Virus record (IMG/VR): IMGVR_UViG_3300009104_000039 | Coordinates: 1-42,976 of that record | Reading direction: 5' to 3' (one strand) | DNA: 42,976 nucleotides | Origin: a virus | Shown: piece after piece, positions 1 through 42,976 of the stretch | Layout: each line of letters opens with the position of its first letter | Numbering within the stretch: position 1 is the first letter of the stretch | Notes under the pieces: generated by a model | The model's database searches: none | What the model was told of the DNA's origin: nothing | What the model saw: the letters and a program-made list of their open reading frames with translations, nothing else | Position numbers and translations under genes: made by a program

Positions 1-1155
1 ATTACCTAACTTAACTAACTTCTTACTTCCACTATATGTGGTTGCAGTTCCGTAACTAGCCGCTTCAGTCCAGTTAGTGCCGTTATTTGCTGTAAAGAAA
101 ATCTTTAAGTCCGTACCTAACGTAGCTGTACCATCTGCATCTTCATAAATAATTACTCCGCTACATGACGTTCTACTTGATGAAGCTGTTTGTGGATCAG
201 AGATTAAAGTACCTGTGGCATTGGCAGATATACCCACATTTGTTGTGTAAGGTGTAAAACTTGTTCCACTTGGATAACGACAAGTTTTACTTATTCTTAT
301 TCCATCCATATATCCTGCAAAATCTCCATTACCTTGAGTATCTCCTGCTGCAATTCTTGGTACATTGGTTGAAGAAAAATTATTACCAACTGAAGCACTA
401 CCTACTTGTGTTCCATCTTTGTATATGCGCAATGTTCCGGAGTCTCGGACTACAGCACAATGAGTCCAAGTAGTAGCCGCAATTGTTGAAGAACTTGATA
501 ATAATATTGCAGTACCAGAAGAAAAGGCAAGATTATTACTTGTACTAATATAAAACATCCAAGCATCATTTACTGCACCTTGTCGATTTCCAATAAGGGT
601 TTTGTTTGATGCTTGTGCATCCCAACGCAACCACATCTCAATAGTAAAATCTCCTGTACCAAAAGCAAAATCAGAATGAGCATTAGTTGCTCTTAATTGG
701 TCAGCCGACCCATCAAAATAAATTGAAGAATTGCCTATTTTTTCTTGATCGGTAGAATGTTTTGTTTGATTAGCATAGGTAATAGCATGATTATTTGCAG
801 AATTATCAGTAAAACTCTGACTATTATTAGTCGTGTCTGATTGAATAACAAAAACATAATTACTATCTACTGCTGAACCAGTAATAGAACTTACATATTC
901 ACCAGTAGTATCCCTATCTACCGTTGTCTCTGTCGTAATCCCACTATCATCTTCAAAGCCATCTACAAATGCGTTTTCTAAATTATACGCTACTCTATTT
1001 CCATCAATCGCTTGATGGATTGCTAGCTTGAGAATATCCGATCTAATATTAGCATCGTCAAAGCCAGTAACGTGCTGAGTTACAGCAGAAGCAGGTATTC
1101 TAGCGTCAGCTATAGAACCACTAAGCATTTTTGAATTTATTTTTGATAAAGCCAT
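1..1155 (-). CDS. LamG-like tail fibre/adhesin protein, 3' end cut by the window
   Basis: The reading frame opens at an ATG at 1155 and stays open for 385 codons to the window edge, so the C-terminus is missing. The N-terminus (MALSKINSKMLSGSIADARI) is a typical fibre stalk start. The middle contains a LamG/concanavalin A-like jelly roll: SIYFDGSADQL, FAFGTGDFTIEMWLRW, then WTHCAVVRDSGTLRIYKDG and FAGYMDGIRISKTCRY. Such domains in phage tail proteins are thought to bind surface glycans. It is the most distal visible gene of the late fibre island and resembles the second LamG unit of the 1043-residue protein at 2781-5912. The fold call is good; the role as receptor-binding fibre is inferred. 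Confidence 0.8.
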   Translation of the reverse strand, partial: MALSKINSKMLSGSIADARIPASAVTQHVTGFDDANIRSDILKLAIHQAIDGNRVAYNLENAFVDGFEDDSGITTETTVDRDTTGEYVSSITGSAVDSNYVFVIQSDTTNNSQSFTDNSANNHAITYANQTKHSTDQEKIGNSSIYFDGSADQLRATNAHSDFAFGTGDFTIEMWLRWDAQASNKTLIGNRQGAVNDAWMFYISTSNNLAFSSGTAILLSSSSTIAATTWTHCAVVRDSGTLRIYKDGTQVGSASVGNNFSSTNVPRIAAGDTQGNGDFAGYMDGIRISKTCRYPSGTSFTPYTTNVGISANATGTLISDPQTASSSRTSCSGVIIYEDADGTATLGTDLKIFFTANNGTNWTEAASYGTATTYSGSKKLVKLGN

Positions 1156-1171
1156 TTTTTATTCCTTGTTG

Positions 1172-2113
1172 TTAATTAAGCTCATAAACTATATATTTTC
1201 CTGATATATTTCCAGAATAAGTATATAATTTAAAAGCATTTACGGCTGCCTTGGCATTTCTAGCAACAAATCCTTGCCATGCTTCTAAGCGATCAGGACT
1301 ACTTTCTCCATCTGTAGAACAATTTACTTCAATCTTAATTCTGCCCGTTGTTAATGTAGGATTTAAAACAGTTACTTCTGCATATATATTCTGATCTGCT
1401 TGAGAACTAATTTTTTGAGCAACCATTCCATAGCTAATACCTGATGATAACCTAGAAGCCAAACCACCTTGGTCAGCTTTATATTCTGTTAAACACCAAG
1501 AATAATCAGTACCACCAGCATCATAACTACTTCCATTATTAGCTGAAGTTTGTACTCTTAAACCTGCATCTGCTGATGATGTTCCATAAAAAATTATTTT
1601 TGTTGTTTTAGTTAAACCTGTAACTTCTATTCCTGTAACAGAACTTACAGTTGTTAAAGTTGTCTTAGTTCCCCATGCTCCACCACCGCCAGCATCTTCA
1701 AACGCAGGAGGACTTCCTGCGCCAGTAGAAGTAAGAACTTGTCCATCGGTGCCAGGACCAACCGCAACTGGATTTCCAGAAGCATCATAAGTAATTATTT
1801 GCCCATCTGTACCTGCAGCCATTTTTGCAAGTGTTACTGAAGAATCAGGAGGATTAACTGTATCGGTTGCCCTACCATAAAATAAACAATACATAGTATC
1901 ACCAGATACTAATGCTTCTGTTAATGTAAGAGTTGTTCCAGATGCAGTATAAGTGGTAGGATCTTGTCTTGTATTATTTACAAACAACGCAAGATCAACA
2001 GAAGTTGCAACTTCATGGTTTAAAGTAAATCCTGTACCTGTAGGTGAAGTAAAAGTTTGTTGTACTAAATTACTGTACTTTTCAGCTGGTGTATTTCCTA
2101 TATATTTTGTCAT
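1172..2113 (-). CDS. Tail fibre protein with YIGN N-terminal module
   Basis: 313 residues, with AAGGA upstream of the ATG. The N-terminus (MTKYIGNTP) followed by a beta-rich stretch (FVNNTRQDPTTYT, SGTTLTLTEAL, MYCLFYGRA) is shared with the genes at 6625-7695 and 8093-8533. A linker follows (SSVTLAKMAAGTDGQIITYD, then GTDGQVLTSTGAGSPPAFED) of the kind found in marine phage fibre stalks. The C-terminal ~150 residues form a beta-rich domain (TTVSSVTGIEVTGLTK) that probably reaches the receptor. No enzyme motif is visible. The virion fibre role rests on composition, the repeated module and location. Confidence 0.7.
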   Translation of the reverse strand: MTKYIGNTPAEKYSNLVQQTFTSPTGTGFTLNHEVATSVDLALFVNNTRQDPTTYTASGTTLTLTEALVSGDTMYCLFYGRATDTVNPPDSSVTLAKMAAGTDGQIITYDASGNPVAVGPGTDGQVLTSTGAGSPPAFEDAGGGGAWGTKTTLTTVSSVTGIEVTGLTKTTKIIFYGTSSADAGLRVQTSANNGSSYDAGGTDYSWCLTEYKADQGGLASRLSSGISYGMVAQKISSQADQNIYAEVTVLNPTLTTGRIKIEVNCSTDGESSPDRLEAWQGFVARNAKAAVNAFKLYTYSGNISGKYIVYELN

Positions 2114-2132
2114 GGGTATAAATCCTTTTTAA

Positions 2133-2768
2133 TTATTTTTTTGTTAAAGATACAAAAGATTCATCCACTTTGGCCAAAGGATCTACACTCGTATAATGAT
2201 ATACTTGATTTATATCAATTTCCTTTTCTTCCGTATCAGGACCATAAGTAGTTTTTTCAGTTATTTTATCATAATGTTCCACTTTACGAACTTCAATATA
2301 AGGTGTATTTTCATACCATACAACCTCATCTAAATCTGACAATGCATTAATTTCTTTTACTTTATTATTACTTTCTTCTCTCAAACCTTTACGATAAACA
2401 GTATATTTTTCTGGCATTGATTTTCCATATTCAGAAGCTCTAATAGCCATCCAATCATCTCTGGATAATAGAGAAGAAACATAATGTTTAGTTGTTTCAA
2501 TCATATTTTCTTTTATCAATATAAAATCTTTTGGTTGTGGATCAGTATACTTACCATAAACTTCATCTTCTTTGACTTCATAAGTTATAACACCATTATC
2601 GTAATATCGGTTATTTACTAAATCTTCTCTGTAAGGTAAAATATTTAATGATTTAAGTTTTTTTGCATCTGTAAAAGTTTGTCTTGGATAAGTTACTCCA
2701 CCTATTTTTAAAATTTCCGGATGGGTAATAATTCTATCAACCTCACCTCCCGATAATTGAGCCCACAT
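2133..2768 (-). CDS. Hypothetical protein of the fibre island, possible fibre-assembly protein
   Basis: 211 residues, starting MWAQLSGGEVDRIITHPE. Unlike its neighbours it is charged and not Gly/Ser/Thr-rich, so it is unlikely to be a fibre. The N-terminal ~60 residues resemble short phage proteins encoded beside tail fibres (GGVTYPRQTFT). A central stretch (LLSRDDWMAIRASEYGKSMP, then YRKGLREESN) resembles the TDW...YR..LR pattern of tail assembly chaperones, also seen in the gene at 6315-6593. It lies between two fibre genes with gaps of about 20 nt or less. A chaperone role is inferred; a small virion protein is the alternative. Confidence 0.55.
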   Translation of the reverse strand: MWAQLSGGEVDRIITHPEILKIGGVTYPRQTFTDAKKLKSLNILPYREDLVNNRYYDNGVITYEVKEDEVYGKYTDPQPKDFILIKENMIETTKHYVSSLLSRDDWMAIRASEYGKSMPEKYTVYRKGLREESNNKVKEINALSDLDEVVWYENTPYIEVRKVEHYDKITEKTTYGPDTEEKEIDINQVYHYTSVDPLAKVDESFVSLTKK

Positions 2769-2780
2769 AATTTTTTCTCC

Positions 2781-5700
2781 TTATCTTGCGTTTGAATATT
2801 TAAAAGGTTGTTCAGCAAAAGCCATATATAAATACTTATAGTTTCCATGATTATACCAACCATCCGATTTTCTAAATTTAATTCCATTAGAAAGAAAATC
2901 TAAATTATTTCCATTACTTGTATTTTCTACAGCATTATCACTTGGAAAAAGAAATTTAGTAGAAGGATTGTCTGGTGTTCTAGCACTATCGAAAATAACC
3001 CAATGATTCCCAGTCTGAGTTATATTTTTAATAATTACCATTGCTGGTCTAAAACCTGTATATATAAAAGCTCCGTCAGCATCTGAAACACCTTGATAAC
3101 CCCCAATTTTGGAAAAACCTTCAACGGAATAGAAGCAATAACTAACATAAGTATAACCGGGATGATTGGTTGCACTATCACTACCTACCGAAAAAACAGT
3201 TGATGTTGGTGCAGTATCAACCCAAGTTGTAGATTCGTCTGTTAAGGCAGTTGTATCATTTAACTTCAGGTAGTCTGTAAAGTCCATTGTCGTACCAGCT
3301 ATGTTCTGAATTGATCCGACTCGCCATTGGTCTGCATTTGCCCTTGATTTAACAATAACTAAATTTGGAGCTTGCGATAAACCATGTCCTACTGTGTCAT
3401 TACCTGATGACCCTGAATAAGTTACAATGGATTGCCCAGCAGATGTATTGGCAGAAACAGTTGAAGTGGTCGAACCATTAGAATTAGAACTTCCTGATCC
3501 ATTCATTTTCCAACCATATGTAACATAATTATTTCCACTACCATTCATCCCAGCAATATTGCCTGAGTCAATCGTAAATCCATCACTATCAAAACTGTCA
3601 AGTGTGAATGAACTACTTTCAGCATCGCTTATATCTAGATTTAGCACCCCAGCTGTAGCCCCTCTTACAGCATCATGGCACTGCCAATTATGAGTTGCAG
3701 TTCTAGTTTTACTCCAAATTAAATCGGGTTGAAAACCAAATCCAGTAACAGCCTGATTATTGTTACCAGAACGAATAGTTGCAATAAAATGTTCTGAAGG
3801 AACTACAGCAGGTTCTGGTAGATTTGCCGAACACAAGGCTTTGAAGTTTGTTGGCACGGAATGTTTAAAATTGCCATAGCCATTTCCATCAGCATTACCA
3901 CCAGCGGTTACGTTGCCAGCGAAAGTGCCGTCCTGTCCGAAATTAGCTATAAGCACATACGAATTTGCATCGTAATCACCAATGCAAGGGAAATACTCAC
4001 CCAGAGTTGTTGAAGCAACCGCAGTAATTGAAAGACCATTGCTATTGCCCGCTGGATTTCCAGAATTTATATATGTCCCGTTTACAGCCCAATAACATTT
4101 ATTATTATCCAAATCAACCGCTACCGAAACAACATCACCATCTGTATACTCTACGCGAGTGCCATATTCAGTATAAGCATTGTTGTTCACGATATTTTGA
4201 TAACCAGCCAAACCATAAAAACCATAACCGTCTGCCACCCTGCCGGGATTATCCGTGGCACCATTGATACCAGCTTGTGTACCCCTTATCCCAATCAAGG
4301 CGTTATTACTTCCGTTGCCTTTCTGATAAACCTCAAAATACCATTTTCCAGAACTCATTCCCATGGTTGCCATGTTTCCCGGTTCTTGACCACTCCCCCC
4401 AGTCGTTATTTGCAAATTACCTTCAGCAAAAGTCGTTGCAAAAGGTTGGTTGTTTAAATTATTCATTACTGGAAAATTATTCGTAGGTGTATCAGTCACC
4501 TGATCGCTGGCTGCAAGATTTGTTGGAGTGAAATGGTTGCTGTTTGCACTTGCATCGTTGCCTGGTCCACCTGTAACACCAGACGAATCGGTGAAGGCTG
4601 TTGAGCCATTTGTAGTGTCAGAATGAATCAGCAAAACCGTGTTTGCATCTTCGGTAAAAGCGGAAGTGGATGGAGTGAAGTTTGATGTATAACGTGCGGT
4701 GTTACTAATTCGGACTTCATCTATGTAGCCAGTAAAATATTCACCCGAAAGACCCCAATAACCAATATTCCAAGCAGATGCGTTTGTATCTCCAGCAGAA
4801 CCACTATATGATGCAGCAGTACCACCTACACCATTAAGATATAAAGTAGTAGTTGTTCCATTTCGGACTCCAGCTACATGATACCAATTATTTACACTTA
4901 CATTACTAGGACCAGAACAATTTGAAATCCAAGAACCAGAATTATTACCAACAAGCCATTGAGCATTTCCACTCGCATGCAAATTAAACAAGTTTCCTGC
5001 GTGATTTGATGCCGAGGAACTAAATATTCTTTTATAATCTGCAAGAGCAGTAGGATATATCCAAAATTCTATTGTATAATTTCCAGTACCGAAATCAAAG
5101 TCTGTGTGATCTGAAATTGTTAAATAATCACCTGATCCATCAAACTTCATGGAACTAGCACCCATTTTCTTTTCTGTCGTGCTATGTTGAGCATTACCAC
5201 TTGCTGTTACTGTATGTTTCGTACCTGAATTTTTAAAGTCTAGGTAGAACCCATTAGACCCGTGACTGCCAGAATATTTTTTTGGTTTCCAATGTCCGTA
5301 ATCCTCATCAAATACACCGAAATCAGAAGGGGTTAATTGCTGATTTTCTACCGAATGAAATTCCGCAATATAGCCATCCATGTAATGACCACCAACTCTT
5401 GCAAATTGCCCCACTCTATGAGGAACATTGGAATTTACAATTTGATTCGACCCCATCGAACTTCGTCCATCCGTTGCAAAACTGGTTTCTTCAACACCGT
5501 TGATGTAAAGTTTTAGCTTATTGGATGCAGTACCTTGTGACGTATCTACCGCAACCACCACATGATACCAATTGGTAGAATCACGAAATTTTCGATTTGT
5601 TGTTAATTCAAAATTACCACTACCAGAAATATAACCCTGTATATTAATGTCATCTCCCGTTCCACCTGATCCCTGACCGATTACAAATTCATTATGCACA

Positions 5701-5912
5701 GAAGTCCCTGCACTAAAAAAAGTTCTTCGCGTTACACTACTGCCAGTGCTAGCAATCTTGTACCAGAATGAAATCGTGAATTTTGTTTGGGTTCCTGATG
5801 AACCGGGAGTCCAAGTCAAATAAGGCGAGTCATCATCATTAAATCTTAATGAATTATTTATTTCATAACCAGTACTACCTGCTGGTATTGCGTTTGAGTG
5901 AAATATTGCCAT
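2781..5912 (-). CDS. Giant multidomain adhesin: two LamG units, SPRY-like unit, repeated C-terminal units
   Basis: 1043 residues, the largest protein of the fibre island. Residues ~20-205 and ~235-430 are two LamG/concanavalin A-like jelly rolls (FTISFWYKI, WYHVVVAVD, KLYINGVEE, MDGYIAEFHSV; then SSMKFDGSGDYL, YTIEFWIYPT, FTGYIDEVRIS). Residues ~510-660 look SPRY/B30.2-like (KWYFEVYQKG, YGFYGLAGYQ, VAVDLDNNKCYWAVNG). From ~700 three copies of a GFxPxxVxxK unit follow (GFGFQPDLIWSK, GLSQAPNLVIVKS, GFRPAMVIIKN), as in DUF7483-type units of marine phage proteins. It starts 1 nt after the next upstream gene ends. Probably a receptor-binding tail component; the domain calls are by eye. Confidence 0.75.
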   Translation of the reverse strand: MAIFHSNAIPAGSTGYEINNSLRFNDDDSPYLTWTPGSSGTQTKFTISFWYKIASTGSSVTRRTFFSAGTSVHNEFVIGQGSGGTGDDINIQGYISGSGNFELTTNRKFRDSTNWYHVVVAVDTSQGTASNKLKLYINGVEETSFATDGRSSMGSNQIVNSNVPHRVGQFARVGGHYMDGYIAEFHSVENQQLTPSDFGVFDEDYGHWKPKKYSGSHGSNGFYLDFKNSGTKHTVTASGNAQHSTTEKKMGASSMKFDGSGDYLTISDHTDFDFGTGNYTIEFWIYPTALADYKRIFSSSASNHAGNLFNLHASGNAQWLVGNNSGSWISNCSGPSNVSVNNWYHVAGVRNGTTTTLYLNGVGGTAASYSGSAGDTNASAWNIGYWGLSGEYFTGYIDEVRISNTARYTSNFTPSTSAFTEDANTVLLIHSDTTNGSTAFTDSSGVTGGPGNDASANSNHFTPTNLAASDQVTDTPTNNFPVMNNLNNQPFATTFAEGNLQITTGGSGQEPGNMATMGMSSGKWYFEVYQKGNGSNNALIGIRGTQAGINGATDNPGRVADGYGFYGLAGYQNIVNNNAYTEYGTRVEYTDGDVVSVAVDLDNNKCYWAVNGTYINSGNPAGNSNGLSITAVASTTLGEYFPCIGDYDANSYVLIANFGQDGTFAGNVTAGGNADGNGYGNFKHSVPTNFKALCSANLPEPAVVPSEHFIATIRSGNNNQAVTGFGFQPDLIWSKTRTATHNWQCHDAVRGATAGVLNLDISDAESSSFTLDSFDSDGFTIDSGNIAGMNGSGNNYVTYGWKMNGSGSSNSNGSTTSTVSANTSAGQSIVTYSGSSGNDTVGHGLSQAPNLVIVKSRANADQWRVGSIQNIAGTTMDFTDYLKLNDTTALTDESTTWVDTAPTSTVFSVGSDSATNHPGYTYVSYCFYSVEGFSKIGGYQGVSDADGAFIYTGFRPAMVIIKNITQTGNHWVIFDSARTPDNPSTKFLFPSDNAVENTSNGNNLDFLSNGIKFRKSDGWYNHGNYKYLYMAFAEQPFKYSNAR

Positions 5913-5913
5913 C

Positions 5914-6303
5914 TTATGCCATTACCGCTGAGTTAGTTAAATAAACATTAGTCCCGTCACAAATATAACTTAAAATATATGTCCCTGCTGTAGTACAAGT
6001 TGTTGCTAAATTTGCATCTGCTTTGGAAGTACTATGAAGTGTAATTGCATGACCACCACTATTGATTAATAGAAGATAACCAGATTGTCCATTAGCAGAA
6101 GCTATATTTGTAAACGTAATTTGTATAGCACCTGAAGGAGTAACTTGAAAATTTTGGCCAAGATTTAAATCAAATGACCCATCATTATCTACTACGATTG
6201 TTGCACGTTGTGAACCTGTCCATGATTGGTCATTAGCCAATACCGCATCACCTGTACCTGGAGTCCAATTTGCGATTGCTTGTTCTAATTTAAGTATAGC
6301 CAT
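5914..6303 (-). CDS. Small beta-rich virion-type protein, function unknown
   Basis: 129 residues, beginning MAILKLEQAIANWTPGTGD. The opening NWxxxT resembles the starts of the paralogues at 8921-9328 and 9338-9790 (FxxWRxxTN), so it may share their attachment module. The rest is strand-rich (GSFDLNLGQNFQVTPSG, YLLLINSGGHAITLHST) and ends GTNVYLTNSAVMA. It sits between the LamG adhesin and a chaperone-like gene. A virion fibre or collar role is inferred; the family is not recognised. Confidence 0.6.
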   Translation of the reverse strand: MAILKLEQAIANWTPGTGDAVLANDQSWTGSQRATIVVDNDGSFDLNLGQNFQVTPSGAIQITFTNIASANGQSGYLLLINSGGHAITLHSTSKADANLATTCTTAGTYILSYICDGTNVYLTNSAVMA

Positions 6304-6314
6304 TTGTTATATCC

Positions 6315-6593
6315 TTAAGGTTTAGTAGGCCAAGTTACATCTGCATAAACTGTATTACTAGCAGGAATGTCTCTTAATGATTGCCTATATGTTTTCATTG
6401 CATCACTCATTGTAACATCATCCAAACCATAGTGGTCTGTTTCTCTCAACAAAGTATCTCGATGCTGTCTGATTTGTGCCATCTCTCTCCCAGCCGCACC
6501 AGCTTTCCATTCTGCTTCTTCTTTATCGCGTTGTGCTTCTTCTTCTGCGGTAAGAGGCATATCAACTCCGTCAACATTCTTCATTCTACCCAT
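6315..6593 (-). CDS. Phage tail assembly chaperone-like protein
   Basis: 92 residues. The C-terminal half carries the pattern of the small tail-assembly chaperone family (Pfam Phage_tail_APC type): RDTLLRETDHYGLDDVTMSD, then MKTYRQSLRDIPA and a final TWPTKP. The N-terminal half is a charged helix (LTAEEEAQRDKEEAEW). Such proteins are commonly encoded next to tail-fibre genes and are thought to help fibre assembly. It is flanked by virion genes on both sides in the same late direction. The family call is from the motif; which fibre it serves cannot be told. Confidence 0.7.
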   Translation of the reverse strand: MGRMKNVDGVDMPLTAEEEAQRDKEEAEWKAGAAGREMAQIRQHRDTLLRETDHYGLDDVTMSDAMKTYRQSLRDIPASNTVYADVTWPTKP

Positions 6594-6624
6594 AACTTGT
6601 TACTCCTTTTGTTGTTATTGTTAT

Positions 6625-7695
6625 TTACTGCCAAGCCAATCCCCAAATAGTTATACGACCTGAAGTTATATTTCCAGAGTCAAACAAAAATTGCATTTGA
6701 TTTACATCCATATCAGCTAAACGCCATCCAGAAAATATCAAACTTTTCTGTCCTGTACTTGTGTACATACAATGTCCTTTCATGCAAGGTCTGTCGGTAC
6801 CATTTAGACTTTGGTGTAGAGTAGCTTGAAAACTAACAATCGAAGGAGCGTTGCCTGCCGTAATCAAAATCTTATCATCACCTGAAGAACCAGTCGCATT
6901 ATAACTAGTACCTCCAATTTCTTGTATTACCAGTTGATTAGCATAATCACTGCCTCCTGAATCAATACCTCCACCATCACCAACTCTAATACCAAAATGT
7001 GAACCTGAAGATGGAATTAGGTTTTCACCCACGATAGCATAAGTCTGATATGTAGAATTTATTCCTGTAATTGTTAAACTTGCAGAGTTAGATGCAGCAG
7101 AAGAACCAATAATATTCCATGCCCCTCCACCAGCAGTTCCCCAACTTAATACTCCACTTCCATCTGTTTGTAAAAATTCACTAGCATTTCCATCCGTAGT
7201 AGGTAAAGTCAAAGTATAATCCGCAGATGAAGAATGTGCAGGAGATTGAATTGTTACTCCATGACTATTCATCTCACAATTAATTTTAACTTTTCCTGGT
7301 GTTGATGCACCATCTCCTTTAGCAACTACTGTTCCAGATAATTTATAACCATTAACATCATTTATTTTTGCATTAGTAACAGCATTATCTGCTATTTTTG
7401 AAGTTGTTATAGCATCGTCTGCTATAGTACCAATTGCAACTTGTAATTTTTCTCCTAAGTGTCTAACTACAACTTTTATACCATTAGGCACATTAGCACC
7501 AGAGGTAGGTAGAGTTAATGTTGTTCCAGAGATTGAATATACTGAGGGTGGTTGTAAAAGTCCGCCAACACTCACTTCAATGGAATTAACAGTAGGAGGT
7601 GTCTTTGATAAAGTATAGGTCTGTGAACTTCCATTTGACGTAAATTCATCAACCGGAAAATGACCTATTACAGGTTCGTTTCCTATATAACTCAT
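6625..7695 (-). CDS. Tail fibre protein with YIGN N-terminal module
   Basis: 356 residues. It begins MSYIGNEPVIGHFPVDEF and then has a beta module (YTLSKTPPTVNSIEVSVGG, PPSVYSISGTTLTL, IKVVVRHLGEK) clearly related to those at 1172-2113 and 8093-8533. A stalk segment follows with repeats IADDAIT and IADNAVT, the decapeptide type also found in the 402-residue fibre at 11030-12238. A linker (LQTDGSGVLSWGTAGGGAWN) leads to a C-terminal beta domain (SASLTITGINSTYQTYAIVG). The module order N-module, stalk and head suggests a trimeric fibre. The receptor is unknown. Confidence 0.72.
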   Translation of the reverse strand: MSYIGNEPVIGHFPVDEFTSNGSSQTYTLSKTPPTVNSIEVSVGGLLQPPSVYSISGTTLTLPTSGANVPNGIKVVVRHLGEKLQVAIGTIADDAITTSKIADNAVTNAKINDVNGYKLSGTVVAKGDGASTPGKVKINCEMNSHGVTIQSPAHSSSADYTLTLPTTDGNASEFLQTDGSGVLSWGTAGGGAWNIIGSSAASNSASLTITGINSTYQTYAIVGENLIPSSGSHFGIRVGDGGGIDSGGSDYANQLVIQEIGGTSYNATGSSGDDKILITAGNAPSIVSFQATLHQSLNGTDRPCMKGHCMYTSTGQKSLIFSGWRLADMDVNQMQFLFDSGNITSGRITIWGLAWQ

Positions 7696-7734
7696 ACTCT
7701 AATCTCCTTTGATTGAAATTTTAAACTCATCTTA

Positions 7735-8082
7735 TTAGGTAATCTCCATAATGCTCATGCTTATATTTACAGATGCTAAAGTATCACTTTGAACAACAAT
7801 GGTATCTCCTGTCTGTAATACTACTTTACCAGCTAAAACATCTAATGCACTTCCAGATGGTATAGGTAAGTCTTTACCTATATAAGAAGATACATTAGTC
7901 GTTACATCATTTGTTGTACTAACAATTTGCGCATCCACAGTAATTGAACCACCTGTAATATTTGCTATTGTTAAACCGATAATAATTGTAGTAGTTGAAG
8001 CTGGAACCGTATATGTTGAGATATTTGTATTTACAGCTGTCGCTCCCTGCTCGAATGTTTTTAACTTAAATGTATTTGCCAT
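7735..8082 (-). CDS. Small beta-sandwich virion-type protein, paralogue of the 8556-8876 product
   Basis: 115 residues with alternating strand and turn composition (STYTVPASTTTIIIGLTIAN, GSITVDAQIV, LDVLAGKVVLQTGDTIVVQS, VNISMSIMEIT). It matches the product of 8556-8876 throughout (YTAPAGKKAILLELDIAN, TVTADVQL, LQVIGGQKIVLEGTDIIKV), so the two are duplicates that have diverged. There is no enzyme motif. Its position between two YIG-module fibres suggests a partner of one of them, for example a connector or decoration, but this is inference. Confidence 0.6.
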   Translation of the reverse strand: MANTFKLKTFEQGATAVNTNISTYTVPASTTTIIIGLTIANITGGSITVDAQIVSTTNDVTTNVSSYIGKDLPIPSGSALDVLAGKVVLQTGDTIVVQSDTLASVNISMSIMEIT

Positions 8083-8092
8083 AATTTTTCTT

Positions 8093-8533
8093 TTAGCCTC
8101 CTAATGCTAATGCCATTGCGGTAGCGTCCTCAGCCGCACTCCATGTTGGACTGGCTCCGGATCCGTTTGTTGTTAAAGAATATCCTGAAGTTCCAGCTGC
8201 CAAGCGAACCCATGCAGTTCCATCATAATACATAAGATCGCCGTGAGCTTGTCCTGCTATATTAGGAATCTGCACCAGTTGTGTAAGACTCCTACCCATG
8301 TAAATAAGATATAAAGAACTACCAGTTACAGGCGCACTTGTAAATTGAATCTGTGTTGTAGTACAAGTATAAGCAACTAAGGGTTCTTGTATAACATTAT
8401 CATATACAACAATCAAAGCTTCCGCGGGAATACTTTGAAAATCTAAATCCCAATTTTGTGTACTTCCATTCATACCGGTTAAGGTTTGTTTTGAAAATAC
8501 TCCGTATGTAACATCTCGTCCAATATATGCCAT
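8093..8533 (-). CDS. Short YIG-module fibre protein lacking the distal domain
   Basis: 146 residues, starting MAYIGRDVTYGVFSKQTL. It keeps the module shared with the fibres at 1172-2113 and 6625-7695 (EALIVVYDNVIQEPLVAYT, SSLYLIYMGRS), and the stalk linker (GQAHGDLMYYDGTAWVRLAA, then GTSGYSLTTNGSGASPTW). It ends soon after (AAEDATAMALALGG), with no C-terminal head domain. It may be an adaptor segment or a fibre that lost its tip. The clean stop and the start of the next gene only 11 nt later argue for a functional short gene rather than a fragment. Confidence 0.65.
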   Translation of the reverse strand: MAYIGRDVTYGVFSKQTLTGMNGSTQNWDLDFQSIPAEALIVVYDNVIQEPLVAYTCTTTQIQFTSAPVTGSSLYLIYMGRSLTQLVQIPNIAGQAHGDLMYYDGTAWVRLAAGTSGYSLTTNGSGASPTWSAAEDATAMALALGG

Positions 8534-8555
8534 CTGATAAGTCCTTTATAAATTG

Positions 8556-8876
8556 TTATACATCTTCAAGAATTGAACATACAACATCTACTGCGGCGGT
8601 TGCTGTTACCTTGATTATATCAGTACCTTCCAATACAATTTTCTGACCACCAATAACTTGTAAAGTACCTCCAGGTGAAATAGGAGCAGCCTTAACAATA
8701 TAAGCGGTTGTTGTAGCTGAAGTGTCAGTTAATTGGACATCAGCAGTAACTGTTGCTGCTGTGGTATTAGCTATATCCAATTCTAACAAAATAGCTTTTT
8801 TTCCTGCGGGAGCAGTATATACACTTGTTACAGTTGTAACACCTACTGCTTGTTTGTTTATAAAATCATTGGCCAT
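8556..8876 (-). CDS. Small beta-sandwich virion-type protein, paralogue of the 7735-8082 product
   Basis: 106 residues. It aligns over its length with the 115-residue product of 7735-8082, sharing the TAPAGKKAILLELDIAN and PISPGGTLQVIGGQKIVL signature strands. A good ribosome site (AAGGA, about 8 nt before ATG) and a T4-type late promoter box 30 nt upstream (8906-8913) mark it as the first gene of a transcription unit covering the distal fibre genes. The function is not recognised; a structural role is inferred from the context and the duplicated relative. Confidence 0.62.
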   Translation of the reverse strand: MANDFINKQAVGVTTVTSVYTAPAGKKAILLELDIANTTAATVTADVQLTDTSATTTAYIVKAAPISPGGTLQVIGGQKIVLEGTDIIKVTATAAVDVVCSILEDV

Positions 8877-8905
8877 TTTTTAAATCCTTTTCATAGAGTT
8901 TTATT

Positions 8906-8913
8906 TATTTATA
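8906..8913 (-). promoter_or_regulatory. T4-type late promoter box
   Basis: TATAAATA on the minus strand lies in the gap between the genes ending at 8921 and starting at 8876, 29 nt before the ATG. This matches the T4 late consensus read by gp55-RNA polymerase and has the same spacing as several other boxes in this window. Confidence 0.65.
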
Positions 8914-8920
8914 ATATTTT

Positions 8921-9328
8921 TTATAAAGCTATCGCCATAGAAATTGCAAAGGCTTTTGTGGTATATGTTGCTAATGCCGTATCTGCGTATTCAGTTGTTG
9001 CCAATTTAGTTGAATTATCATTTGGAGATTGAGTGACACCAGTAATCGTACCTGCCAAACTTGTTGCTGTTATACTACCTGTGATATTTATATTACCCGT
9101 TCCGTCAATATCGTTTCCATTTAAATCTAAATTTCCACCAAGTTGCGGAGATGTATCATCTATGACATCCACCATAGAATTTGCTAAGAGTTCATTAATA
9201 GAACCCACAAGTGTTGCTTTATGAGTAGTCGTAAGAGTACTCAAATCACCAGCATTTGATCCGAGAGTATTTGTTTTTGTTCTCCAATTTGCAAAAGAAT
9301 CTTGTAAATTAACAGTTACTATAGCCAT
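8921..9328 (-). CDS. Fibre-stalk-like protein, tandem paralogue of the next upstream gene
   Basis: 135 residues. It shares almost its whole length with the product of 9338-9790: FANWRTKTNTLGSNAGDLS, then DTSPQLGGNLDLNGNDIDG, TGNINITGSITATSLAGT and STKLATTEYADTA. The NLDLNG...GTGN...GSITATS pattern is the classic beta-prism stalk repeat of phage fibres, and the KLATTEY segment resembles the join to an intramolecular chaperone or tip in other fibres. It ends in a short hydrophobic tail (KAFAISMAIAL). A tandem duplication is evident at both DNA and protein level. Confidence 0.65.
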   Translation of the reverse strand: MAIVTVNLQDSFANWRTKTNTLGSNAGDLSTLTTTHKATLVGSINELLANSMVDVIDDTSPQLGGNLDLNGNDIDGTGNINITGSITATSLAGTITGVTQSPNDNSTKLATTEYADTALATYTTKAFAISMAIAL

Positions 9329-9337
9329 ATTTTTTAC

Positions 9338-9790
9338 TTACGCTCCCCTAGTAGTAGACGATCCATCTGTCAAATCCGCATATGTTCCCAATGCAACTGC
9401 AACTGCTATTGTATAATCTTTCGTTACAGCAGGTAAACCATTAATATAAGATGTTGTTGCTAATTTAGTTGAGTTATCACCTTGAGTTTGTGTAACACCA
9501 GTAATAGTACCTGCTAAACTTGTTGCAGTAAGACTTCCAGTATAGTTTAAATTTCCTGTTCCTTCAATATCTTTTCCATTTAAATCTAAATTTCCTCCAA
9601 GCTGCGGAGATGTATCCTGAACAACAGCTGCGAAATTTAAAAGTCCATCAACTTCAATTAAAGCTGCTGTAAGACTACTTTTATCAGTAGTAGTAAGACT
9701 TGCTAAATCTCCTTGCTGTGTAGCAAGTGAATTGGTAGTAAGTCTCCAATCATTAAAAGTTCCAGAAAGATTAACAACAGGTATTGCCAT
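9338..9790 (-). CDS. Fibre-stalk-like protein, tandem paralogue of the 8921-9328 product
   Basis: 150 residues. The N-terminus FNDWRLTTNSLATQQGDLA, the block DTSPQLGGNLDLNGKDIEG and the block LNYTGSLTATSLAGTITG match the neighbour at 8921-9328 closely. DNA at 9555-9616 and 9096-9157 agrees at 57 of 62 positions, so the copies are recent or kept alike by recombination. The C-terminus differs (AVALGTYADLTDGSSTTRGA). The role is most likely a structural fibre segment; the assembly partner is unknown. Confidence 0.65.
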   Translation of the reverse strand: MAIPVVNLSGTFNDWRLTTNSLATQQGDLASLTTTDKSSLTAALIEVDGLLNFAAVVQDTSPQLGGNLDLNGKDIEGTGNLNYTGSLTATSLAGTITGVTQTQGDNSTKLATTSYINGLPAVTKDYTIAVAVALGTYADLTDGSSTTRGA

Positions 9791-9800
9791 TTAAATTCTC

Positions 9801-10172
9801 CTATTCGGGTATTTCATCATCATCATATGCTTTCCAATTTTGAATACTTTCATCCCAAAGATGATATTTTCCTTCAACAACTGGTACTGGATGTGGACAT
9901 TCCCATTGACAAGTATCTTCATTTAATGTCCAAGAAGGATATGGTTGAGGTGGAATAAAAGCATCTCTGGTTGAATCATATGTATAACCAATACCAGCAT
10001 AGTTTTTTCTTAATGGTGTCCCACCTAATTTATGTACACCCGCTTCTGTATTATATGAAGTTTGAATCCAATTACTTGGATCACCTAATTCACCTGTATT
10101 AATATATTCTTCTTTAACTACAAGAACTCTTGTAACTATATTATTTTTATCTATTTCAGCAAAATGTGGCAT
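9801..10172 (-). CDS. Conserved small marine-phage protein of unknown function
   Basis: 123 residues, beginning MPHFAEIDKNNIVTRVLVV. It contains the segment KNYAGIGYTYDSTRDAFIPP followed by QPYPSWTLNEDTCQWECP, a pattern I recognise as widespread in marine T4-like phages close to tail-fibre genes, usually annotated as hypothetical. It is rich in aromatic and Pro residues, with a compact soluble look and no transmembrane segment. It lies between a fibre stalk gene and the glycine-rich adhesin in the late direction. A virion or assembly role is inferred only from location. Confidence 0.6.
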   Translation of the reverse strand: MPHFAEIDKNNIVTRVLVVKEEYINTGELGDPSNWIQTSYNTEAGVHKLGGTPLRKNYAGIGYTYDSTRDAFIPPQPYPSWTLNEDTCQWECPHPVPVVEGKYHLWDESIQNWKAYDDDEIPE

Positions 10173-10186
10173 ATTATATTTCCTAT

Positions 10187-11026
10187 TTATTGATCCACAT
10201 TATATCTTACAATAACAATACCAGAACCTCCAGTACCGCCAACAGATGATCCTCCACCTGTATTGACTCCACCGGGTTGATTAGCTGCAGTAGTTGTACC
10301 ACCACCTCCACCTAGTCCACCTGGTTGAATACTTGTATAGCTAGTTACACCTCCACCTCCACCACCTCCACCGGCATAAAAAACATTACTGCCGTTTCGG
10401 TAAGCATTTTGTAAACCATCACCACCTTCAGTATTTGGACCAGCTCCTGCGGCACCTGCTCCTCCACCAGATCCACCAAAACCCGCACTATGACTATTTC
10501 TATCTGTACTACTACCACCGGGATTTCCTTGACCCGGAGTACCTGCGCCACCTCCTAAACCGCCGTGATTTCCTGCACCTGCTCCTCCTCCTGATCCACC
10601 AGTTGTTCCCGGTCCACCATAACCAGAACCACGTGCGCCTCCAATCGAAGCAGTAGAAGTAATAAGAGAACTTGGAAGTGAAGATGGTTGACCTGCTGTA
10701 GAAGCAGCTCCTCCACCACCAACAACAACTTGTCCAGAACCCGGATTAATAGTTAATCCAGTTTGTACAACCATACCACCGGCACCCGCGGCACCACTTG
10801 CCGTTCCACCTTCTGGCATACCATGAACTGCCGGTGATCCACCTCCACCAGAAACTACCATCACATCAACAATACCTTGAGCTGATGCTGTTAATGTTCC
10901 CGTATTCAAAAAAGTGTGTGATCTATAACTTACTCCACCTTGTTCATATTCATTTATATCATCACCACCTTCTAATTCAAAACCACCACCAGCGCCGACA
11001 TGGATTCCCCGATTAATAAACGCCAT
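10187..11026 (-). CDS. Glycine-rich receptor-binding adhesin
   Basis: 279 residues. After an N-terminal beta segment (SYRSHTFLNTGTLTASAQGI, then VDVMVVSGGGGSP), residues ~75-270 are very Gly/Ala/Ser-rich with many GGGAG and GGGG runs. The chain ends in a strand typical of the family (GGTGGSGIVIVRYNVDQ). Poly-glycine sandwich adhesins such as gp38 of Salmonella phage S16 use Gly-rich helices for receptor binding; the resemblance here is in composition and layout. Location next to the Mtd-N-like fibre supports a tip role. The exact receptor is unknown. Confidence 0.75.
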   Translation of the reverse strand: MAFINRGIHVGAGGGFELEGGDDINEYEQGGVSYRSHTFLNTGTLTASAQGIVDVMVVSGGGGSPAVHGMPEGGTASGAAGAGGMVVQTGLTINPGSGQVVVGGGGAASTAGQPSSLPSSLITSTASIGGARGSGYGGPGTTGGSGGGAGAGNHGGLGGGAGTPGQGNPGGSSTDRNSHSAGFGGSGGGAGAAGAGPNTEGGDGLQNAYRNGSNVFYAGGGGGGGGVTSYTSIQPGGLGGGGGTTTAANQPGGVNTGGGSSVGGTGGSGIVIVRYNVDQ

Positions 11027-11029
11027 ATT

Positions 11030-12238
11030 TTATGCCTTACATTTTAACATGAATCTTACACCCGCACCAGGAGTAGATGAACCTACTTGTGTAACTTTAA
11101 AAGCTATTCTATCACCAGATACAAATGTAGTTGTTGAAAAACCACCAGGAGTCATTACTGATGTATTCTGTGAAAAAGAAGGTTTAGAAGTATAAATTGA
11201 TGATCCATTTTTTTCTATATCTAAAAGTACATTTGAACCATTACATTGAGTATCTATATATCCAACATCTCCTTCAAATGTTCCACTTCTGGCCATTACC
11301 ATTACACCATATGTCTGCCCAGCAACTAAATTTTTTCCCGCAAAACTACCACTATAACCTGCTACAAAAGATATATCATAATTCCAACCTGCTGTTCTTG
11401 CCCAATTAGTACCATCATAATACATAAGATCGTTTAATGTATCACCACCTAATGCAATCTTTTGACCACTTATCGCATTGTCTGCTATATCTACACCCGT
11501 AATTGTTGAATTTTCTATTTCTGCAGATCGAATAGTTCCCGGAGCTATTGATGCATTAGTAATTGTTTGTGCTGTAATTTTTGCCTCAGTTATTGCATCA
11601 TCAGCTATCTTAGCGCTTGTAACATTTGAATCAAGAATTTTTATAGTTGTTATAGAATCACTTGCTATCTTATCAGCTGTTACATTAGAATCTAATATGT
11701 GTGATGTTGTTACAGCATCATCAGCTAGTTCAGTCGCTGTTATTGTGTTCGCGGCTATCTGTGCATTAGAAACTGTACCAGTTAAATCACCACCTACAGC
11801 AACATCTAAATCAATAGTATCAAAAGCCCAATTACCAGCACCATCTGTTTTAAGAAATTGTCCTGCTGTACCATCAGAAAAAAACAATTCAGTAATACCA
11901 ATTACTCCTGCACCTATCTGAATATTTGCGACTGTACCTGTAACATCACCACCTACAGCGGTTCCACTTGTATCAACTGTATCAAAAGAAAAATTCCCAG
12001 CTCCATCTGTTTTGAGAAATTGTCCAGCTGTTCCATCAGAAAAATTTAATTGATTAATACCAACACTATTTGAAACATTACTTAAATCTTCTCTCGCTAA
12101 TGGATAACCTCCAGCCAACATATTATCATGTACCACGAGGGTATCCTTAGTGGTATCAACTGTGCATTCACCTTCTGCACCAGTAAATACGCTATGTTCA
12201 GTTGTGGTTCCTCTTCTTATTTGGACTCTTTTTGCCAT
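11030..12238 (-). CDS. Tail fibre with Mtd-N-like head and decapeptide stalk repeats
   Basis: 402 residues. Residues ~4-50 (RVQIRRGTTTEHSVFTGAEG, then TKDTLVVHDN) match the N-terminal beta-prism domain found in major tropism determinant and other fibre proteins. Residues ~62-109 and ~116-160 are an internal duplication (FSDGTAGQFLKTDGAGN, then VGGDVTGTV). Residues ~165-262 are repeats of about ten residues (IADDAITEAK type), suggesting a long triple-stranded stalk. The last ~120 residues (GWNYDISFVAGYSGSFAGK onward) form a jelly-roll-like head. A virion fibre is very likely; the receptor is unknown. Confidence 0.78.
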   Translation of the reverse strand: MAKRVQIRRGTTTEHSVFTGAEGECTVDTTKDTLVVHDNMLAGGYPLAREDLSNVSNSVGINQLNFSDGTAGQFLKTDGAGNFSFDTVDTSGTAVGGDVTGTVANIQIGAGVIGITELFFSDGTAGQFLKTDGAGNWAFDTIDLDVAVGGDLTGTVSNAQIAANTITATELADDAVTTSHILDSNVTADKIASDSITTIKILDSNVTSAKIADDAITEAKITAQTITNASIAPGTIRSAEIENSTITGVDIADNAISGQKIALGGDTLNDLMYYDGTNWARTAGWNYDISFVAGYSGSFAGKNLVAGQTYGVMVMARSGTFEGDVGYIDTQCNGSNVLLDIEKNGSSIYTSKPSFSQNTSVMTPGGFSTTTFVSGDRIAFKVTQVGSSTPGAGVRFMLKCKA

Positions 12239-12239
12239 A

Positions 12240-12446
12240 TTATTTCTCGCTTATCTTTAGTAAAAGATTTTTTATTTCTTGCATATCGTCTTTTAAAATA
12301 TTTATATCTTGAACACAATTTTGTAATATTTGTGCTTCTTGTATCTTTCGATTTCGATCTAATTTATATTTTTCTAAAGCATTTAAATCTGTATTAACCA
12401 CAGCATTCGATACTTTATCTCTAACAAATTTATGTTCATTTATCAT
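12240..12446 (-). CDS. Small coiled-coil protein between baseplate and fibre genes
   Basis: 68 residues, highly charged and helical (ALEKYKLDRNRKIQEAQILQ, then INILKDDMQEIKNLLLKISE). The C-terminal half shows heptad-like spacing of Ile/Leu, suggesting a short coiled coil. The start codon overlaps the stop of the DUF4815-like gene by 4 nt (ATGA), so translation is coupled. The stop lies 1 nt before the next fibre ATG. It may be an assembly factor or fibre-trimerising helper; the family is not recognised. Confidence 0.6.
   Translation of the reverse strand: MINEHKFVRDKVSNAVVNTDLNALEKYKLDRNRKIQEAQILQNCVQDINILKDDMQEIKNLLLKISEK
12299..12306 (-). promoter_or_regulatory. Possible internal T4-type late promoter box
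   Basis: A perfect TATAAATA lies on the minus strand inside the 68-residue gene, 60 nt before the ATG of the Mtd-N-like fibre (12238). The spacing is longer than at the other boxes and it lies in coding sequence, so chance occurrence in AT-rich DNA is possible. Confidence 0.35.
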
Positions 12447-15400
12447 GCCATTGCGATTGCTCTCAAATCTAGTATTCTAGGAACATGAGGTGTACTTGCA
12501 TTTCCTGTCATTACTACTTTAATTGCAAATGTTTTAAAAGATGTAAAAGTTGCCGAACCTACAGTATAATTTACATGAAAATTTACAGGATCATATTGAT
12601 ATTCAACCATATCATTTTCATCTAATGAAACTGTATTTGCATTACTTGATTGATTCATAGCTACCCAATTTTTATCATCAAAACGGTCAGAATCATAAAG
12701 TGATAAAATTTTATAATAAACATGAATATCTGTTCCAGCAGGTTTATTGGCAGTTAAAACTACTGTCAAATCACTCGCATCAAAACCATCAGATAAAGTT
12801 ACTCGTCTTGTAATATATCTTGCTACAGCATCACCACCAGATGGTGCTTCCGCTTCACCTGTAGTAAGATTATTAATAGTATTTTCTATTCCGATAACTC
12901 CCATACGACCTGTATCAAGAACAGGACTAACATGACCACTAGAATTTGTTGAAGATAAAGTAGCTTTAGCAAGATAACTACCTGATGTAGTTGTAATAAC
13001 TTTTTGAGATTCAAACTCATGGTTTTTGTTTATAACTACACCTTCATATTCGGATCCTAAAGTTCCACCGAATGTAGTTGTTTTAACCGACCAATCAATT
13101 GCAGTATTATCTACTTTAATTTCTTGTGGTGTTAATTGCATAACATTCATTTTAAAATCTGCAACAGTATTATTATTTTTAAATACAGCTTCATGTGTTC
13201 CAGAAGTTGTAAAATTACATCTATTTAATTTAAATGTCAAATCTTGATTCTGTTCTTGTTGCCATGTAGTTGCATTCTGTGATTTAAATAAAACACCTAT
13301 GTAAGGTTGTTTAGAAACTTTCCTTGTTGAACCAAGTACATTTTCACCCATTTCAGCAAAGAAACATTCATAAGCATTACTATTAGAATCAATAACAAGT
13401 GCATATTCACCAGGTGCAAGATAAACAGGAGATGGAAATACCCAATTAGTAACTGCTGAAGCATCATCACTTATATTAATTTCAGAAGGTAATTTACTTA
13501 CATCAGAAAAAGGTGCAACTAATACAGATGGAAAACCTACCTCTGTTGCTCTTATAGAAATATTGACAGGAACATTACCAGGATCTTTACCTTTAAAATA
13601 TAAATCTACATCTGATAAATGAATACCATCAGGATAAATATTTGGATCAATAAAAAATGTTTGAGCAAGTGGATCCCGCCTTGGAGGTGCTGCCCATCCT
13701 ATAACAACATCTCTATCAAATCGTCTTGTAGTTACAATTTGTTCTTGTGCTGAACCTGTACCACCAACATGAAGTCTTGGTATTCTTGAAGAAAGAATTA
13801 CTTCTTCCGTAGTAGATAGTAAACCTTGTGCTTGGAACATTGCTTCACCAAAAGTACTCGCATTTTCTAAATTACCATTTGAATCATCTGTTAAAAGAAA
13901 TTGTCTTTCTCCTGTTCGGAATACTAACAAAGGAGGATTTTGTTCTTGTGCAAAATCAGGACAAGGTAATTCAAATCTCAAATCACTAATAGAACCAGAA
14001 TCATCTGTATAAATTGGATCTCCAAGATTACCCTGAGGACTAGCCGTTGCATTTGGTCTACAATAAATTGCTACATCTGTTTTATCAAAGAAAGGATAAA
14101 CTCTTGTATTTGGTTTCAAACCTGTAGCAGAAACAGTAAGATTTTGTGCGCGAATAAAAGGAAGTACAGAAAGATCAACAACTCTTTCACCCAAACTTTG
14201 ATTAATTGTTTGTGAACCAACTATTTCTGTTCTTATACCAGATCGTGATTGAAGTTGATCGACAGCAAATGTTTGTTCTTGGACTAATGCCCTACCACGC
14301 CATTCCGCTTCACCTCTTGCAACAACTCTTTCATTTCTTCCCGTACCAATATCTTGCCAATCATTCCATTGACTACCAAAACCTAACCCGGCAAGAGATT
14401 CCCAAGCATCATTCTCTCCTGTAGCATTAACAACAACTTCAGGTCTATTATTTTTTGCTACCCAAAGATCATTAGGAGGATCAAGAGCTACAACACCTTG
14501 CCACTCCTGAACATCAAATGGATTAACACTAGTAAAAGAAGTAGCATCTGTTTGTGTAACAAATGGAGTTGAAGTATAAGCTAATGTAATTAAATCACCT
14601 GTTTGTTGAACACCAGTAGAAGCACCAGAGTCATATGCTATATTAGTAAAATCTGAAAAGAATGGTGGCCTCAATTCTCTTTTTTGAAAATCAATAGCAC
14701 ATTTATAATCTTCATTGAAAACATTACCTACACTATGACCTGCAAAGTCATCAACTAAAATTCCATTTTTAAATCTATCTAAACCATTTTCATCTTTAAT
14801 TAGTAATGCTTCGGCATCTTTTTCCAATAATGTAAGAGCAGTATAATATTCAACATTATTTAATCTTTTTTCTAACTTACCAATATCTTTCATTGTATAT
14901 CTTTTGTTTTCAATATAAACTGCTGTAATATCAGTTGGGTTAAATGTATATGCTGGAATTTGTAATTGCCACAAATTCATTGTACCATCCAATCTATATG
15001 GAGGTACTGGATTATCAGCTGAAACACCTTTATGGACTCCAAATTGTTTATCCTTTCCAACAAAAAGTGTATCCATTCTTGCTAAATAATAATTATAATC
15101 TGCTGACCAATTTGTATTAGGTTGTGGAACTTGAACACCAGCTTCCATAGCAGTAGTACCATCTGTCCTTCTTGGTCTAAAATCTATACAATCTCGTAAT
15201 TCAACTTTATTACCATTTACTACGGAAATATAACTGGGAATTAAATCATATGTAGTTGTTGCTGTATATGAATCAACGGAAAAATAACCTTCTCCCGCAT
15301 GGGAAAAATAATCCATAATAACTAAAAGTTGTCCTGTTGGTGCCGTACCTGTTAATTGGATTCTACCATGATCGTAAAAATTATCTCTTTGTCCGGTATC

Positions 15401-18097
15401 CAATTTCCATTGTGCCGTAACATTAGTAGAACCTGCAGTAACAAGACCTATAGTTGCTGTATAAGAATTTGTCGCACCAGTAATAACTTCTGATGCTTGA
15501 AAAGTTCCAGAAGTTACAACATAAGTAATATCTGTTAAAGGATTGTGTGAAATAATAGTTCCTTTTGCACCAGAAGTTCCACCAGTAATTGTTTCACCTG
15601 CCAGATACGTTCCTGTCGCTGCAGATACAGTTAATGCTGGTGCTGATGCTGCAGAACCTGAATTAGTAGAATCATAAATAGCATGAATTTTATTTACGTC
15701 TGAAATCGCTAATGTACTAAATGCTTGTGAAGTAGTTGTAGGAGTTGCAATAGCAACTTCTTTATTTTTAACAAGAGTTTTTGTTTTCTCTTGTGCATTA
15801 TCCACATTCATAGTACATATAAAACTAGCCGTTGTTGCTAATGTAGCATCACCTGTAAATATATTTACTGATTGACTATTTCCGGCTACAGTTACTGTTG
15901 CTTGAGCTGGTGAACTTGTATTGAGATCAAAAATAGTACCTGCGGAATCAATACCAAAATAATTTTGTTCTACAACACTTGAGGATAACAAACCTGTTCC
16001 AAAAAATGTTTCAGAACTACCACCAGATGTTAAATTAGCTTGACCCGCAACAATAGGAACATTAGTAAAAACTTTTTGAAATTTATAACTTGTATCAACA
16101 TTTGAACTGTCATCACGAATTGTTCTAATTGTATCTTGAGGCAATTTAAAAACAAGTGAATTAAAATCTGAATCATGTAATGCTGTATCTCCACCAATGA
16201 TTGCTCCTGCTGCAGCACCTGATCCACCACCACCAGAAAATGAAATAGTTGGATAAGAAGTATATCCAGCTCCAGCTGCAGTAATCGTTACTGCAGTAAC
16301 TGCTCCACCAGTAACTGTTGCCGTCGCAGTTGCTAATGTTCCTCCACCACCAGCAATAGTAACAGTAGGTGCTGAAGTATATCCAGAACCTCCTGCAGTT
16401 ACATTAGCACCTGTTACAGTAGCAGATGATGCCTTAACTGATTTTCCCAATGTGTCAATATCACATTTTGCATTAAGTGTAATTGTACCTGACAACGGAT
16501 CTTCTGGAATAACAATACTATTAACATCACCAAAATCTCCAACAGACATTGTAACACTATAAAGATATAGTTTATAATGACTGTTTGTAAGATTTCCTGA
16601 TTGCCAAGTTTGTTGTCTTACTCTTGCTGTACCAATTTTTGTTGAAGCATAAGTTGTAGGATCTGTTAATATAAGATCAGCACTAGCAACTTTATGAAGA
16701 TCAACTTCTGCATGGGTTGCTGGATTAAATAAACCTTCTAAATTCGTTACAGTTGTAAAATTACCATACTGCATAACACGATCAAAATTATTTACTTGTT
16801 TCCAATCTCTTGCTCGATCAACTGTAAGATCAGTAGATGTAAAAGTTCTAAATTCATGTCCTTCTATATATGCTTTACCCGGATCTAATCTTGCAGTAAG
16901 TTTTGTTGAATCAGGTGTGTCTGCTTGATGAGGTTTTAATTGAAGTGGAAAATGTCTTACAGTATAACTTCCTGATTCATCATTTGTTCTACGAGCAAAT
17001 GTTTGTTCTAATTCAGAATAAATAGCATACTTAACTTCTTTATGTCTATCTCCGTCAACTAATCTTATTACTTCTATAAAATCTGTATCATCAGTAGATG
17101 CTGTAGTTTTCTTAACAAAAGTAAGAGTATATTTTAAACGATCAGCACCTGGTGCCGCAAAGTTATATGCTCCAGTTGCATTATCTAATAAAGTACTATC
17201 CTCACCAGAATCAACAGTCGTTGCTGATACTTGCATACCAATTCTATATGTTGGAGTATTTGTATACTTATCTAATATAATTGTTTGTTTAGCAACTCGT
17301 ATAAAATTTCCATTAAAATAATAGAAACCATCTAAACATGAAGCAGCTGAACCAAAACCTGTTGCTGATGAAGTTGCCGCACGTGCTTGTACTGAAAAAT
17401 CAGTTGCTGATAATAATTCACCATCATTAAAAACCGCAGCTGAAATAAGAGTTGCAGTTGCTTGAGCATCAGTTCCAGAACCTCCAGTAATTGAAACTGT
17501 TGGTGTTGAAGTATAACCATCACCTGCATTAGTTATATTAATATGACTTACTTTTTGAGCGGAATCAAGTACTGCAGTAGCTGTTGCTTGTGTACCTCCT
17601 GCAGGAGGGGCAGATATTGCAACAGTAGGTGCAGAAGTATATCCAGAACCTTGATTAGTTACTTCAATACCTTGAACTTTTTTAGTTGTTGCTCCACCAG
17701 AAATATATTTAATCCAAAGAGTATTTGGATCACTACCATCAACAGCAGCATTATTAACAACTGTTGCCCTTGCACCGGATCGGTCTCCCGTAATCGTTTT
17801 CCCTGCAAACAAAGATGGTGTAATATTAACGCTATTAAACTGAGCTTGTAACTTTACAAAACTATACTCGTTATCAATAGTAATTTCACCACCTTGAACT
17901 CGACTACCATTTTGAAAAACATGGTCCCCAAATCTTTTAAGTTGATTTCTTAATATTGTTTGTTCTTGAGTAAGTTCTCTTGCTTGAACAGCGACCGAAG
18001 GTTTATAAAGGACTTGATGAAAATCTTTTGTTTCATCATAGTCATCAAAATAAGGACTCTGATTTAAATTTAAATTAATATTAGATGTGTCTGCCAT
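12443..18097 (-). CDS. Giant DUF4815-like baseplate/tail structural protein
   Basis: 1884 residues. The N-terminus (LNLNQSPYFDDYDETKDFHQ, then VLYKPSVAVQARELTQEQTI) is the signature of the DUF4815 virion proteins of marine T4-like phages. It lies just downstream of gp8, where T4 has gp9-gp11, so a baseplate peripheral role linking wedge to fibres is inferred. Four copies of a GYTSxPT beta repeat are inserted: two at ~150-215 (SGYTSAPTVAISAPP, DGYTSTPTVSITGG) and two at ~570-640 (SGYTSAPTVTIAGG, AGYTSYPTISFSGG). The C-terminal third is strand-rich (VYLAPGEYALVIDSNSNAYE). Neighbour starts and stops overlap or sit within 15 nt. Confidence 0.82.
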   Translation of the reverse strand: MADTSNINLNLNQSPYFDDYDETKDFHQVLYKPSVAVQARELTQEQTILRNQLKRFGDHVFQNGSRVQGGEITIDNEYSFVKLQAQFNSVNITPSLFAGKTITGDRSGARATVVNNAAVDGSDPNTLWIKYISGGATTKKVQGIEVTNQGSGYTSAPTVAISAPPAGGTQATATAVLDSAQKVSHINITNAGDGYTSTPTVSITGGSGTDAQATATLISAAVFNDGELLSATDFSVQARAATSSATGFGSAASCLDGFYYFNGNFIRVAKQTIILDKYTNTPTYRIGMQVSATTVDSGEDSTLLDNATGAYNFAAPGADRLKYTLTFVKKTTASTDDTDFIEVIRLVDGDRHKEVKYAIYSELEQTFARRTNDESGSYTVRHFPLQLKPHQADTPDSTKLTARLDPGKAYIEGHEFRTFTSTDLTVDRARDWKQVNNFDRVMQYGNFTTVTNLEGLFNPATHAEVDLHKVASADLILTDPTTYASTKIGTARVRQQTWQSGNLTNSHYKLYLYSVTMSVGDFGDVNSIVIPEDPLSGTITLNAKCDIDTLGKSVKASSATVTGANVTAGGSGYTSAPTVTIAGGGGTLATATATVTGGAVTAVTITAAGAGYTSYPTISFSGGGGSGAAAGAIIGGDTALHDSDFNSLVFKLPQDTIRTIRDDSSNVDTSYKFQKVFTNVPIVAGQANLTSGGSSETFFGTGLLSSSVVEQNYFGIDSAGTIFDLNTSSPAQATVTVAGNSQSVNIFTGDATLATTASFICTMNVDNAQEKTKTLVKNKEVAIATPTTTSQAFSTLAISDVNKIHAIYDSTNSGSAASAPALTVSAATGTYLAGETITGGTSGAKGTIISHNPLTDITYVVTSGTFQASEVITGATNSYTATIGLVTAGSTNVTAQWKLDTGQRDNFYDHGRIQLTGTAPTGQLLVIMDYFSHAGEGYFSVDSYTATTTYDLIPSYISVVNGNKVELRDCIDFRPRRTDGTTAMEAGVQVPQPNTNWSADYNYYLARMDTLFVGKDKQFGVHKGVSADNPVPPYRLDGTMNLWQLQIPAYTFNPTDITAVYIENKRYTMKDIGKLEKRLNNVEYYTALTLLEKDAEALLIKDENGLDRFKNGILVDDFAGHSVGNVFNEDYKCAIDFQKRELRPPFFSDFTNIAYDSGASTGVQQTGDLITLAYTSTPFVTQTDATSFTSVNPFDVQEWQGVVALDPPNDLWVAKNNRPEVVVNATGENDAWESLAGLGFGSQWNDWQDIGTGRNERVVARGEAEWRGRALVQEQTFAVDQLQSRSGIRTEIVGSQTINQSLGERVVDLSVLPFIRAQNLTVSATGLKPNTRVYPFFDKTDVAIYCRPNATASPQGNLGDPIYTDDSGSISDLRFELPCPDFAQEQNPPLLVFRTGERQFLLTDDSNGNLENASTFGEAMFQAQGLLSTTEEVILSSRIPRLHVGGTGSAQEQIVTTRRFDRDVVIGWAAPPRRDPLAQTFFIDPNIYPDGIHLSDVDLYFKGKDPGNVPVNISIRATEVGFPSVLVAPFSDVSKLPSEINISDDASAVTNWVFPSPVYLAPGEYALVIDSNSNAYECFFAEMGENVLGSTRKVSKQPYIGVLFKSQNATTWQQEQNQDLTFKLNRCNFTTSGTHEAVFKNNNTVADFKMNVMQLTPQEIKVDNTAIDWSVKTTTFGGTLGSEYEGVVINKNHEFESQKVITTTSGSYLAKATLSSTNSSGHVSPVLDTGRMGVIGIENTINNLTTGEAEAPSGGDAVARYITRRVTLSDGFDASDLTVVLTANKPAGTDIHVYYKILSLYDSDRFDDKNWVAMNQSSNANTVSLDENDMVEYQYDPVNFHVNYTVGSATFTSFKTFAIKVVMTGNASTPHVPRILDLRAIAMA

Positions 18098-18111
18098 TTA
18101 TTATATCCTTC

Positions 18112-19461
18112 TTAAAATTCAACAACTAATTTTACATCTTCCGTTTGGTCAGATGCACGATTAATCGGTGCGCGAAATTCCATGTAAATTTGATTTCCCG
18201 AATCTTCTTGCAATTCGCTTTTTTGATATGTAGTTGCAGTTGCCGCTGTACCATTTGATTGATTTGGATTTGCTATTAAAATTACTTTTCTAAAATCATC
18301 TCCTACAGCAAAATCACCACCCTCTGTTCCAGTTAAACGAACATTCATCATTACATATGCTCCACCTAATTCTGAAACAGGATCTTTTCCATGACCACCT
18401 TTAGGACCGATTCTTGGACTTGCAGCTGCATTAGATCCACCACCACCAGCAAAAGCAACTGTTGCTGATCTATAACCTGTTCCTCTATTAATCATGGTAA
18501 CTGTTTTAATCACTCCTGCAGTTACAGTTGATACTCTTGCAGTAGCATTAGTTCCATCTGCAGAAGTTACTGTTACAGCAGGCATAACATCATATTGACT
18601 TGTTTGATCTGGTACAGTTGTCCATGCTGAAGAAACCGTTGCAATTTTTGTTGTTCCATCATAATCACTAATTGTTCTTAACTGTCCATTTCCTGTACCT
18701 AAAGAAATATAAACGGTAGAATTATTATAAGCATCATCAACCGCAGAAGCAGTTGTTGCTAATTTAATATGAGTACTATCATTACCAGTTGCTTGTGCAG
18801 TACTACTATGTACATCAGTATATCCTGTTCCACCAGCAGTTACGTCAATATGTTCCAATGCACCATCAACAGCTGTTGATTGTACACTCCATTGAGTAGT
18901 ACCATCATCTGCACTTAAAGTTCTTGCTGGAATCCAATCTGTTGTAACATATTTTAAAACATCTGCTTGTTGAACTTCATACATGAATTTCCAACGATAA
19001 CCATCTGAATATCCACCTGTAGTAGTATCTTGACCGATAGGTTTTTGTGTAGAAGCTGCTCCATTGTTATTACTGATACATTTATAGACATTGAATTGAT
19101 CTGTCATTACAAAGAAATTTTTATCAATCAGATCATCTTGTTCATGGTCATATTCATCATAAACTGTTACACCTGTGGCATCCCAATCCAACCTCTTAAT
19201 AACATGAGACACATCAGAGGCATTAATTAATTTAATAGCCACTAAATCGTCATGGTGAATATAAGGAGCTACAGTTGTATCTTTTGGAGTTGGAACAGCA
19301 GTATCTGAAGGGTTAGAATCAGCATATTGGCCAGCGTCTACTCCTGACCAAGAGGATGCTTTTCCAATCATTAGATACATTTTATTATTTACGTCGCTAA
19401 ACGACGCTTTAAAATTATCTGCATTATATTTTCTAAATGCGTTTGTTATAATTGCTGGCAT
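18112..19461 (-). CDS. gp8: Baseplate wedge subunit gp8-like
   Basis: 449 residues, versus 334 for T4 gp8. The N-terminus (MPAIITNAFRKYNADNFKAS, then KMYLMIGKASSW), the VIKRLDWDAT stretch, FFVMTDQFNVYKCISNNNG and GYSDGYRWKFMYEV follow the gp8 family of T4-like phages. The extra length includes a GYxS beta repeat (NRGTGYRSATVAFAGGGG), shared with both flanking proteins. Gene order gp25-gp6-gp7-position-gp8 agrees with T4. Two T4-type late promoter boxes lie 29 and 38 nt upstream of the ATG. In T4, gp8 joins gp6, gp7 and gp10 in the wedge. Confidence 0.85.
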   Translation of the reverse strand: MPAIITNAFRKYNADNFKASFSDVNNKMYLMIGKASSWSGVDAGQYADSNPSDTAVPTPKDTTVAPYIHHDDLVAIKLINASDVSHVIKRLDWDATGVTVYDEYDHEQDDLIDKNFFVMTDQFNVYKCISNNNGAASTQKPIGQDTTTGGYSDGYRWKFMYEVQQADVLKYVTTDWIPARTLSADDGTTQWSVQSTAVDGALEHIDVTAGGTGYTDVHSSTAQATGNDSTHIKLATTASAVDDAYNNSTVYISLGTGNGQLRTISDYDGTTKIATVSSAWTTVPDQTSQYDVMPAVTVTSADGTNATARVSTVTAGVIKTVTMINRGTGYRSATVAFAGGGGSNAAASPRIGPKGGHGKDPVSELGGAYVMMNVRLTGTEGGDFAVGDDFRKVILIANPNQSNGTAATATTYQKSELQEDSGNQIYMEFRAPINRASDQTEDVKLVVEF

Positions 19462-19490
19462 AATCTCAATCCTTTTTAATTAATTCTTTG

Positions 19491-19507
19491 TATTTATAAT
19501 ATTTATA
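19491..19507 (-). promoter_or_regulatory. Double T4-type late promoter
   Basis: On the minus strand the gap upstream of gp8 reads TATAAATATTATAAATA: two perfect late boxes whose starts are 9 bp apart (19491-19498 and 19500-19507). The proximal box is 29 nt before the gp8 ATG. The distal one overlaps the end of the upstream gene. Confidence 0.72.
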
Positions 19508-21791
19508 CGAGAGTAATGTCGCTATTCATCACAATTTTTGTTTTTAGATTACCTTCATTAATATAATCCTCAATCTTCACATCTTTAAAATCATTAATTG
19601 AATAACCTCCACCTAAATCTCGGAAAGTAGTAGGCCAATAATTCTGTTGATTAGTAACATGAGGTGGTTTAACACCTGATCTATCATATGATGAATGTGT
19701 AATTTCTGCCATGTAAGCTCCTGTTACACCCGCAGGGACTGCAGTTGTTCCCGGAGTTTTTGCTTTTGCCACGGCACCAGATCCTCCACCACCTACAAGT
19801 GTAATTGTTGGTGGTTTAGTATATCCTGTTCCTGCATTAGTAATTGTTATTCCAATAATACCATCTGTTACAGTACCATCAAAACTACCTGCTGTTCCAA
19901 TTATTGCTGTCCCAGCCGCTCCATTTCCATCTCCAGAAATCGTTACTGTTGGTGGACTTGTATATCCAGATCCAACTTGACGATATATAGATTTTGACAT
20001 TCCACCTTCTCTATTAAATTTTTGTCTATCAAGTTGTCTCCTTAATGGTCCCAAAAATAATGATGATGCACTACCTGCAGTAACAATTCCGTAATCTTCT
20101 TCAAATGATATAGTACCATCAGTTGCTAATCCATAATCATCTGATGTAACTATTGCACCCGCGACGAATCCATAATCATCTACATTCGATAAACTTAAAT
20201 TAATAACTGGTAATTCTTTTCTATAAATATGCCACGCAGAAGTTCCACCAGTTCCATTTTGATAACCACTATTAGGCCATGCACCTCCAGAAGGAAATTC
20301 TTCTAAAGTTTGATAAAGCTGATTATTCAATCTTCTAGCAGGACTAATATCTCCCTCATGGAATACAATCGTCCAAGGAAATTGATGAATCGGTGTAGTA
20401 AGGGGGTTTAAAACTTTTAAGTTTGATACTAACAAACTTGATATTAATGTTTCACCAAATAATGCCAATCCTGCCGGATGTATTAATCTTTTAACAACAT
20501 CTTTCCATTTACCGATTGTATTACTAGATTTAATTACATAAGAAAATGCTTGGTAATAACTACTATCTTGAATATAATTCGCGGCAGATAATTGTCCATC
20601 ATCACCTACCCATCTTTCTTGAGAATTTCCATCATAACCACTAACAATAGGAACGATTGTAGCTGTACCATCTCCCAATGATGTTAAGTCCATTGTAGGT
20701 ACTGAAGTATAATTAAAACCATTATTAAATTGTTTTAATTTTCTAATACCGCCAATTCCTTGTCCAGCCAAAGTTATAGAGGCATTAGTACCTGTTCCAC
20801 CTCCTGTAACTAGAGGCAATGTTGTATATCCATAACCTCCATTTTCGATTTCAAGTGAAGTAATAGCTCCAGAACCATCTACTGTCTTAACAAAAATACT
20901 TGCGGTTCTTCCATCTATTTCTAACTTATCAGTATTATCAATAGTAAGATAATCTCCTACAATGTAACCACTTCCACCAGAAACGATTGTTGCAGTAGTA
21001 ATACTACCACTAGATAATTTATCAATTATAAAGTTTGCTCCCAAACCTCCACCACCCGAAATTGGAATAGTAGAACTTAAAGAATAATTATTACCAGGAT
21101 TTGTTATTGTATATCCTGTTATCATTCCACCTAAAGTATATATATTCGTTCCATCAGTAATTGTTTCGCCTGATACAAATGATCCCACAACACCAGAAAG
21201 ATAAATTGTAGAAACTTCAAACACACCAATTTGTTCATTTAAAATTAATTCAACTGAAGCTGTTGCACCAGAAAGACTTCCAACAATCATATTACCTATA
21301 AGATTATAAACTCCACCTGTACCTGTTGTATCAATAACTCTAATAATTTTATCAGAGGTAAATCTTCCGTCTGAAACACGAAGTATATCAACAGAAGGAA
21401 AATAAAATTCAATTTCTTCTTTAAATAATAGACGAAATAAAAACTGGAAAGATTTTTCACTACCTTTGGAACGATAAAAATCACGAATCTTTTTTAATAC
21501 TTGAGGTCTATTGGCATTAACAAATATTGCCTCAGGAACATCTTCAGCAAATTGTGTTTTAAAATATTTTAAAAAATCATCAACTGTTTTATCAATATTA
21601 AAATAGTTGCGTAAATCACCAATAAACTCATAAGGCTTACCAGTTTGTTCCAGATACTCATAATACGCTTCCAAGAACGCTATAAAAGTAGGATGATCTT
21701 CTTTGACAAATTGAGGTAATTGACTTTCCACACGAACAGAAATTCGTTCATGGAAAGATGGATGTATAGGTGTATTAGGATTACTTGCCAT
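19503..21791 (-). CDS. Baseplate wedge protein in the gp7 position, rich in GYTSxPT repeats
   Basis: 762 residues, versus 1032 for T4 gp7. The N-terminal helical domain (HPSFHERISVRVESQLPQFV, FIAFLEAYYEYLEQTGKPY, FYRSKGSEKSFQFLFRLLF; residues ~10-130) is conserved in marine T4-like phages. Six beta repeats follow, near residues 230, 270, 317, 355, 600 and 645 (for example VGSGYTSPPTVTISG and NAGTGYTKPPTITLVGG). The middle ~420-590 carries an HPAGLALFGE motif and DDYG repeats (NVDDYGFVAG, SDDYGLATDG, EEDYGIVTAG). Assignment to gp7 rests on gene order between gp6 and gp8, not on clear sequence identity. Confidence 0.75.
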   Translation of the reverse strand: MASNPNTPIHPSFHERISVRVESQLPQFVKEDHPTFIAFLEAYYEYLEQTGKPYEFIGDLRNYFNIDKTVDDFLKYFKTQFAEDVPEAIFVNANRPQVLKKIRDFYRSKGSEKSFQFLFRLLFKEEIEFYFPSVDILRVSDGRFTSDKIIRVIDTTGTGGVYNLIGNMIVGSLSGATASVELILNEQIGVFEVSTIYLSGVVGSFVSGETITDGTNIYTLGGMITGYTITNPGNNYSLSSTIPISGGGGLGANFIIDKLSSGSITTATIVSGGSGYIVGDYLTIDNTDKLEIDGRTASIFVKTVDGSGAITSLEIENGGYGYTTLPLVTGGGTGTNASITLAGQGIGGIRKLKQFNNGFNYTSVPTMDLTSLGDGTATIVPIVSGYDGNSQERWVGDDGQLSAANYIQDSSYYQAFSYVIKSSNTIGKWKDVVKRLIHPAGLALFGETLISSLLVSNLKVLNPLTTPIHQFPWTIVFHEGDISPARRLNNQLYQTLEEFPSGGAWPNSGYQNGTGGTSAWHIYRKELPVINLSLSNVDDYGFVAGAIVTSDDYGLATDGTISFEEDYGIVTAGSASSLFLGPLRRQLDRQKFNREGGMSKSIYRQVGSGYTSPPTVTISGDGNGAAGTAIIGTAGSFDGTVTDGIIGITITNAGTGYTKPPTITLVGGGGSGAVAKAKTPGTTAVPAGVTGAYMAEITHSSYDRSGVKPPHVTNQQNYWPTTFRDLGGGYSINDFKDVKIEDYINEGNLKTKIVMNSDITLV

Positions 21792-21792
21792 T

Positions 21793-23634
21793 TTAGATTA
21801 TTGTTTCTGCTACCATTGTTACATTAACTGCGGTTGAATCAGTTAAATCAGTTGTTAATATTTGTTCTCTTAAAGGAGTAATATCCTGATTATTAATTCC
21901 GGGTGTTAAAGTTACTCTTATAGATCCTGTTCCATCTGGAATTGTATAAGGACTAAAATCACCTAAAACTATTTTACCCGTATCATAATCTATTGTTCCT
22001 TGATTTGTTGCACCAGAAGGAAGTGTCATAAATACATTAGGAGTAGATACTGTAGCTACACCAGTTGTTGCATCAATAGTTGCACGTGCTAATTTAATAA
22101 CTCCCGCACTATCATCAAACAAACAATATATGTTACCATCACTTGCTGTAAATGCTGTACTAGTAAGAGAACCTTTAGTTAATGGATTATTAAATTCTAA
22201 TGTATAACTAGCAGCAGTCTTTAGTACTGCAGGTGTAATTCTTAACTGATATTTAATAGCAGTTTTACTATTTCTAATAGCAGTATCAGTATTATCAATA
22301 TCTTTTGTCAATACAGAATATCTAAATTTCTGATCGAACTTTTTTAAATTAGTATTAAAATAACTATTGATATTACCAGTAATTAATGTTTTCAATTGGT
22401 CTTGACTAATCAATAAAGTTACAGGATCATAATTAACAGTTGTATCTACAATAAGATAATAAAAAATTGGATCTACAATTTCGGGTTGAATTGTTACTAC
22501 ATTTGTTCTTTTTAAAATAGTACTTTTTATTGCATCTTTAGTTGATGCTCCAAAAGTATTATTTCCTATAGGTTTAACTGCAACAAATACTTTACCATAA
22601 ACAGCAGGACTTGCTTCTTCACCACCATAAACTGTAATAGATTCTATATCAGCTCTTTCAGCAAGTAAAATTGATTTATAATCTTCTTTTGTTACTGCAC
22701 GTTTTTGTGCTTGATATAATTTCGGTGCTGTATTTCTTATAGATGTGAGTGATTCTATTGCTGATCCTCCCGATGCCACGACAGCTGTTGCTAAAGTAAA
22801 ATTAGATGAAGATAAATCCGCGACAGTTGAAACTGCAGTAAAATTACTTGCTTTATTTGAAGTGATTCCATTAGTAACAAGATATTCAATCGTAACAATA
22901 TTACCATCAGCAAGTTGTTTTCCTATAGCTCCATCACCAAAGAAAATTTCATATCTGCGATCTTCTACTTCTTGTAAAAAATAAACTTTTTGTGTTGAAG
23001 TAATTGTAGTAATATCTAAAGAGTTTCCATCAACATATGTTGCAACAGTTGTATCACTTACTGAATTTTGTACAGTAACAGTAATAGTTGAAGTATCTAC
23101 ATTATTATTAGGAATGAGAAATCTTTGTGTTTCATCAGCTAAATTAACTGTGTAGGTTTTACTTAAAAGAGATCCTTCTTTAATAGGTAAAAGAGCTACA
23201 GCATATATGTTATTAACAGGAGTAATATTAACAGCAGCTGTTGTAATATAATTAAATACTTCACCATCAACGACTGTTCTGAATTTAGTATTTTTTGCAA
23301 TAGTAATAGATGTTGGACTACCACTTGGTGTGAAAGTCATATTTAAATAAGCAGTAGGTGCTGTAACAGATGTTGGAATATAATTTAAATGTTTTGCATG
23401 AGACACAACAGATTCTCTAAGTGCCGCGGTATCTAAAAACATTTCATTAGCCATCATGTTTGCATAGTAACCCATATAATGAGTGTTGTAGGCTAGAACA
23501 TCCAAAAGAACATCCATACCACTTCCAGTAAAATCATAATCAACAAATTCACTTTGTGCAGATAAATAATTTTTTAAATTTGTTTTAATATCATCAAATT
23601 CTAAATCTGTTACTCTTATTTTATTACTGGCCAT
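21793..23634 (-). CDS. gp6: Baseplate wedge subunit gp6 (baseplate J-like)
   Basis: 613 residues, close to T4 gp6 (660). The N-terminal ~100 residues are diagnostic: LEFDDIKTNLKNYLSAQSEF, SGMDVLLDVLAYNTHYMGY, ANEMFLDTAALRESVVSHAK, LNYIPTSVTAP. The baseplate J-like middle is present (AVTKEDYKSILLAERADIES, ITVYGGEEASPAVYGKVF). In T4, gp6 dimers form the inner ring that ties wedges together around the hub. The ATG follows the gp25 stop directly, with the AGAGAGGGTAAG end of gp25 serving as ribosome site. It is co-transcribed with gp25 and the next two wedge genes. Confidence 0.92.
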   Translation of the reverse strand: MASNKIRVTDLEFDDIKTNLKNYLSAQSEFVDYDFTGSGMDVLLDVLAYNTHYMGYYANMMANEMFLDTAALRESVVSHAKHLNYIPTSVTAPTAYLNMTFTPSGSPTSITIAKNTKFRTVVDGEVFNYITTAAVNITPVNNIYAVALLPIKEGSLLSKTYTVNLADETQRFLIPNNNVDTSTITVTVQNSVSDTTVATYVDGNSLDITTITSTQKVYFLQEVEDRRYEIFFGDGAIGKQLADGNIVTIEYLVTNGITSNKASNFTAVSTVADLSSSNFTLATAVVASGGSAIESLTSIRNTAPKLYQAQKRAVTKEDYKSILLAERADIESITVYGGEEASPAVYGKVFVAVKPIGNNTFGASTKDAIKSTILKRTNVVTIQPEIVDPIFYYLIVDTTVNYDPVTLLISQDQLKTLITGNINSYFNTNLKKFDQKFRYSVLTKDIDNTDTAIRNSKTAIKYQLRITPAVLKTAASYTLEFNNPLTKGSLTSTAFTASDGNIYCLFDDSAGVIKLARATIDATTGVATVSTPNVFMTLPSGATNQGTIDYDTGKIVLGDFSPYTIPDGTGSIRVTLTPGINNQDITPLREQILTTDLTDSTAVNVTMVAETII

Positions 23635-24057
23635 TTATCTTACCCTCTCTAGGTATAAACTTACTTCAATTGGTTCCGGTGAATTGACAACGGTAAATAC
23701 GATAGTTATATTAAATCCATTTCTTCCTAAATCTTCTGTTACACTTATATTATTAACTTGAACTCTAGGTTCATAATTAGTTAAACAAATTCCGATAGCT
23801 CTTTCTATATCATATTTTGTATGTGCTGATGAAAGACCAAATAAATGCCGTGTAACACCACCATCAATTTCAGGATGAAAAGGTTTTTCATATAAATTTA
23901 ATTGTATGAGATTTCTAACAGATCGTTTAACAGATTCAATATTTCTTTTAACGGATACATCATTTGTTACAGGATGTCTTGTAAAATCCAAATCTAAATC
24001 AGACCATGTTCTGGTATTCGTAGAAAGTCCTTTACTAATAATTCTAGTAGTTGGCAT
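23635..24057 (-). CDS. gp25: Baseplate wedge subunit gp25
   Basis: 140 residues, near the T4 length of 132. The family core is clear: WSDLDLDFTRHPVTNDVSV, KRNIESVKRSVRNLIQLNL, then YEKPFHPEIDGGVTRHLFGL and an ERAI...NYEPRVQVNNISV stretch. The EKPFxPxxG motif is shared by gp25, TssE and other contractile-injection wedge proteins, where it contacts the sheath initiator. It ends exactly at the gp6 start, and GAGGA upstream lies in the tail of the small basic gene before it. Function is secure by homology. Confidence 0.93.
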   Translation of the reverse strand: MPTTRIISKGLSTNTRTWSDLDLDFTRHPVTNDVSVKRNIESVKRSVRNLIQLNLYEKPFHPEIDGGVTRHLFGLSSAHTKYDIERAIGICLTNYEPRVQVNNISVTEDLGRNGFNITIVFTVVNSPEPIEVSLYLERVR

Positions 24058-24062
24058 TTATC

Positions 24063-24212
24063 TTATCCTCTTTTTCTTCCATCGCCTTGTCCACGACTCC
24101 GTTTCCAATTTCTTTTTTTAGATTTATTCTTTGGTCTACTTCTCTTAGACCTACCAATAGATGTTACTTTTTTGACTGTTTCAAGCTTCTTTTTAATGAC
24201 CTGTTGAGCCAT
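24063..24212 (-). CDS. Very basic 49-residue protein heading the baseplate wedge operon
   Basis: 49 residues, with strong GAGGAG before the ATG at 24212 and a late promoter box 15 nt upstream. Nearly half of the residues are Lys or Arg (KKKLETVKKV, GRSKRSRPKNKSKKRNWKR, then GDGRKRG). There is no cysteine and no membrane segment. The pattern suggests a nucleic-acid-binding or assembly peptide made together with gp25 and gp6. It lies 5 nt before gp25. The family is not recognised, but the ribosome site, promoter and spacing argue that it is a real gene. Confidence 0.7.
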   Translation of the reverse strand: MAQQVIKKKLETVKKVTSIGRSKRSRPKNKSKKRNWKRSRGQGDGRKRG

Positions 24213-24226
24213 AATATCTCCTCATA

Positions 24227-24234
24227 TATTTATA
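24227..24234 (-). promoter_or_regulatory. T4-type late promoter box of the wedge operon
   Basis: TATAAATA on the minus strand (reads CTTTTATAAATATATGAGGAG) lies in the 36-nt gap before the basic 49-residue gene. Transcription would begin about at the ribosome site, so the leader would be only about 10 nt, shorter than at the other late boxes. Confidence 0.6.
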
Positions 24235-24248
24235 AAAGTTTTGGTAAA

Positions 24249-25058
24249 TTATTTCAAATTAGCTATATCAGCTGCGTCTATTACTTTTAATTTTTGCAAT
24301 CTTTCATTGGCAGCTCTCTCCCACATCTTTGCTTCAATATCAGGATCCTCTGATCTGATTAATTTAGTATCAATAATTTTAAAATTATGTACAAGAATTT
24401 CATTGTGAGAAATATTCTGGTTATCTCTCCAGCCTAATGCTTTATTTATTCTATCTATTAATGGTTTTTTAACAAGTTTTTTCGATTCATCATAATAATA
24501 AGCCATAAATTTCTTTTTAGTATTACCATCTTTATCATATATAAAATTTCCAACATCTATGGTTATCTTTGACGGCTGTGTAGTTAAAATGTCAAATTTC
24601 TTTACTACTTTAGGAAGTATCATCATAGCAAATTCATATACAATATCATTAACGGGTTTTGATACATTTCCTTTTGTAGATAACCACCTTAAACCATTTC
24701 TATCCAAATAAGTATTTACATCACCTTCAAAAAATACAGAAGCTTTACCTTTTAAAGTAACTAATACTTCTCCTTCAGTTTCAGTCCCTTGAGCAATACC
24801 CCAAGAACCTTTGGTAAAACAAGGAATATCTATTCGTCTATTTTGAATAGTTTTAAGTTTTTTATAACCCTTAACATCTGTAACATGATAAATCTTTTTA
24901 ACATCAGTCTCCATATCTTTTAACAAAGACGGTGCTAATGGTAAATAACCCATGCTGGCAAATTGCCATTCTTTATTCTGTGTCCATCCTGTACTGCTCT
25001 TTATTTCACTAACAAACTTCTCTCTAGGCTTCCATGATGATTCCCAAGTATTATTCAT
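24249..25058 (-). CDS. Unknown late protein with possible ADP-ribosyltransferase-like region
   Basis: 269 residues. Residues ~55-125 read KKIYHVTDVKGYKKLKTIQN, FTKGSWGIAQGTETEGEVLV, TLKGKASVFFEGDVNTYLD. A YHxT strand, a short helix ending at a conserved Gln-Asn, then a strand with Gly-Glu is reminiscent of the ADP-ribosyltransferase fold (H58 as a possible NAD-binding His). I cannot confirm the catalytic Glu. The rest is basic and helical. The ATG overlaps the stop of the nuclease-like gene by 4 nt (ATGA), so the two are translated together. It is not a known T4 structural gene. The function is unproven. Confidence 0.5.
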   Translation of the reverse strand: MNNTWESSWKPREKFVSEIKSSTGWTQNKEWQFASMGYLPLAPSLLKDMETDVKKIYHVTDVKGYKKLKTIQNRRIDIPCFTKGSWGIAQGTETEGEVLVTLKGKASVFFEGDVNTYLDRNGLRWLSTKGNVSKPVNDIVYEFAMMILPKVVKKFDILTTQPSKITIDVGNFIYDKDGNTKKKFMAYYYDESKKLVKKPLIDRINKALGWRDNQNISHNEILVHNFKIIDTKLIRSEDPDIEAKMWERAANERLQKLKVIDAADIANLK

Positions 25059-26236
25059 AAAGTTATTTTTCCCAACGCTTCTTTAGATTTATAATCTAAC
25101 ATAACATGAGATGGATAAACACCACTCTGTTTATTTCTAATATTTAATTTAAAATCAAAATAATCGCTGTGAAATTCAACATCAATTCTTTTACCAGTTC
25201 CAGATTTACCTCCATAATAAACTATCGGTTGTTTGATACCATTGGCCGCAGCTCTTGTTTTTTCCTCTGTCATTTCCCACATAGTAATCTTACCACCATC
25301 ATGGCCATGAATCATCCAGTAACCAGCACCTATAGCAGTTTGTAAAAATTTCTTTATAGGACCTAAATCTACCTTTGGGGAGTCGATATGTTTTTTTATT
25401 TGATTGGGAACACCATTAAATACATGACAAAAATCTGGTACCTTTATACCAAACATTTTTAATAAAGCTTTACCTTGCTGATTGTTAATCTTATAGTTCT
25501 TTATTTCTTGTTGTGTTAGAACCTTTCCCACACCAGCATTCATAAATGTTAAAGTACCACCAAATTTAAGACTTAAATAAACATGCTTTTTCCCATCTTT
25601 TCCAAGACGCAATGTTATATCAGTTAATTTTTGTCCATGTTGTAAAGGATCCTTAGGAGCAATATGTAAGTCGGTAATTGAATTTCCAGTTAATGGCCTT
25701 GGTTGATTTAAACCACCCATTAGTTCAGATTTTAATGCAGGTTGTTTATATTTTTTTTCTACTTTTTCAAGTAATGTCATTACTTGTGAATCATATTTTC
25801 CTTTACATATTTTACCTACAATACATTCTTCTAATCTATTTTGTAATTCTTCTTCAAACAGATTTCCTTTATTAATTTTTTTTCCACCAGCACCTGGCAT
25901 TCCACCAAATTCTTCTGTCTTAGTGATTTCATTAATTTTTACAATTTGTTCTTTTGCTTTACCCCATGTTCCTACAAGCCATAGTTTAGTCCCTGCTGGA
26001 GCATTCGTTAAATTTTCTATTAAGATTTCAGCACTTTTTTTATTTTGTTGGGCATTACCTGTTCTTTTTTCATATTCTACAGGTTCATTAGGATATTGAA
26101 GTTCATATCCAGTACAATCTAATCTTCCCTTATCGGTATGAAAAGTACATGCTTTATTATTGAGATGAAAAACTTTTTCAGCAAATGTTTTGATATTATC
26201 ACGTTTTTTTAGTTTTGTAATATCAAGATTAGCCAT
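25055..26236 (-). CDS. Putative nuclease of PD-(D/E)XK type, late-expressed
   Basis: 393 residues. A possible restriction-like core is visible: E128 in a helix (GNLFEEELQNRLEECI), D206 in TDITLRL, then S222-x-K224 in KKHVYLSLKFGGTL. The D...SxK spacing (D206 to S222) resembles the variant seen in Cfr10I/NgoMIV-type enzymes. The C-terminal part (GAGYWMIHGHDGGKITMWEM, then RIDVEFHSDYFDFKLNIRNK) could bind DNA. It sits in a three-gene late unit with a 75-residue protein upstream and the ART-like protein downstream, away from structural genes. The nuclease call is by motif only; alternatives are a virion or host-modifying protein. Confidence 0.5.
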   Translation of the reverse strand: MANLDITKLKKRDNIKTFAEKVFHLNNKACTFHTDKGRLDCTGYELQYPNEPVEYEKRTGNAQQNKKSAEILIENLTNAPAGTKLWLVGTWGKAKEQIVKINEITKTEEFGGMPGAGGKKINKGNLFEEELQNRLEECIVGKICKGKYDSQVMTLLEKVEKKYKQPALKSELMGGLNQPRPLTGNSITDLHIAPKDPLQHGQKLTDITLRLGKDGKKHVYLSLKFGGTLTFMNAGVGKVLTQQEIKNYKINNQQGKALLKMFGIKVPDFCHVFNGVPNQIKKHIDSPKVDLGPIKKFLQTAIGAGYWMIHGHDGGKITMWEMTEEKTRAAANGIKQPIVYYGGKSGTGKRIDVEFHSDYFDFKLNIRNKQSGVYPSHVMLDYKSKEALGKITL

Positions 26237-26241
26237 CTAAT

Positions 26242-26469
26242 TTACTCCACTCTAACCCATTTCATATCTTTAGCATATTTAATAGCATCCTGATATTCTT
26301 TTTCATTATTAAAAATAGTAAATTCATCATGTGCTGTAGTATATGCAAGAACTTGTTTAGCTTTCATTCGTTTTTTATGCTTCAAGGCATCACGTGCTAT
26401 CTTACCTTTTCCAATATCCTTCCAAGTTTTGGTCTTGGCCTCTGTAAATTCCTTATATGTTTTTTGCAT
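26242..26469 (-). CDS. Small basic protein heading the late nuclease/ART-like cassette
   Basis: 75 residues, Lys-rich and mostly helical (KTYKEFTEAKTKTWKDIGKG, then KIARDALKHKKRMKAKQVLA), ending NEKEYQDAIKYAKDMKWVRV. There is no signal or membrane segment. It is first in the unit driven by the late box at 26507-26514 and ends 5 nt before the putative nuclease. Co-expression suggests a partner or inhibitor of the nuclease, which is inference. The family is not recognised. Confidence 0.6.
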   Translation of the reverse strand: MQKTYKEFTEAKTKTWKDIGKGKIARDALKHKKRMKAKQVLAYTTAHDEFTIFNNEKEYQDAIKYAKDMKWVRVE

Positions 26470-26506
26470 TTTAGCGAAATTCCTTTCATTTTAAGAGCAT
26501 TTATCA

Positions 26507-26514
26507 TATTTATA
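26507..26514 (-). promoter_or_regulatory. T4-type late promoter box of the nuclease/ART-like cassette
   Basis: TATAAATA on the minus strand lies 37 nt before the ATG at 26469. A separate minus-strand TATAAT at 26528-26533, preceded 8 bp upstream by a TGTAAGT motif, could be an additional early promoter for the same unit. Confidence 0.62.
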
Positions 26515-26537
26515 ACACTTATAACCCATTATAAACA

Positions 26538-26628
26538 AAGGACTTACAGATTTAGGGGTCTGTAAGTGTCCATTTTTAAAGGTCTTGGTCGATTGTTTGT
26601 AAGTCCTTATATATCAATAACTTACAGA
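26538..26628. repeat. Four ACTTACA/TGTAAGT sites between divergent promoters
   Basis: The 7-mer ACTTACA occurs at 26542-26548 and 26620-26626, and its complement TGTAAGT at 26561-26567 and 26598-26604. Sites 1 and 2 form a 9-bp inverted repeat (ACTTACAGA / TCTGTAAGT, 8-nt gap). Sites 1 and 3 form an 11-bp inverted repeat (AAGGACTTACA / TGTAAGTCCTT). The array lies between a leftward late promoter and a rightward sigma70 promoter, the layout expected of an operator or activator array. No gene is visible between 26515 and 26713. Confidence 0.6.
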
Positions 26629-26639
26629 GCAAAATAAAT

Positions 26640-26668
26640 TTGACATTTAAGGCATATTTCTATATAAT
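26640..26668 (+). promoter_or_regulatory. Perfect sigma70-type early promoter
   Basis: TTGACA at 26640-26645 and TATAAT at 26663-26668 are separated by exactly 17 bp. Both hexamers match the bacterial consensus fully. Transcription should start near 26675 and feed the whole plus-strand operon up to 29732. The first suitable ATG with a ribosome site is then at 26714. Confidence 0.85.
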
Positions 26669-26713
26669 AGTAGTATGAAATTAAGAAATCAACAATTTAA
26701 TAAGGATTCAAAA

Positions 26714-26968
26714 ATGAATTTAACTGAGAAAGAAATTAAGAAATTGAAAAAAGAAGGAAAATGGACTAAATGTAAACCCCAAAAGAAGCGAATTAAATCT
26801 GTTATCAGTTCATCCGCTTCTATGCATCAGAAAGGTTCTTTTGGATGGTCCTCTCCAATGAATAAAAATGGAGTATCATCAATATACTTTTCTGAAACAA
26901 ACCGTAAACCACGAAACGGTGGCGAGTCTAAATCAAATGGCAAACTTTCTGAAAATCGAGCGTGGTAA
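26714..26968 (+). CDS. First early-operon protein, small and basic, unknown
   Basis: 84 residues from the ATG at 26714, chosen because AAGGA sits 7 nt upstream. An in-frame ATG at 26675 coincides with the predicted transcription start and would be leaderless. The protein begins MNLTEKEIKKLKKEGKWTKC, then is rich in Lys, Ser and Asn (KPQKKRIKSVISSSASMHQK, ETNRKPRNGGESKSNG) and looks largely disordered after the first helix. Early expression and basic character would fit a host-takeover or nucleic-acid-binding role, but there is no recognisable family. Confidence 0.6.
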   Translation: MNLTEKEIKKLKKEGKWTKCKPQKKRIKSVISSSASMHQKGSFGWSSPMNKNGVSSIYFSETNRKPRNGGESKSNGKLSENRAW

Positions 26969-26970
26969 AA

Positions 26971-27051
26971 ATGACTATTAAAGAAATTTTAACAGATATA
27001 TTGCTTTTCAGTTTACTTGGATTATTAATTATTTTGATGTTGTGTTTATAA
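26971..27051 (+). CDS. 26-residue single-span membrane peptide
   Basis: The ATG comes 2 nt after the previous stop. The peptide MTIKEILTDILLFSLLGLLI plus ILMLCL is almost entirely one hydrophobic helix after an acidic-basic head. There is no clear ribosome site of its own, so it would rely on coupling with the gene before it. Real small membrane peptides are common in such phage operons, but at this length chance cannot be excluded. Confidence 0.4.
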   Translation: MTIKEILTDILLFSLLGLLIILMLCL

Positions 27052-27072
27052 AGAAGTTAAGAGGTTAATATT

Positions 27073-27237
27073 ATGAAATTTAAAACTAAAATTTTTACTT
27101 GGTCTCCTTCAAAAAATAGAACTATTATCACAAATGGTTTATTTAACAATTCTATTAAAATGACCATTTCAGATATTAACTTGAAGCGTGCTAAGAGAAT
27201 TAAGAAAAATAAAATTAATTATAAATTTGTATATTAG
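27073..27237 (+). CDS. 54-residue basic early protein, unknown
   Basis: ATG at 27073 with AAGAGG about 8 nt upstream. The protein is Lys/Asn-rich (MKFKTKIFTWSPSKNRTIIT, then INLKRAKRIKKNKINYKFVY), strand-like in the first half and a basic helix at the end. It stops 9 nt before the next gene and has its own ribosome site, which supports it as genuine. No family is recognised. Confidence 0.55.
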   Translation: MKFKTKIFTWSPSKNRTIITNGLFNNSIKMTISDINLKRAKRIKKNKINYKFVY

Positions 27238-27246
27238 GAGATATTA

Positions 27247-27540
27247 ATGAATATGTTATTAAGTAATTTATACCGAGAATTGAGTAAAGAACCGAATAGT
27301 CCAGAAGCATTTATTGCTAACGTAATTTATACTCGCTATTCAAAGAATAGAAAAAAAATGTTAGAAGGTTTATATAACATTATTAATGGTGGTCCTAAAC
27401 ATTATTGGGCGCCTTGCCATGTAACATTTGCTCCATTTCAAATGAAAACGATTTTGGCAACTCCTGCAAATCCAGCATTTGGAAAATCAGGGGACCGTAT
27501 TAAAGAAATTGATATTGAAAATTTACCATTCTACGCATAG
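27247..27540 (+). CDS. Early-operon protein of unknown function (97 aa)
   Basis: A strong AGGAG lies 8 nt before the ATG. The protein begins MNMLLSNLYRELSKEPNSPE and has a central helix (FIANVIYTRYSKNRKKMLEG, LYNIINGGP), then an aromatic segment (KHYWAPCHVTFAPF) and a positively charged tail. The single Cys is not part of a metal site. It looks like a compact soluble protein. Spacing to both neighbours is 8-9 nt. No family is recognised. Confidence 0.62.
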   Translation: MNMLLSNLYRELSKEPNSPEAFIANVIYTRYSKNRKKMLEGLYNIINGGPKHYWAPCHVTFAPFQMKTILATPANPAFGKSGDRIKEIDIENLPFYA

Positions 27541-27548
27541 GAGAAATT

Positions 27549-27833
27549 ATGCACGATACAAGAACAGAAAAAGTTTTGAATAATTTAAATATGTTTGATA
27601 ATGAAAAATTTTATCGAAACATTATAGACAACTGCTCAATGTATGCAGTTAAGCCTAATGGCAACAAACTTTGGTTAATGGATAATTGGGTTTTGGTTCA
27701 ATGGGCTTCTTGTGAACATCATAATCCTTTTGAAACATGGAAATTGCCTAAGAATCAAGCAAGAGAATATTTTGATTCTTTGATTTCAGAAAACGATTTG
27801 AATGTACCACCTCATTTAAAATATAGGACTTAA
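27549..27833 (+). CDS. Early-operon protein of unknown function (94 aa)
   Basis: TAGGAGAA precedes the ATG. The sequence (MFDNEKFYRNIIDNCSMYAV, LWLMDNWVLVQWASCEHHNP, FETWKLPKNQAREYFDSLIS) is Trp-rich with a beta-hairpin-like centre and helical ends, suggesting a small alpha/beta fold. There is no catalytic signature. Its place in the tight early operon suggests host interaction, which is inference. Confidence 0.62.
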   Translation: MHDTRTEKVLNNLNMFDNEKFYRNIIDNCSMYAVKPNGNKLWLMDNWVLVQWASCEHHNPFETWKLPKNQAREYFDSLISENDLNVPPHLKYRT

Positions 27834-27836
27834 AAT

Positions 27837-28079
27837 ATGAAAACTGAAAAAACATATAAATTAGAAATTCCAAGAGCGCAGTTTGATCGTATCGGCGATG
27901 CTTTTGAATTAGAAGATCATTATGTCAACGGATACGATATTAATAAAGATACTATAACTTTTACCGTATCAGAAAATCAACGAAAAAGATTTGCTAAACA
28001 TGCAGTAAAACAAAAAAATCATTTGTACTGGATAACTCAAATCTTTCTACCACGAAACATTAAAAAATATGAAAAATAA
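27837..28079 (+). CDS. Early-operon protein of unknown function (80 aa)
   Basis: The ATG follows the previous stop by 3 nt and has AGGA upstream. The protein reads YKLEIPRAQFDRIGDAFELE, GYDINKDTITFTVSENQRKR, then a basic helix and YWITQIFLPRNIKKYEK. The beta-strand, helix, strand pattern fits a small globular protein. Its last 11 nt overlap the next gene. No family is recognised. Confidence 0.6.
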   Translation: MKTEKTYKLEIPRAQFDRIGDAFELEDHYVNGYDINKDTITFTVSENQRKRFAKHAVKQKNHLYWITQIFLPRNIKKYEK

Positions 28080-28266
28080 AAAATTTAAAATAATAAAAGA
28101 AGCAGCTGAACGGATTGACCCTCCTAGAGGAGTAGAAATTCGATTTGTCAAATCTCAAAAAAAGGGATGGGTTGCAATAACGAAAGACGATAGAGATTGG
28201 CATTTTGGAATCTCTGAGGATGAAATGATGAACCATCTTATTAATGAAGCAGAAGCGAGGTGTTAA
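28069..28266 (+). CDS. Early-operon protein of unknown function (65 aa)
   Basis: It starts inside the end of the preceding gene (11-nt overlap), without a clear ribosome site, so coupling is likely. It has a basic start (MKNKKFKIIKEAAERI), a strand pair (GVEIRFVKSQKKGWVAITKD, DRDWHFGIS) and an acidic C-terminal helix (EDEMMNHLINEAEARC). It looks like a small beta-alpha domain. The stop overlaps the ribosome region of the next gene. Confidence 0.58.
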   Translation: MKNKKFKIIKEAAERIDPPRGVEIRFVKSQKKGWVAITKDDRDWHFGISEDEMMNHLINEAEARC

Positions 28267-28267
28267 T

Positions 28268-28495
28268 ATGAATTATATGATTGAATCTAATAATGAATGG
28301 TATGCAGAACAAGCAGAAAAGCTTGTTGCTCATATCAACAAACTTAATGCTGATGCACAAAAGCAAATGGAGAATGATCCTGATTTGTGGATTGGTATGT
28401 TGACTAATGATATTTTTCATTGGGCAGAGTATGGTGTCCATACTGTTGCTGATTTAGAAAAGTATCTGGATGCAGAAGCAGAAGGGGAATATTAA
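28268..28495 (+). CDS. Early-operon acidic helical protein (75 aa)
   Basis: The ATG at 28268 was chosen because GAGG lies 7 nt upstream; an earlier in-frame ATG at 28244 lies inside the previous gene and lacks a site. The protein is helical and acidic (ESNNEWYAEQAEKLVAHINK, ADAQKQMENDPDLWIGMLTN, VHTVADLEKYLDAEAEGEY). Small acidic early proteins of phages often bind and inhibit host proteins; here that is only a possibility. No family is recognised. Confidence 0.6.
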   Translation: MNYMIESNNEWYAEQAEKLVAHINKLNADAQKQMENDPDLWIGMLTNDIFHWAEYGVHTVADLEKYLDAEAEGEY

Positions 28496-28496
28496 A

Positions 28497-28691
28497 ATGA
28501 CAATGATGCTATCACAAATGGGTTATGTTCACAAGTTTGTTTTGGTGAACAATTTTAAACGCCTTCCTAATTATACCAACGGATATATTTCTTGGAAGGA
28601 TTATAGAGGCAATATTGTAACACTTGCAGACGTTATGGATATTGTGGATAATATGTCATTTAAAGAATTACAGGAGCTTGCAGAAAAATAA
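28497..28691 (+). CDS. Early-operon protein of unknown function (64 aa)
   Basis: The ATG at 28497 lies 1 nt after the previous stop, with AAGGGGA about 8 nt upstream; a longer frame from 28470 would overlap the previous gene without a site. The protein reads MLSQMGYVHKFVLVNNFKRL, NGYISWKDYRGNIVTLADVM, DIVDNMSFKELQELAEK: a beta pair followed by two helices. The stop overlaps the next ATG by 1 nt (TAATG). Confidence 0.58.
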   Translation: MTMMLSQMGYVHKFVLVNNFKRLPNYTNGYISWKDYRGNIVTLADVMDIVDNMSFKELQELAEK

Positions 28692-28927
28692 TGTTTAACT
28701 CTACACGAAATAATAAGACAGCTGAGATCCTCAGCAAAGTCAATTTAAAAGAACTTGTTCCAAGTGATATGAAGGTCCCACCTTTGAGACTGGAAACAAG
28801 TTTGCAAAATGTAACTTGGTTATGCCGTAATCTAATGGTGCAGAACAAACACCATCCAGAAGCAAAACAGACTTTAGCAAAATTAAATATGTTAAGAAAT
28901 AAAGTATTACTATTAGGAGATTTATAA
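28691..28927 (+). CDS. Early-operon helical protein (78 aa)
   Basis: It starts on TAATG, coupled to the gene before, and ends on TAATG with the gene after. The sequence (NKTAEILSKVNLKELVPSDM, RLETSLQNVTWLCRNLMVQN, PEAKQTLAKLNMLRNKVLLL) predicts three amphipathic helices. There are no metal or catalytic motifs. It could be a small protein-binding module; no family is recognised. Confidence 0.58.
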   Translation: MFNSTRNNKTAEILSKVNLKELVPSDMKVPPLRLETSLQNVTWLCRNLMVQNKHHPEAKQTLAKLNMLRNKVLLLGDL

Positions 28928-29117
28928 TGGAAGAAGTGAATACAATGACAATTTATTGTCCTACTTGTGATGGTGATAATGTCAAACTAATTAAAGGAAC
29001 TATTTTTAAAGAAGGAAATAAATGGGAGTGTATTACTAAGAAAAAGAATTGTCCGAATTTTACTGTAAAGGAACAAATGTTATTTGATCCTCCAGATTGG
29101 GATGATTTAGATTTAGA

Positions 29118-29127
<10 letters not shown>
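28927..29127 (+). CDS. Small zinc-ribbon-like protein overlapping tRNA-Pro
   Basis: 66 residues; AGGAG about 8 nt upstream supports the ATG at 28927. It contains CPTC at residues ~11-14 and a second pair C...C ([10 protein letters not shown]), the four-Cys layout of a small zinc ribbon. The tail is strongly acidic ([14 protein letters not shown]). Its last 10 nt are also the first 10 nt of the tRNA gene, and the TAG stop is supplied by tRNA bases 8-10. DNA or protein binding is inferred from the ribbon. Confidence 0.6.
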
Positions 29128-29194
<67 letters not shown>

Positions 29195-29214
29195 TAAACT
29201 TTAAGGAGAATAAA

Positions 29215-29445
29215 ATGAAAATGATTGATGCAAACTATTATCAATGCCCTTATTGCAAATCAGAATCTATTGAATGTGATGAACATTACTTTGATGGGAG
29301 TGTTGTGAACTGCCATATGAGTTGTGTAGATTGTGAAGAGCAATGGGATGAATGTTATGAAATGACAGCACGTTATACTAAAGAAGGTAATACATTGCAA
29401 GTATTTCCTACATATGAAAATAAAATTTTAAAGGAGTTAAACTAA
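29215..29445 (+). CDS. Zinc-ribbon protein (76 aa)
   Basis: AAGGAG lies upstream of the ATG. Two CxxC pairs are clear: YQCPYCKSESIECDEHYFDG and NCHMSCVDCEEQWDECYEMT. The spacing (CPYC about 26 residues before CVDC, then QW) is the small zinc-ribbon fold found in many phage and bacterial accessory proteins. The C-terminal segment forms a strand pair and a helix. It ends on TAATG coupled to the next gene. The partner is unknown. Confidence 0.7.
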   Translation: MKMIDANYYQCPYCKSESIECDEHYFDGSVVNCHMSCVDCEEQWDECYEMTARYTKEGNTLQVFPTYENKILKELN

Positions 29446-29732
29446 TGAAATTAAAACAACTTGGAAGTAATCAAACCGAAGTCGTATTTAAAGATGGCAC
29501 TTATGTTCTGTTTTCTTATGAAACACCCGTAGCCGTTTCAACAGCAGAAGGAATGTTTGTTACAGAACAAAAGTATTCTAACACGACAACAAAACATATC
29601 AATAAATGGTGTAATGGAATTAGTTTACGTCATACAATTCCACAGGAATTGATTGATAATTTAATCTCTGGTGTTAGTCCAAAAGCTTCACTTAAATTGA
29701 GAACAGCTTCAAGACTCAATAATGTTTCTTGA
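29445..29732 (+). CDS. Conserved small phage protein (DUF8033-like), end of the early operon
   Basis: 95 residues. The pattern VVFKDGTYVLFSYETPVAVS, TEQKYSNTTTKHINKW, ELIDNLIS is that of a small phage family that I associate with DUF8033 (a beta sheet followed by a Trp at the KHINKW motif). It is coupled to the zinc-ribbon gene by TAATG, with GGAG 9 nt upstream. The last 17 nt overlap the convergent minus-strand gene at 29716. The function of the family is unknown. Confidence 0.6.
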   Translation: MKLKQLGSNQTEVVFKDGTYVLFSYETPVAVSTAEGMFVTEQKYSNTTTKHINKWCNGISLRHTIPQELIDNLISGVSPKASLKLRTASRLNNVS

Positions 29733-29955
29733 GGAATTTATAACAAACTACTAATACTAGAACAGCACCAAGAACAATTCCAAAATTCTCAAGTGAGGAC
29801 CTCCCACCCGAGGCCTCACATTGTTCTTTGGGTTTCTCCGCTTCAACTTTAATAGTTTCCAGAACCATACTGGGAGTTGTTATCAATCCTGCATCATGTA
29901 CCTGTTTTATTTCACCATTGACATCTATTGAATAATTATATAGATTCTGATTCAT
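29716..29955 (-). CDS. Small protein with C-terminal membrane anchor
   Basis: 79 residues, with AGGAAAGAG before the ATG. The first ~55 residues are soluble (YSIDVNGEIKQVHDAGLITT, VEAEKPKEQCEASGGRSS). Residues ~57-72 form one membrane span (FGIVLGAVLVLVVCYKF) ended by KKHY. The ATG overlaps the end of the cyclo-ligase gene by 20 nt, so the two are coupled. A tail-anchored peptide near a peptidase gene could take part in lysis, but no holin or spanin signature is clear. Confidence 0.58.
   Translation of the reverse strand: MNQNLYNYSIDVNGEIKQVHDAGLITTPSMVLETIKVEAEKPKEQCEASGGRSSLENFGIVLGAVLVLVVCYKFLKKHY
29793..29819. terminator. GC-rich hairpin at the convergent gene junction
   Basis: The arms GTGAGG (29793-29798) and CCTCAC (29814-29819) enclose a second stem CCTC/GAGG with a 6-nt loop. 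The stem is unusually GC-rich for this genome and lies about 60 nt after the end of the plus-strand early operon. No clean U tract follows on either strand, so termination is only a possibility. It lies inside the 79-residue gene. Confidence 0.4.
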
Positions 29956-30508
29956 CTCTTTCCTTTCTCCAATGTAAATTCCTATATATGTATTCTTCCG
30001 TTACTAACATATCCATAGGAATATCATGGCCTTCTGGTGAGAATAGATATTCTCCTTTTACGATTTGTTCCTCATAAGCCAATCCTACAGCATAGGTACC
30101 TAATTGAGACAAAAGAATATCATAGAATCCTTTCCCTCTCCCCAACCTGTTTAATTCCAAATCAAATACAACTCCTGGACAAATAACTAGATCAATCCCT
30201 TTATCCTGATATTGTCTCACATAAGCAGGTTCTACTTTATACAAGTGTTCTTCAGGAACAATAATCTCTTTACCTAGTCTCTTGGCTTCTTCTAACACTT
30301 TTACGGTAGAGACTTCATTGCCTATACTCTTATAACAATGAATTTTCTTTGCTTCAATCCATACACGCTGTTCAAACAACTGTTTACATACTATATTACT
30401 CTTACGGTTGACATCTTCAACATCCATCTGTTTACGCTGTTCGAGGTATTTTCCCCTCAGGATCTTCTTCTCTACACTCTTGTACATCTCGTTTCTTATT
30501 TGTACCAT
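29936..30508 (-). CDS. 5-formyltetrahydrofolate cyclo-ligase (MTHFS)
   Basis: 190 residues, the normal length of the family. It converts 5-formyl-THF plus ATP to 5,10-methenyl-THF, returning a stalled folate to one-carbon metabolism. The motifs are in order: KKILRGKYLEQRKQM (N-terminal basic helix), YKSIGNEVST, DLVICPGVVFDLELN, RLGRGKGFYD (nucleotide/substrate loop, residues ~121-130) and HDIPMDMLVTE near the end. The ATG at 30508 is preferred because GAGGAGG lies 9 nt upstream; a GTG at 30517 is also in frame. It overlaps the small gene upstream by 77 nt and the membrane gene downstream by 20 nt. In a phage this would be an auxiliary metabolic gene feeding purine or dTMP synthesis. Confidence 0.88.
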   Translation of the reverse strand: MVQIRNEMYKSVEKKILRGKYLEQRKQMDVEDVNRKSNIVCKQLFEQRVWIEAKKIHCYKSIGNEVSTVKVLEEAKRLGKEIIVPEEHLYKVEPAYVRQYQDKGIDLVICPGVVFDLELNRLGRGKGFYDILLSQLGTYAVGLAYEEQIVKGEYLFSPEGHDIPMDMLVTEEYIYRNLHWRKERDESESI

Positions 30509-30605
30509 TCTCATCACCCTCCTCAGTTACCAATAATTCTTCTAATAACTCACACCCTTCCATAGTAAAGATCGTGTTCTTACCGAAGTCTTTGAATGAA
30601 ATCAT
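30432..30605 (-). CDS. 57-residue acidic protein overlapping the cyclo-ligase start
   Basis: ATG at 30605 with a strong AAGGAG upstream. The protein reads MISFKDFGKNTIFTMEGCEL, LEELLVTEEGDENGTNKKRD, then VQECREEDPEGKIPRTA: a short beta start, an acidic middle and a disordered tail. It runs 77 nt into the cyclo-ligase gene in another frame, and its middle supplies the ribosome site of that gene. The good site argues for expression; the long overlap makes it less certain. Confidence 0.5.
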   Translation of the reverse strand: MISFKDFGKNTIFTMEGCELLEELLVTEEGDENGTNKKRDVQECREEDPEGKIPRTA

Positions 30606-30618
30606 TTGTTACTCTCCT

Positions 30619-30639
30619 TATAAACCTTCTGAGTTTATA
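30619..30639 (-). promoter_or_regulatory. Hairpin immediately before a ribosome site
   Basis: TATAAAC (30619-30625) and GTTTATA (30633-30639) form a 7-bp inverted repeat with a 7-nt loop. On the minus-strand transcript it ends where the AAGGAG site of the 57-residue gene begins. It may control translation, or cover a TATAAA-like -10 element. It lies in the 70-nt gap after the M15 peptidase gene. Confidence 0.35.
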
Positions 30640-30675
30640 GTACCAAACTAATTCAATATATGACATATGAGCTTC

Positions 30676-31092
30676 CTAGTAAACAAATACTCCTTGTGGT
30701 TTATCATAGTCTACATCTACATGCAGAAATTCTTTGTGAACACCTACTCTATCAAAGAACCTCAAACAGTACTTCAATAGATCGTGGCGTTCACCCATAC
30801 TCTTACAACCTATATCAGCTGCGATACACTTGATATGCGAGGAAGTATCACGGGAACCTATATTACGATTATGACTGAGGCAACGTATTCCTGAAGTAAT
30901 TATCATAGACTTACCGTAATCATCTCTAACCCTCTGTAACCGATTTACTAACAATTCACTAATAGTACCTGTACCACATCCGCATTTACAGTCAAACTCC
31001 TCTTTAGTGAAATTAGCTGTAAGTTTAGTCATACTGCTCTCCCAATTAAATAGCTTCTTCCCATCTAGTGTGTAGTTAAAGTTTGTTGACAT
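30676..31092 (-). CDS. M15-family peptidase, endolysin candidate
   Basis: 138 residues. It has the peptidase M15 (D,D-carboxypeptidase/L-alanyl-D-glutamate endopeptidase) signature: SGIRCLSHN at ~67, SSHIKCIAADIG giving H86 and D93, and LHVD giving H124, the three zinc ligands. The N-terminal part ANFTKEEFDCKCGCGTG is typical of the single-domain enzymes, here with a Cys cluster. It would cut peptidoglycan cross-links at lysis. The start at 31092 overlaps the upstream stop (TAATG). A second ATG at 31032 has GGGAGAG upstream and would give 118 residues, so the true start is uncertain. Confidence 0.85.
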   Translation of the reverse strand: MSTNFNYTLDGKKLFNWESSMTKLTANFTKEEFDCKCGCGTGTISELLVNRLQRVRDDYGKSMIITSGIRCLSHNRNIGSRDTSSHIKCIAADIGCKSMGERHDLLKYCLRFFDRVGVHKEFLHVDVDYDKPQGVFVY

Positions 31093-31268
31093 TATCCGCC
31101 AGTTACATTAATACTGTTATCTTCTCTCTTTATTATAGGAATCTTATCTTCATCTCTATTGAGATTCTTCATCAATGTAGATACAAGTTTCTGTAATCTA
31201 AGGTTCTCATCAATAATATGATCTATCCATAGATCGTCTTGAGGTGTATCTCCTACAGGTTTATCCAT
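31092..31268 (-). CDS. 58-residue acidic protein coupled to the M15 peptidase
   Basis: ATG at 31268 with GGAG 8 nt upstream. The sequence MDKPVGDTPQDDLWIDHIID, ENLRLQKLVSTLMKNLNRDE, then DKIPIIKREDNSINVTGG predicts a single amphipathic helix flanked by loose ends. It ends on TAATG, shared with the peptidase start. It is the first gene after the palindrome-bearing promoter at 31319-31367. A helper or regulator of the lysis enzyme is possible but unsupported. Confidence 0.6.
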   Translation of the reverse strand: MDKPVGDTPQDDLWIDHIIDENLRLQKLVSTLMKNLNRDEDKIPIIKREDNSINVTGG

Positions 31269-31296
31269 AGCAATTCTCCGGTGAGTTTTTTTTTCT

Positions 31297-31311
31297 CCGA
31301 AATTTTTTCGG
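31297..31311 (-). promoter_or_regulatory. 5'-end mRNA hairpin
   Basis: CCGAAA (31297-31302) and TTTCGG (31306-31311) form a 6-bp stem with a 3-nt loop. On the minus strand the hairpin would begin within 1-2 nt of the start predicted from the TATAAT at 31319-31324, a position typical of RNA-stabilising 5' hairpins. An A-run, not a U-run, follows, so it is not a terminator for these genes. Confidence 0.4.
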
Positions 31312-31318
31312 GTTCGTT

Positions 31319-31324
31319 ATTATA
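31319..31324 (-). promoter_or_regulatory. Promoter with TATAAT but no -35 consensus
   Basis: TATAAT on the minus strand would start transcription near 31312, leading into the 58-residue gene and the M15 peptidase. The -35 position reads AGAGTA, unlike TTGACA, and is covered by the tandem palindromes. That is the pattern of an activator-dependent promoter. Confidence 0.5.
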
Positions 31325-31333
31325 TAGACGCGA

Positions 31334-31367
31334 CTTCAGAATACTCTGAACTTCAGAATACTCTGAT
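31334..31367. repeat. Tandem 17-bp palindromic repeats at a promoter
   Basis: CTTCAGAATACTCTGAA (31334-31350) is followed at once by CTTCAGAATACTCTGAT (31351-31367). Each contains inverted arms TTCAGA and TCTGAA around ATAC (the last base differs in the second). Relative to the predicted start at 31312 they span about -22 to -55, each unit about one and a half helical turns. This looks like two dimer-binding sites for a regulator. Confidence 0.6.
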
Positions 31368-31372
31368 TTCTA

Positions 31373-31507
31373 CGGAAAAAATTGAGGCTCGTAAAATAAG
31401 TATCTCAAGTAAGCCGCTAAGATACCGCTGTTATATCCTGAGTTTACTGTCCATGTCGCTAAATCGCGCAACTTAGGTTCGGCCAGGTAATCTTTTCCCG
31501 TTCTCGA
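31373..31507 (-). other. Protein-like in-frame extension after the stop of the 102-residue gene
   Basis: Directly after the TAA at 31508-31510 the same frame stays open for 45 codons to a TAG at 31370-31372. It encodes SRTGKDYLAEPKLRDLATWT, VNSGYNSGILAAYLRYLFYE, PQFFP. The composition (Tyr, Leu, Trp, Ala, a clear amphipathic helix) looks like real protein. No ATG lies in frame; a TTG after about 14 codons is the only usual alternative start and lacks a ribosome site. It may be a readthrough extension, a decayed C-terminus, or part of a split gene. Confidence 0.4.
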
Positions 31508-31816
31508 TTACTTCTGTAATAAGCTGAGGATTTCCTCTAATTTACCGCGGTACTCCATGATATACTCTGCTTCATCTCCGTGTTCGTCATCATCAGCTTC
31601 CCTCAGCATGTCATCTAGTTCGTGGCACATATCAATCAGGTAACCGCAGAGAATGTCTAAGGAGCCGGATTCAAACTGGTATAATGAGGGATTGTCTTTG
31701 AGTTTCTCTGACATATCTGCAGCCCAACTGGTATCCTCTGGAAGTATCTCAACATCATTGAGTGCCAAGCGGATGTACTCAGTATGTTTCGGAGTCATAT
31801 CGGAAAGGAATCTCAT
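31508..31816 (-). CDS. Acidic helical protein at the end of the micro-gene array (102 aa)
   Basis: The sequence MRFLSDMTPKHTEYIRLALN, SLYQFESGSLDILCGYLIDM, CHELDDMLREADDDEHGDEA is helical and very acidic. The ATG has no strong site of its own but overlaps the stop of the 26-residue gene (ATGA), so coupling is likely. The frame is also open upstream of this ATG for 16 codons (RKILFLPENRRGYQIP), suggesting that the family may be longer. It is followed by an in-frame extension after its stop. No family is recognised. Confidence 0.6.
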   Translation of the reverse strand: MRFLSDMTPKHTEYIRLALNDVEILPEDTSWAADMSEKLKDNPSLYQFESGSLDILCGYLIDMCHELDDMLREADDDEHGDEAEYIMEYRGKLEEILSLLQK

Positions 31817-31893
31817 AGGGATCTGGTACCCTCTGCGGTTCTCTGGTAAAAATAGGATTTTCCTTTAAGTCGCCAAGTCCCTCTATGTTCCAT
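31813..31893 (-). CDS. 26-residue basic peptide in the micro-gene array
   Basis: The ATG at 31893 overlaps the previous stop (TGATG) and has AAAGGGG 8 nt upstream, a strong site. The peptide MEHRGTWRLKGKSYFYQRTA plus EGTRSL is basic and aromatic. Its TGA overlaps the ATG of the 102-residue gene (ATGA). Alone it is too short to trust, but the site and both junctions support it. Confidence 0.42.
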   Translation of the reverse strand: MEHRGTWRLKGKSYFYQRTAEGTRSL

Positions 31894-31988
31894 CAAACAC
31901 ACCCCTTTCCAATTTCCCCACTACATTCTCCAACCCATTCTGACATTATCCAACACTTCGTAACACTCTGTAACCCCTTATGAATCAT
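31893..31988 (-). CDS. 31-residue peptide in the micro-gene array
   Basis: The ATG overlaps the stop of the 42-residue gene (ATGA), and the stop overlaps the next ATG (TGATG). The peptide is MIHKGLQSVTKCWIMSEWVG plus ECSGEIGKGCV, with three Cys. There is no strong site; it depends on coupling. It may simply be an open stretch that keeps ribosomes moving. Confidence 0.35.
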   Translation of the reverse strand: MIHKGLQSVTKCWIMSEWVGECSGEIGKGCV

Positions 31989-32113
31989 GTACATACACCA
32001 CAGGCACACATTAACATCAATAAACCCATCATAAACGCTCCTACACACAACATTACAGCCATCCACCACCATTTCTCTCTCATGTTAGCTTTGTGTTCTT
32101 CCCAATCGTTCAT
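31985..32113 (-). CDS. 42-residue membrane protein in the micro-gene array
   Basis: MNDWEEHKANMREKWWWMAV begins a charged head with three consecutive Trp at the membrane edge. One hydrophobic helix follows (MLCVGAFMMGLLMLMCACG), ending with three Cys near the C-terminus. It starts 2 nt after the previous gene ends. The Trp-flanked single span is convincing as a real membrane peptide. A lysis or membrane-modifying role is possible, not shown. Confidence 0.55.
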   Translation of the reverse strand: MNDWEEHKANMREKWWWMAVMLCVGAFMMGLLMLMCACGVCT

Positions 32114-32115
32114 TC

Positions 32116-32262
32116 TTACTTACCTACACTAAGAAAGTGATCTAAAGTGATTTCTTTGTATGTTTTCGGTTTCTTATGTTCTGGCATTAGAAGCAAGTAC
32201 ACAATTCCACTTATAAAAGCTGATATAAGGAATATTCTGATTAATCCGTATAGAGTATCCAT
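32116..32262 (-). CDS. 48-residue membrane protein in the micro-gene array
   Basis: MDTLYGLIRIFLISAFISGI plus VYLLLM is one long hydrophobic helix, followed by a polar tail (PEHKKPKTYKEITLDHFLSV, GK). An N-terminal anchor with a basic inner segment suggests an N-out single-span protein. The ribosome site is weak. It lies 3 nt from the 29-residue gene before it and 2 nt from the one after. No family is recognised. Confidence 0.52.
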   Translation of the reverse strand: MDTLYGLIRIFLISAFISGIVYLLLMPEHKKPKTYKEITLDHFLSVGK

Positions 32263-32265
32263 GAA

Positions 32266-32355
32266 TCATTTCTCTGTCCATTTCTTACATCTCTTATTTA
32301 CATAGTCGTATTGTTCACAATACCACCAATTTAGTATGTACTTATAGAAATTCAT
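32266..32355 (-). CDS. 29-residue aromatic peptide in the micro-gene array
   Basis: The ATG overlaps the stop of the gene before it (TGATG). The peptide MNFYKYILNWWYCEQYDYVN plus KRCKKWTEK holds four Tyr, three Trp and two Cys in 29 residues and may lie on the membrane surface. It is very short, and its support comes from the coupled junction. Confidence 0.38.
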   Translation of the reverse strand: MNFYKYILNWWYCEQYDYVNKRCKKWTEK

Positions 32356-32528
32356 CAGTTATCCTTCCATATTTTACGCCATTTTTGATCCATGATCTCC
32401 TTATCTGATTCAGTCATTTCATAGTTATCGTCTTGTAATCTCTCCGCTAATCTCTTTAGTGATAGTCCGTTTTCTGTGAGTTCTTCGTCATTTTCCTTTA
32501 AGATAGATTGTAAGAGAGGATAGTTCAT
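32355..32528 (-). CDS. 57-residue helical protein in the micro-gene array
   Basis: The ATG at 32528 is chosen over a GTG at 32537 because TAGGTGG lies upstream and the ATG overlaps the previous stop (ATGA). The protein is acidic and helical (NYPLLQSILKENDEELTENG, LSLKRLAERLQDDNYEMTES, DKEIMDQKWRKIWKDN), with no Cys and no membrane span. It may be a small partner protein. No family is recognised. Confidence 0.56.
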   Translation of the reverse strand: MNYPLLQSILKENDEELTENGLSLKRLAERLQDDNYEMTESDKEIMDQKWRKIWKDN

Positions 32529-32671
32529 GCTAACCACCTAATAAGTCCATATATGATACCAATGATGATACCAATACCCAAAACTCCACCTATCAGTAGT
32601 GTTATTAATCCACCCACGGGAGCCGAGTTACCTAGTAGAAATGGAATTAAAATTAAGTAGGGGTTTATCAT
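32525..32671 (-). CDS. 48-residue two-span membrane protein in the micro-gene array
   Basis: Two hydrophobic segments are separated by a Gly/Pro turn: MINPYLILIPFLLGNSAPVG, then LITLLIGGVLGIGIIIGIIY followed by GLIRWLA. The small hairpin shape and lack of charge fit a holin-like or pore-forming peptide, but no family motif is seen. It is coupled at both ends (TAATG before, ATGA after), which strongly supports it as a gene. Confidence 0.56.
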   Translation of the reverse strand: MINPYLILIPFLLGNSAPVGGLITLLIGGVLGIGIIIGIIYGLIRWLA

Positions 32672-32961
32672 TATTTCACCTTCCTTTTAGTAGTCTTACG
32701 TTTTGTTGTTGTTCGTTTTTTCGTTTTCTTCTTTACAGGAACAGGTGAGGAATCTTTACGTTTCTTACGTTTTAGTGATTCCTCAGCCTGTTTTGAGAAA
32801 GTGTAGTCTTTGGGTTCTATATCTTCTCCCTGCCAATGGTCGTGTCCTAGTTTCCTAAAGGCCTTAGACCAGTAAGAACGCATTTCACCCATATTTTGAT
32901 AAGTGTATCTCACCCATACTACGAAAAATATTAATATTACTAGAACTCCGAGGATTTCCAT
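32671..32961 (-). CDS. Membrane-anchored protein with very basic tail (96 aa)
   Basis: The N-terminal span MEILGVLVILIFFVVWVRYT is followed by a helical middle (QNMGEMRSYWSKAFRKLGHD) and a tail that is almost only Lys, Arg and Thr (KKKTKKRTTTKRKTTKRKVK). The basic tail should lie in the cytoplasm and could bind nucleic acid, suggesting tethering of DNA or ribosomes to the membrane. Starts and stops are coupled by TAATG at both ends. No family is recognised. Confidence 0.62.
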   Translation of the reverse strand: MEILGVLVILIFFVVWVRYTYQNMGEMRSYWSKAFRKLGHDHWQGEDIEPKDYTFSKQAEESLKRKKRKDSSPVPVKKKTKKRTTTKRKTTKRKVK

Positions 32962-33128
32962 TATTTCTCCTTAACTACTTCTTTTGTAGTTGTTTTAGGT
33001 GTCGGGGTATCATCTCCGAACCAATGGTAAGGATCGAATGTGAATAGTACTGCCGCGATTATGACGATTATTCCTAGTACGTTTATATGTGTTCCGTCAG
33101 GTTTCCAGCCAACCGGTTTGATGTCCAT
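32961..33128 (-). CDS. 55-residue single-span membrane protein
   Basis: The ATG at 33128 is used because AAGGAG precedes it; a longer frame from 33173 lacks a site and runs into the gene before. It has a short polar head (MDIKPVGWKPDGTHIN), one span (VLGIIVIIAAVLFTF) and a polar tail after DPYHWFGDD. It ends on TAATG with the next gene. The function is unknown; it is part of the micro-gene array. Confidence 0.56.
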   Translation of the reverse strand: MDIKPVGWKPDGTHINVLGIIVIIAAVLFTFDPYHWFGDDTPTPKTTTKEVVKEK

Positions 33129-33130
33129 TT

Positions 33131-33289
33131 TTACTTTACTCCTTCTTGTGTTAATTGATCTTCCTTCTCCCATATCATGTATTTATCTTTTCTAGGGTTT
33201 TGAGATAGTGATTTAGGGAAATATCCTGCTCCTTCTATGAATATATAGTCGTCTTTGAGGACTTCAGGTAGCTCTTTAGTCGAATCCAT
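33131..33289 (-). CDS. 52-residue protein in the micro-gene array
   Basis: ATG at 33289 with AGAGGA 6 nt upstream. The sequence MDSTKELPEVLKDDYIFIEG, AGYFPKSLSQNPRKDKYMIW, EKEDQLTQEGVK predicts a small soluble fold. It starts 14 nt inside the end of the preceding gene and supplies the ribosome site of the next gene at its own end (GAAGGAGTAAAG). No family is recognised. Confidence 0.56.
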   Translation of the reverse strand: MDSTKELPEVLKDDYIFIEGAGYFPKSLSQNPRKDKYMIWEKEDQLTQEGVK

Positions 33290-33497
33290 GATTGTCCTCT
33301 ATCTTGTTTAATGTACGTCTTATTTGAATAGTGAGATCGTCTAGTACTTTAATAGACTTTAGAAGATCATCTCGTTCTGTTGTCATACTATTGAGTTTGG
33401 CACGGAGTTGTTCTATCTGTGACTCAAGTATGACGCAACGCGTATGTAGTTGTGAGTCCTGAGGATGATTAGGGTCATAACCGGATTCATATGCCAT
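33276..33497 (-). CDS. Coiled-coil protein, first gene of the micro-gene array (73 aa)
   Basis: The ATG at 33497 is chosen over an in-frame GTG at 33506. After a short polar head (MAYESGYDPNHPQDSQLHTR), residues ~20-70 form one long heptad-patterned helix (CVILESQIEQLRAKLNSMTT, RDDLLKSIKVLDDLTIQIRR). Dimerisation is likely. The first 48 nt upstream are non-coding. The function is unknown; a scaffold or regulator is possible. Confidence 0.6.
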   Translation of the reverse strand: MAYESGYDPNHPQDSQLHTRCVILESQIEQLRAKLNSMTTERDDLLKSIKVLDDLTIQIRRTLNKIEDNHGFD

Positions 33498-33554
33498 TGT
33501 GTTCACCGTGGTTGAGGTTGTCCAGCGTAGAAAGACTGGGAAAATATGTGAGAC

Positions 33555-33767
33555 TTATTTCAATTTTTTAACATCATTCTCAACACCTTCCATAGCTTTG
33601 ATTAGTTCTTCACCCATTTGTTGTTGTGTAGTAGGTCTATCTTTTTTATATTCTCTAATGATCTTGGCAATATCTTCCCGTGCTTGTTGTACTCGTTCAT
33701 CATTAACATTGGGATTCATAATGTGATTATCTACTATCAATAATTCTGTAAATTGGTAAAAATTCAT
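33555..33767 (-). CDS. 70-residue helical protein after the PAAR gene
   Basis: The ATG at 33767 has AAGGAG upstream, so the longer frame from 33833, which runs into the PAAR gene, is rejected. The sequence MNFYQFTELLIVDNHIMNPN, DERVQQAREDIAKIIREYKK, EELIKAMEGVENDVKKLK is helical and charged. It lies 18 nt after the PAAR-tip gene, at the end of the hub operon, and could be a chaperone for the tip or an unrelated small protein. Confidence 0.6.
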   Translation of the reverse strand: MNFYQFTELLIVDNHIMNPNVNDERVQQAREDIAKIIREYKKDRPTTQQQMGEELIKAMEGVENDVKKLK

Positions 33768-33784
33768 GTTTATCTCCTTATTAT

Positions 33785-34078
33785 TTAAAATCCAATCAAT
33801 ACATTTGGAGAGCCTTGGGCAACAAATGTACAACCTGCGATATAATCTCCTACTGAACCCGCTCCTCTAAAATTTACTCTTACAGTAAAAGCCCCTAGTG
33901 CAATAGGTGCTTTATGTAAACAACAAACAATACCACATTGTTTCAAATGAAATTGATTAAAATGACCTTGACAAGACCAAGGCCTAAAATTAACCCATAC
34001 ATTAGGTGAAGCCCCCCAGCGAAATGGTGGGGAGCAATGTACCATGTCTGCATCTCCAATTCTGCAAGCTGGAAACAT
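33785..34078 (-). CDS. PAAR-repeat tail spike tip protein (gp5.4-like)
   Basis: 97 residues, about the size of T4 gp5.4. It shows PAAR features: RIGDADMVHC at the N-terminus, a central set of His/Cys (C36, H39, H44, C48, H55) and a closing strand pair GSVGDYIAGCTFVAQGSPNV followed by LIGF. PAAR proteins form a metal-stabilised cone on the gp5 beta-helix and sharpen the membrane-piercing spike. The position shortly downstream of gp5 in the same late unit supports this. AGGAG precedes the ATG. Confidence 0.82.
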   Translation of the reverse strand: MFPACRIGDADMVHCSPPFRWGASPNVWVNFRPWSCQGHFNQFHLKQCGIVCCLHKAPIALGAFTVRVNFRGAGSVGDYIAGCTFVAQGSPNVLIGF

Positions 34079-34088
34079 ATTTATCTCC

Positions 34089-35069
34089 TTATTCTATTGT
34101 ACCGTCGTCTATCTGTTGAATAATACTTTTAATGGCCGTACTACCAAAAACATCTGTGTACATAAATTTATAATAATCATCTCGGAAATGACTTGATATA
34201 TTCATAGCAAATATATACTTTTCCAGTAAAGCAGTAGCTGCATTAAACTCATTCGTATCATCCGTGATATGTGTCTGAAAATTTGCTTGATGAGAAACTA
34301 CTAAAGCCGTGTATGGAGTTACCGTACCTGTTACAGCATTAATATCATTAATGATTGTTGAAGGTGATTCGTTGAACGGATTTGCTTGTACTCTAGTTAA
34401 TACACCCAAACTGGCATATGTCGTAGGTATAGGATCCGTATCTACATGAGCTTTAGCTGCAGCAATAGTATCATCTGCTGTAAACAAGGTACCGAATAGA
34501 AGAACTAGATAATTAATAAAAGTTTCACCAAATCGGTCTCTCAAATCTGTTATTGACATAACCGTTCCCATGAGGCCAAATAAATTAGGTTTTTCAATAG
34601 TACCTGGCACATCAAATCTTATTCCAGAGAGTAAATCCATATGGAGTTTGAAATTATCTACATCTACCGTACTGACAAATCCCTTTAAATTATTCATTGC
34701 TGTAATACAAGCTTGTGCAGCAGCTTCATAAGCAACAGCGGCACTATGTATAGCTTGCATATCAGAAAAAGTACCCCCTCCTGCAGTAAAACTTGCAGGC
34801 AAATTAAGAGAATTGGCAGCAAAGAAGGCTAATGTATTAGGTGATGATGCAAAACCTATTTCTGCAGCTGCAGTACCCCTATCTGAATTTAAAGCAGCGA
34901 TTACAGTATCCATACGAGTAGTCATGGCAGTAATAGGTGCCTGTAACTTATTCTCGTAAGCAGTACCTGCTGTTATAAGAGCAACAATCTGTTTTTCACT
35001 TTCCTTAGCTGAATCTGTTATCAACTCATGGAAAGTGGGTGTTAATCCTGGTGTAAATGTTATGGCCAT
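34089..35069 (-). CDS. Unknown virion protein of the hub operon (326 aa)
   Basis: The sequence is mostly helical and Ala/Thr-rich (FTPGLTPTFHELITDSAKES, EKQIVALITAGTAYENKLQA, AVAYEAAAQACITAMNNLKG), with no signal sequence and no clear membrane span. It lies between the PAAR tip gene and another unknown gene in the central spike operon, where other marine T4-like phages also carry unassigned genes. A role on the central hub, or as a spike-associated cargo or tape-measure-like factor, is conceivable. No family is recognised. Confidence 0.6.
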   Translation of the reverse strand: MAITFTPGLTPTFHELITDSAKESEKQIVALITAGTAYENKLQAPITAMTTRMDTVIAALNSDRGTAAAEIGFASSPNTLAFFAANSLNLPASFTAGGGTFSDMQAIHSAAVAYEAAAQACITAMNNLKGFVSTVDVDNFKLHMDLLSGIRFDVPGTIEKPNLFGLMGTVMSITDLRDRFGETFINYLVLLFGTLFTADDTIAAAKAHVDTDPIPTTYASLGVLTRVQANPFNESPSTIINDINAVTGTVTPYTALVVSHQANFQTHITDDTNEFNAATALLEKYIFAMNISSHFRDDYYKFMYTDVFGSTAIKSIIQQIDDGTIE

Positions 35070-35078
35070 AATATCTCC

Positions 35079-35954
35079 TTAGATTTCATCTCCGAACTCA
35101 TCAAATACTATTTCATCATCTCCATCTTCATCAAATAAAGTTGATGAAATAAAATCACCTGCTTCATCAAGAGACTCTGATATTCCATTTGCAATATCAT
35201 CTATTAAACTTTGTTTCTCTCTTACTATCATTTCTCCTGTTGAAGTAACCCTAATAGCAGCACCTAATCCACCACCTGAAGCTACGATATTAGTTTGTAA
35301 CAGACTTCTTGCTTCACCCAAATTTGTAGGTAATATAGATGTGATACCTGTTAATGGATCTGAAACAAAACTACTAACTGAACTAAATGATAAATTTCCT
35401 CTTGTAACATTTGAAAAATTACCTAGATTAAATGAAGCTAACTGTGATGTATTCAATCCAAATACAGTTTGTGGAGCAGCGAAACTAAACACTCCTAAAT
35501 TAGGTGAAAAATTAGCTAAAGCTCTTAAATTACCTGAGGCATCTTTAACAACATTAGGTATACCAAAATCTACAAAATTACAAGGATCAAATGTACCACT
35601 AAAGCCAAGTGCTGAATTGGCCAGATTAGTTAAATCAATATTTGCATAACCTGCTAGTCCTGTTATATCTCCAAAATCTTCTAATATTCCTGTAAGAGTA
35701 CCAACACCTGCATTAACAAAATTAGAAAATTGATCTCTTAAACCCGTTAAAGTAGAACCCAAAGGAATTGCAGGTAAAACAAAATTCATCAATCCCTGTA
35801 TTGATGTTAGCTGTGGAATTAATTGAGCAGCGGTTGCCGCGATTCCAACAATAGGAACCCCTGTCAATCCAGCAAGAGCCCTAAAAGCTGTTGCACTTGC
35901 TTGAAATTGTACACCTAAATTACTTACATTTACACTTATACCACAACTTGCCAT
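35079..35954 (-). CDS. Unknown hydrophobic virion protein of the hub operon (291 aa)
   Basis: It begins MASCGISVNVSNLGVQFQAS and has long weakly hydrophobic stretches (GLTGVPIVGIAATAAQLIPQ, MNFVLPAIPLGSTLTGL, NFVNAGVGTLTGILEDFG), then Asn/Phe-rich segments (ANFSPNLGVFSFAAPQTVFG). The C-terminus is acidic (DEDGDDEIVFDEFGDEI). The hydrophobic parts could contact membrane during injection. It lies 10 nt after the gp5 gene end. No family is recognised; a virion component is inferred from the operon. Confidence 0.58.
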   Translation of the reverse strand: MASCGISVNVSNLGVQFQASATAFRALAGLTGVPIVGIAATAAQLIPQLTSIQGLMNFVLPAIPLGSTLTGLRDQFSNFVNAGVGTLTGILEDFGDITGLAGYANIDLTNLANSALGFSGTFDPCNFVDFGIPNVVKDASGNLRALANFSPNLGVFSFAAPQTVFGLNTSQLASFNLGNFSNVTRGNLSFSSVSSFVSDPLTGITSILPTNLGEARSLLQTNIVASGGGLGAAIRVTSTGEMIVREKQSLIDDIANGISESLDEAGDFISSTLFDEDGDDEIVFDEFGDEI

Positions 35955-35964
35955 ATCGTAATCC

Positions 35965-37404
35965 TTAGTTCAAAAGTATTAACGGCGCTCTTACTGAGAA
36001 TATACCGCCTACTAAATGAGATTCAGCTAAACCTGTAACAAAAGTCGATGCAAGAGTAACATTTAAATTATATGTACTCTGTGATGTTTGTATCATAGGA
36101 CCTGTAGAATACGCCTGCCAAGTTAAACCGGCATACTGATTGATAATACCTGCCGTGGCGAGACTCAAAGTTCCCAATGAATTTATGTCCATTGTTGTAG
36201 CTGCAAAATACCTAGAACCTAAAGTACTCGCTTGAGTAATATCGGCTAAAGAATAAAGATCATAACTACCCGTAACAATAGTTGTGTCCGTACCACTAAT
36301 TTTTATTTCTTCATTTCCACCTATTGTCAAGAAATCATTTGAACCAACAGATAAAGAATGTGAACCATTAACAACTTCCGTACTATCTGTTCCAACTGAT
36401 TTAACATCATTACCAGCAATCTTTGTTCTCATATCACCATGAACATTTAAATGGTAGTTACCCAAAACTTCATGCACCATTGTTCCTTGTACTTGTAATC
36501 TACAATCACCCATTATAGTTACTTCACAATCACCATTAACAAGTACGCGTTTTTCCTTAGCTACAATCTCGTAATCACTACCAACAACCTTAACAACTTT
36601 TGATCCATCTGGTTGTACTTCTTCAAATGTTCCAGCTTTATGATACCTATGTAATCTCTCTGCACCCGGTGTATCATCCCATTCTTCTACATGACCTGAC
36701 TCAGATTGTCTAACATGATTGTAAGGATATTTTGAAGAAGTTTTACCATAAGGTTCTCCGTCAGGTAATTTACCCGGAGTTAAATACTCAGTTGCACTAT
36801 CTTTTGTTCCCCCATATCTTGGATTAGGTTCATTCCAATAATCAAAATCATAATAATCTCCTTCATTAGCAATAATCAGACTTAGTGCATCTGTACCTTG
36901 TAAATCACCTGCTACAGCTTTAGGTACACCTGTTTGTCTAGTCTTTCTTTTCCATATTAAAGATGCATGATTCTCACCATTCTTTGAACCAACTGGCATT
37001 TTTCCTATACCTCTTGCCAGTCTATTTGTATCTGGTTCATTAAGATGAGTTTGTAGAGGATACAATCCAACAGGATCATTAAACCCTAATTTTGGATCAG
37101 CTGGTTCTTGTGGTCTACCTCCAAAGGTTCCTATAAAAACAGGTTCTTGTGCGTCTTTACCATCCCTAAAAAATCCAAAACACCAAGTACCTCGAACAGG
37201 ACCTATAGGAGTCGTACCAACACCACTCATAGCAGCTGAAGTAATAGGTTGCATAGGTGTAGCCCATGGAAGATCAGCTGTAGGAATAAGTTTTTTATCG
37301 TCTGTATGATAACCGACAATTCTTACTCTACAACGACCCAACTTTAATGGATCATCACGATCTTCAACAACACCTTGCCACCAAACAAATTCACCATATA
37401 TCAT
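35965..37404 (-). CDS. gp5: gp5-like central spike protein without a lysozyme domain
   Basis: 479 residues, versus 575 for T4 gp5. Residues ~1-95 are the OB-fold (FVWWQGVVEDRDDPLKLGRC, RVRIVGYHTD, WCFGFFRDGKDAQEPVFIGT). Residues ~100-235 are a linker where T4 has its lysozyme; no lysozyme motif is visible. Residues ~235-370 form the triple-stranded beta-helix (GHVEEWDDTPGAERLHRYHK, then VNGDCEVTIMGDCRLQVQG, NYHLNVHGDMRTKIAGN). It trimerises to puncture the outer membrane under the PAAR tip. Its start overlaps the stop of the hub gene before it by 4 nt. Confidence 0.87.
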   Translation of the reverse strand: MIYGEFVWWQGVVEDRDDPLKLGRCRVRIVGYHTDDKKLIPTADLPWATPMQPITSAAMSGVGTTPIGPVRGTWCFGFFRDGKDAQEPVFIGTFGGRPQEPADPKLGFNDPVGLYPLQTHLNEPDTNRLARGIGKMPVGSKNGENHASLIWKRKTRQTGVPKAVAGDLQGTDALSLIIANEGDYYDFDYWNEPNPRYGGTKDSATEYLTPGKLPDGEPYGKTSSKYPYNHVRQSESGHVEEWDDTPGAERLHRYHKAGTFEEVQPDGSKVVKVVGSDYEIVAKEKRVLVNGDCEVTIMGDCRLQVQGTMVHEVLGNYHLNVHGDMRTKIAGNDVKSVGTDSTEVVNGSHSLSVGSNDFLTIGGNEEIKISGTDTTIVTGSYDLYSLADITQASTLGSRYFAATTMDINSLGTLSLATAGIINQYAGLTWQAYSTGPMIQTSQSTYNLNVTLASTFVTGLAESHLVGGIFSVRAPLILLN

Positions 37405-38843
37405 CTTCGAGTCCCCGCTGTTTCTTTCAAAGCTTTTAAATGTCCAACATCTGGTGCTGGTTTTTCTAAACCATCTTTTCTCATTTCAATAACCATTTTA
37501 TATTCTGCGTTACCTTTATTTAAACTAATAACATGACGAATTTTTGTAACTAAAAATCTACCTGATAAAACTTCATCTATAGGATCACCTGATCCTACAT
37601 AACCTTGTGCGGCACGAATTAAAACCTCGACTATCATTCCCAAACGTATAAAAGATTTTCCTCCACATTCTACCTCTAAAACAGTTCCATTCATTTGTTG
37701 CATATGTTGCGCTCTTTGTAATTTCCAATCCTCAACTCTATTATCATAAGGAATTGTGGGACCGATCAATTTTGGACTTCTTGCTCCAAGCAAATCTTTA
37801 TGTTTTGGATAAAATGAAATATCACTATCATACAAAGCAGAAGTACGAGTATCTTCTGGATCAAACTTAAACTGAAAACCTTTAGCAAAAGGTCCTAATG
37901 AAACATTTGTTTCTGAAGCTCGAAAATCTTGTTCTGAATTATTATATGGTGGAAATTGACCACAATGATTTATATGAAACCATTGATTATATCCATCATA
38001 ATGATACATTCTAAGTTTTTTTGTAACTATATCATGTGTTAATAACTTTGATGCATACTGACCTTGATTAATATTTTCAACTCTTTTAAATTGATTCACT
38101 ATCGTAATACTATCTGCTTTCACAACATTTTCATTGGCTAAAGATTCAATCTTATGAATATCTTGATCTCTTGGAGCAGTAAGAAAAGTTAATACAGGTT
38201 CTGCACTCATTAATCTATGTAAAGATTTAAAATATGTATCTTGCATTGTCTGAAAATATAAAAAATTTACAGCATTAGCATCATTAGCAATAGTTCTTCT
38301 ACATAAAAAATTTATAGCTTGAAAAGGACTCCAATTCGGAATAACACAAGGTTCAATTTTATTTGTCTTTTCTGTGATAAGAATATTACCATCGTCTAAA
38401 TGATTATCATAAATATCTTCAACAATCTCAGAAGCAGATTTATTTTTGTATGATTTACTAACACGACTACAAATATTATTCATGTACTGTTCAGAAACTA
38501 ACTCAAGTACAAATCTTTGACTCTGTGGACTTCTATAATCTCTATCGTGAATACGGGTAACATGAAAATACATAGGATCAATTGCAGCTTCATCAATATC
38601 TTTAGCAGTAGGTGTGTATATTGTAATATCAAGACGTTCTTCACCAAGAATGGGTAATTTATTAGGTAAGTCCCATGCATCGACAAGAACCAATGTACCT
38701 TTCATTGTCTTATCAAAAATATTTTCGTAAATATTTAGTTCTTCAAGATGAGGTGTTAAATCGTAACCTTTATCAAAATTAGCTGAATAAATTAAAATTT
38801 TCTCAATATCAACATCAGTTACACTTTGTTGTAATTGTGCCAT
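37401..38843 (-). CDS. Baseplate hub protein, gp27-like
   Basis: 480 residues. The start (DVDIEKILIYSANFDKGYDL, TPHLEELNIYENIFDKTMKG) and middle (RVSKSYKNKSASEIVEDIYD, WSPFQAINFLCRRTIA) follow the hub proteins encoded directly before gp5 in T4-like phages. In T4 the gp27 trimer joins the tail tube to gp5. The tail (GRFLVTKIRHVISLNKGNAE, YKMVIEMRKDGL) is typical of such hub and VgrG-like proteins. The link to gp27 rests on location and pattern; direct identity cannot be checked here. Confidence 0.75.
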   Translation of the reverse strand: MAQLQQSVTDVDIEKILIYSANFDKGYDLTPHLEELNIYENIFDKTMKGTLVLVDAWDLPNKLPILGEERLDITIYTPTAKDIDEAAIDPMYFHVTRIHDRDYRSPQSQRFVLELVSEQYMNNICSRVSKSYKNKSASEIVEDIYDNHLDDGNILITEKTNKIEPCVIPNWSPFQAINFLCRRTIANDANAVNFLYFQTMQDTYFKSLHRLMSAEPVLTFLTAPRDQDIHKIESLANENVVKADSITIVNQFKRVENINQGQYASKLLTHDIVTKKLRMYHYDGYNQWFHINHCGQFPPYNNSEQDFRASETNVSLGPFAKGFQFKFDPEDTRTSALYDSDISFYPKHKDLLGARSPKLIGPTIPYDNRVEDWKLQRAQHMQQMNGTVLEVECGGKSFIRLGMIVEVLIRAAQGYVGSGDPIDEVLSGRFLVTKIRHVISLNKGNAEYKMVIEMRKDGLEKPAPDVGHLKALKETAGTRR

Positions 38844-38855
38844 ACTAAATCCTTT

Positions 38856-39425
38856 TTAAAGTCCAATTTGCCGCGCGAAAGAAGGTACTAATAATTCTTT
38901 AAATTCTTTTACAACCGCAGGTACATATTGTGGTTGAAGAATATTAATAGGTCTTAATGCATCATTTAATCTTTCTTCATATAAAAAATTACTTACAATG
39001 GTTGCACCTGGTGCATTTGAATCAACTTCATGTTTATCTGCGTTTTCAAAATGATGTTTCTCATTTTCATTACCAGCTCCGTACTTTTTCGTAATAAATT
39101 TATTTAGATCAAACTGTGTTAAAGGAAAATCATAATAAGGATTTGATATTGAAACTCCATTTGCATATGCAATAATCCAATGTAGTTCTGAATCACCATA
39201 ATATTCATATGCTAAAGTATCTAATCTTTCTCCATCTTGTATAATATGTTTTTGAAAATATCCTGTAGCTTGTAACAAATCTTGTTGACTTGTATCAGGA
39301 TTATCAAAAGCACTAGCTTTTAATAAAACTCGTGCCATGATATTTGTAACAATATCGCTTGGTGATCTACTTTCTAAACCACGAACATCATAAAATATTT
39401 TTGGAAAACTAGAAAAATATGCCAT
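38856..39425 (-). CDS. gp53: Baseplate wedge subunit gp53
   Basis: 189 residues, near T4 gp53 (196). The family core is visible: YFSSFPKIFYDVRG at the start, then TGYFQKHIIQDGERLDTLAY and EYYGDSELHWIIAYANGVSI (the LysM-like segment), then NPYYDFPLTQFDLNKFITKK. In T4 it clamps gp6, gp7 and gp25 of neighbouring wedges. The stop-to-start spacing is 12 nt to the hub gene and 0 nt to the upstream gp48 gene. Assignment is confident. Confidence 0.88.
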   Translation of the reverse strand: MAYFSSFPKIFYDVRGLESRSPSDIVTNIMARVLLKASAFDNPDTSQQDLLQATGYFQKHIIQDGERLDTLAYEYYGDSELHWIIAYANGVSISNPYYDFPLTQFDLNKFITKKYGAGNENEKHHFENADKHEVDSNAPGATIVSNFLYEERLNDALRPINILQPQYVPAVVKEFKELLVPSFARQIGL

Positions 39426-40694
39426 TTATTGATTATCTCCTGAACCTGTAATTCCAAAAGCAGTTCTGTTAGCTTCTTCATTAGTTACTAAATTACCTTT
39501 ACTATTACTAGCATTAAAACCAGGTTCATCTCTAATATCTCCGGCAGTAACAAGTTCGGTTTCAAGAAATGACAACCCTAATGTTAAGGCAATAGGCGCA
39601 CCTCTTTCATAAGCAGACCATACACTTTGAGGTGTATAATTCGTTTCAACATTTGTACAAACACAAGGTCGTAACATAGGTAAATGTACATTTTTTGTCC
39701 AACTAGAACTACCAAAATCTGGTGCAGTTTTGTCAGCTGGTATTTGATCTGTTGTTCTTGTTAAAAAGTCAATATCAAATTCCATAGGATAATTCATAAA
39801 AGCTCTACCAAAAGTTCCTTCCCATGAAGGTCTCGAATGCATTCTAAATAATTTAATAATTTTAAAACAAGTTTCAATTTCATCAGGATCTCTTGGTCTT
39901 AATGTAAAATCAAATTTAAATTGACGAAAACCTATTCCCGAAAACATCATTTCTAAAAAAGGATTTTGTGAAACTCTAAATGCAGAATCAGCTGCTCTCT
40001 GTACTGAACCCCCTGCAAGTCCAGCACCTACTGCTCCCACAAATCCACCTACAACTCCAGTTAATTTTGCCGCGGCGGCACCAACACCTGCAGCAAGTAA
40101 ATTACCAGCATTACCTACTACTCCAGCACCAAATGCTTCACTTGCAGTAATACCTTCGGCACCTAAACCAGTTCTTGCTATTTGACCAACTGCACCCAAC
40201 TCTTGTCCACCCCAATTTGCTTCTTCACTTAATACAACTTGATTAGGCATGTTCAAATAAATATTACCTAACTCAGTTCTTTGCCGTGCTGCATCAGAAA
40301 CTTGTTGGGCTCTACTTCTTTGTGCATTGTCTGTAAGTGTACCGATTGAATCACGAACAGCACCCGCTGCTCTGCTACCAGCTGCAATCAAACGATTTAA
40401 CCCAGCCGAGATGCTTTGGCCATTGCCAGAAGCAAGTACACCTGCCACCGTAGTCGCTTGTGCTTCCTGACTACCCTTTTCAGTATTATTACTTGCACCA
40501 AACGATTCATCCCGAACTTCAAGAAATTTAGATGCCTGTTCGCCAACAGCCTTTTTTAAATTTGTACCTCTATTCCATGCTATACCAAAACGCATACATT
40601 CTTGATAGGGAGAAAAAGTTTCTGTCCTAATCTTTGGATCGGCGTCTGAAGGGAATACTAATTGATCGAATTTACTAGGTTGATAATTTTCCAT
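39426..40694 (-). CDS. gp48: Baseplate tail-tube cap gp48-like
   Basis: 422 residues, versus 364 for T4 gp48. The C-terminal half has the family motif NPFLEMMFSGIGFRQFKFDF, TLRPRDPDEIETCFKIIKLF, RMHSRPSWEGT, and ends with IALTLGLSFLETELVT. The middle has a Gly/Ala-rich segment (AGNLLAAGVGAAAAKLTGVV, GGFVGAVGAGLAGGSVQR), unusual for a soluble cap and possibly membrane-active. In T4, gp48 together with gp54 starts tube polymerisation on the hub. gp54 is not otherwise visible; the plus-strand gene at 42291 is a possible candidate. Confidence 0.8.
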   Translation of the reverse strand: MENYQPSKFDQLVFPSDADPKIRTETFSPYQECMRFGIAWNRGTNLKKAVGEQASKFLEVRDESFGASNNTEKGSQEAQATTVAGVLASGNGQSISAGLNRLIAAGSRAAGAVRDSIGTLTDNAQRSRAQQVSDAARQRTELGNIYLNMPNQVVLSEEANWGGQELGAVGQIARTGLGAEGITASEAFGAGVVGNAGNLLAAGVGAAAAKLTGVVGGFVGAVGAGLAGGSVQRAADSAFRVSQNPFLEMMFSGIGFRQFKFDFTLRPRDPDEIETCFKIIKLFRMHSRPSWEGTFGRAFMNYPMEFDIDFLTRTTDQIPADKTAPDFGSSSWTKNVHLPMLRPCVCTNVETNYTPQSVWSAYERGAPIALTLGLSFLETELVTAGDIRDEPGFNASNSKGNLVTNEEANRTAFGITGSGDNQ

Positions 40695-41771
40695 TTATAC
40701 TGTCCTTGATCTTATTTGTGATTGATACCAAATCTTTCTTGCAGCAATACGACTACCTGTTTTTGTTTTGAATCTTTCTGTTGGAACTTGAATAGCTATC
40801 TCCCAATCTAATGGATGAACTAATATAACTTTAGATTGAATTTGATATGGGCTATATTGTCTATATATAACCTTTGCATATCTAAATCTTCTATTATTAG
40901 CTATCTTAGCTTTAAATCTTTTTGCATATAGTTTAGAACGATTTGGATTTTCTAATTTATTATCCTTTAAATACTCATATATCAAACCAAGTAAAACAAA
41001 TCTTAATTTAGGACTTAAATAATGAAAATTAATTCCTTCAAAGTTATTAGCATCTTCTTGTAATAAAAAAATTAAAGGAAATTCATCAAAAACTTCTCCA
41101 CGATTTCTAGGATCCTCAGCTTTATAACGAAAGAAATACATTCTACCCAATTTCATATCACTTGCTCTTATACCACCTGTTCTTAACATTTCTAATGATC
41201 TATAATTAATTCCTTGCTCAAGAGCATAATCACGATAAAACTCTCTTGCAATTTCATTCCGATCTAACATACCTTCAAGCTTAGCTTGTTTATGTACTTT
41301 TTGAAAGAAAGATTCTTGGGTTAAAAAATCAATATGTTGTTTTAAATTTTTCTCTGCTCTTTTATTAACAGCATCAGCTGACAAACCAATATCACGAAAT
41401 CCTGCAGCAGACCATACTCGACCCAAACGCTTTTGTTGTGATGTTGCTGCTTCAAAAGATGGTACTCGTTTTCCTTTTACTGTTTGTATTATTAACTTAG
41501 GAAATCCAATCGGTACTAACAATTGGTTATATAATCCAGTTTCTCTTTTTGTAAACTTTATTACAACTCTTTGAACAGCTTTAAGATTTCCAATCTCACC
41601 AACTGTTTTAATCTTACCTGAAGATAATCCGAGAAACACTTGTGTCAAAAATAATTTAGCAATTCTCATTCCAGAAAATTTAGCCATTCCATCTAATTGC
41701 TTTTTATCTACAAGATTCCAACGACCCTGTGGAAGTATTTGTTTATCTTTTACTGCTTTGCTGTCTGCCAT
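40695..41771 (-). CDS. Unknown conserved protein between gp4 and gp48 (358 aa)
   Basis: A basic, mostly helical protein. The most distinctive part is the motif KLGRMYFFRYKAEDPRNRGE, EVFDEFPLIFLLQ, FEGINFHYLSPKLRFVLLGL, which I recognise as recurring in T4-like phages of marine hosts without a certain name. The end is Arg/Lys-rich (SRIAARKIWYQSQIRSRTV). Its start lies 29 nt inside the gp4 gene. A DNA-contacting head or neck protein is plausible from charge and place. It is not named here because neither order nor motif fixes it. Confidence 0.6.
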   Translation of the reverse strand: MADSKAVKDKQILPQGRWNLVDKKQLDGMAKFSGMRIAKLFLTQVFLGLSSGKIKTVGEIGNLKAVQRVVIKFTKRETGLYNQLLVPIGFPKLIIQTVKGKRVPSFEAATSQQKRLGRVWSAAGFRDIGLSADAVNKRAEKNLKQHIDFLTQESFFQKVHKQAKLEGMLDRNEIAREFYRDYALEQGINYRSLEMLRTGGIRASDMKLGRMYFFRYKAEDPRNRGEVFDEFPLIFLLQEDANNFEGINFHYLSPKLRFVLLGLIYEYLKDNKLENPNRSKLYAKRFKAKIANNRRFRYAKVIYRQYSPYQIQSKVILVHPLDWEIAIQVPTERFKTKTGSRIAARKIWYQSQIRSRTV

Positions 41772-42240
41772 TTTTCTTGTATTTATAAGATTTAGTAGGA
41801 ATATCCAACTCTTTTTCTGTTATTATTATAAATTGCATACCACGTTTTTCTGCCCATTTTCGAGCAGCTTTCCATTTACTTTGATTAATGATAAATCTTT
41901 TCAAGTCATTTTTATACTTAACAGAAATTCTTTTTCTTTGTTTAGGTGGCCGACATTGACTGGCCGGTTTAACCTCAATTAAATACTTCTTAATCTCACC
42001 TTCGGGATTTTTTATCTTAACATAAAAATCAACAAAATATCTTCTAGTTTTTTTCTCAATCTGATTATAATATGGAATAATAACATTTTCAGATCCCCAT
42101 TCTAAAACAGCTGGGTGTCTGTCGAGATACTTCATATATTTGAGTTCCCAAGAGGATCTGTACACAACTTCTTGCAAATCTGCTACATATTTTGCTTTAT
42201 TATGTACTTTATATTTGCCAACATGCTTCTGAAAATTCAT
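41743..42240 (-). CDS. gp4: Head completion protein gp4-like
   Basis: 165 residues, near T4 gp4 (150). The nuclease-like core is clear: VVYRSSWELKYMKYLDRHPA, VLEWGSENVIIPYY, KTRRYFVDFYVKIK, KYLIEVKPASQCRPP, followed by a basic helical tail. The E...D...ExK layout (WELK, VDFY, IEVK) is that of TnsA/restriction-like folds. In T4, gp4 finishes heads after packaging so that tails can join. It is first in the hub operon, with a late promoter box 31 nt upstream (42271-42278). Confidence 0.85.
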   Translation of the reverse strand: MNFQKHVGKYKVHNKAKYVADLQEVVYRSSWELKYMKYLDRHPAVLEWGSENVIIPYYNQIEKKTRRYFVDFYVKIKNPEGEIKKYLIEVKPASQCRPPKQRKRISVKYKNDLKRFIINQSKWKAARKWAEKRGMQFIIITEKELDIPTKSYKYKKNGRQQSSKR

Positions 42241-42248
42241 AGTCGAGG

Positions 42249-42256
42249 TATAAATA
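42249..42256 (+). promoter_or_regulatory. T4-type late promoter box (rightward)
   Basis: TATAAATA on the plus strand lies 34 nt before the ATG at 42291 and would drive the tail-tube-family gene. It faces the opposite box at 42271-42278 across only 14 bp. Confidence 0.7.
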
Positions 42257-42270
42257 TATAGAGTCGAAAG

Positions 42271-42278
42271 TATTTATA
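42271..42278 (-). promoter_or_regulatory. T4-type late promoter box (leftward)
   Basis: TATAAATA on the minus strand lies 30 nt before the gp4 ATG at 42240. It points towards the plus-strand box at 42249-42256, so the predicted start points of both transcripts fall within a few bases of each other. Confidence 0.7.
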
Positions 42279-42290
42279 CGGAGAGAATAG

Positions 42291-42976
42291 ATGGCATTCA
42301 ATATACACGACATAAAAGCAAAAATCAGACAAGGTTATGCGAAACCGAATCAATTCAAAGTAACTATAACACAACCTTTTCAGATTGGTCTGGATAGAGA
42401 GAGAATGGAATTATTAGAATTAAATTGTTTCCAAGCTCAAATCCCGGGACACAATATAGCTACAACCGAAAAAGATATAGGATTTCGTTCAGTTGCATAT
42501 CAAAAACTTTATGCTGATATTATTTTAGGTTTTTATTGTACTGATGGTTTGTCTGAATTAAAATTCTTTACCGATTGGGTTGAAGCAATAGTAAGTCCAC
42601 AAAATAATCATTATAATTATTACAAAAATTATGTAACAAGAGTTGATATTCAACATCTTAATAAACAACAAAAAGAAAATATGAGATGGCAATTATTTGA
42701 TGCCTACCCAAAACAAGTAGATCCAATATCATTAGACTATGGCACAACAGATACAGTAATGCAATTTAATGTTACAATGACATATAGACATTTTGAAGTT
42801 GATATGCGAGGGGATGCTACTAATCATAATCAATCAAAAACAAAAGCAGAAAGATATGCAACAGATGTACTAGGTCAAAAAGGTTATGAGTTTGTTGATG
42901 AAACTACAGGTCGATTTATACCGAATCCAAACACAGGAACATTTAGTAATGCAAGACGATTAGGGGAGGTTTATAA
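42291..42976 (+). CDS. Tail-tube family protein (gp19/gp54-like), 3' end cut by the window
   Basis: 228 codons to the window edge, with GGAGAG before the ATG. The family features are an N-terminal helix and strand (MAFNIHDIKAKIRQGYAKPN, QFKVTITQPF), then ELNCFQAQIPGHNIATTEKD, KLYADIILGFYCTDGLSELK and the closing sheet SLDYGTTDTVMQFNVTMTYR HFEV. T4 gp19 has 163 residues; this is longer, with an extra tail after ~175. It may be the tube protein, or the gp54-type initiator, which shares the fold. It begins a plus-strand late block beyond the window. Confidence 0.72.
   Translation, partial: MAFNIHDIKAKIRQGYAKPNQFKVTITQPFQIGLDRERMELLELNCFQAQIPGHNIATTEKDIGFRSVAYQKLYADIILGFYCTDGLSELKFFTDWVEAIVSPQNNHYNYYKNYVTRVDIQHLNKQQKENMRWQLFDAYPKQVDPISLDYGTTDTVMQFNVTMTYRHFEVDMRGDATNHNQSKTKAERYATDVLGQKGYEFVDETTGRFIPNPNTGTFSNARRLGEVY

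Follow-up and report, generated by a model that had tools for sequence, protein, structure and literature searches.

A 27-bp dyad upstream of early promoters in marine T4-like phages and a large-phage lineage, a probable operator in repeated promoter cassettes

In a marine T4-like phage, positions 26521-26625 contain three copies of a 27-bp dyad, which lie before a strong early sigma70 promoter and would act together as a three-dyad operator. The same dyad recurs in front of early promoters of related T4-like phages and of a second lineage of large phages. Most probably, these dyads are operators for a DNA-binding regulator of early promoters, set in cassettes that resemble the PeSLs of T4-type phages and are nevertheless distinct from them. 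What was computed are the dyads, their conservation and geometry, the helical phasing of the class with 53-bp spacing, the absence of arm covariation and the repetition of the cassettes.

The whole stretch of DNA analysed, here called the window, spans an IMG/VR virus record of 42,976 bp with 34.7% GC. It carries T4-type late genes, among them gp6 at 21793-23634 (phrog_219, 1.7e-160), and a gp5-type hub is encoded at 35965-37404. The closest annotated relatives are Kyanoviridae, namely the Pelagibacter phages HTVC008M and Mosig and the Methylophilales phage Melnitz, with gp6 identity of just 39-41%; the window is a piece of an uncultured marine T4-like phage genome. Leftward late genes begin at 26469 and small rightward early genes at 26714. 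The first leftward gene below the late box (26242-26469, minus strand, 75 aa) is kept across the clade. The first early gene (26714-26968, plus strand, 84 aa) begins with ATG at 26714, with AAGGA upstream; its product has no family match, and a stretch in L430 is 94% identical. This ATG is a likelier start than the one at 26675, which falls on the expected transcription start of the early promoter, and gene callers may therefore begin the gene 13 codons early. A search of 26200-27000 against Rfam gave no match above gathering scores. Elsewhere in the window, four copies each of TCATCAA and TGATGAA are packed into about 70 bp (35098-35170), close to where the leftward gene 35079-35954 ends; they may be a coding repeat.

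The dyad array and the promoters on its two sides

The first-pass annotation had described this region as an array of four copies of a 7-bp motif, ACTTACA or its complement TGTAAGT, lying between a leftward late box and a rightward sigma70 promoter. These elements, together with a leftward TATAAT, were all found where it had placed them. The 7-mers start at 26542, 26561, 26598 and 26620, in both orientations, and the early promoter occupies 26640-26668 on the plus strand (TTGACA at 26640-26645, 17 bp, TATAAT at 26663-26668; 12/12). The cluster is real and unusual. It appeared in none of 300 second-order Markov shuffles of the window, and 13 of the 300 had four copies of some 7-mer within 85 bp; across the window as a whole the 7-mer is not enriched (13 found, 9.3 expected). 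The true unit, however, is a dyad of 27 bp and not a motif of 7 bp.

Comparison of relatives exposed a longer inverted repeat, after which IMG/VR was scanned for the pattern AAGGASTTACA before a sigma70 promoter. The element is STAASYCCTT-N7-AAGGRSTTAS, two inverted 10-bp arms around a 7-bp spacer, and the TAA and TT in each arm are almost invariant. When left arms were sought beside 470 right arms, the spacer was 7 bp in 137 cases, against 0-7 cases for any other spacer between 0 and 30 bp.

In the window, dyad 1 (ATAACCCATT-ATAAACA-AAGGACTTAC, 26521-26547) scores 17/20 and lies 92 bp before the -35 box. Dyad 2 (GTAAGTGTCC-ATTTTTA-AAGGTCTTGG, 26562-26588) is degenerate (14/20) and lies 51 bp before it; strong versions occupy this position in the relatives L043 and L164 (52 bp from -35). 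Dyad 3 (GTAAGTCCTT-ATATATC-AATAACTTAC, 26599-26625) scores 18/20 and is placed 14 bp before -35. Two dyads scoring 17/20 or more thus stand within 105 bp, 78 bp apart; the expectation for all of the window is 0.00. Of the four 7-mers, one falls in the right arm of dyad 1, one in the left arm of dyad 2 and one in each arm of dyad 3: dyad 1 contains most of the ACTTACA at 26542-26548, and dyad 3 most of the TGTAAGT at 26598-26604 and of the ACTTACA at 26620-26626. The right arm of dyad 1 and the left arm of dyad 2 face each other and form a terminator-like stem-loop on the plus strand (26540-26571); its stem measures about 13 bp (-13.6 kcal/mol, z -3.0), and the sequence after it is ATTTTT. A weak fourth dyad at 31970-31996 (16/20), without clear promoter, is probably a chance match, since 0.15 such sites are expected in the window.

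On the leftward side, the T4-type late box TATTTATA (leftward TATAAATA) is located at 26507-26514 on the minus strand and is preceded by AAGTGT. As in T4-type late promoters, TATAAATA stands at -10, and it is conserved in relatives, being kept in the divergent regions of L019, L031, L032, L040, L043 and L090. The 177 occurrences of TATAAATA in the clade show a tendency to AAAASTNT before the box (AAAASTNT-TATAAATA), for example AAAACTTT or AAGTGT, and the two together are possibly an extended late promoter. The box is 6 bp from dyad 1, and a protein bound there would cover the region just upstream of the late promoter's -10 box. Because dyad 1 adjoins the leftward late promoter, the same protein could, judging from position, also affect late transcription. 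This position is what would tie early to late control in the switch that the first-pass annotation had suggested.

The annotation had further likened the leftward TATAAT (26528-26533), with TGTAAGT upstream of it, to a MotA-dependent middle promoter of T4. The likeness consists in a site upstream of a -10 box. In T4 middle promoters, however, the MotA box lies about 12-13 bp upstream of the -10 box, unlike the 8-bp gap seen here. We rejected this candidate: TGTAAGT is half of a dyad, and TATAAT is the arm end and spacer of dyad 1. Nor is this -10 box inside the dyad conserved, as the equivalent dyads of L032 (CATTGTAAAATAAAG), L090 and L011 lack TATAAT and that of L031 has it.

Dyad placement in T4-like relatives and in large phages

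Next, we compared the position of dyads relative to the early promoter. In two T4-like relatives (L435 and L439) dyad ends are 15, 52 and 91 bp from the -35 box, compared with 14, 51 (weak) and 92 bp in the window, and six others (L043, L164, L175, L431, L442 and L446) have them at 15 and 52 bp. Another T4-like set has dyad ends at 25 and 62 bp, and a further one at 38-40 and 77-79 bp; several of the T4-like double dyads come from a scan for 37-bp pairs in which a promoter was not required. A single dyad 31 bp from -35 was found in L031, L032, L043, L090, L164 and L175, in most cases with an intrinsic-terminator-like stretch between dyad and promoter. The pooled T4-like distances have no common helical phase and fall into fixed classes only (14-15, 25, 31 and 38-41 bp); this, like the weakness of dyad 2 in the window, counts against the operator reading. 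The first-pass annotation had taken absence or lack of placement in relatives as refuting its proposal; the sites are neither absent from relatives nor unplaced in them, the dyad positions being conserved.

The second group of carriers comprises contigs without a match to T4-type gp6, several of them about 190-230 kb long, whose dyads come in pairs 53 bp apart. Those that were compared with each other have late genes in common and form one lineage. Pairs number 25 in G001 (229 kb), 17 in G023 (230 kb), 15 in G025 (200 kb), 17 in G026 (187 kb), 14 in G005, 11 in G002 and 6 in G027, and their spacing in all these contigs is exactly 53 bp, bar a few stray matches. The pairs of the four near-complete genomes (187-230 kb) are confined to one stretch of 17-22 kb, and the 53-bp pairs occupy one early-gene array per large phage. 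Scanning IMG/VR for the 53-bp double yielded at least 120 stretches, whereas the reversed pattern yielded 5; a reversed-pattern control on 22 records gave no matches.

Among the matches listed, there are 212 distinct 53-bp doubles. A strong sigma70 promoter not more than 160 bp away is present on one side of 156 of them and on both sides of none. The distance between double and -35 box peaks, again among the matches listed, at 19, 29-30, 40 and 51-52 bp, that is, one helical turn apart, and the same distance steps recur in different contigs. With locus repeats collapsed (n=151 among the matches listed), the best period is 11-11.25 bp (p ~1e-16), and a set gathered earlier (n=63) gave a period of 10.25 bp (p ~2e-8), both p-values being nominal because related promoters are not independent. 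Jittered distances reached the observed 10.25-bp value in none of 10,000 trials. Such helical phasing is expected if a protein on the DNA has to face RNA polymerase or a second bound protein, and it is not expected of a recombination site or a terminator. In the larger set the period deviates from exactly 10.5 bp, being best at 11-11.25 bp, and this counts against the operator reading.

Annotated phages were also inspected. In HTVC008M, Mosig, Melnitz-3, Syn1, S-RIM44, SynMITS9220M01, Syn9 and P-SSM2 the dyad does not exceed the reversed-pattern control, and the same applies to two uncultured phage records. T4 (NC_000866) is at chance level, with one match at three mismatches and three matches of the reversed control. 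Blastn comparison of array and cassette DNA with annotated phages returned chance-level matches only, and neither the sequence nor a description of the dyad was found in the searchable literature.

Dyads were found in bacterial bins as well. Contigs of a Planctomycetaceae bin (L220, G013:C596) and a Micavibrio bin (L216, G012:C4) carry phage-like promoters and dyads paired at 52-53 bp; these contigs may be phage DNA, because the clustered dyads of each bin all lie in that one short contig. In Treponema-labelled bins (GTDB loci L217, L223, L224, L232, L240, L244, L245, L248, L249 and L252), perfect dyads occur singly, one to a contig, and form no array.

The probable reader of the half-sites

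The fraction of complementary pairs at each arm position is about equal to or below the expectation for independent arms, and arm pairs of 245 double sites gave z values from -4.7 to +0.5 against shuffles. Because the half-sites vary independently, there is no sign of selection for arm pairing, and this lack of covariation makes a protein reading each half-site likelier than a hairpin. We rejected the idea that the dyad works mainly as an RNA hairpin, since arm pairs are no more complementary than arms drawn independently. Self-complementarity in the 53-bp doubles is confined to their GC-rich linker (z 4.6), and this counts against the operator reading, as a plain double operator does not require a self-complementary linker.

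A dimeric DNA-binding regulator, probably encoded by the phage, would bind the dyads cooperatively and, from its upstream position, would either activate the early promoter or silence it, in a manner that depends on the helix face. We infer that a protein binds, that it regulates the early promoter and that it is of phage origin. The near-consensus promoters fit a need for repression, and the phased upstream position fits activation. The regulator-binding array proposed in the first-pass annotation is supported, by inference, by the position kept in relatives, the promoter phasing in the large-phage lineage and the arms devoid of covariation; the protein itself was not found.

Protein families common to T4-like and large-phage carriers did not reveal the regulator, a point against the operator reading. 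They comprise dCMP deaminase, dNMP kinase, dUTPase, Clp protease, a zinc-ribbon protein and structural proteins. An HTH-like protein of about 94 aa shows strong conservation among the large phages with dyads (L268, at about 43.9-44.3 kb of G001), is also present in the 2-kb dyad locus L139, and matches Sigma70_r4_2 with 20.7 bits, below the Pfam cut-off. It is possibly the regulator of the large-phage lineage. It was not found in the T4-like clade, and we therefore do not claim it as the regulator. G001, G023, G025, G026 and G027 also encode a RuvB-like or clamp-loader-like ATPase (in G001, Pfam RuvB_N 9e-45 and PHROG clamp loader 2e-19); as a candidate it was rejected, being also clamp-loader-like and having weak T4-like matches.

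The dyads might instead be sites of a host regulator, exploited by unrelated phages at the start of infection. The same dyad does occur in phages with little else in common, promoters active right after injection rely mainly on host factors, and a common phage regulator was not found. However, the hosts of the two lineages probably differ, and the clustered sites in bacterial bins sit in single short viral-looking contigs. To our knowledge, the dyad matches no host regulator site. We consider this explanation unlikely, although it fares best among the alternatives.

Cassettes and known systems

In both lineages, the dyad element and the promoter are repeated before successive early genes. Ends of BLAST alignments between arrays fall on the elements: the bin from -10 to 0 holds 214 ends against a background of about 30 (up to about 7 times the neighbouring bins). 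As every alignment is extended by the conserved element, these junctions do not tell exchange at specific sites from homologous exchange. As alignment ends are concentrated at its edges, the element marks module boundaries, and the cassettes appear to be the units along which early regions are shuffled.

These boundaries raise the question of whether the dyads are site-specific recombination sites of an integron-like gene-cassette system. Their inverted arms and constant 7-bp spacer resemble the core sites of tyrosine recombinases, and the doubles with their GC-rich centre resemble attC. Exact 53-bp doubles bound tandem cassettes of 0.5-1.7 kb, spacers are related inside each contig and differ from one contig to the next, array homology ends at element edges, and the linker centre is self-complementary. 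The array thus shares paired inverted core sites, a central hairpin and tandem cassettes with the integron attC sites and CALINs described in phages (PMC9892861), from which it differs in that no integrase gene was found and the cassettes have their own phased promoters. The tyrosine recombinase domain PF00589 was detected in none of the 18 records searched, which include one of 229 kb, and in every one of the 14 control genomes; an integrase may be supplied in trans by the host. The consensus arm, STAASYCCTT, does not contain the attC R box (RYYYAAC/GTTRRRY), and the GTTRRRY core is lacking from the sites. Moreover, recombination sites do not need phased, one-sided promoter distances, and the arms of the two halves pair no better than shuffled ones. 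This explanation is slightly less probable still than a host regulator. Since no tyrosine recombinase was found in these 18 records, a regulated cassette that recombines in the ordinary way is preferred over a site-specific system.

A regulated operator has also to be weighed against an ordinary PeSL, in which the repeats would be a terminator upstream of an early promoter plus homology for recombination, without any specific regulator. In T4-type phages, PeSLs are reported to mark the boundaries of module exchange (Arbiol 2010, Comeau 2014, cited through PMC4503421 and PMC3950731). Compared with PeSLs, our cassettes are alike in being a repeated early-promoter unit with an upstream inverted repeat, placed before small early genes and at module boundaries; they differ in having a 10+7+10 dyad that is conserved in sequence, lacks arm covariation and comes in sets of two or three, with fixed spacings both among the dyads and to the promoter. 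The early sigma70 promoter is present (26640-26668, 12/12), and dyad-promoter cassettes occur once in the 43-kb fragment and at least twice in L031, L043, L090, L164 and L175. The stretch 26540-26571 folds like a terminator with a T run, an intrinsic terminator stands between dyad and promoter in several relatives, and cassettes recur before early genes and mark breaks of homology. The terminator-like hairpin is 68 bp from -35 in the window and adjoins the promoter in L031, L032, L090 and L164. On the other hand, dyad and terminator are separate in relatives. The arms do not covary, and the sequence is kept in unrelated phages and absent from T4, so that the element is not the one of T4 in sequence. 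An ordinary PeSL is therefore improbable. Least probable of all is an undescribed cassette system of virulent phages, with promoter-bearing early genes captured, lost or reordered at paired dyads by some unnamed recombinase or one of the host, the arrays reaching about 25 cassettes, and of which the T4-like window would be a reduced version.

SAS elements are asymmetric and adjoin start codons, and they differ from the dyad in sequence and geometry. In cluster K mycobacteriophages, SAS/ESAS form a repeated upstream element, partly an inverted repeat, at many genes (PMC3203893); with the dyad they have in common that an upstream element is repeated phage-wide. The haloarchaeal virus HGTV-1 has a TATA-box and an inverted repeat before most genes of one arm, a motif that its authors compared with PeSLs (PMC3950731). 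Likened by description, it shares with the dyad cassettes the combination of promoter and inverted repeat, the HGTV-1 promoter being archaeal.

Taken by its sequence features, the dyad array seems to belong with the regulated, repeated early-promoter cassettes of large phages. A short rule (a 27-bp dyad, pairs at 37/39 or 53 bp and a fixed or phased distance to -35) would predict many early promoters and would mark early-gene arrays in metagenomes, both of the abundant uncultured marine T4-like phages and of phages of about 230 kb. The dyad sequence could also serve as bait for finding the regulator. The presence of the same dyad in lineages otherwise little alike points to a regulator family or a host target that they share, or to promoter cassettes being exchanged between them.

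Follow-up and report, generated by a model that had tools for sequence, protein, structure and literature searches.

The minus strand of the viral sequence analysed here carries a tile of twelve small open reading frames, m1 to m12, that we hold with high confidence to be a real, mosaic operon of micro-genes. The sequence, referred to as the window, is 42,976 bases long, spans the whole of IMG/VR record IMGVR_UViG_3300009104_000039 and is probably a fragment of a larger genome. Ten of the frames are likely genes and two are probably not, judging from the comparison with related loci. Taken together, the evidence makes it fairly probable that about ten true micro-genes form a late, polycistronic island whose products act on the envelope, most likely around lysis. 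The tile was not inherited as one block; m5, m7 and the block containing m12 have separate histories.

Genomic setting of the tile

The T4-like markers recognised in the window are a gp5 baseplate hub (phrog_430), a gp4 head-closure homologue and a PAAR tip, and the best named matches of a gp53-like protein (32-33%) are in the pelagiphages Mosig and HTVC008M (Kyanoviridae). The source is, as read from its sequence, a marine T4-like myovirus that is Kyanoviridae-like. The tile runs on the minus strand from the spike and PAAR genes upstream to an M15 endolysin gene downstream and, as in a hyperplastic region, lies between conserved T4 core genes, namely the gp5 homologue (35965-37404; phrog_430, E 1.4e-103) and a gp25-like ORF (23635-24057) that was assigned by position and by sequence reading against Mosig and HTVC008M. 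The endolysin gene, b2 (30676..31092, minus strand; PF08291, E 3.5e-17; phrog_894 endolysin, E 6.7e-31), is joined by a TAATG overlap to b1 (31092..31268, minus strand), which encodes a coiled-coil-like protein of 58 aa with a positional counterpart in relatives at 23-26% identity. Adjoining the endolysin gene, on the minus strand at 29936-30517, is a gene for 5-formyltetrahydrofolate cyclo-ligase (PF01812, E 2.3e-28), possibly an auxiliary metabolic gene, with a 31% relative in locus L029.

The gp5-gp25 interval of Mosig and HTVC008M likewise holds variable small ORFs, which are tiled in HTVC008M, and in Mosig it contains a tRNA-Pro(tgg), as the window does at 29118. What sets the window apart is that a tblastn search with members of the m4, m5, m7 and m12 families gave no match in 50,697 phage records. 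A second tiling of small ORFs occupies the same interval of the window on the opposite, plus strand (26675-29732) and includes a chain of 7 ORFs of 1587 nt at 27549-29127, with the tRNA-Pro(tgg) at 29118-29194.

Tiling and start signals

The original prediction, made from the letters of the window and a list of its reading frames, described about 12 minus-strand ORFs of 26-102 codons each over 33497-31508, and the sequence bears this out. Every junction that it listed is present (TAATG at 32961 and 32671, ATGA at 32528, 31988 and 31816, TGATG at 32355 and 31893), as are the 14-nt overlap of m1 and m2 and the other gaps of 2-3 nt. Its count of at least five membrane peptides agrees with the clear, single-pass TM segments that we found in m3, m4, m5, m8 and m9, and its view that such tiling is improbable by chance was upheld. 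A chain was defined as a series of ATG-started ORFs, none shorter than 24 aa, in which each junction lies between -20 and +5 nt. By this definition the longest chain on the minus strand comprises 12 ORFs and 2019 nt, compared with 252 nt on the plus strand; in 500 dinucleotide shuffles the longest chain averaged 191 nt and reached a maximum of 579 nt, and none matched 2019 nt. When only small ORFs (105 aa or less) were allowed, the best chain in 30 kb of each pelagiphage was 822 nt in Mosig and 978 nt in HTVC008M. Such phages do tile small genes, and the tile in the window reaches about twice that length.

Of the 12 tile starts, 11 follow a Shine-Dalgarno-like match of 4 nt or more, compared with 30% of all minus-strand ATGs (binomial, about 1.5e-5). 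Codon-usage log-odds trained on long genes were weak for small frames and did not separate the frames for several of them. A promoter and terminator scan of the tile, which used the sigma-70 consensus only, gave nothing above background; the tile genes carry their own Shine-Dalgarno sites but, by that scan, not the promoter and terminator of their own that a moron would have. The tile is probably transcribed late together with the tail and endolysin genes, which lie on the same strand. Most of its genes would be translated from their own Shine-Dalgarno site and by stop/start coupling (TAATG, TGATG, ATGA), so that a newly acquired micro-gene could be translated wherever it was inserted.

Conservation of the frames in related loci

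Relatives of the tile were found by profile searches over fetched viral loci. The order m1, m3, m4, m5, m12 is the same in 3300009370_000033 (= 3300008624_000069), 3300009376_000066, 3300007514_000172 and 3300000325_000046, and m7 is also present in the first three. Homologues of these six frames lie between the tail-spike genes and the M15 endolysin gene in as many as four further viral contigs, and codon comparisons show conserved amino acids at synonymous sites that have diverged or are saturated. Except at tiny pS, pN/pS stays below 1, and the constraint is clearest for m7 (pS 0.8-1.0 against pN 0.10, window versus L076 and L082). For m1 and m4, pN/pS between the window and relatives is 0.54-0.94 at saturation, and roughly 0.2-0.6 among the relatives. 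Gene content varies between relatives: m2, m6, m8 and m9, which gave no sequence relatives in the profile search of the fetched loci, are orphans of the window, and relatives have other small ORFs. A second near-identical contig covers the tile only outside 31878-33461.

The original prediction would have been undermined by frameshifts and random substitution in relatives. The six frames withstand that comparison, while m10 and m11 fail it. It is very improbable that the tile as a whole is non-coding or decayed DNA, whether left over from a larger gene that broke up or opened by chance in DNA that is regulatory or AT-rich. That description probably fits m10 and m11, given the conserved non-coding array and the frame-breaking indels that relatives show in that slot; it is contradicted for the six frames, in which pN is below pS, and by the outcome of the 500 shuffles. 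The homologues, moreover, are likewise separate micro-genes and never one long ORF, which rules out a single large broken gene.

Searches of the tile proteins against PHROGs, Pfam, NCBIfam and PADLOC, and of m7 also against PDB sequences, gave nothing convincing. None of the libraries searched thus holds a match to the micro-protein families, although islands of this type are already known.

The individual frames

All of the frames are on the minus strand. The first, m1 (33276..33497), encodes a soluble, coiled-coil-like protein of 73 aa with homologues and with pN below pS; library searches returned weak coiled-coil matches alone. Its homologues directly follow tail-tip genes in L004, L006, L021, L029, L034, L039 and L040. 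Downstream of the PAAR-m1 pair in L004, ORFs among the small genes at 10357-11349 and 12551-13267 read like purM and purC, as far as sequence reading goes. The orphan m2 (33131..33289; 52 aa), which shares the 14-nt overlap with m1, has AGGA upstream and no homologue in the fetched loci; it is a probable gene. Next, m3 (32961..33128; 55 aa, one TM segment, AAGGAG upstream) has the conserved N-terminus KPxGxKPDGTHI and homologues in 4 independent contigs, with pN/pS of 0.38-0.54. The product of m4 (32671..32961; 96 aa) combines an N-terminal TM segment with a very basic C-terminal tail (net +16), and its homologues occur within the tile in 4 contigs and, in L024/L027, directly upstream of the endolysin gene. 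The frame m5 (32525..32671) encodes a hydrophobic membrane micro-protein of 48 aa (PFLLGNSAPVG...IIYGLIRWL).

Between m5 and m7, in the window only, is the orphan m6 (32355..32528; 57 aa), a clean insertion of a whole ORF relative to L034 and L039. The 29-aa product of m7 (32266..32355), WWYCEQYDYVNKRCKKW, has a C-x9-C arrangement (WYCEQYD...C), and its family comprises seven distinct members of 28-30 aa, the window included. Other matches to the WYCEQYD pattern were set aside: those in L048 and many similar loci belong to a separate family of 65-90 aa, and those in genome contigs are unrelated proteins. Two orphans with one TM segment each follow, m8 (32116..32262; 48 aa), with a weak start signal and no homologue in the fetched loci, and m9 (31985..32113; 42 aa), which matches by position a 28-aa TM ORF in relatives. 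The orphans m2, m6, m8 and m9 all look translatable. The last frame, m12 (31508..31816), encodes an all-helical, soluble protein of 102 aa with homologues in 4 contigs at 40-43%; its AF2-predicted structure (pLDDT 79.8) found no match better than E 0.89 in a fold search against the PDB.

The m10/m11 slot and the elements around m12

The two frames that we probably have to remove from the gene list are m10 (31893..31988, 31 codons) and m11 (31813..31893, 26 codons), because relatives have in their place a conserved non-coding stretch with frame-breaking indels. The DNA there is conserved, yet the frames are not preserved, which makes both unlikely as genes. The frame m10 overlies an array of [AG]TGT[CT] with a 10-nt period (31942..31966, minus strand) as well as a gap where the DNA of relatives is non-coding; m11 covers a conserved element, E1, that has a 5-nt indel in relatives. 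Profile searches of the fetched loci gave no homologue of m10, and none of m11 beyond a near-identical contig. In four relatives (L021, L034, L039 and L040) 3-5 copies of AGTGTY, with the same 10-nt period, stand at the same position and are followed by E1 with the 5-nt indel, and the array triple occurs nowhere else in the window. This stretch would be regulatory or linker DNA before m12.

Many unrelated viral contigs also contain arrays of AGTGTY that keep an exact 10-nt period and differ in their 4-nt spacers (at least 120 pattern matches), L108, L120, L145, L148, L170, L171, L104 and L143 being among the matches listed, and may possibly be arrays of binding sites. Since most of these matches are unrelated, the scan was uninformative for tracing the array of the window.

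Two conserved non-coding elements flank m12, E1 upstream (31830..31905, minus strand), identified in alignments and with a model built from the same sequences, and E2 downstream (31380..31452, minus strand), with a possible hairpin. They share a common core (GAGGGGGAC..TTA in relatives), one on each side of m12, which suggests a duplicated linker or a recombination site. As structured RNA they were rejected, given that their folding exceeds that of shuffled sequences in one relative only, and there marginally, and a search for early promoters in E1 and E2, restricted to promoters close to the sigma-70 consensus, found none beyond background.

Mosaic history of the tile

The DNA identities of the tile units are discordant. 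Between the window and L039 they are 88.7% for m5 and 87.8% for m7, and 57-63% for m1, m3, m4 and m12. Between L039 and L034 they are 99.4% for m12, 100% for E2 and 94-100% for E1/E2, and 58-78% for m1, m3, m4, m5 and m7. In L094/L095 a closely similar m5 is found by itself, with a TAATG joining it to the start of the clamp loader gene gp62 (phrog_225, E 1.5e-31). Similarly, m7 stands alone in L053/L075 after an nrdB-like gene, in L082 after a capsid-like gene and in L076 before the gene of a small lipoprotein (the names nrdB-like and capsid-like come from sequence reading only, without a library test). In this respect both m5 and m7 behave as expected of morons, each recurring at loci that are unrelated and with a divergence that disagrees with that of its surroundings. 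Because the identities are discordant and m5 and m7 stand alone elsewhere, the units of the tile have been swapped singly, and the breakpoints lie at the edges of genes or close to them. The coordinated set that the original prediction proposed holds only in part, since m5 and m7 move singly among phages and loci that are unrelated.

The exchange of m12 as a block between conserved linkers, here E1 and E2, resembles what is described for the PeSL (promoter-early stem-loop) cassettes of T4-type phages, which help to shuffle genes, going by the account of Arbiol et al. (2010) given in PMC4503421 and PMC4177764. Measured against that same account, E1 and E2 differ in having no early promoter beyond background (sigma-70 consensus only) and, in the window, no significant fold. 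The tile is also comparable to the ORFanage of S-PM2, an ORFan-rich plastic region of a T4-like cyanophage (PMC4503421), in its contiguous small genes without named homologues, its variability among relatives and its piecemeal acquisition. Unlike the ORFanage, the window keeps a six-gene order across lineages, is dominated by stop/start overlaps and has single micro-genes whose near-identical DNA at other loci allows them to be traced there.

A possible reading, to which we give somewhat less than even weight, is that the tile is an accretion of independent morons for host takeover or superinfection exclusion that share no pathway, the order being kept since the spot tolerates insertions. It would account for the single travel of m5 and m7, for the insertion of the orphan m6 exactly between genes and for the other small ORFs that fill the gp5-gp25 interval of pelagiphages, and it has a precedent in the ORFanage regions of T4-like cyanophages (PMC4503421). 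Against it, the order m1-m3-m4-m5-(m7)-m12 has held at about 40% amino-acid identity and the link between m4 and the endolysin gene recurs, both of which suggest some shared role. We prefer the island of true micro-genes acting on the envelope, with m5 and m7 as putative itinerant accessories. We tentatively propose that these two represent a wider class of itinerant micro-genes, 28-48 codons long, which pass from one marine phage to another as single units, bring their own ribosome sites and fit in by an overlap with the start codon that follows; phage operons would thus be remodelled one micro-protein at a time, and the tile would be an assembly point for action on the host envelope.

Possible relation to lysis

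Lysis is the leading functional guess and a plausible one, because the tile runs toward the M15 endolysin gene and because in L027 (and in L024, going by a profile match) an m4 homologue abuts the endolysin gene, the two overlapping through an ATGA at the endolysin start. It is nevertheless doubtful that the operon is mainly a lysis module. We regard as similarly unlikely the stricter proposal of a lysis cassette proper, in which m3-m9 would be one coordinated unit supplying a holin, an antiholin and a spanin-like set for the M15 endolysin. As in a holin-endolysin-spanin cassette, five small TM proteins adjoin on one strand an endolysin gene within the cluster (30676-31092; PF08291, phrog_894), and the neighbour of m7 in L076 is a lipoprotein with FVGC, a variant listed for o-spanins (PMC6139136), although its spanin match is very weak (E 0.032). 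Yet the tile micro-proteins gave no match to holin, antiholin or spanin families; the best holin match among them, m9 to phrog_297 (E 0.41), is at chance level, and single-TM candidates exist. A search of all tile products for the lipobox of an o-spanin or u-spanin, [LVI][ASTVI][GAS]C or a variant (PMC6139136), found none, and the tile therefore encodes no o-spanin. In addition, m5 and m7 also occur far from lysis genes, and the closest other endolysin contexts (L008-L020 and L023) are without the genes of the tile. Finally, the lysis genes of T4-like phages are usually unclustered (PMC6139136), so that a compact cassette here would depart from the norm.

The lipoprotein of L076 (6663-6881, minus strand; 72 aa) adjoins the stand-alone m7, and a coiled-coil protein with a hydrophobic C-terminal segment is encoded nearby (6308-6673, minus strand); the two are a possible spanin or lysis pair.

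With the envelope-acting island as the preferred explanation, the products of the tile would be mainly single-pass inner-membrane peptides, accompanied by a small number of short soluble partners; they would be made late and would act on the envelope of the host. Among them m4, with its TM segment and basic tail, would be the best candidate for a holin or for a protein of lysis timing.

Significance

Genes of 26-60 codons are routinely omitted from phage annotation. The comparative evidence presented here indicates that several such micro-genes are real, strongly constrained (m7, at 28-30 aa) and exchanged one by one. For uncultured marine T4-like phages, the tile offers concrete targets, small enough to test, in the study of functions in lysis or at the envelope late in infection. 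It is also a tractable case of operon evolution at the scale of micro-genes that is worth annotating.
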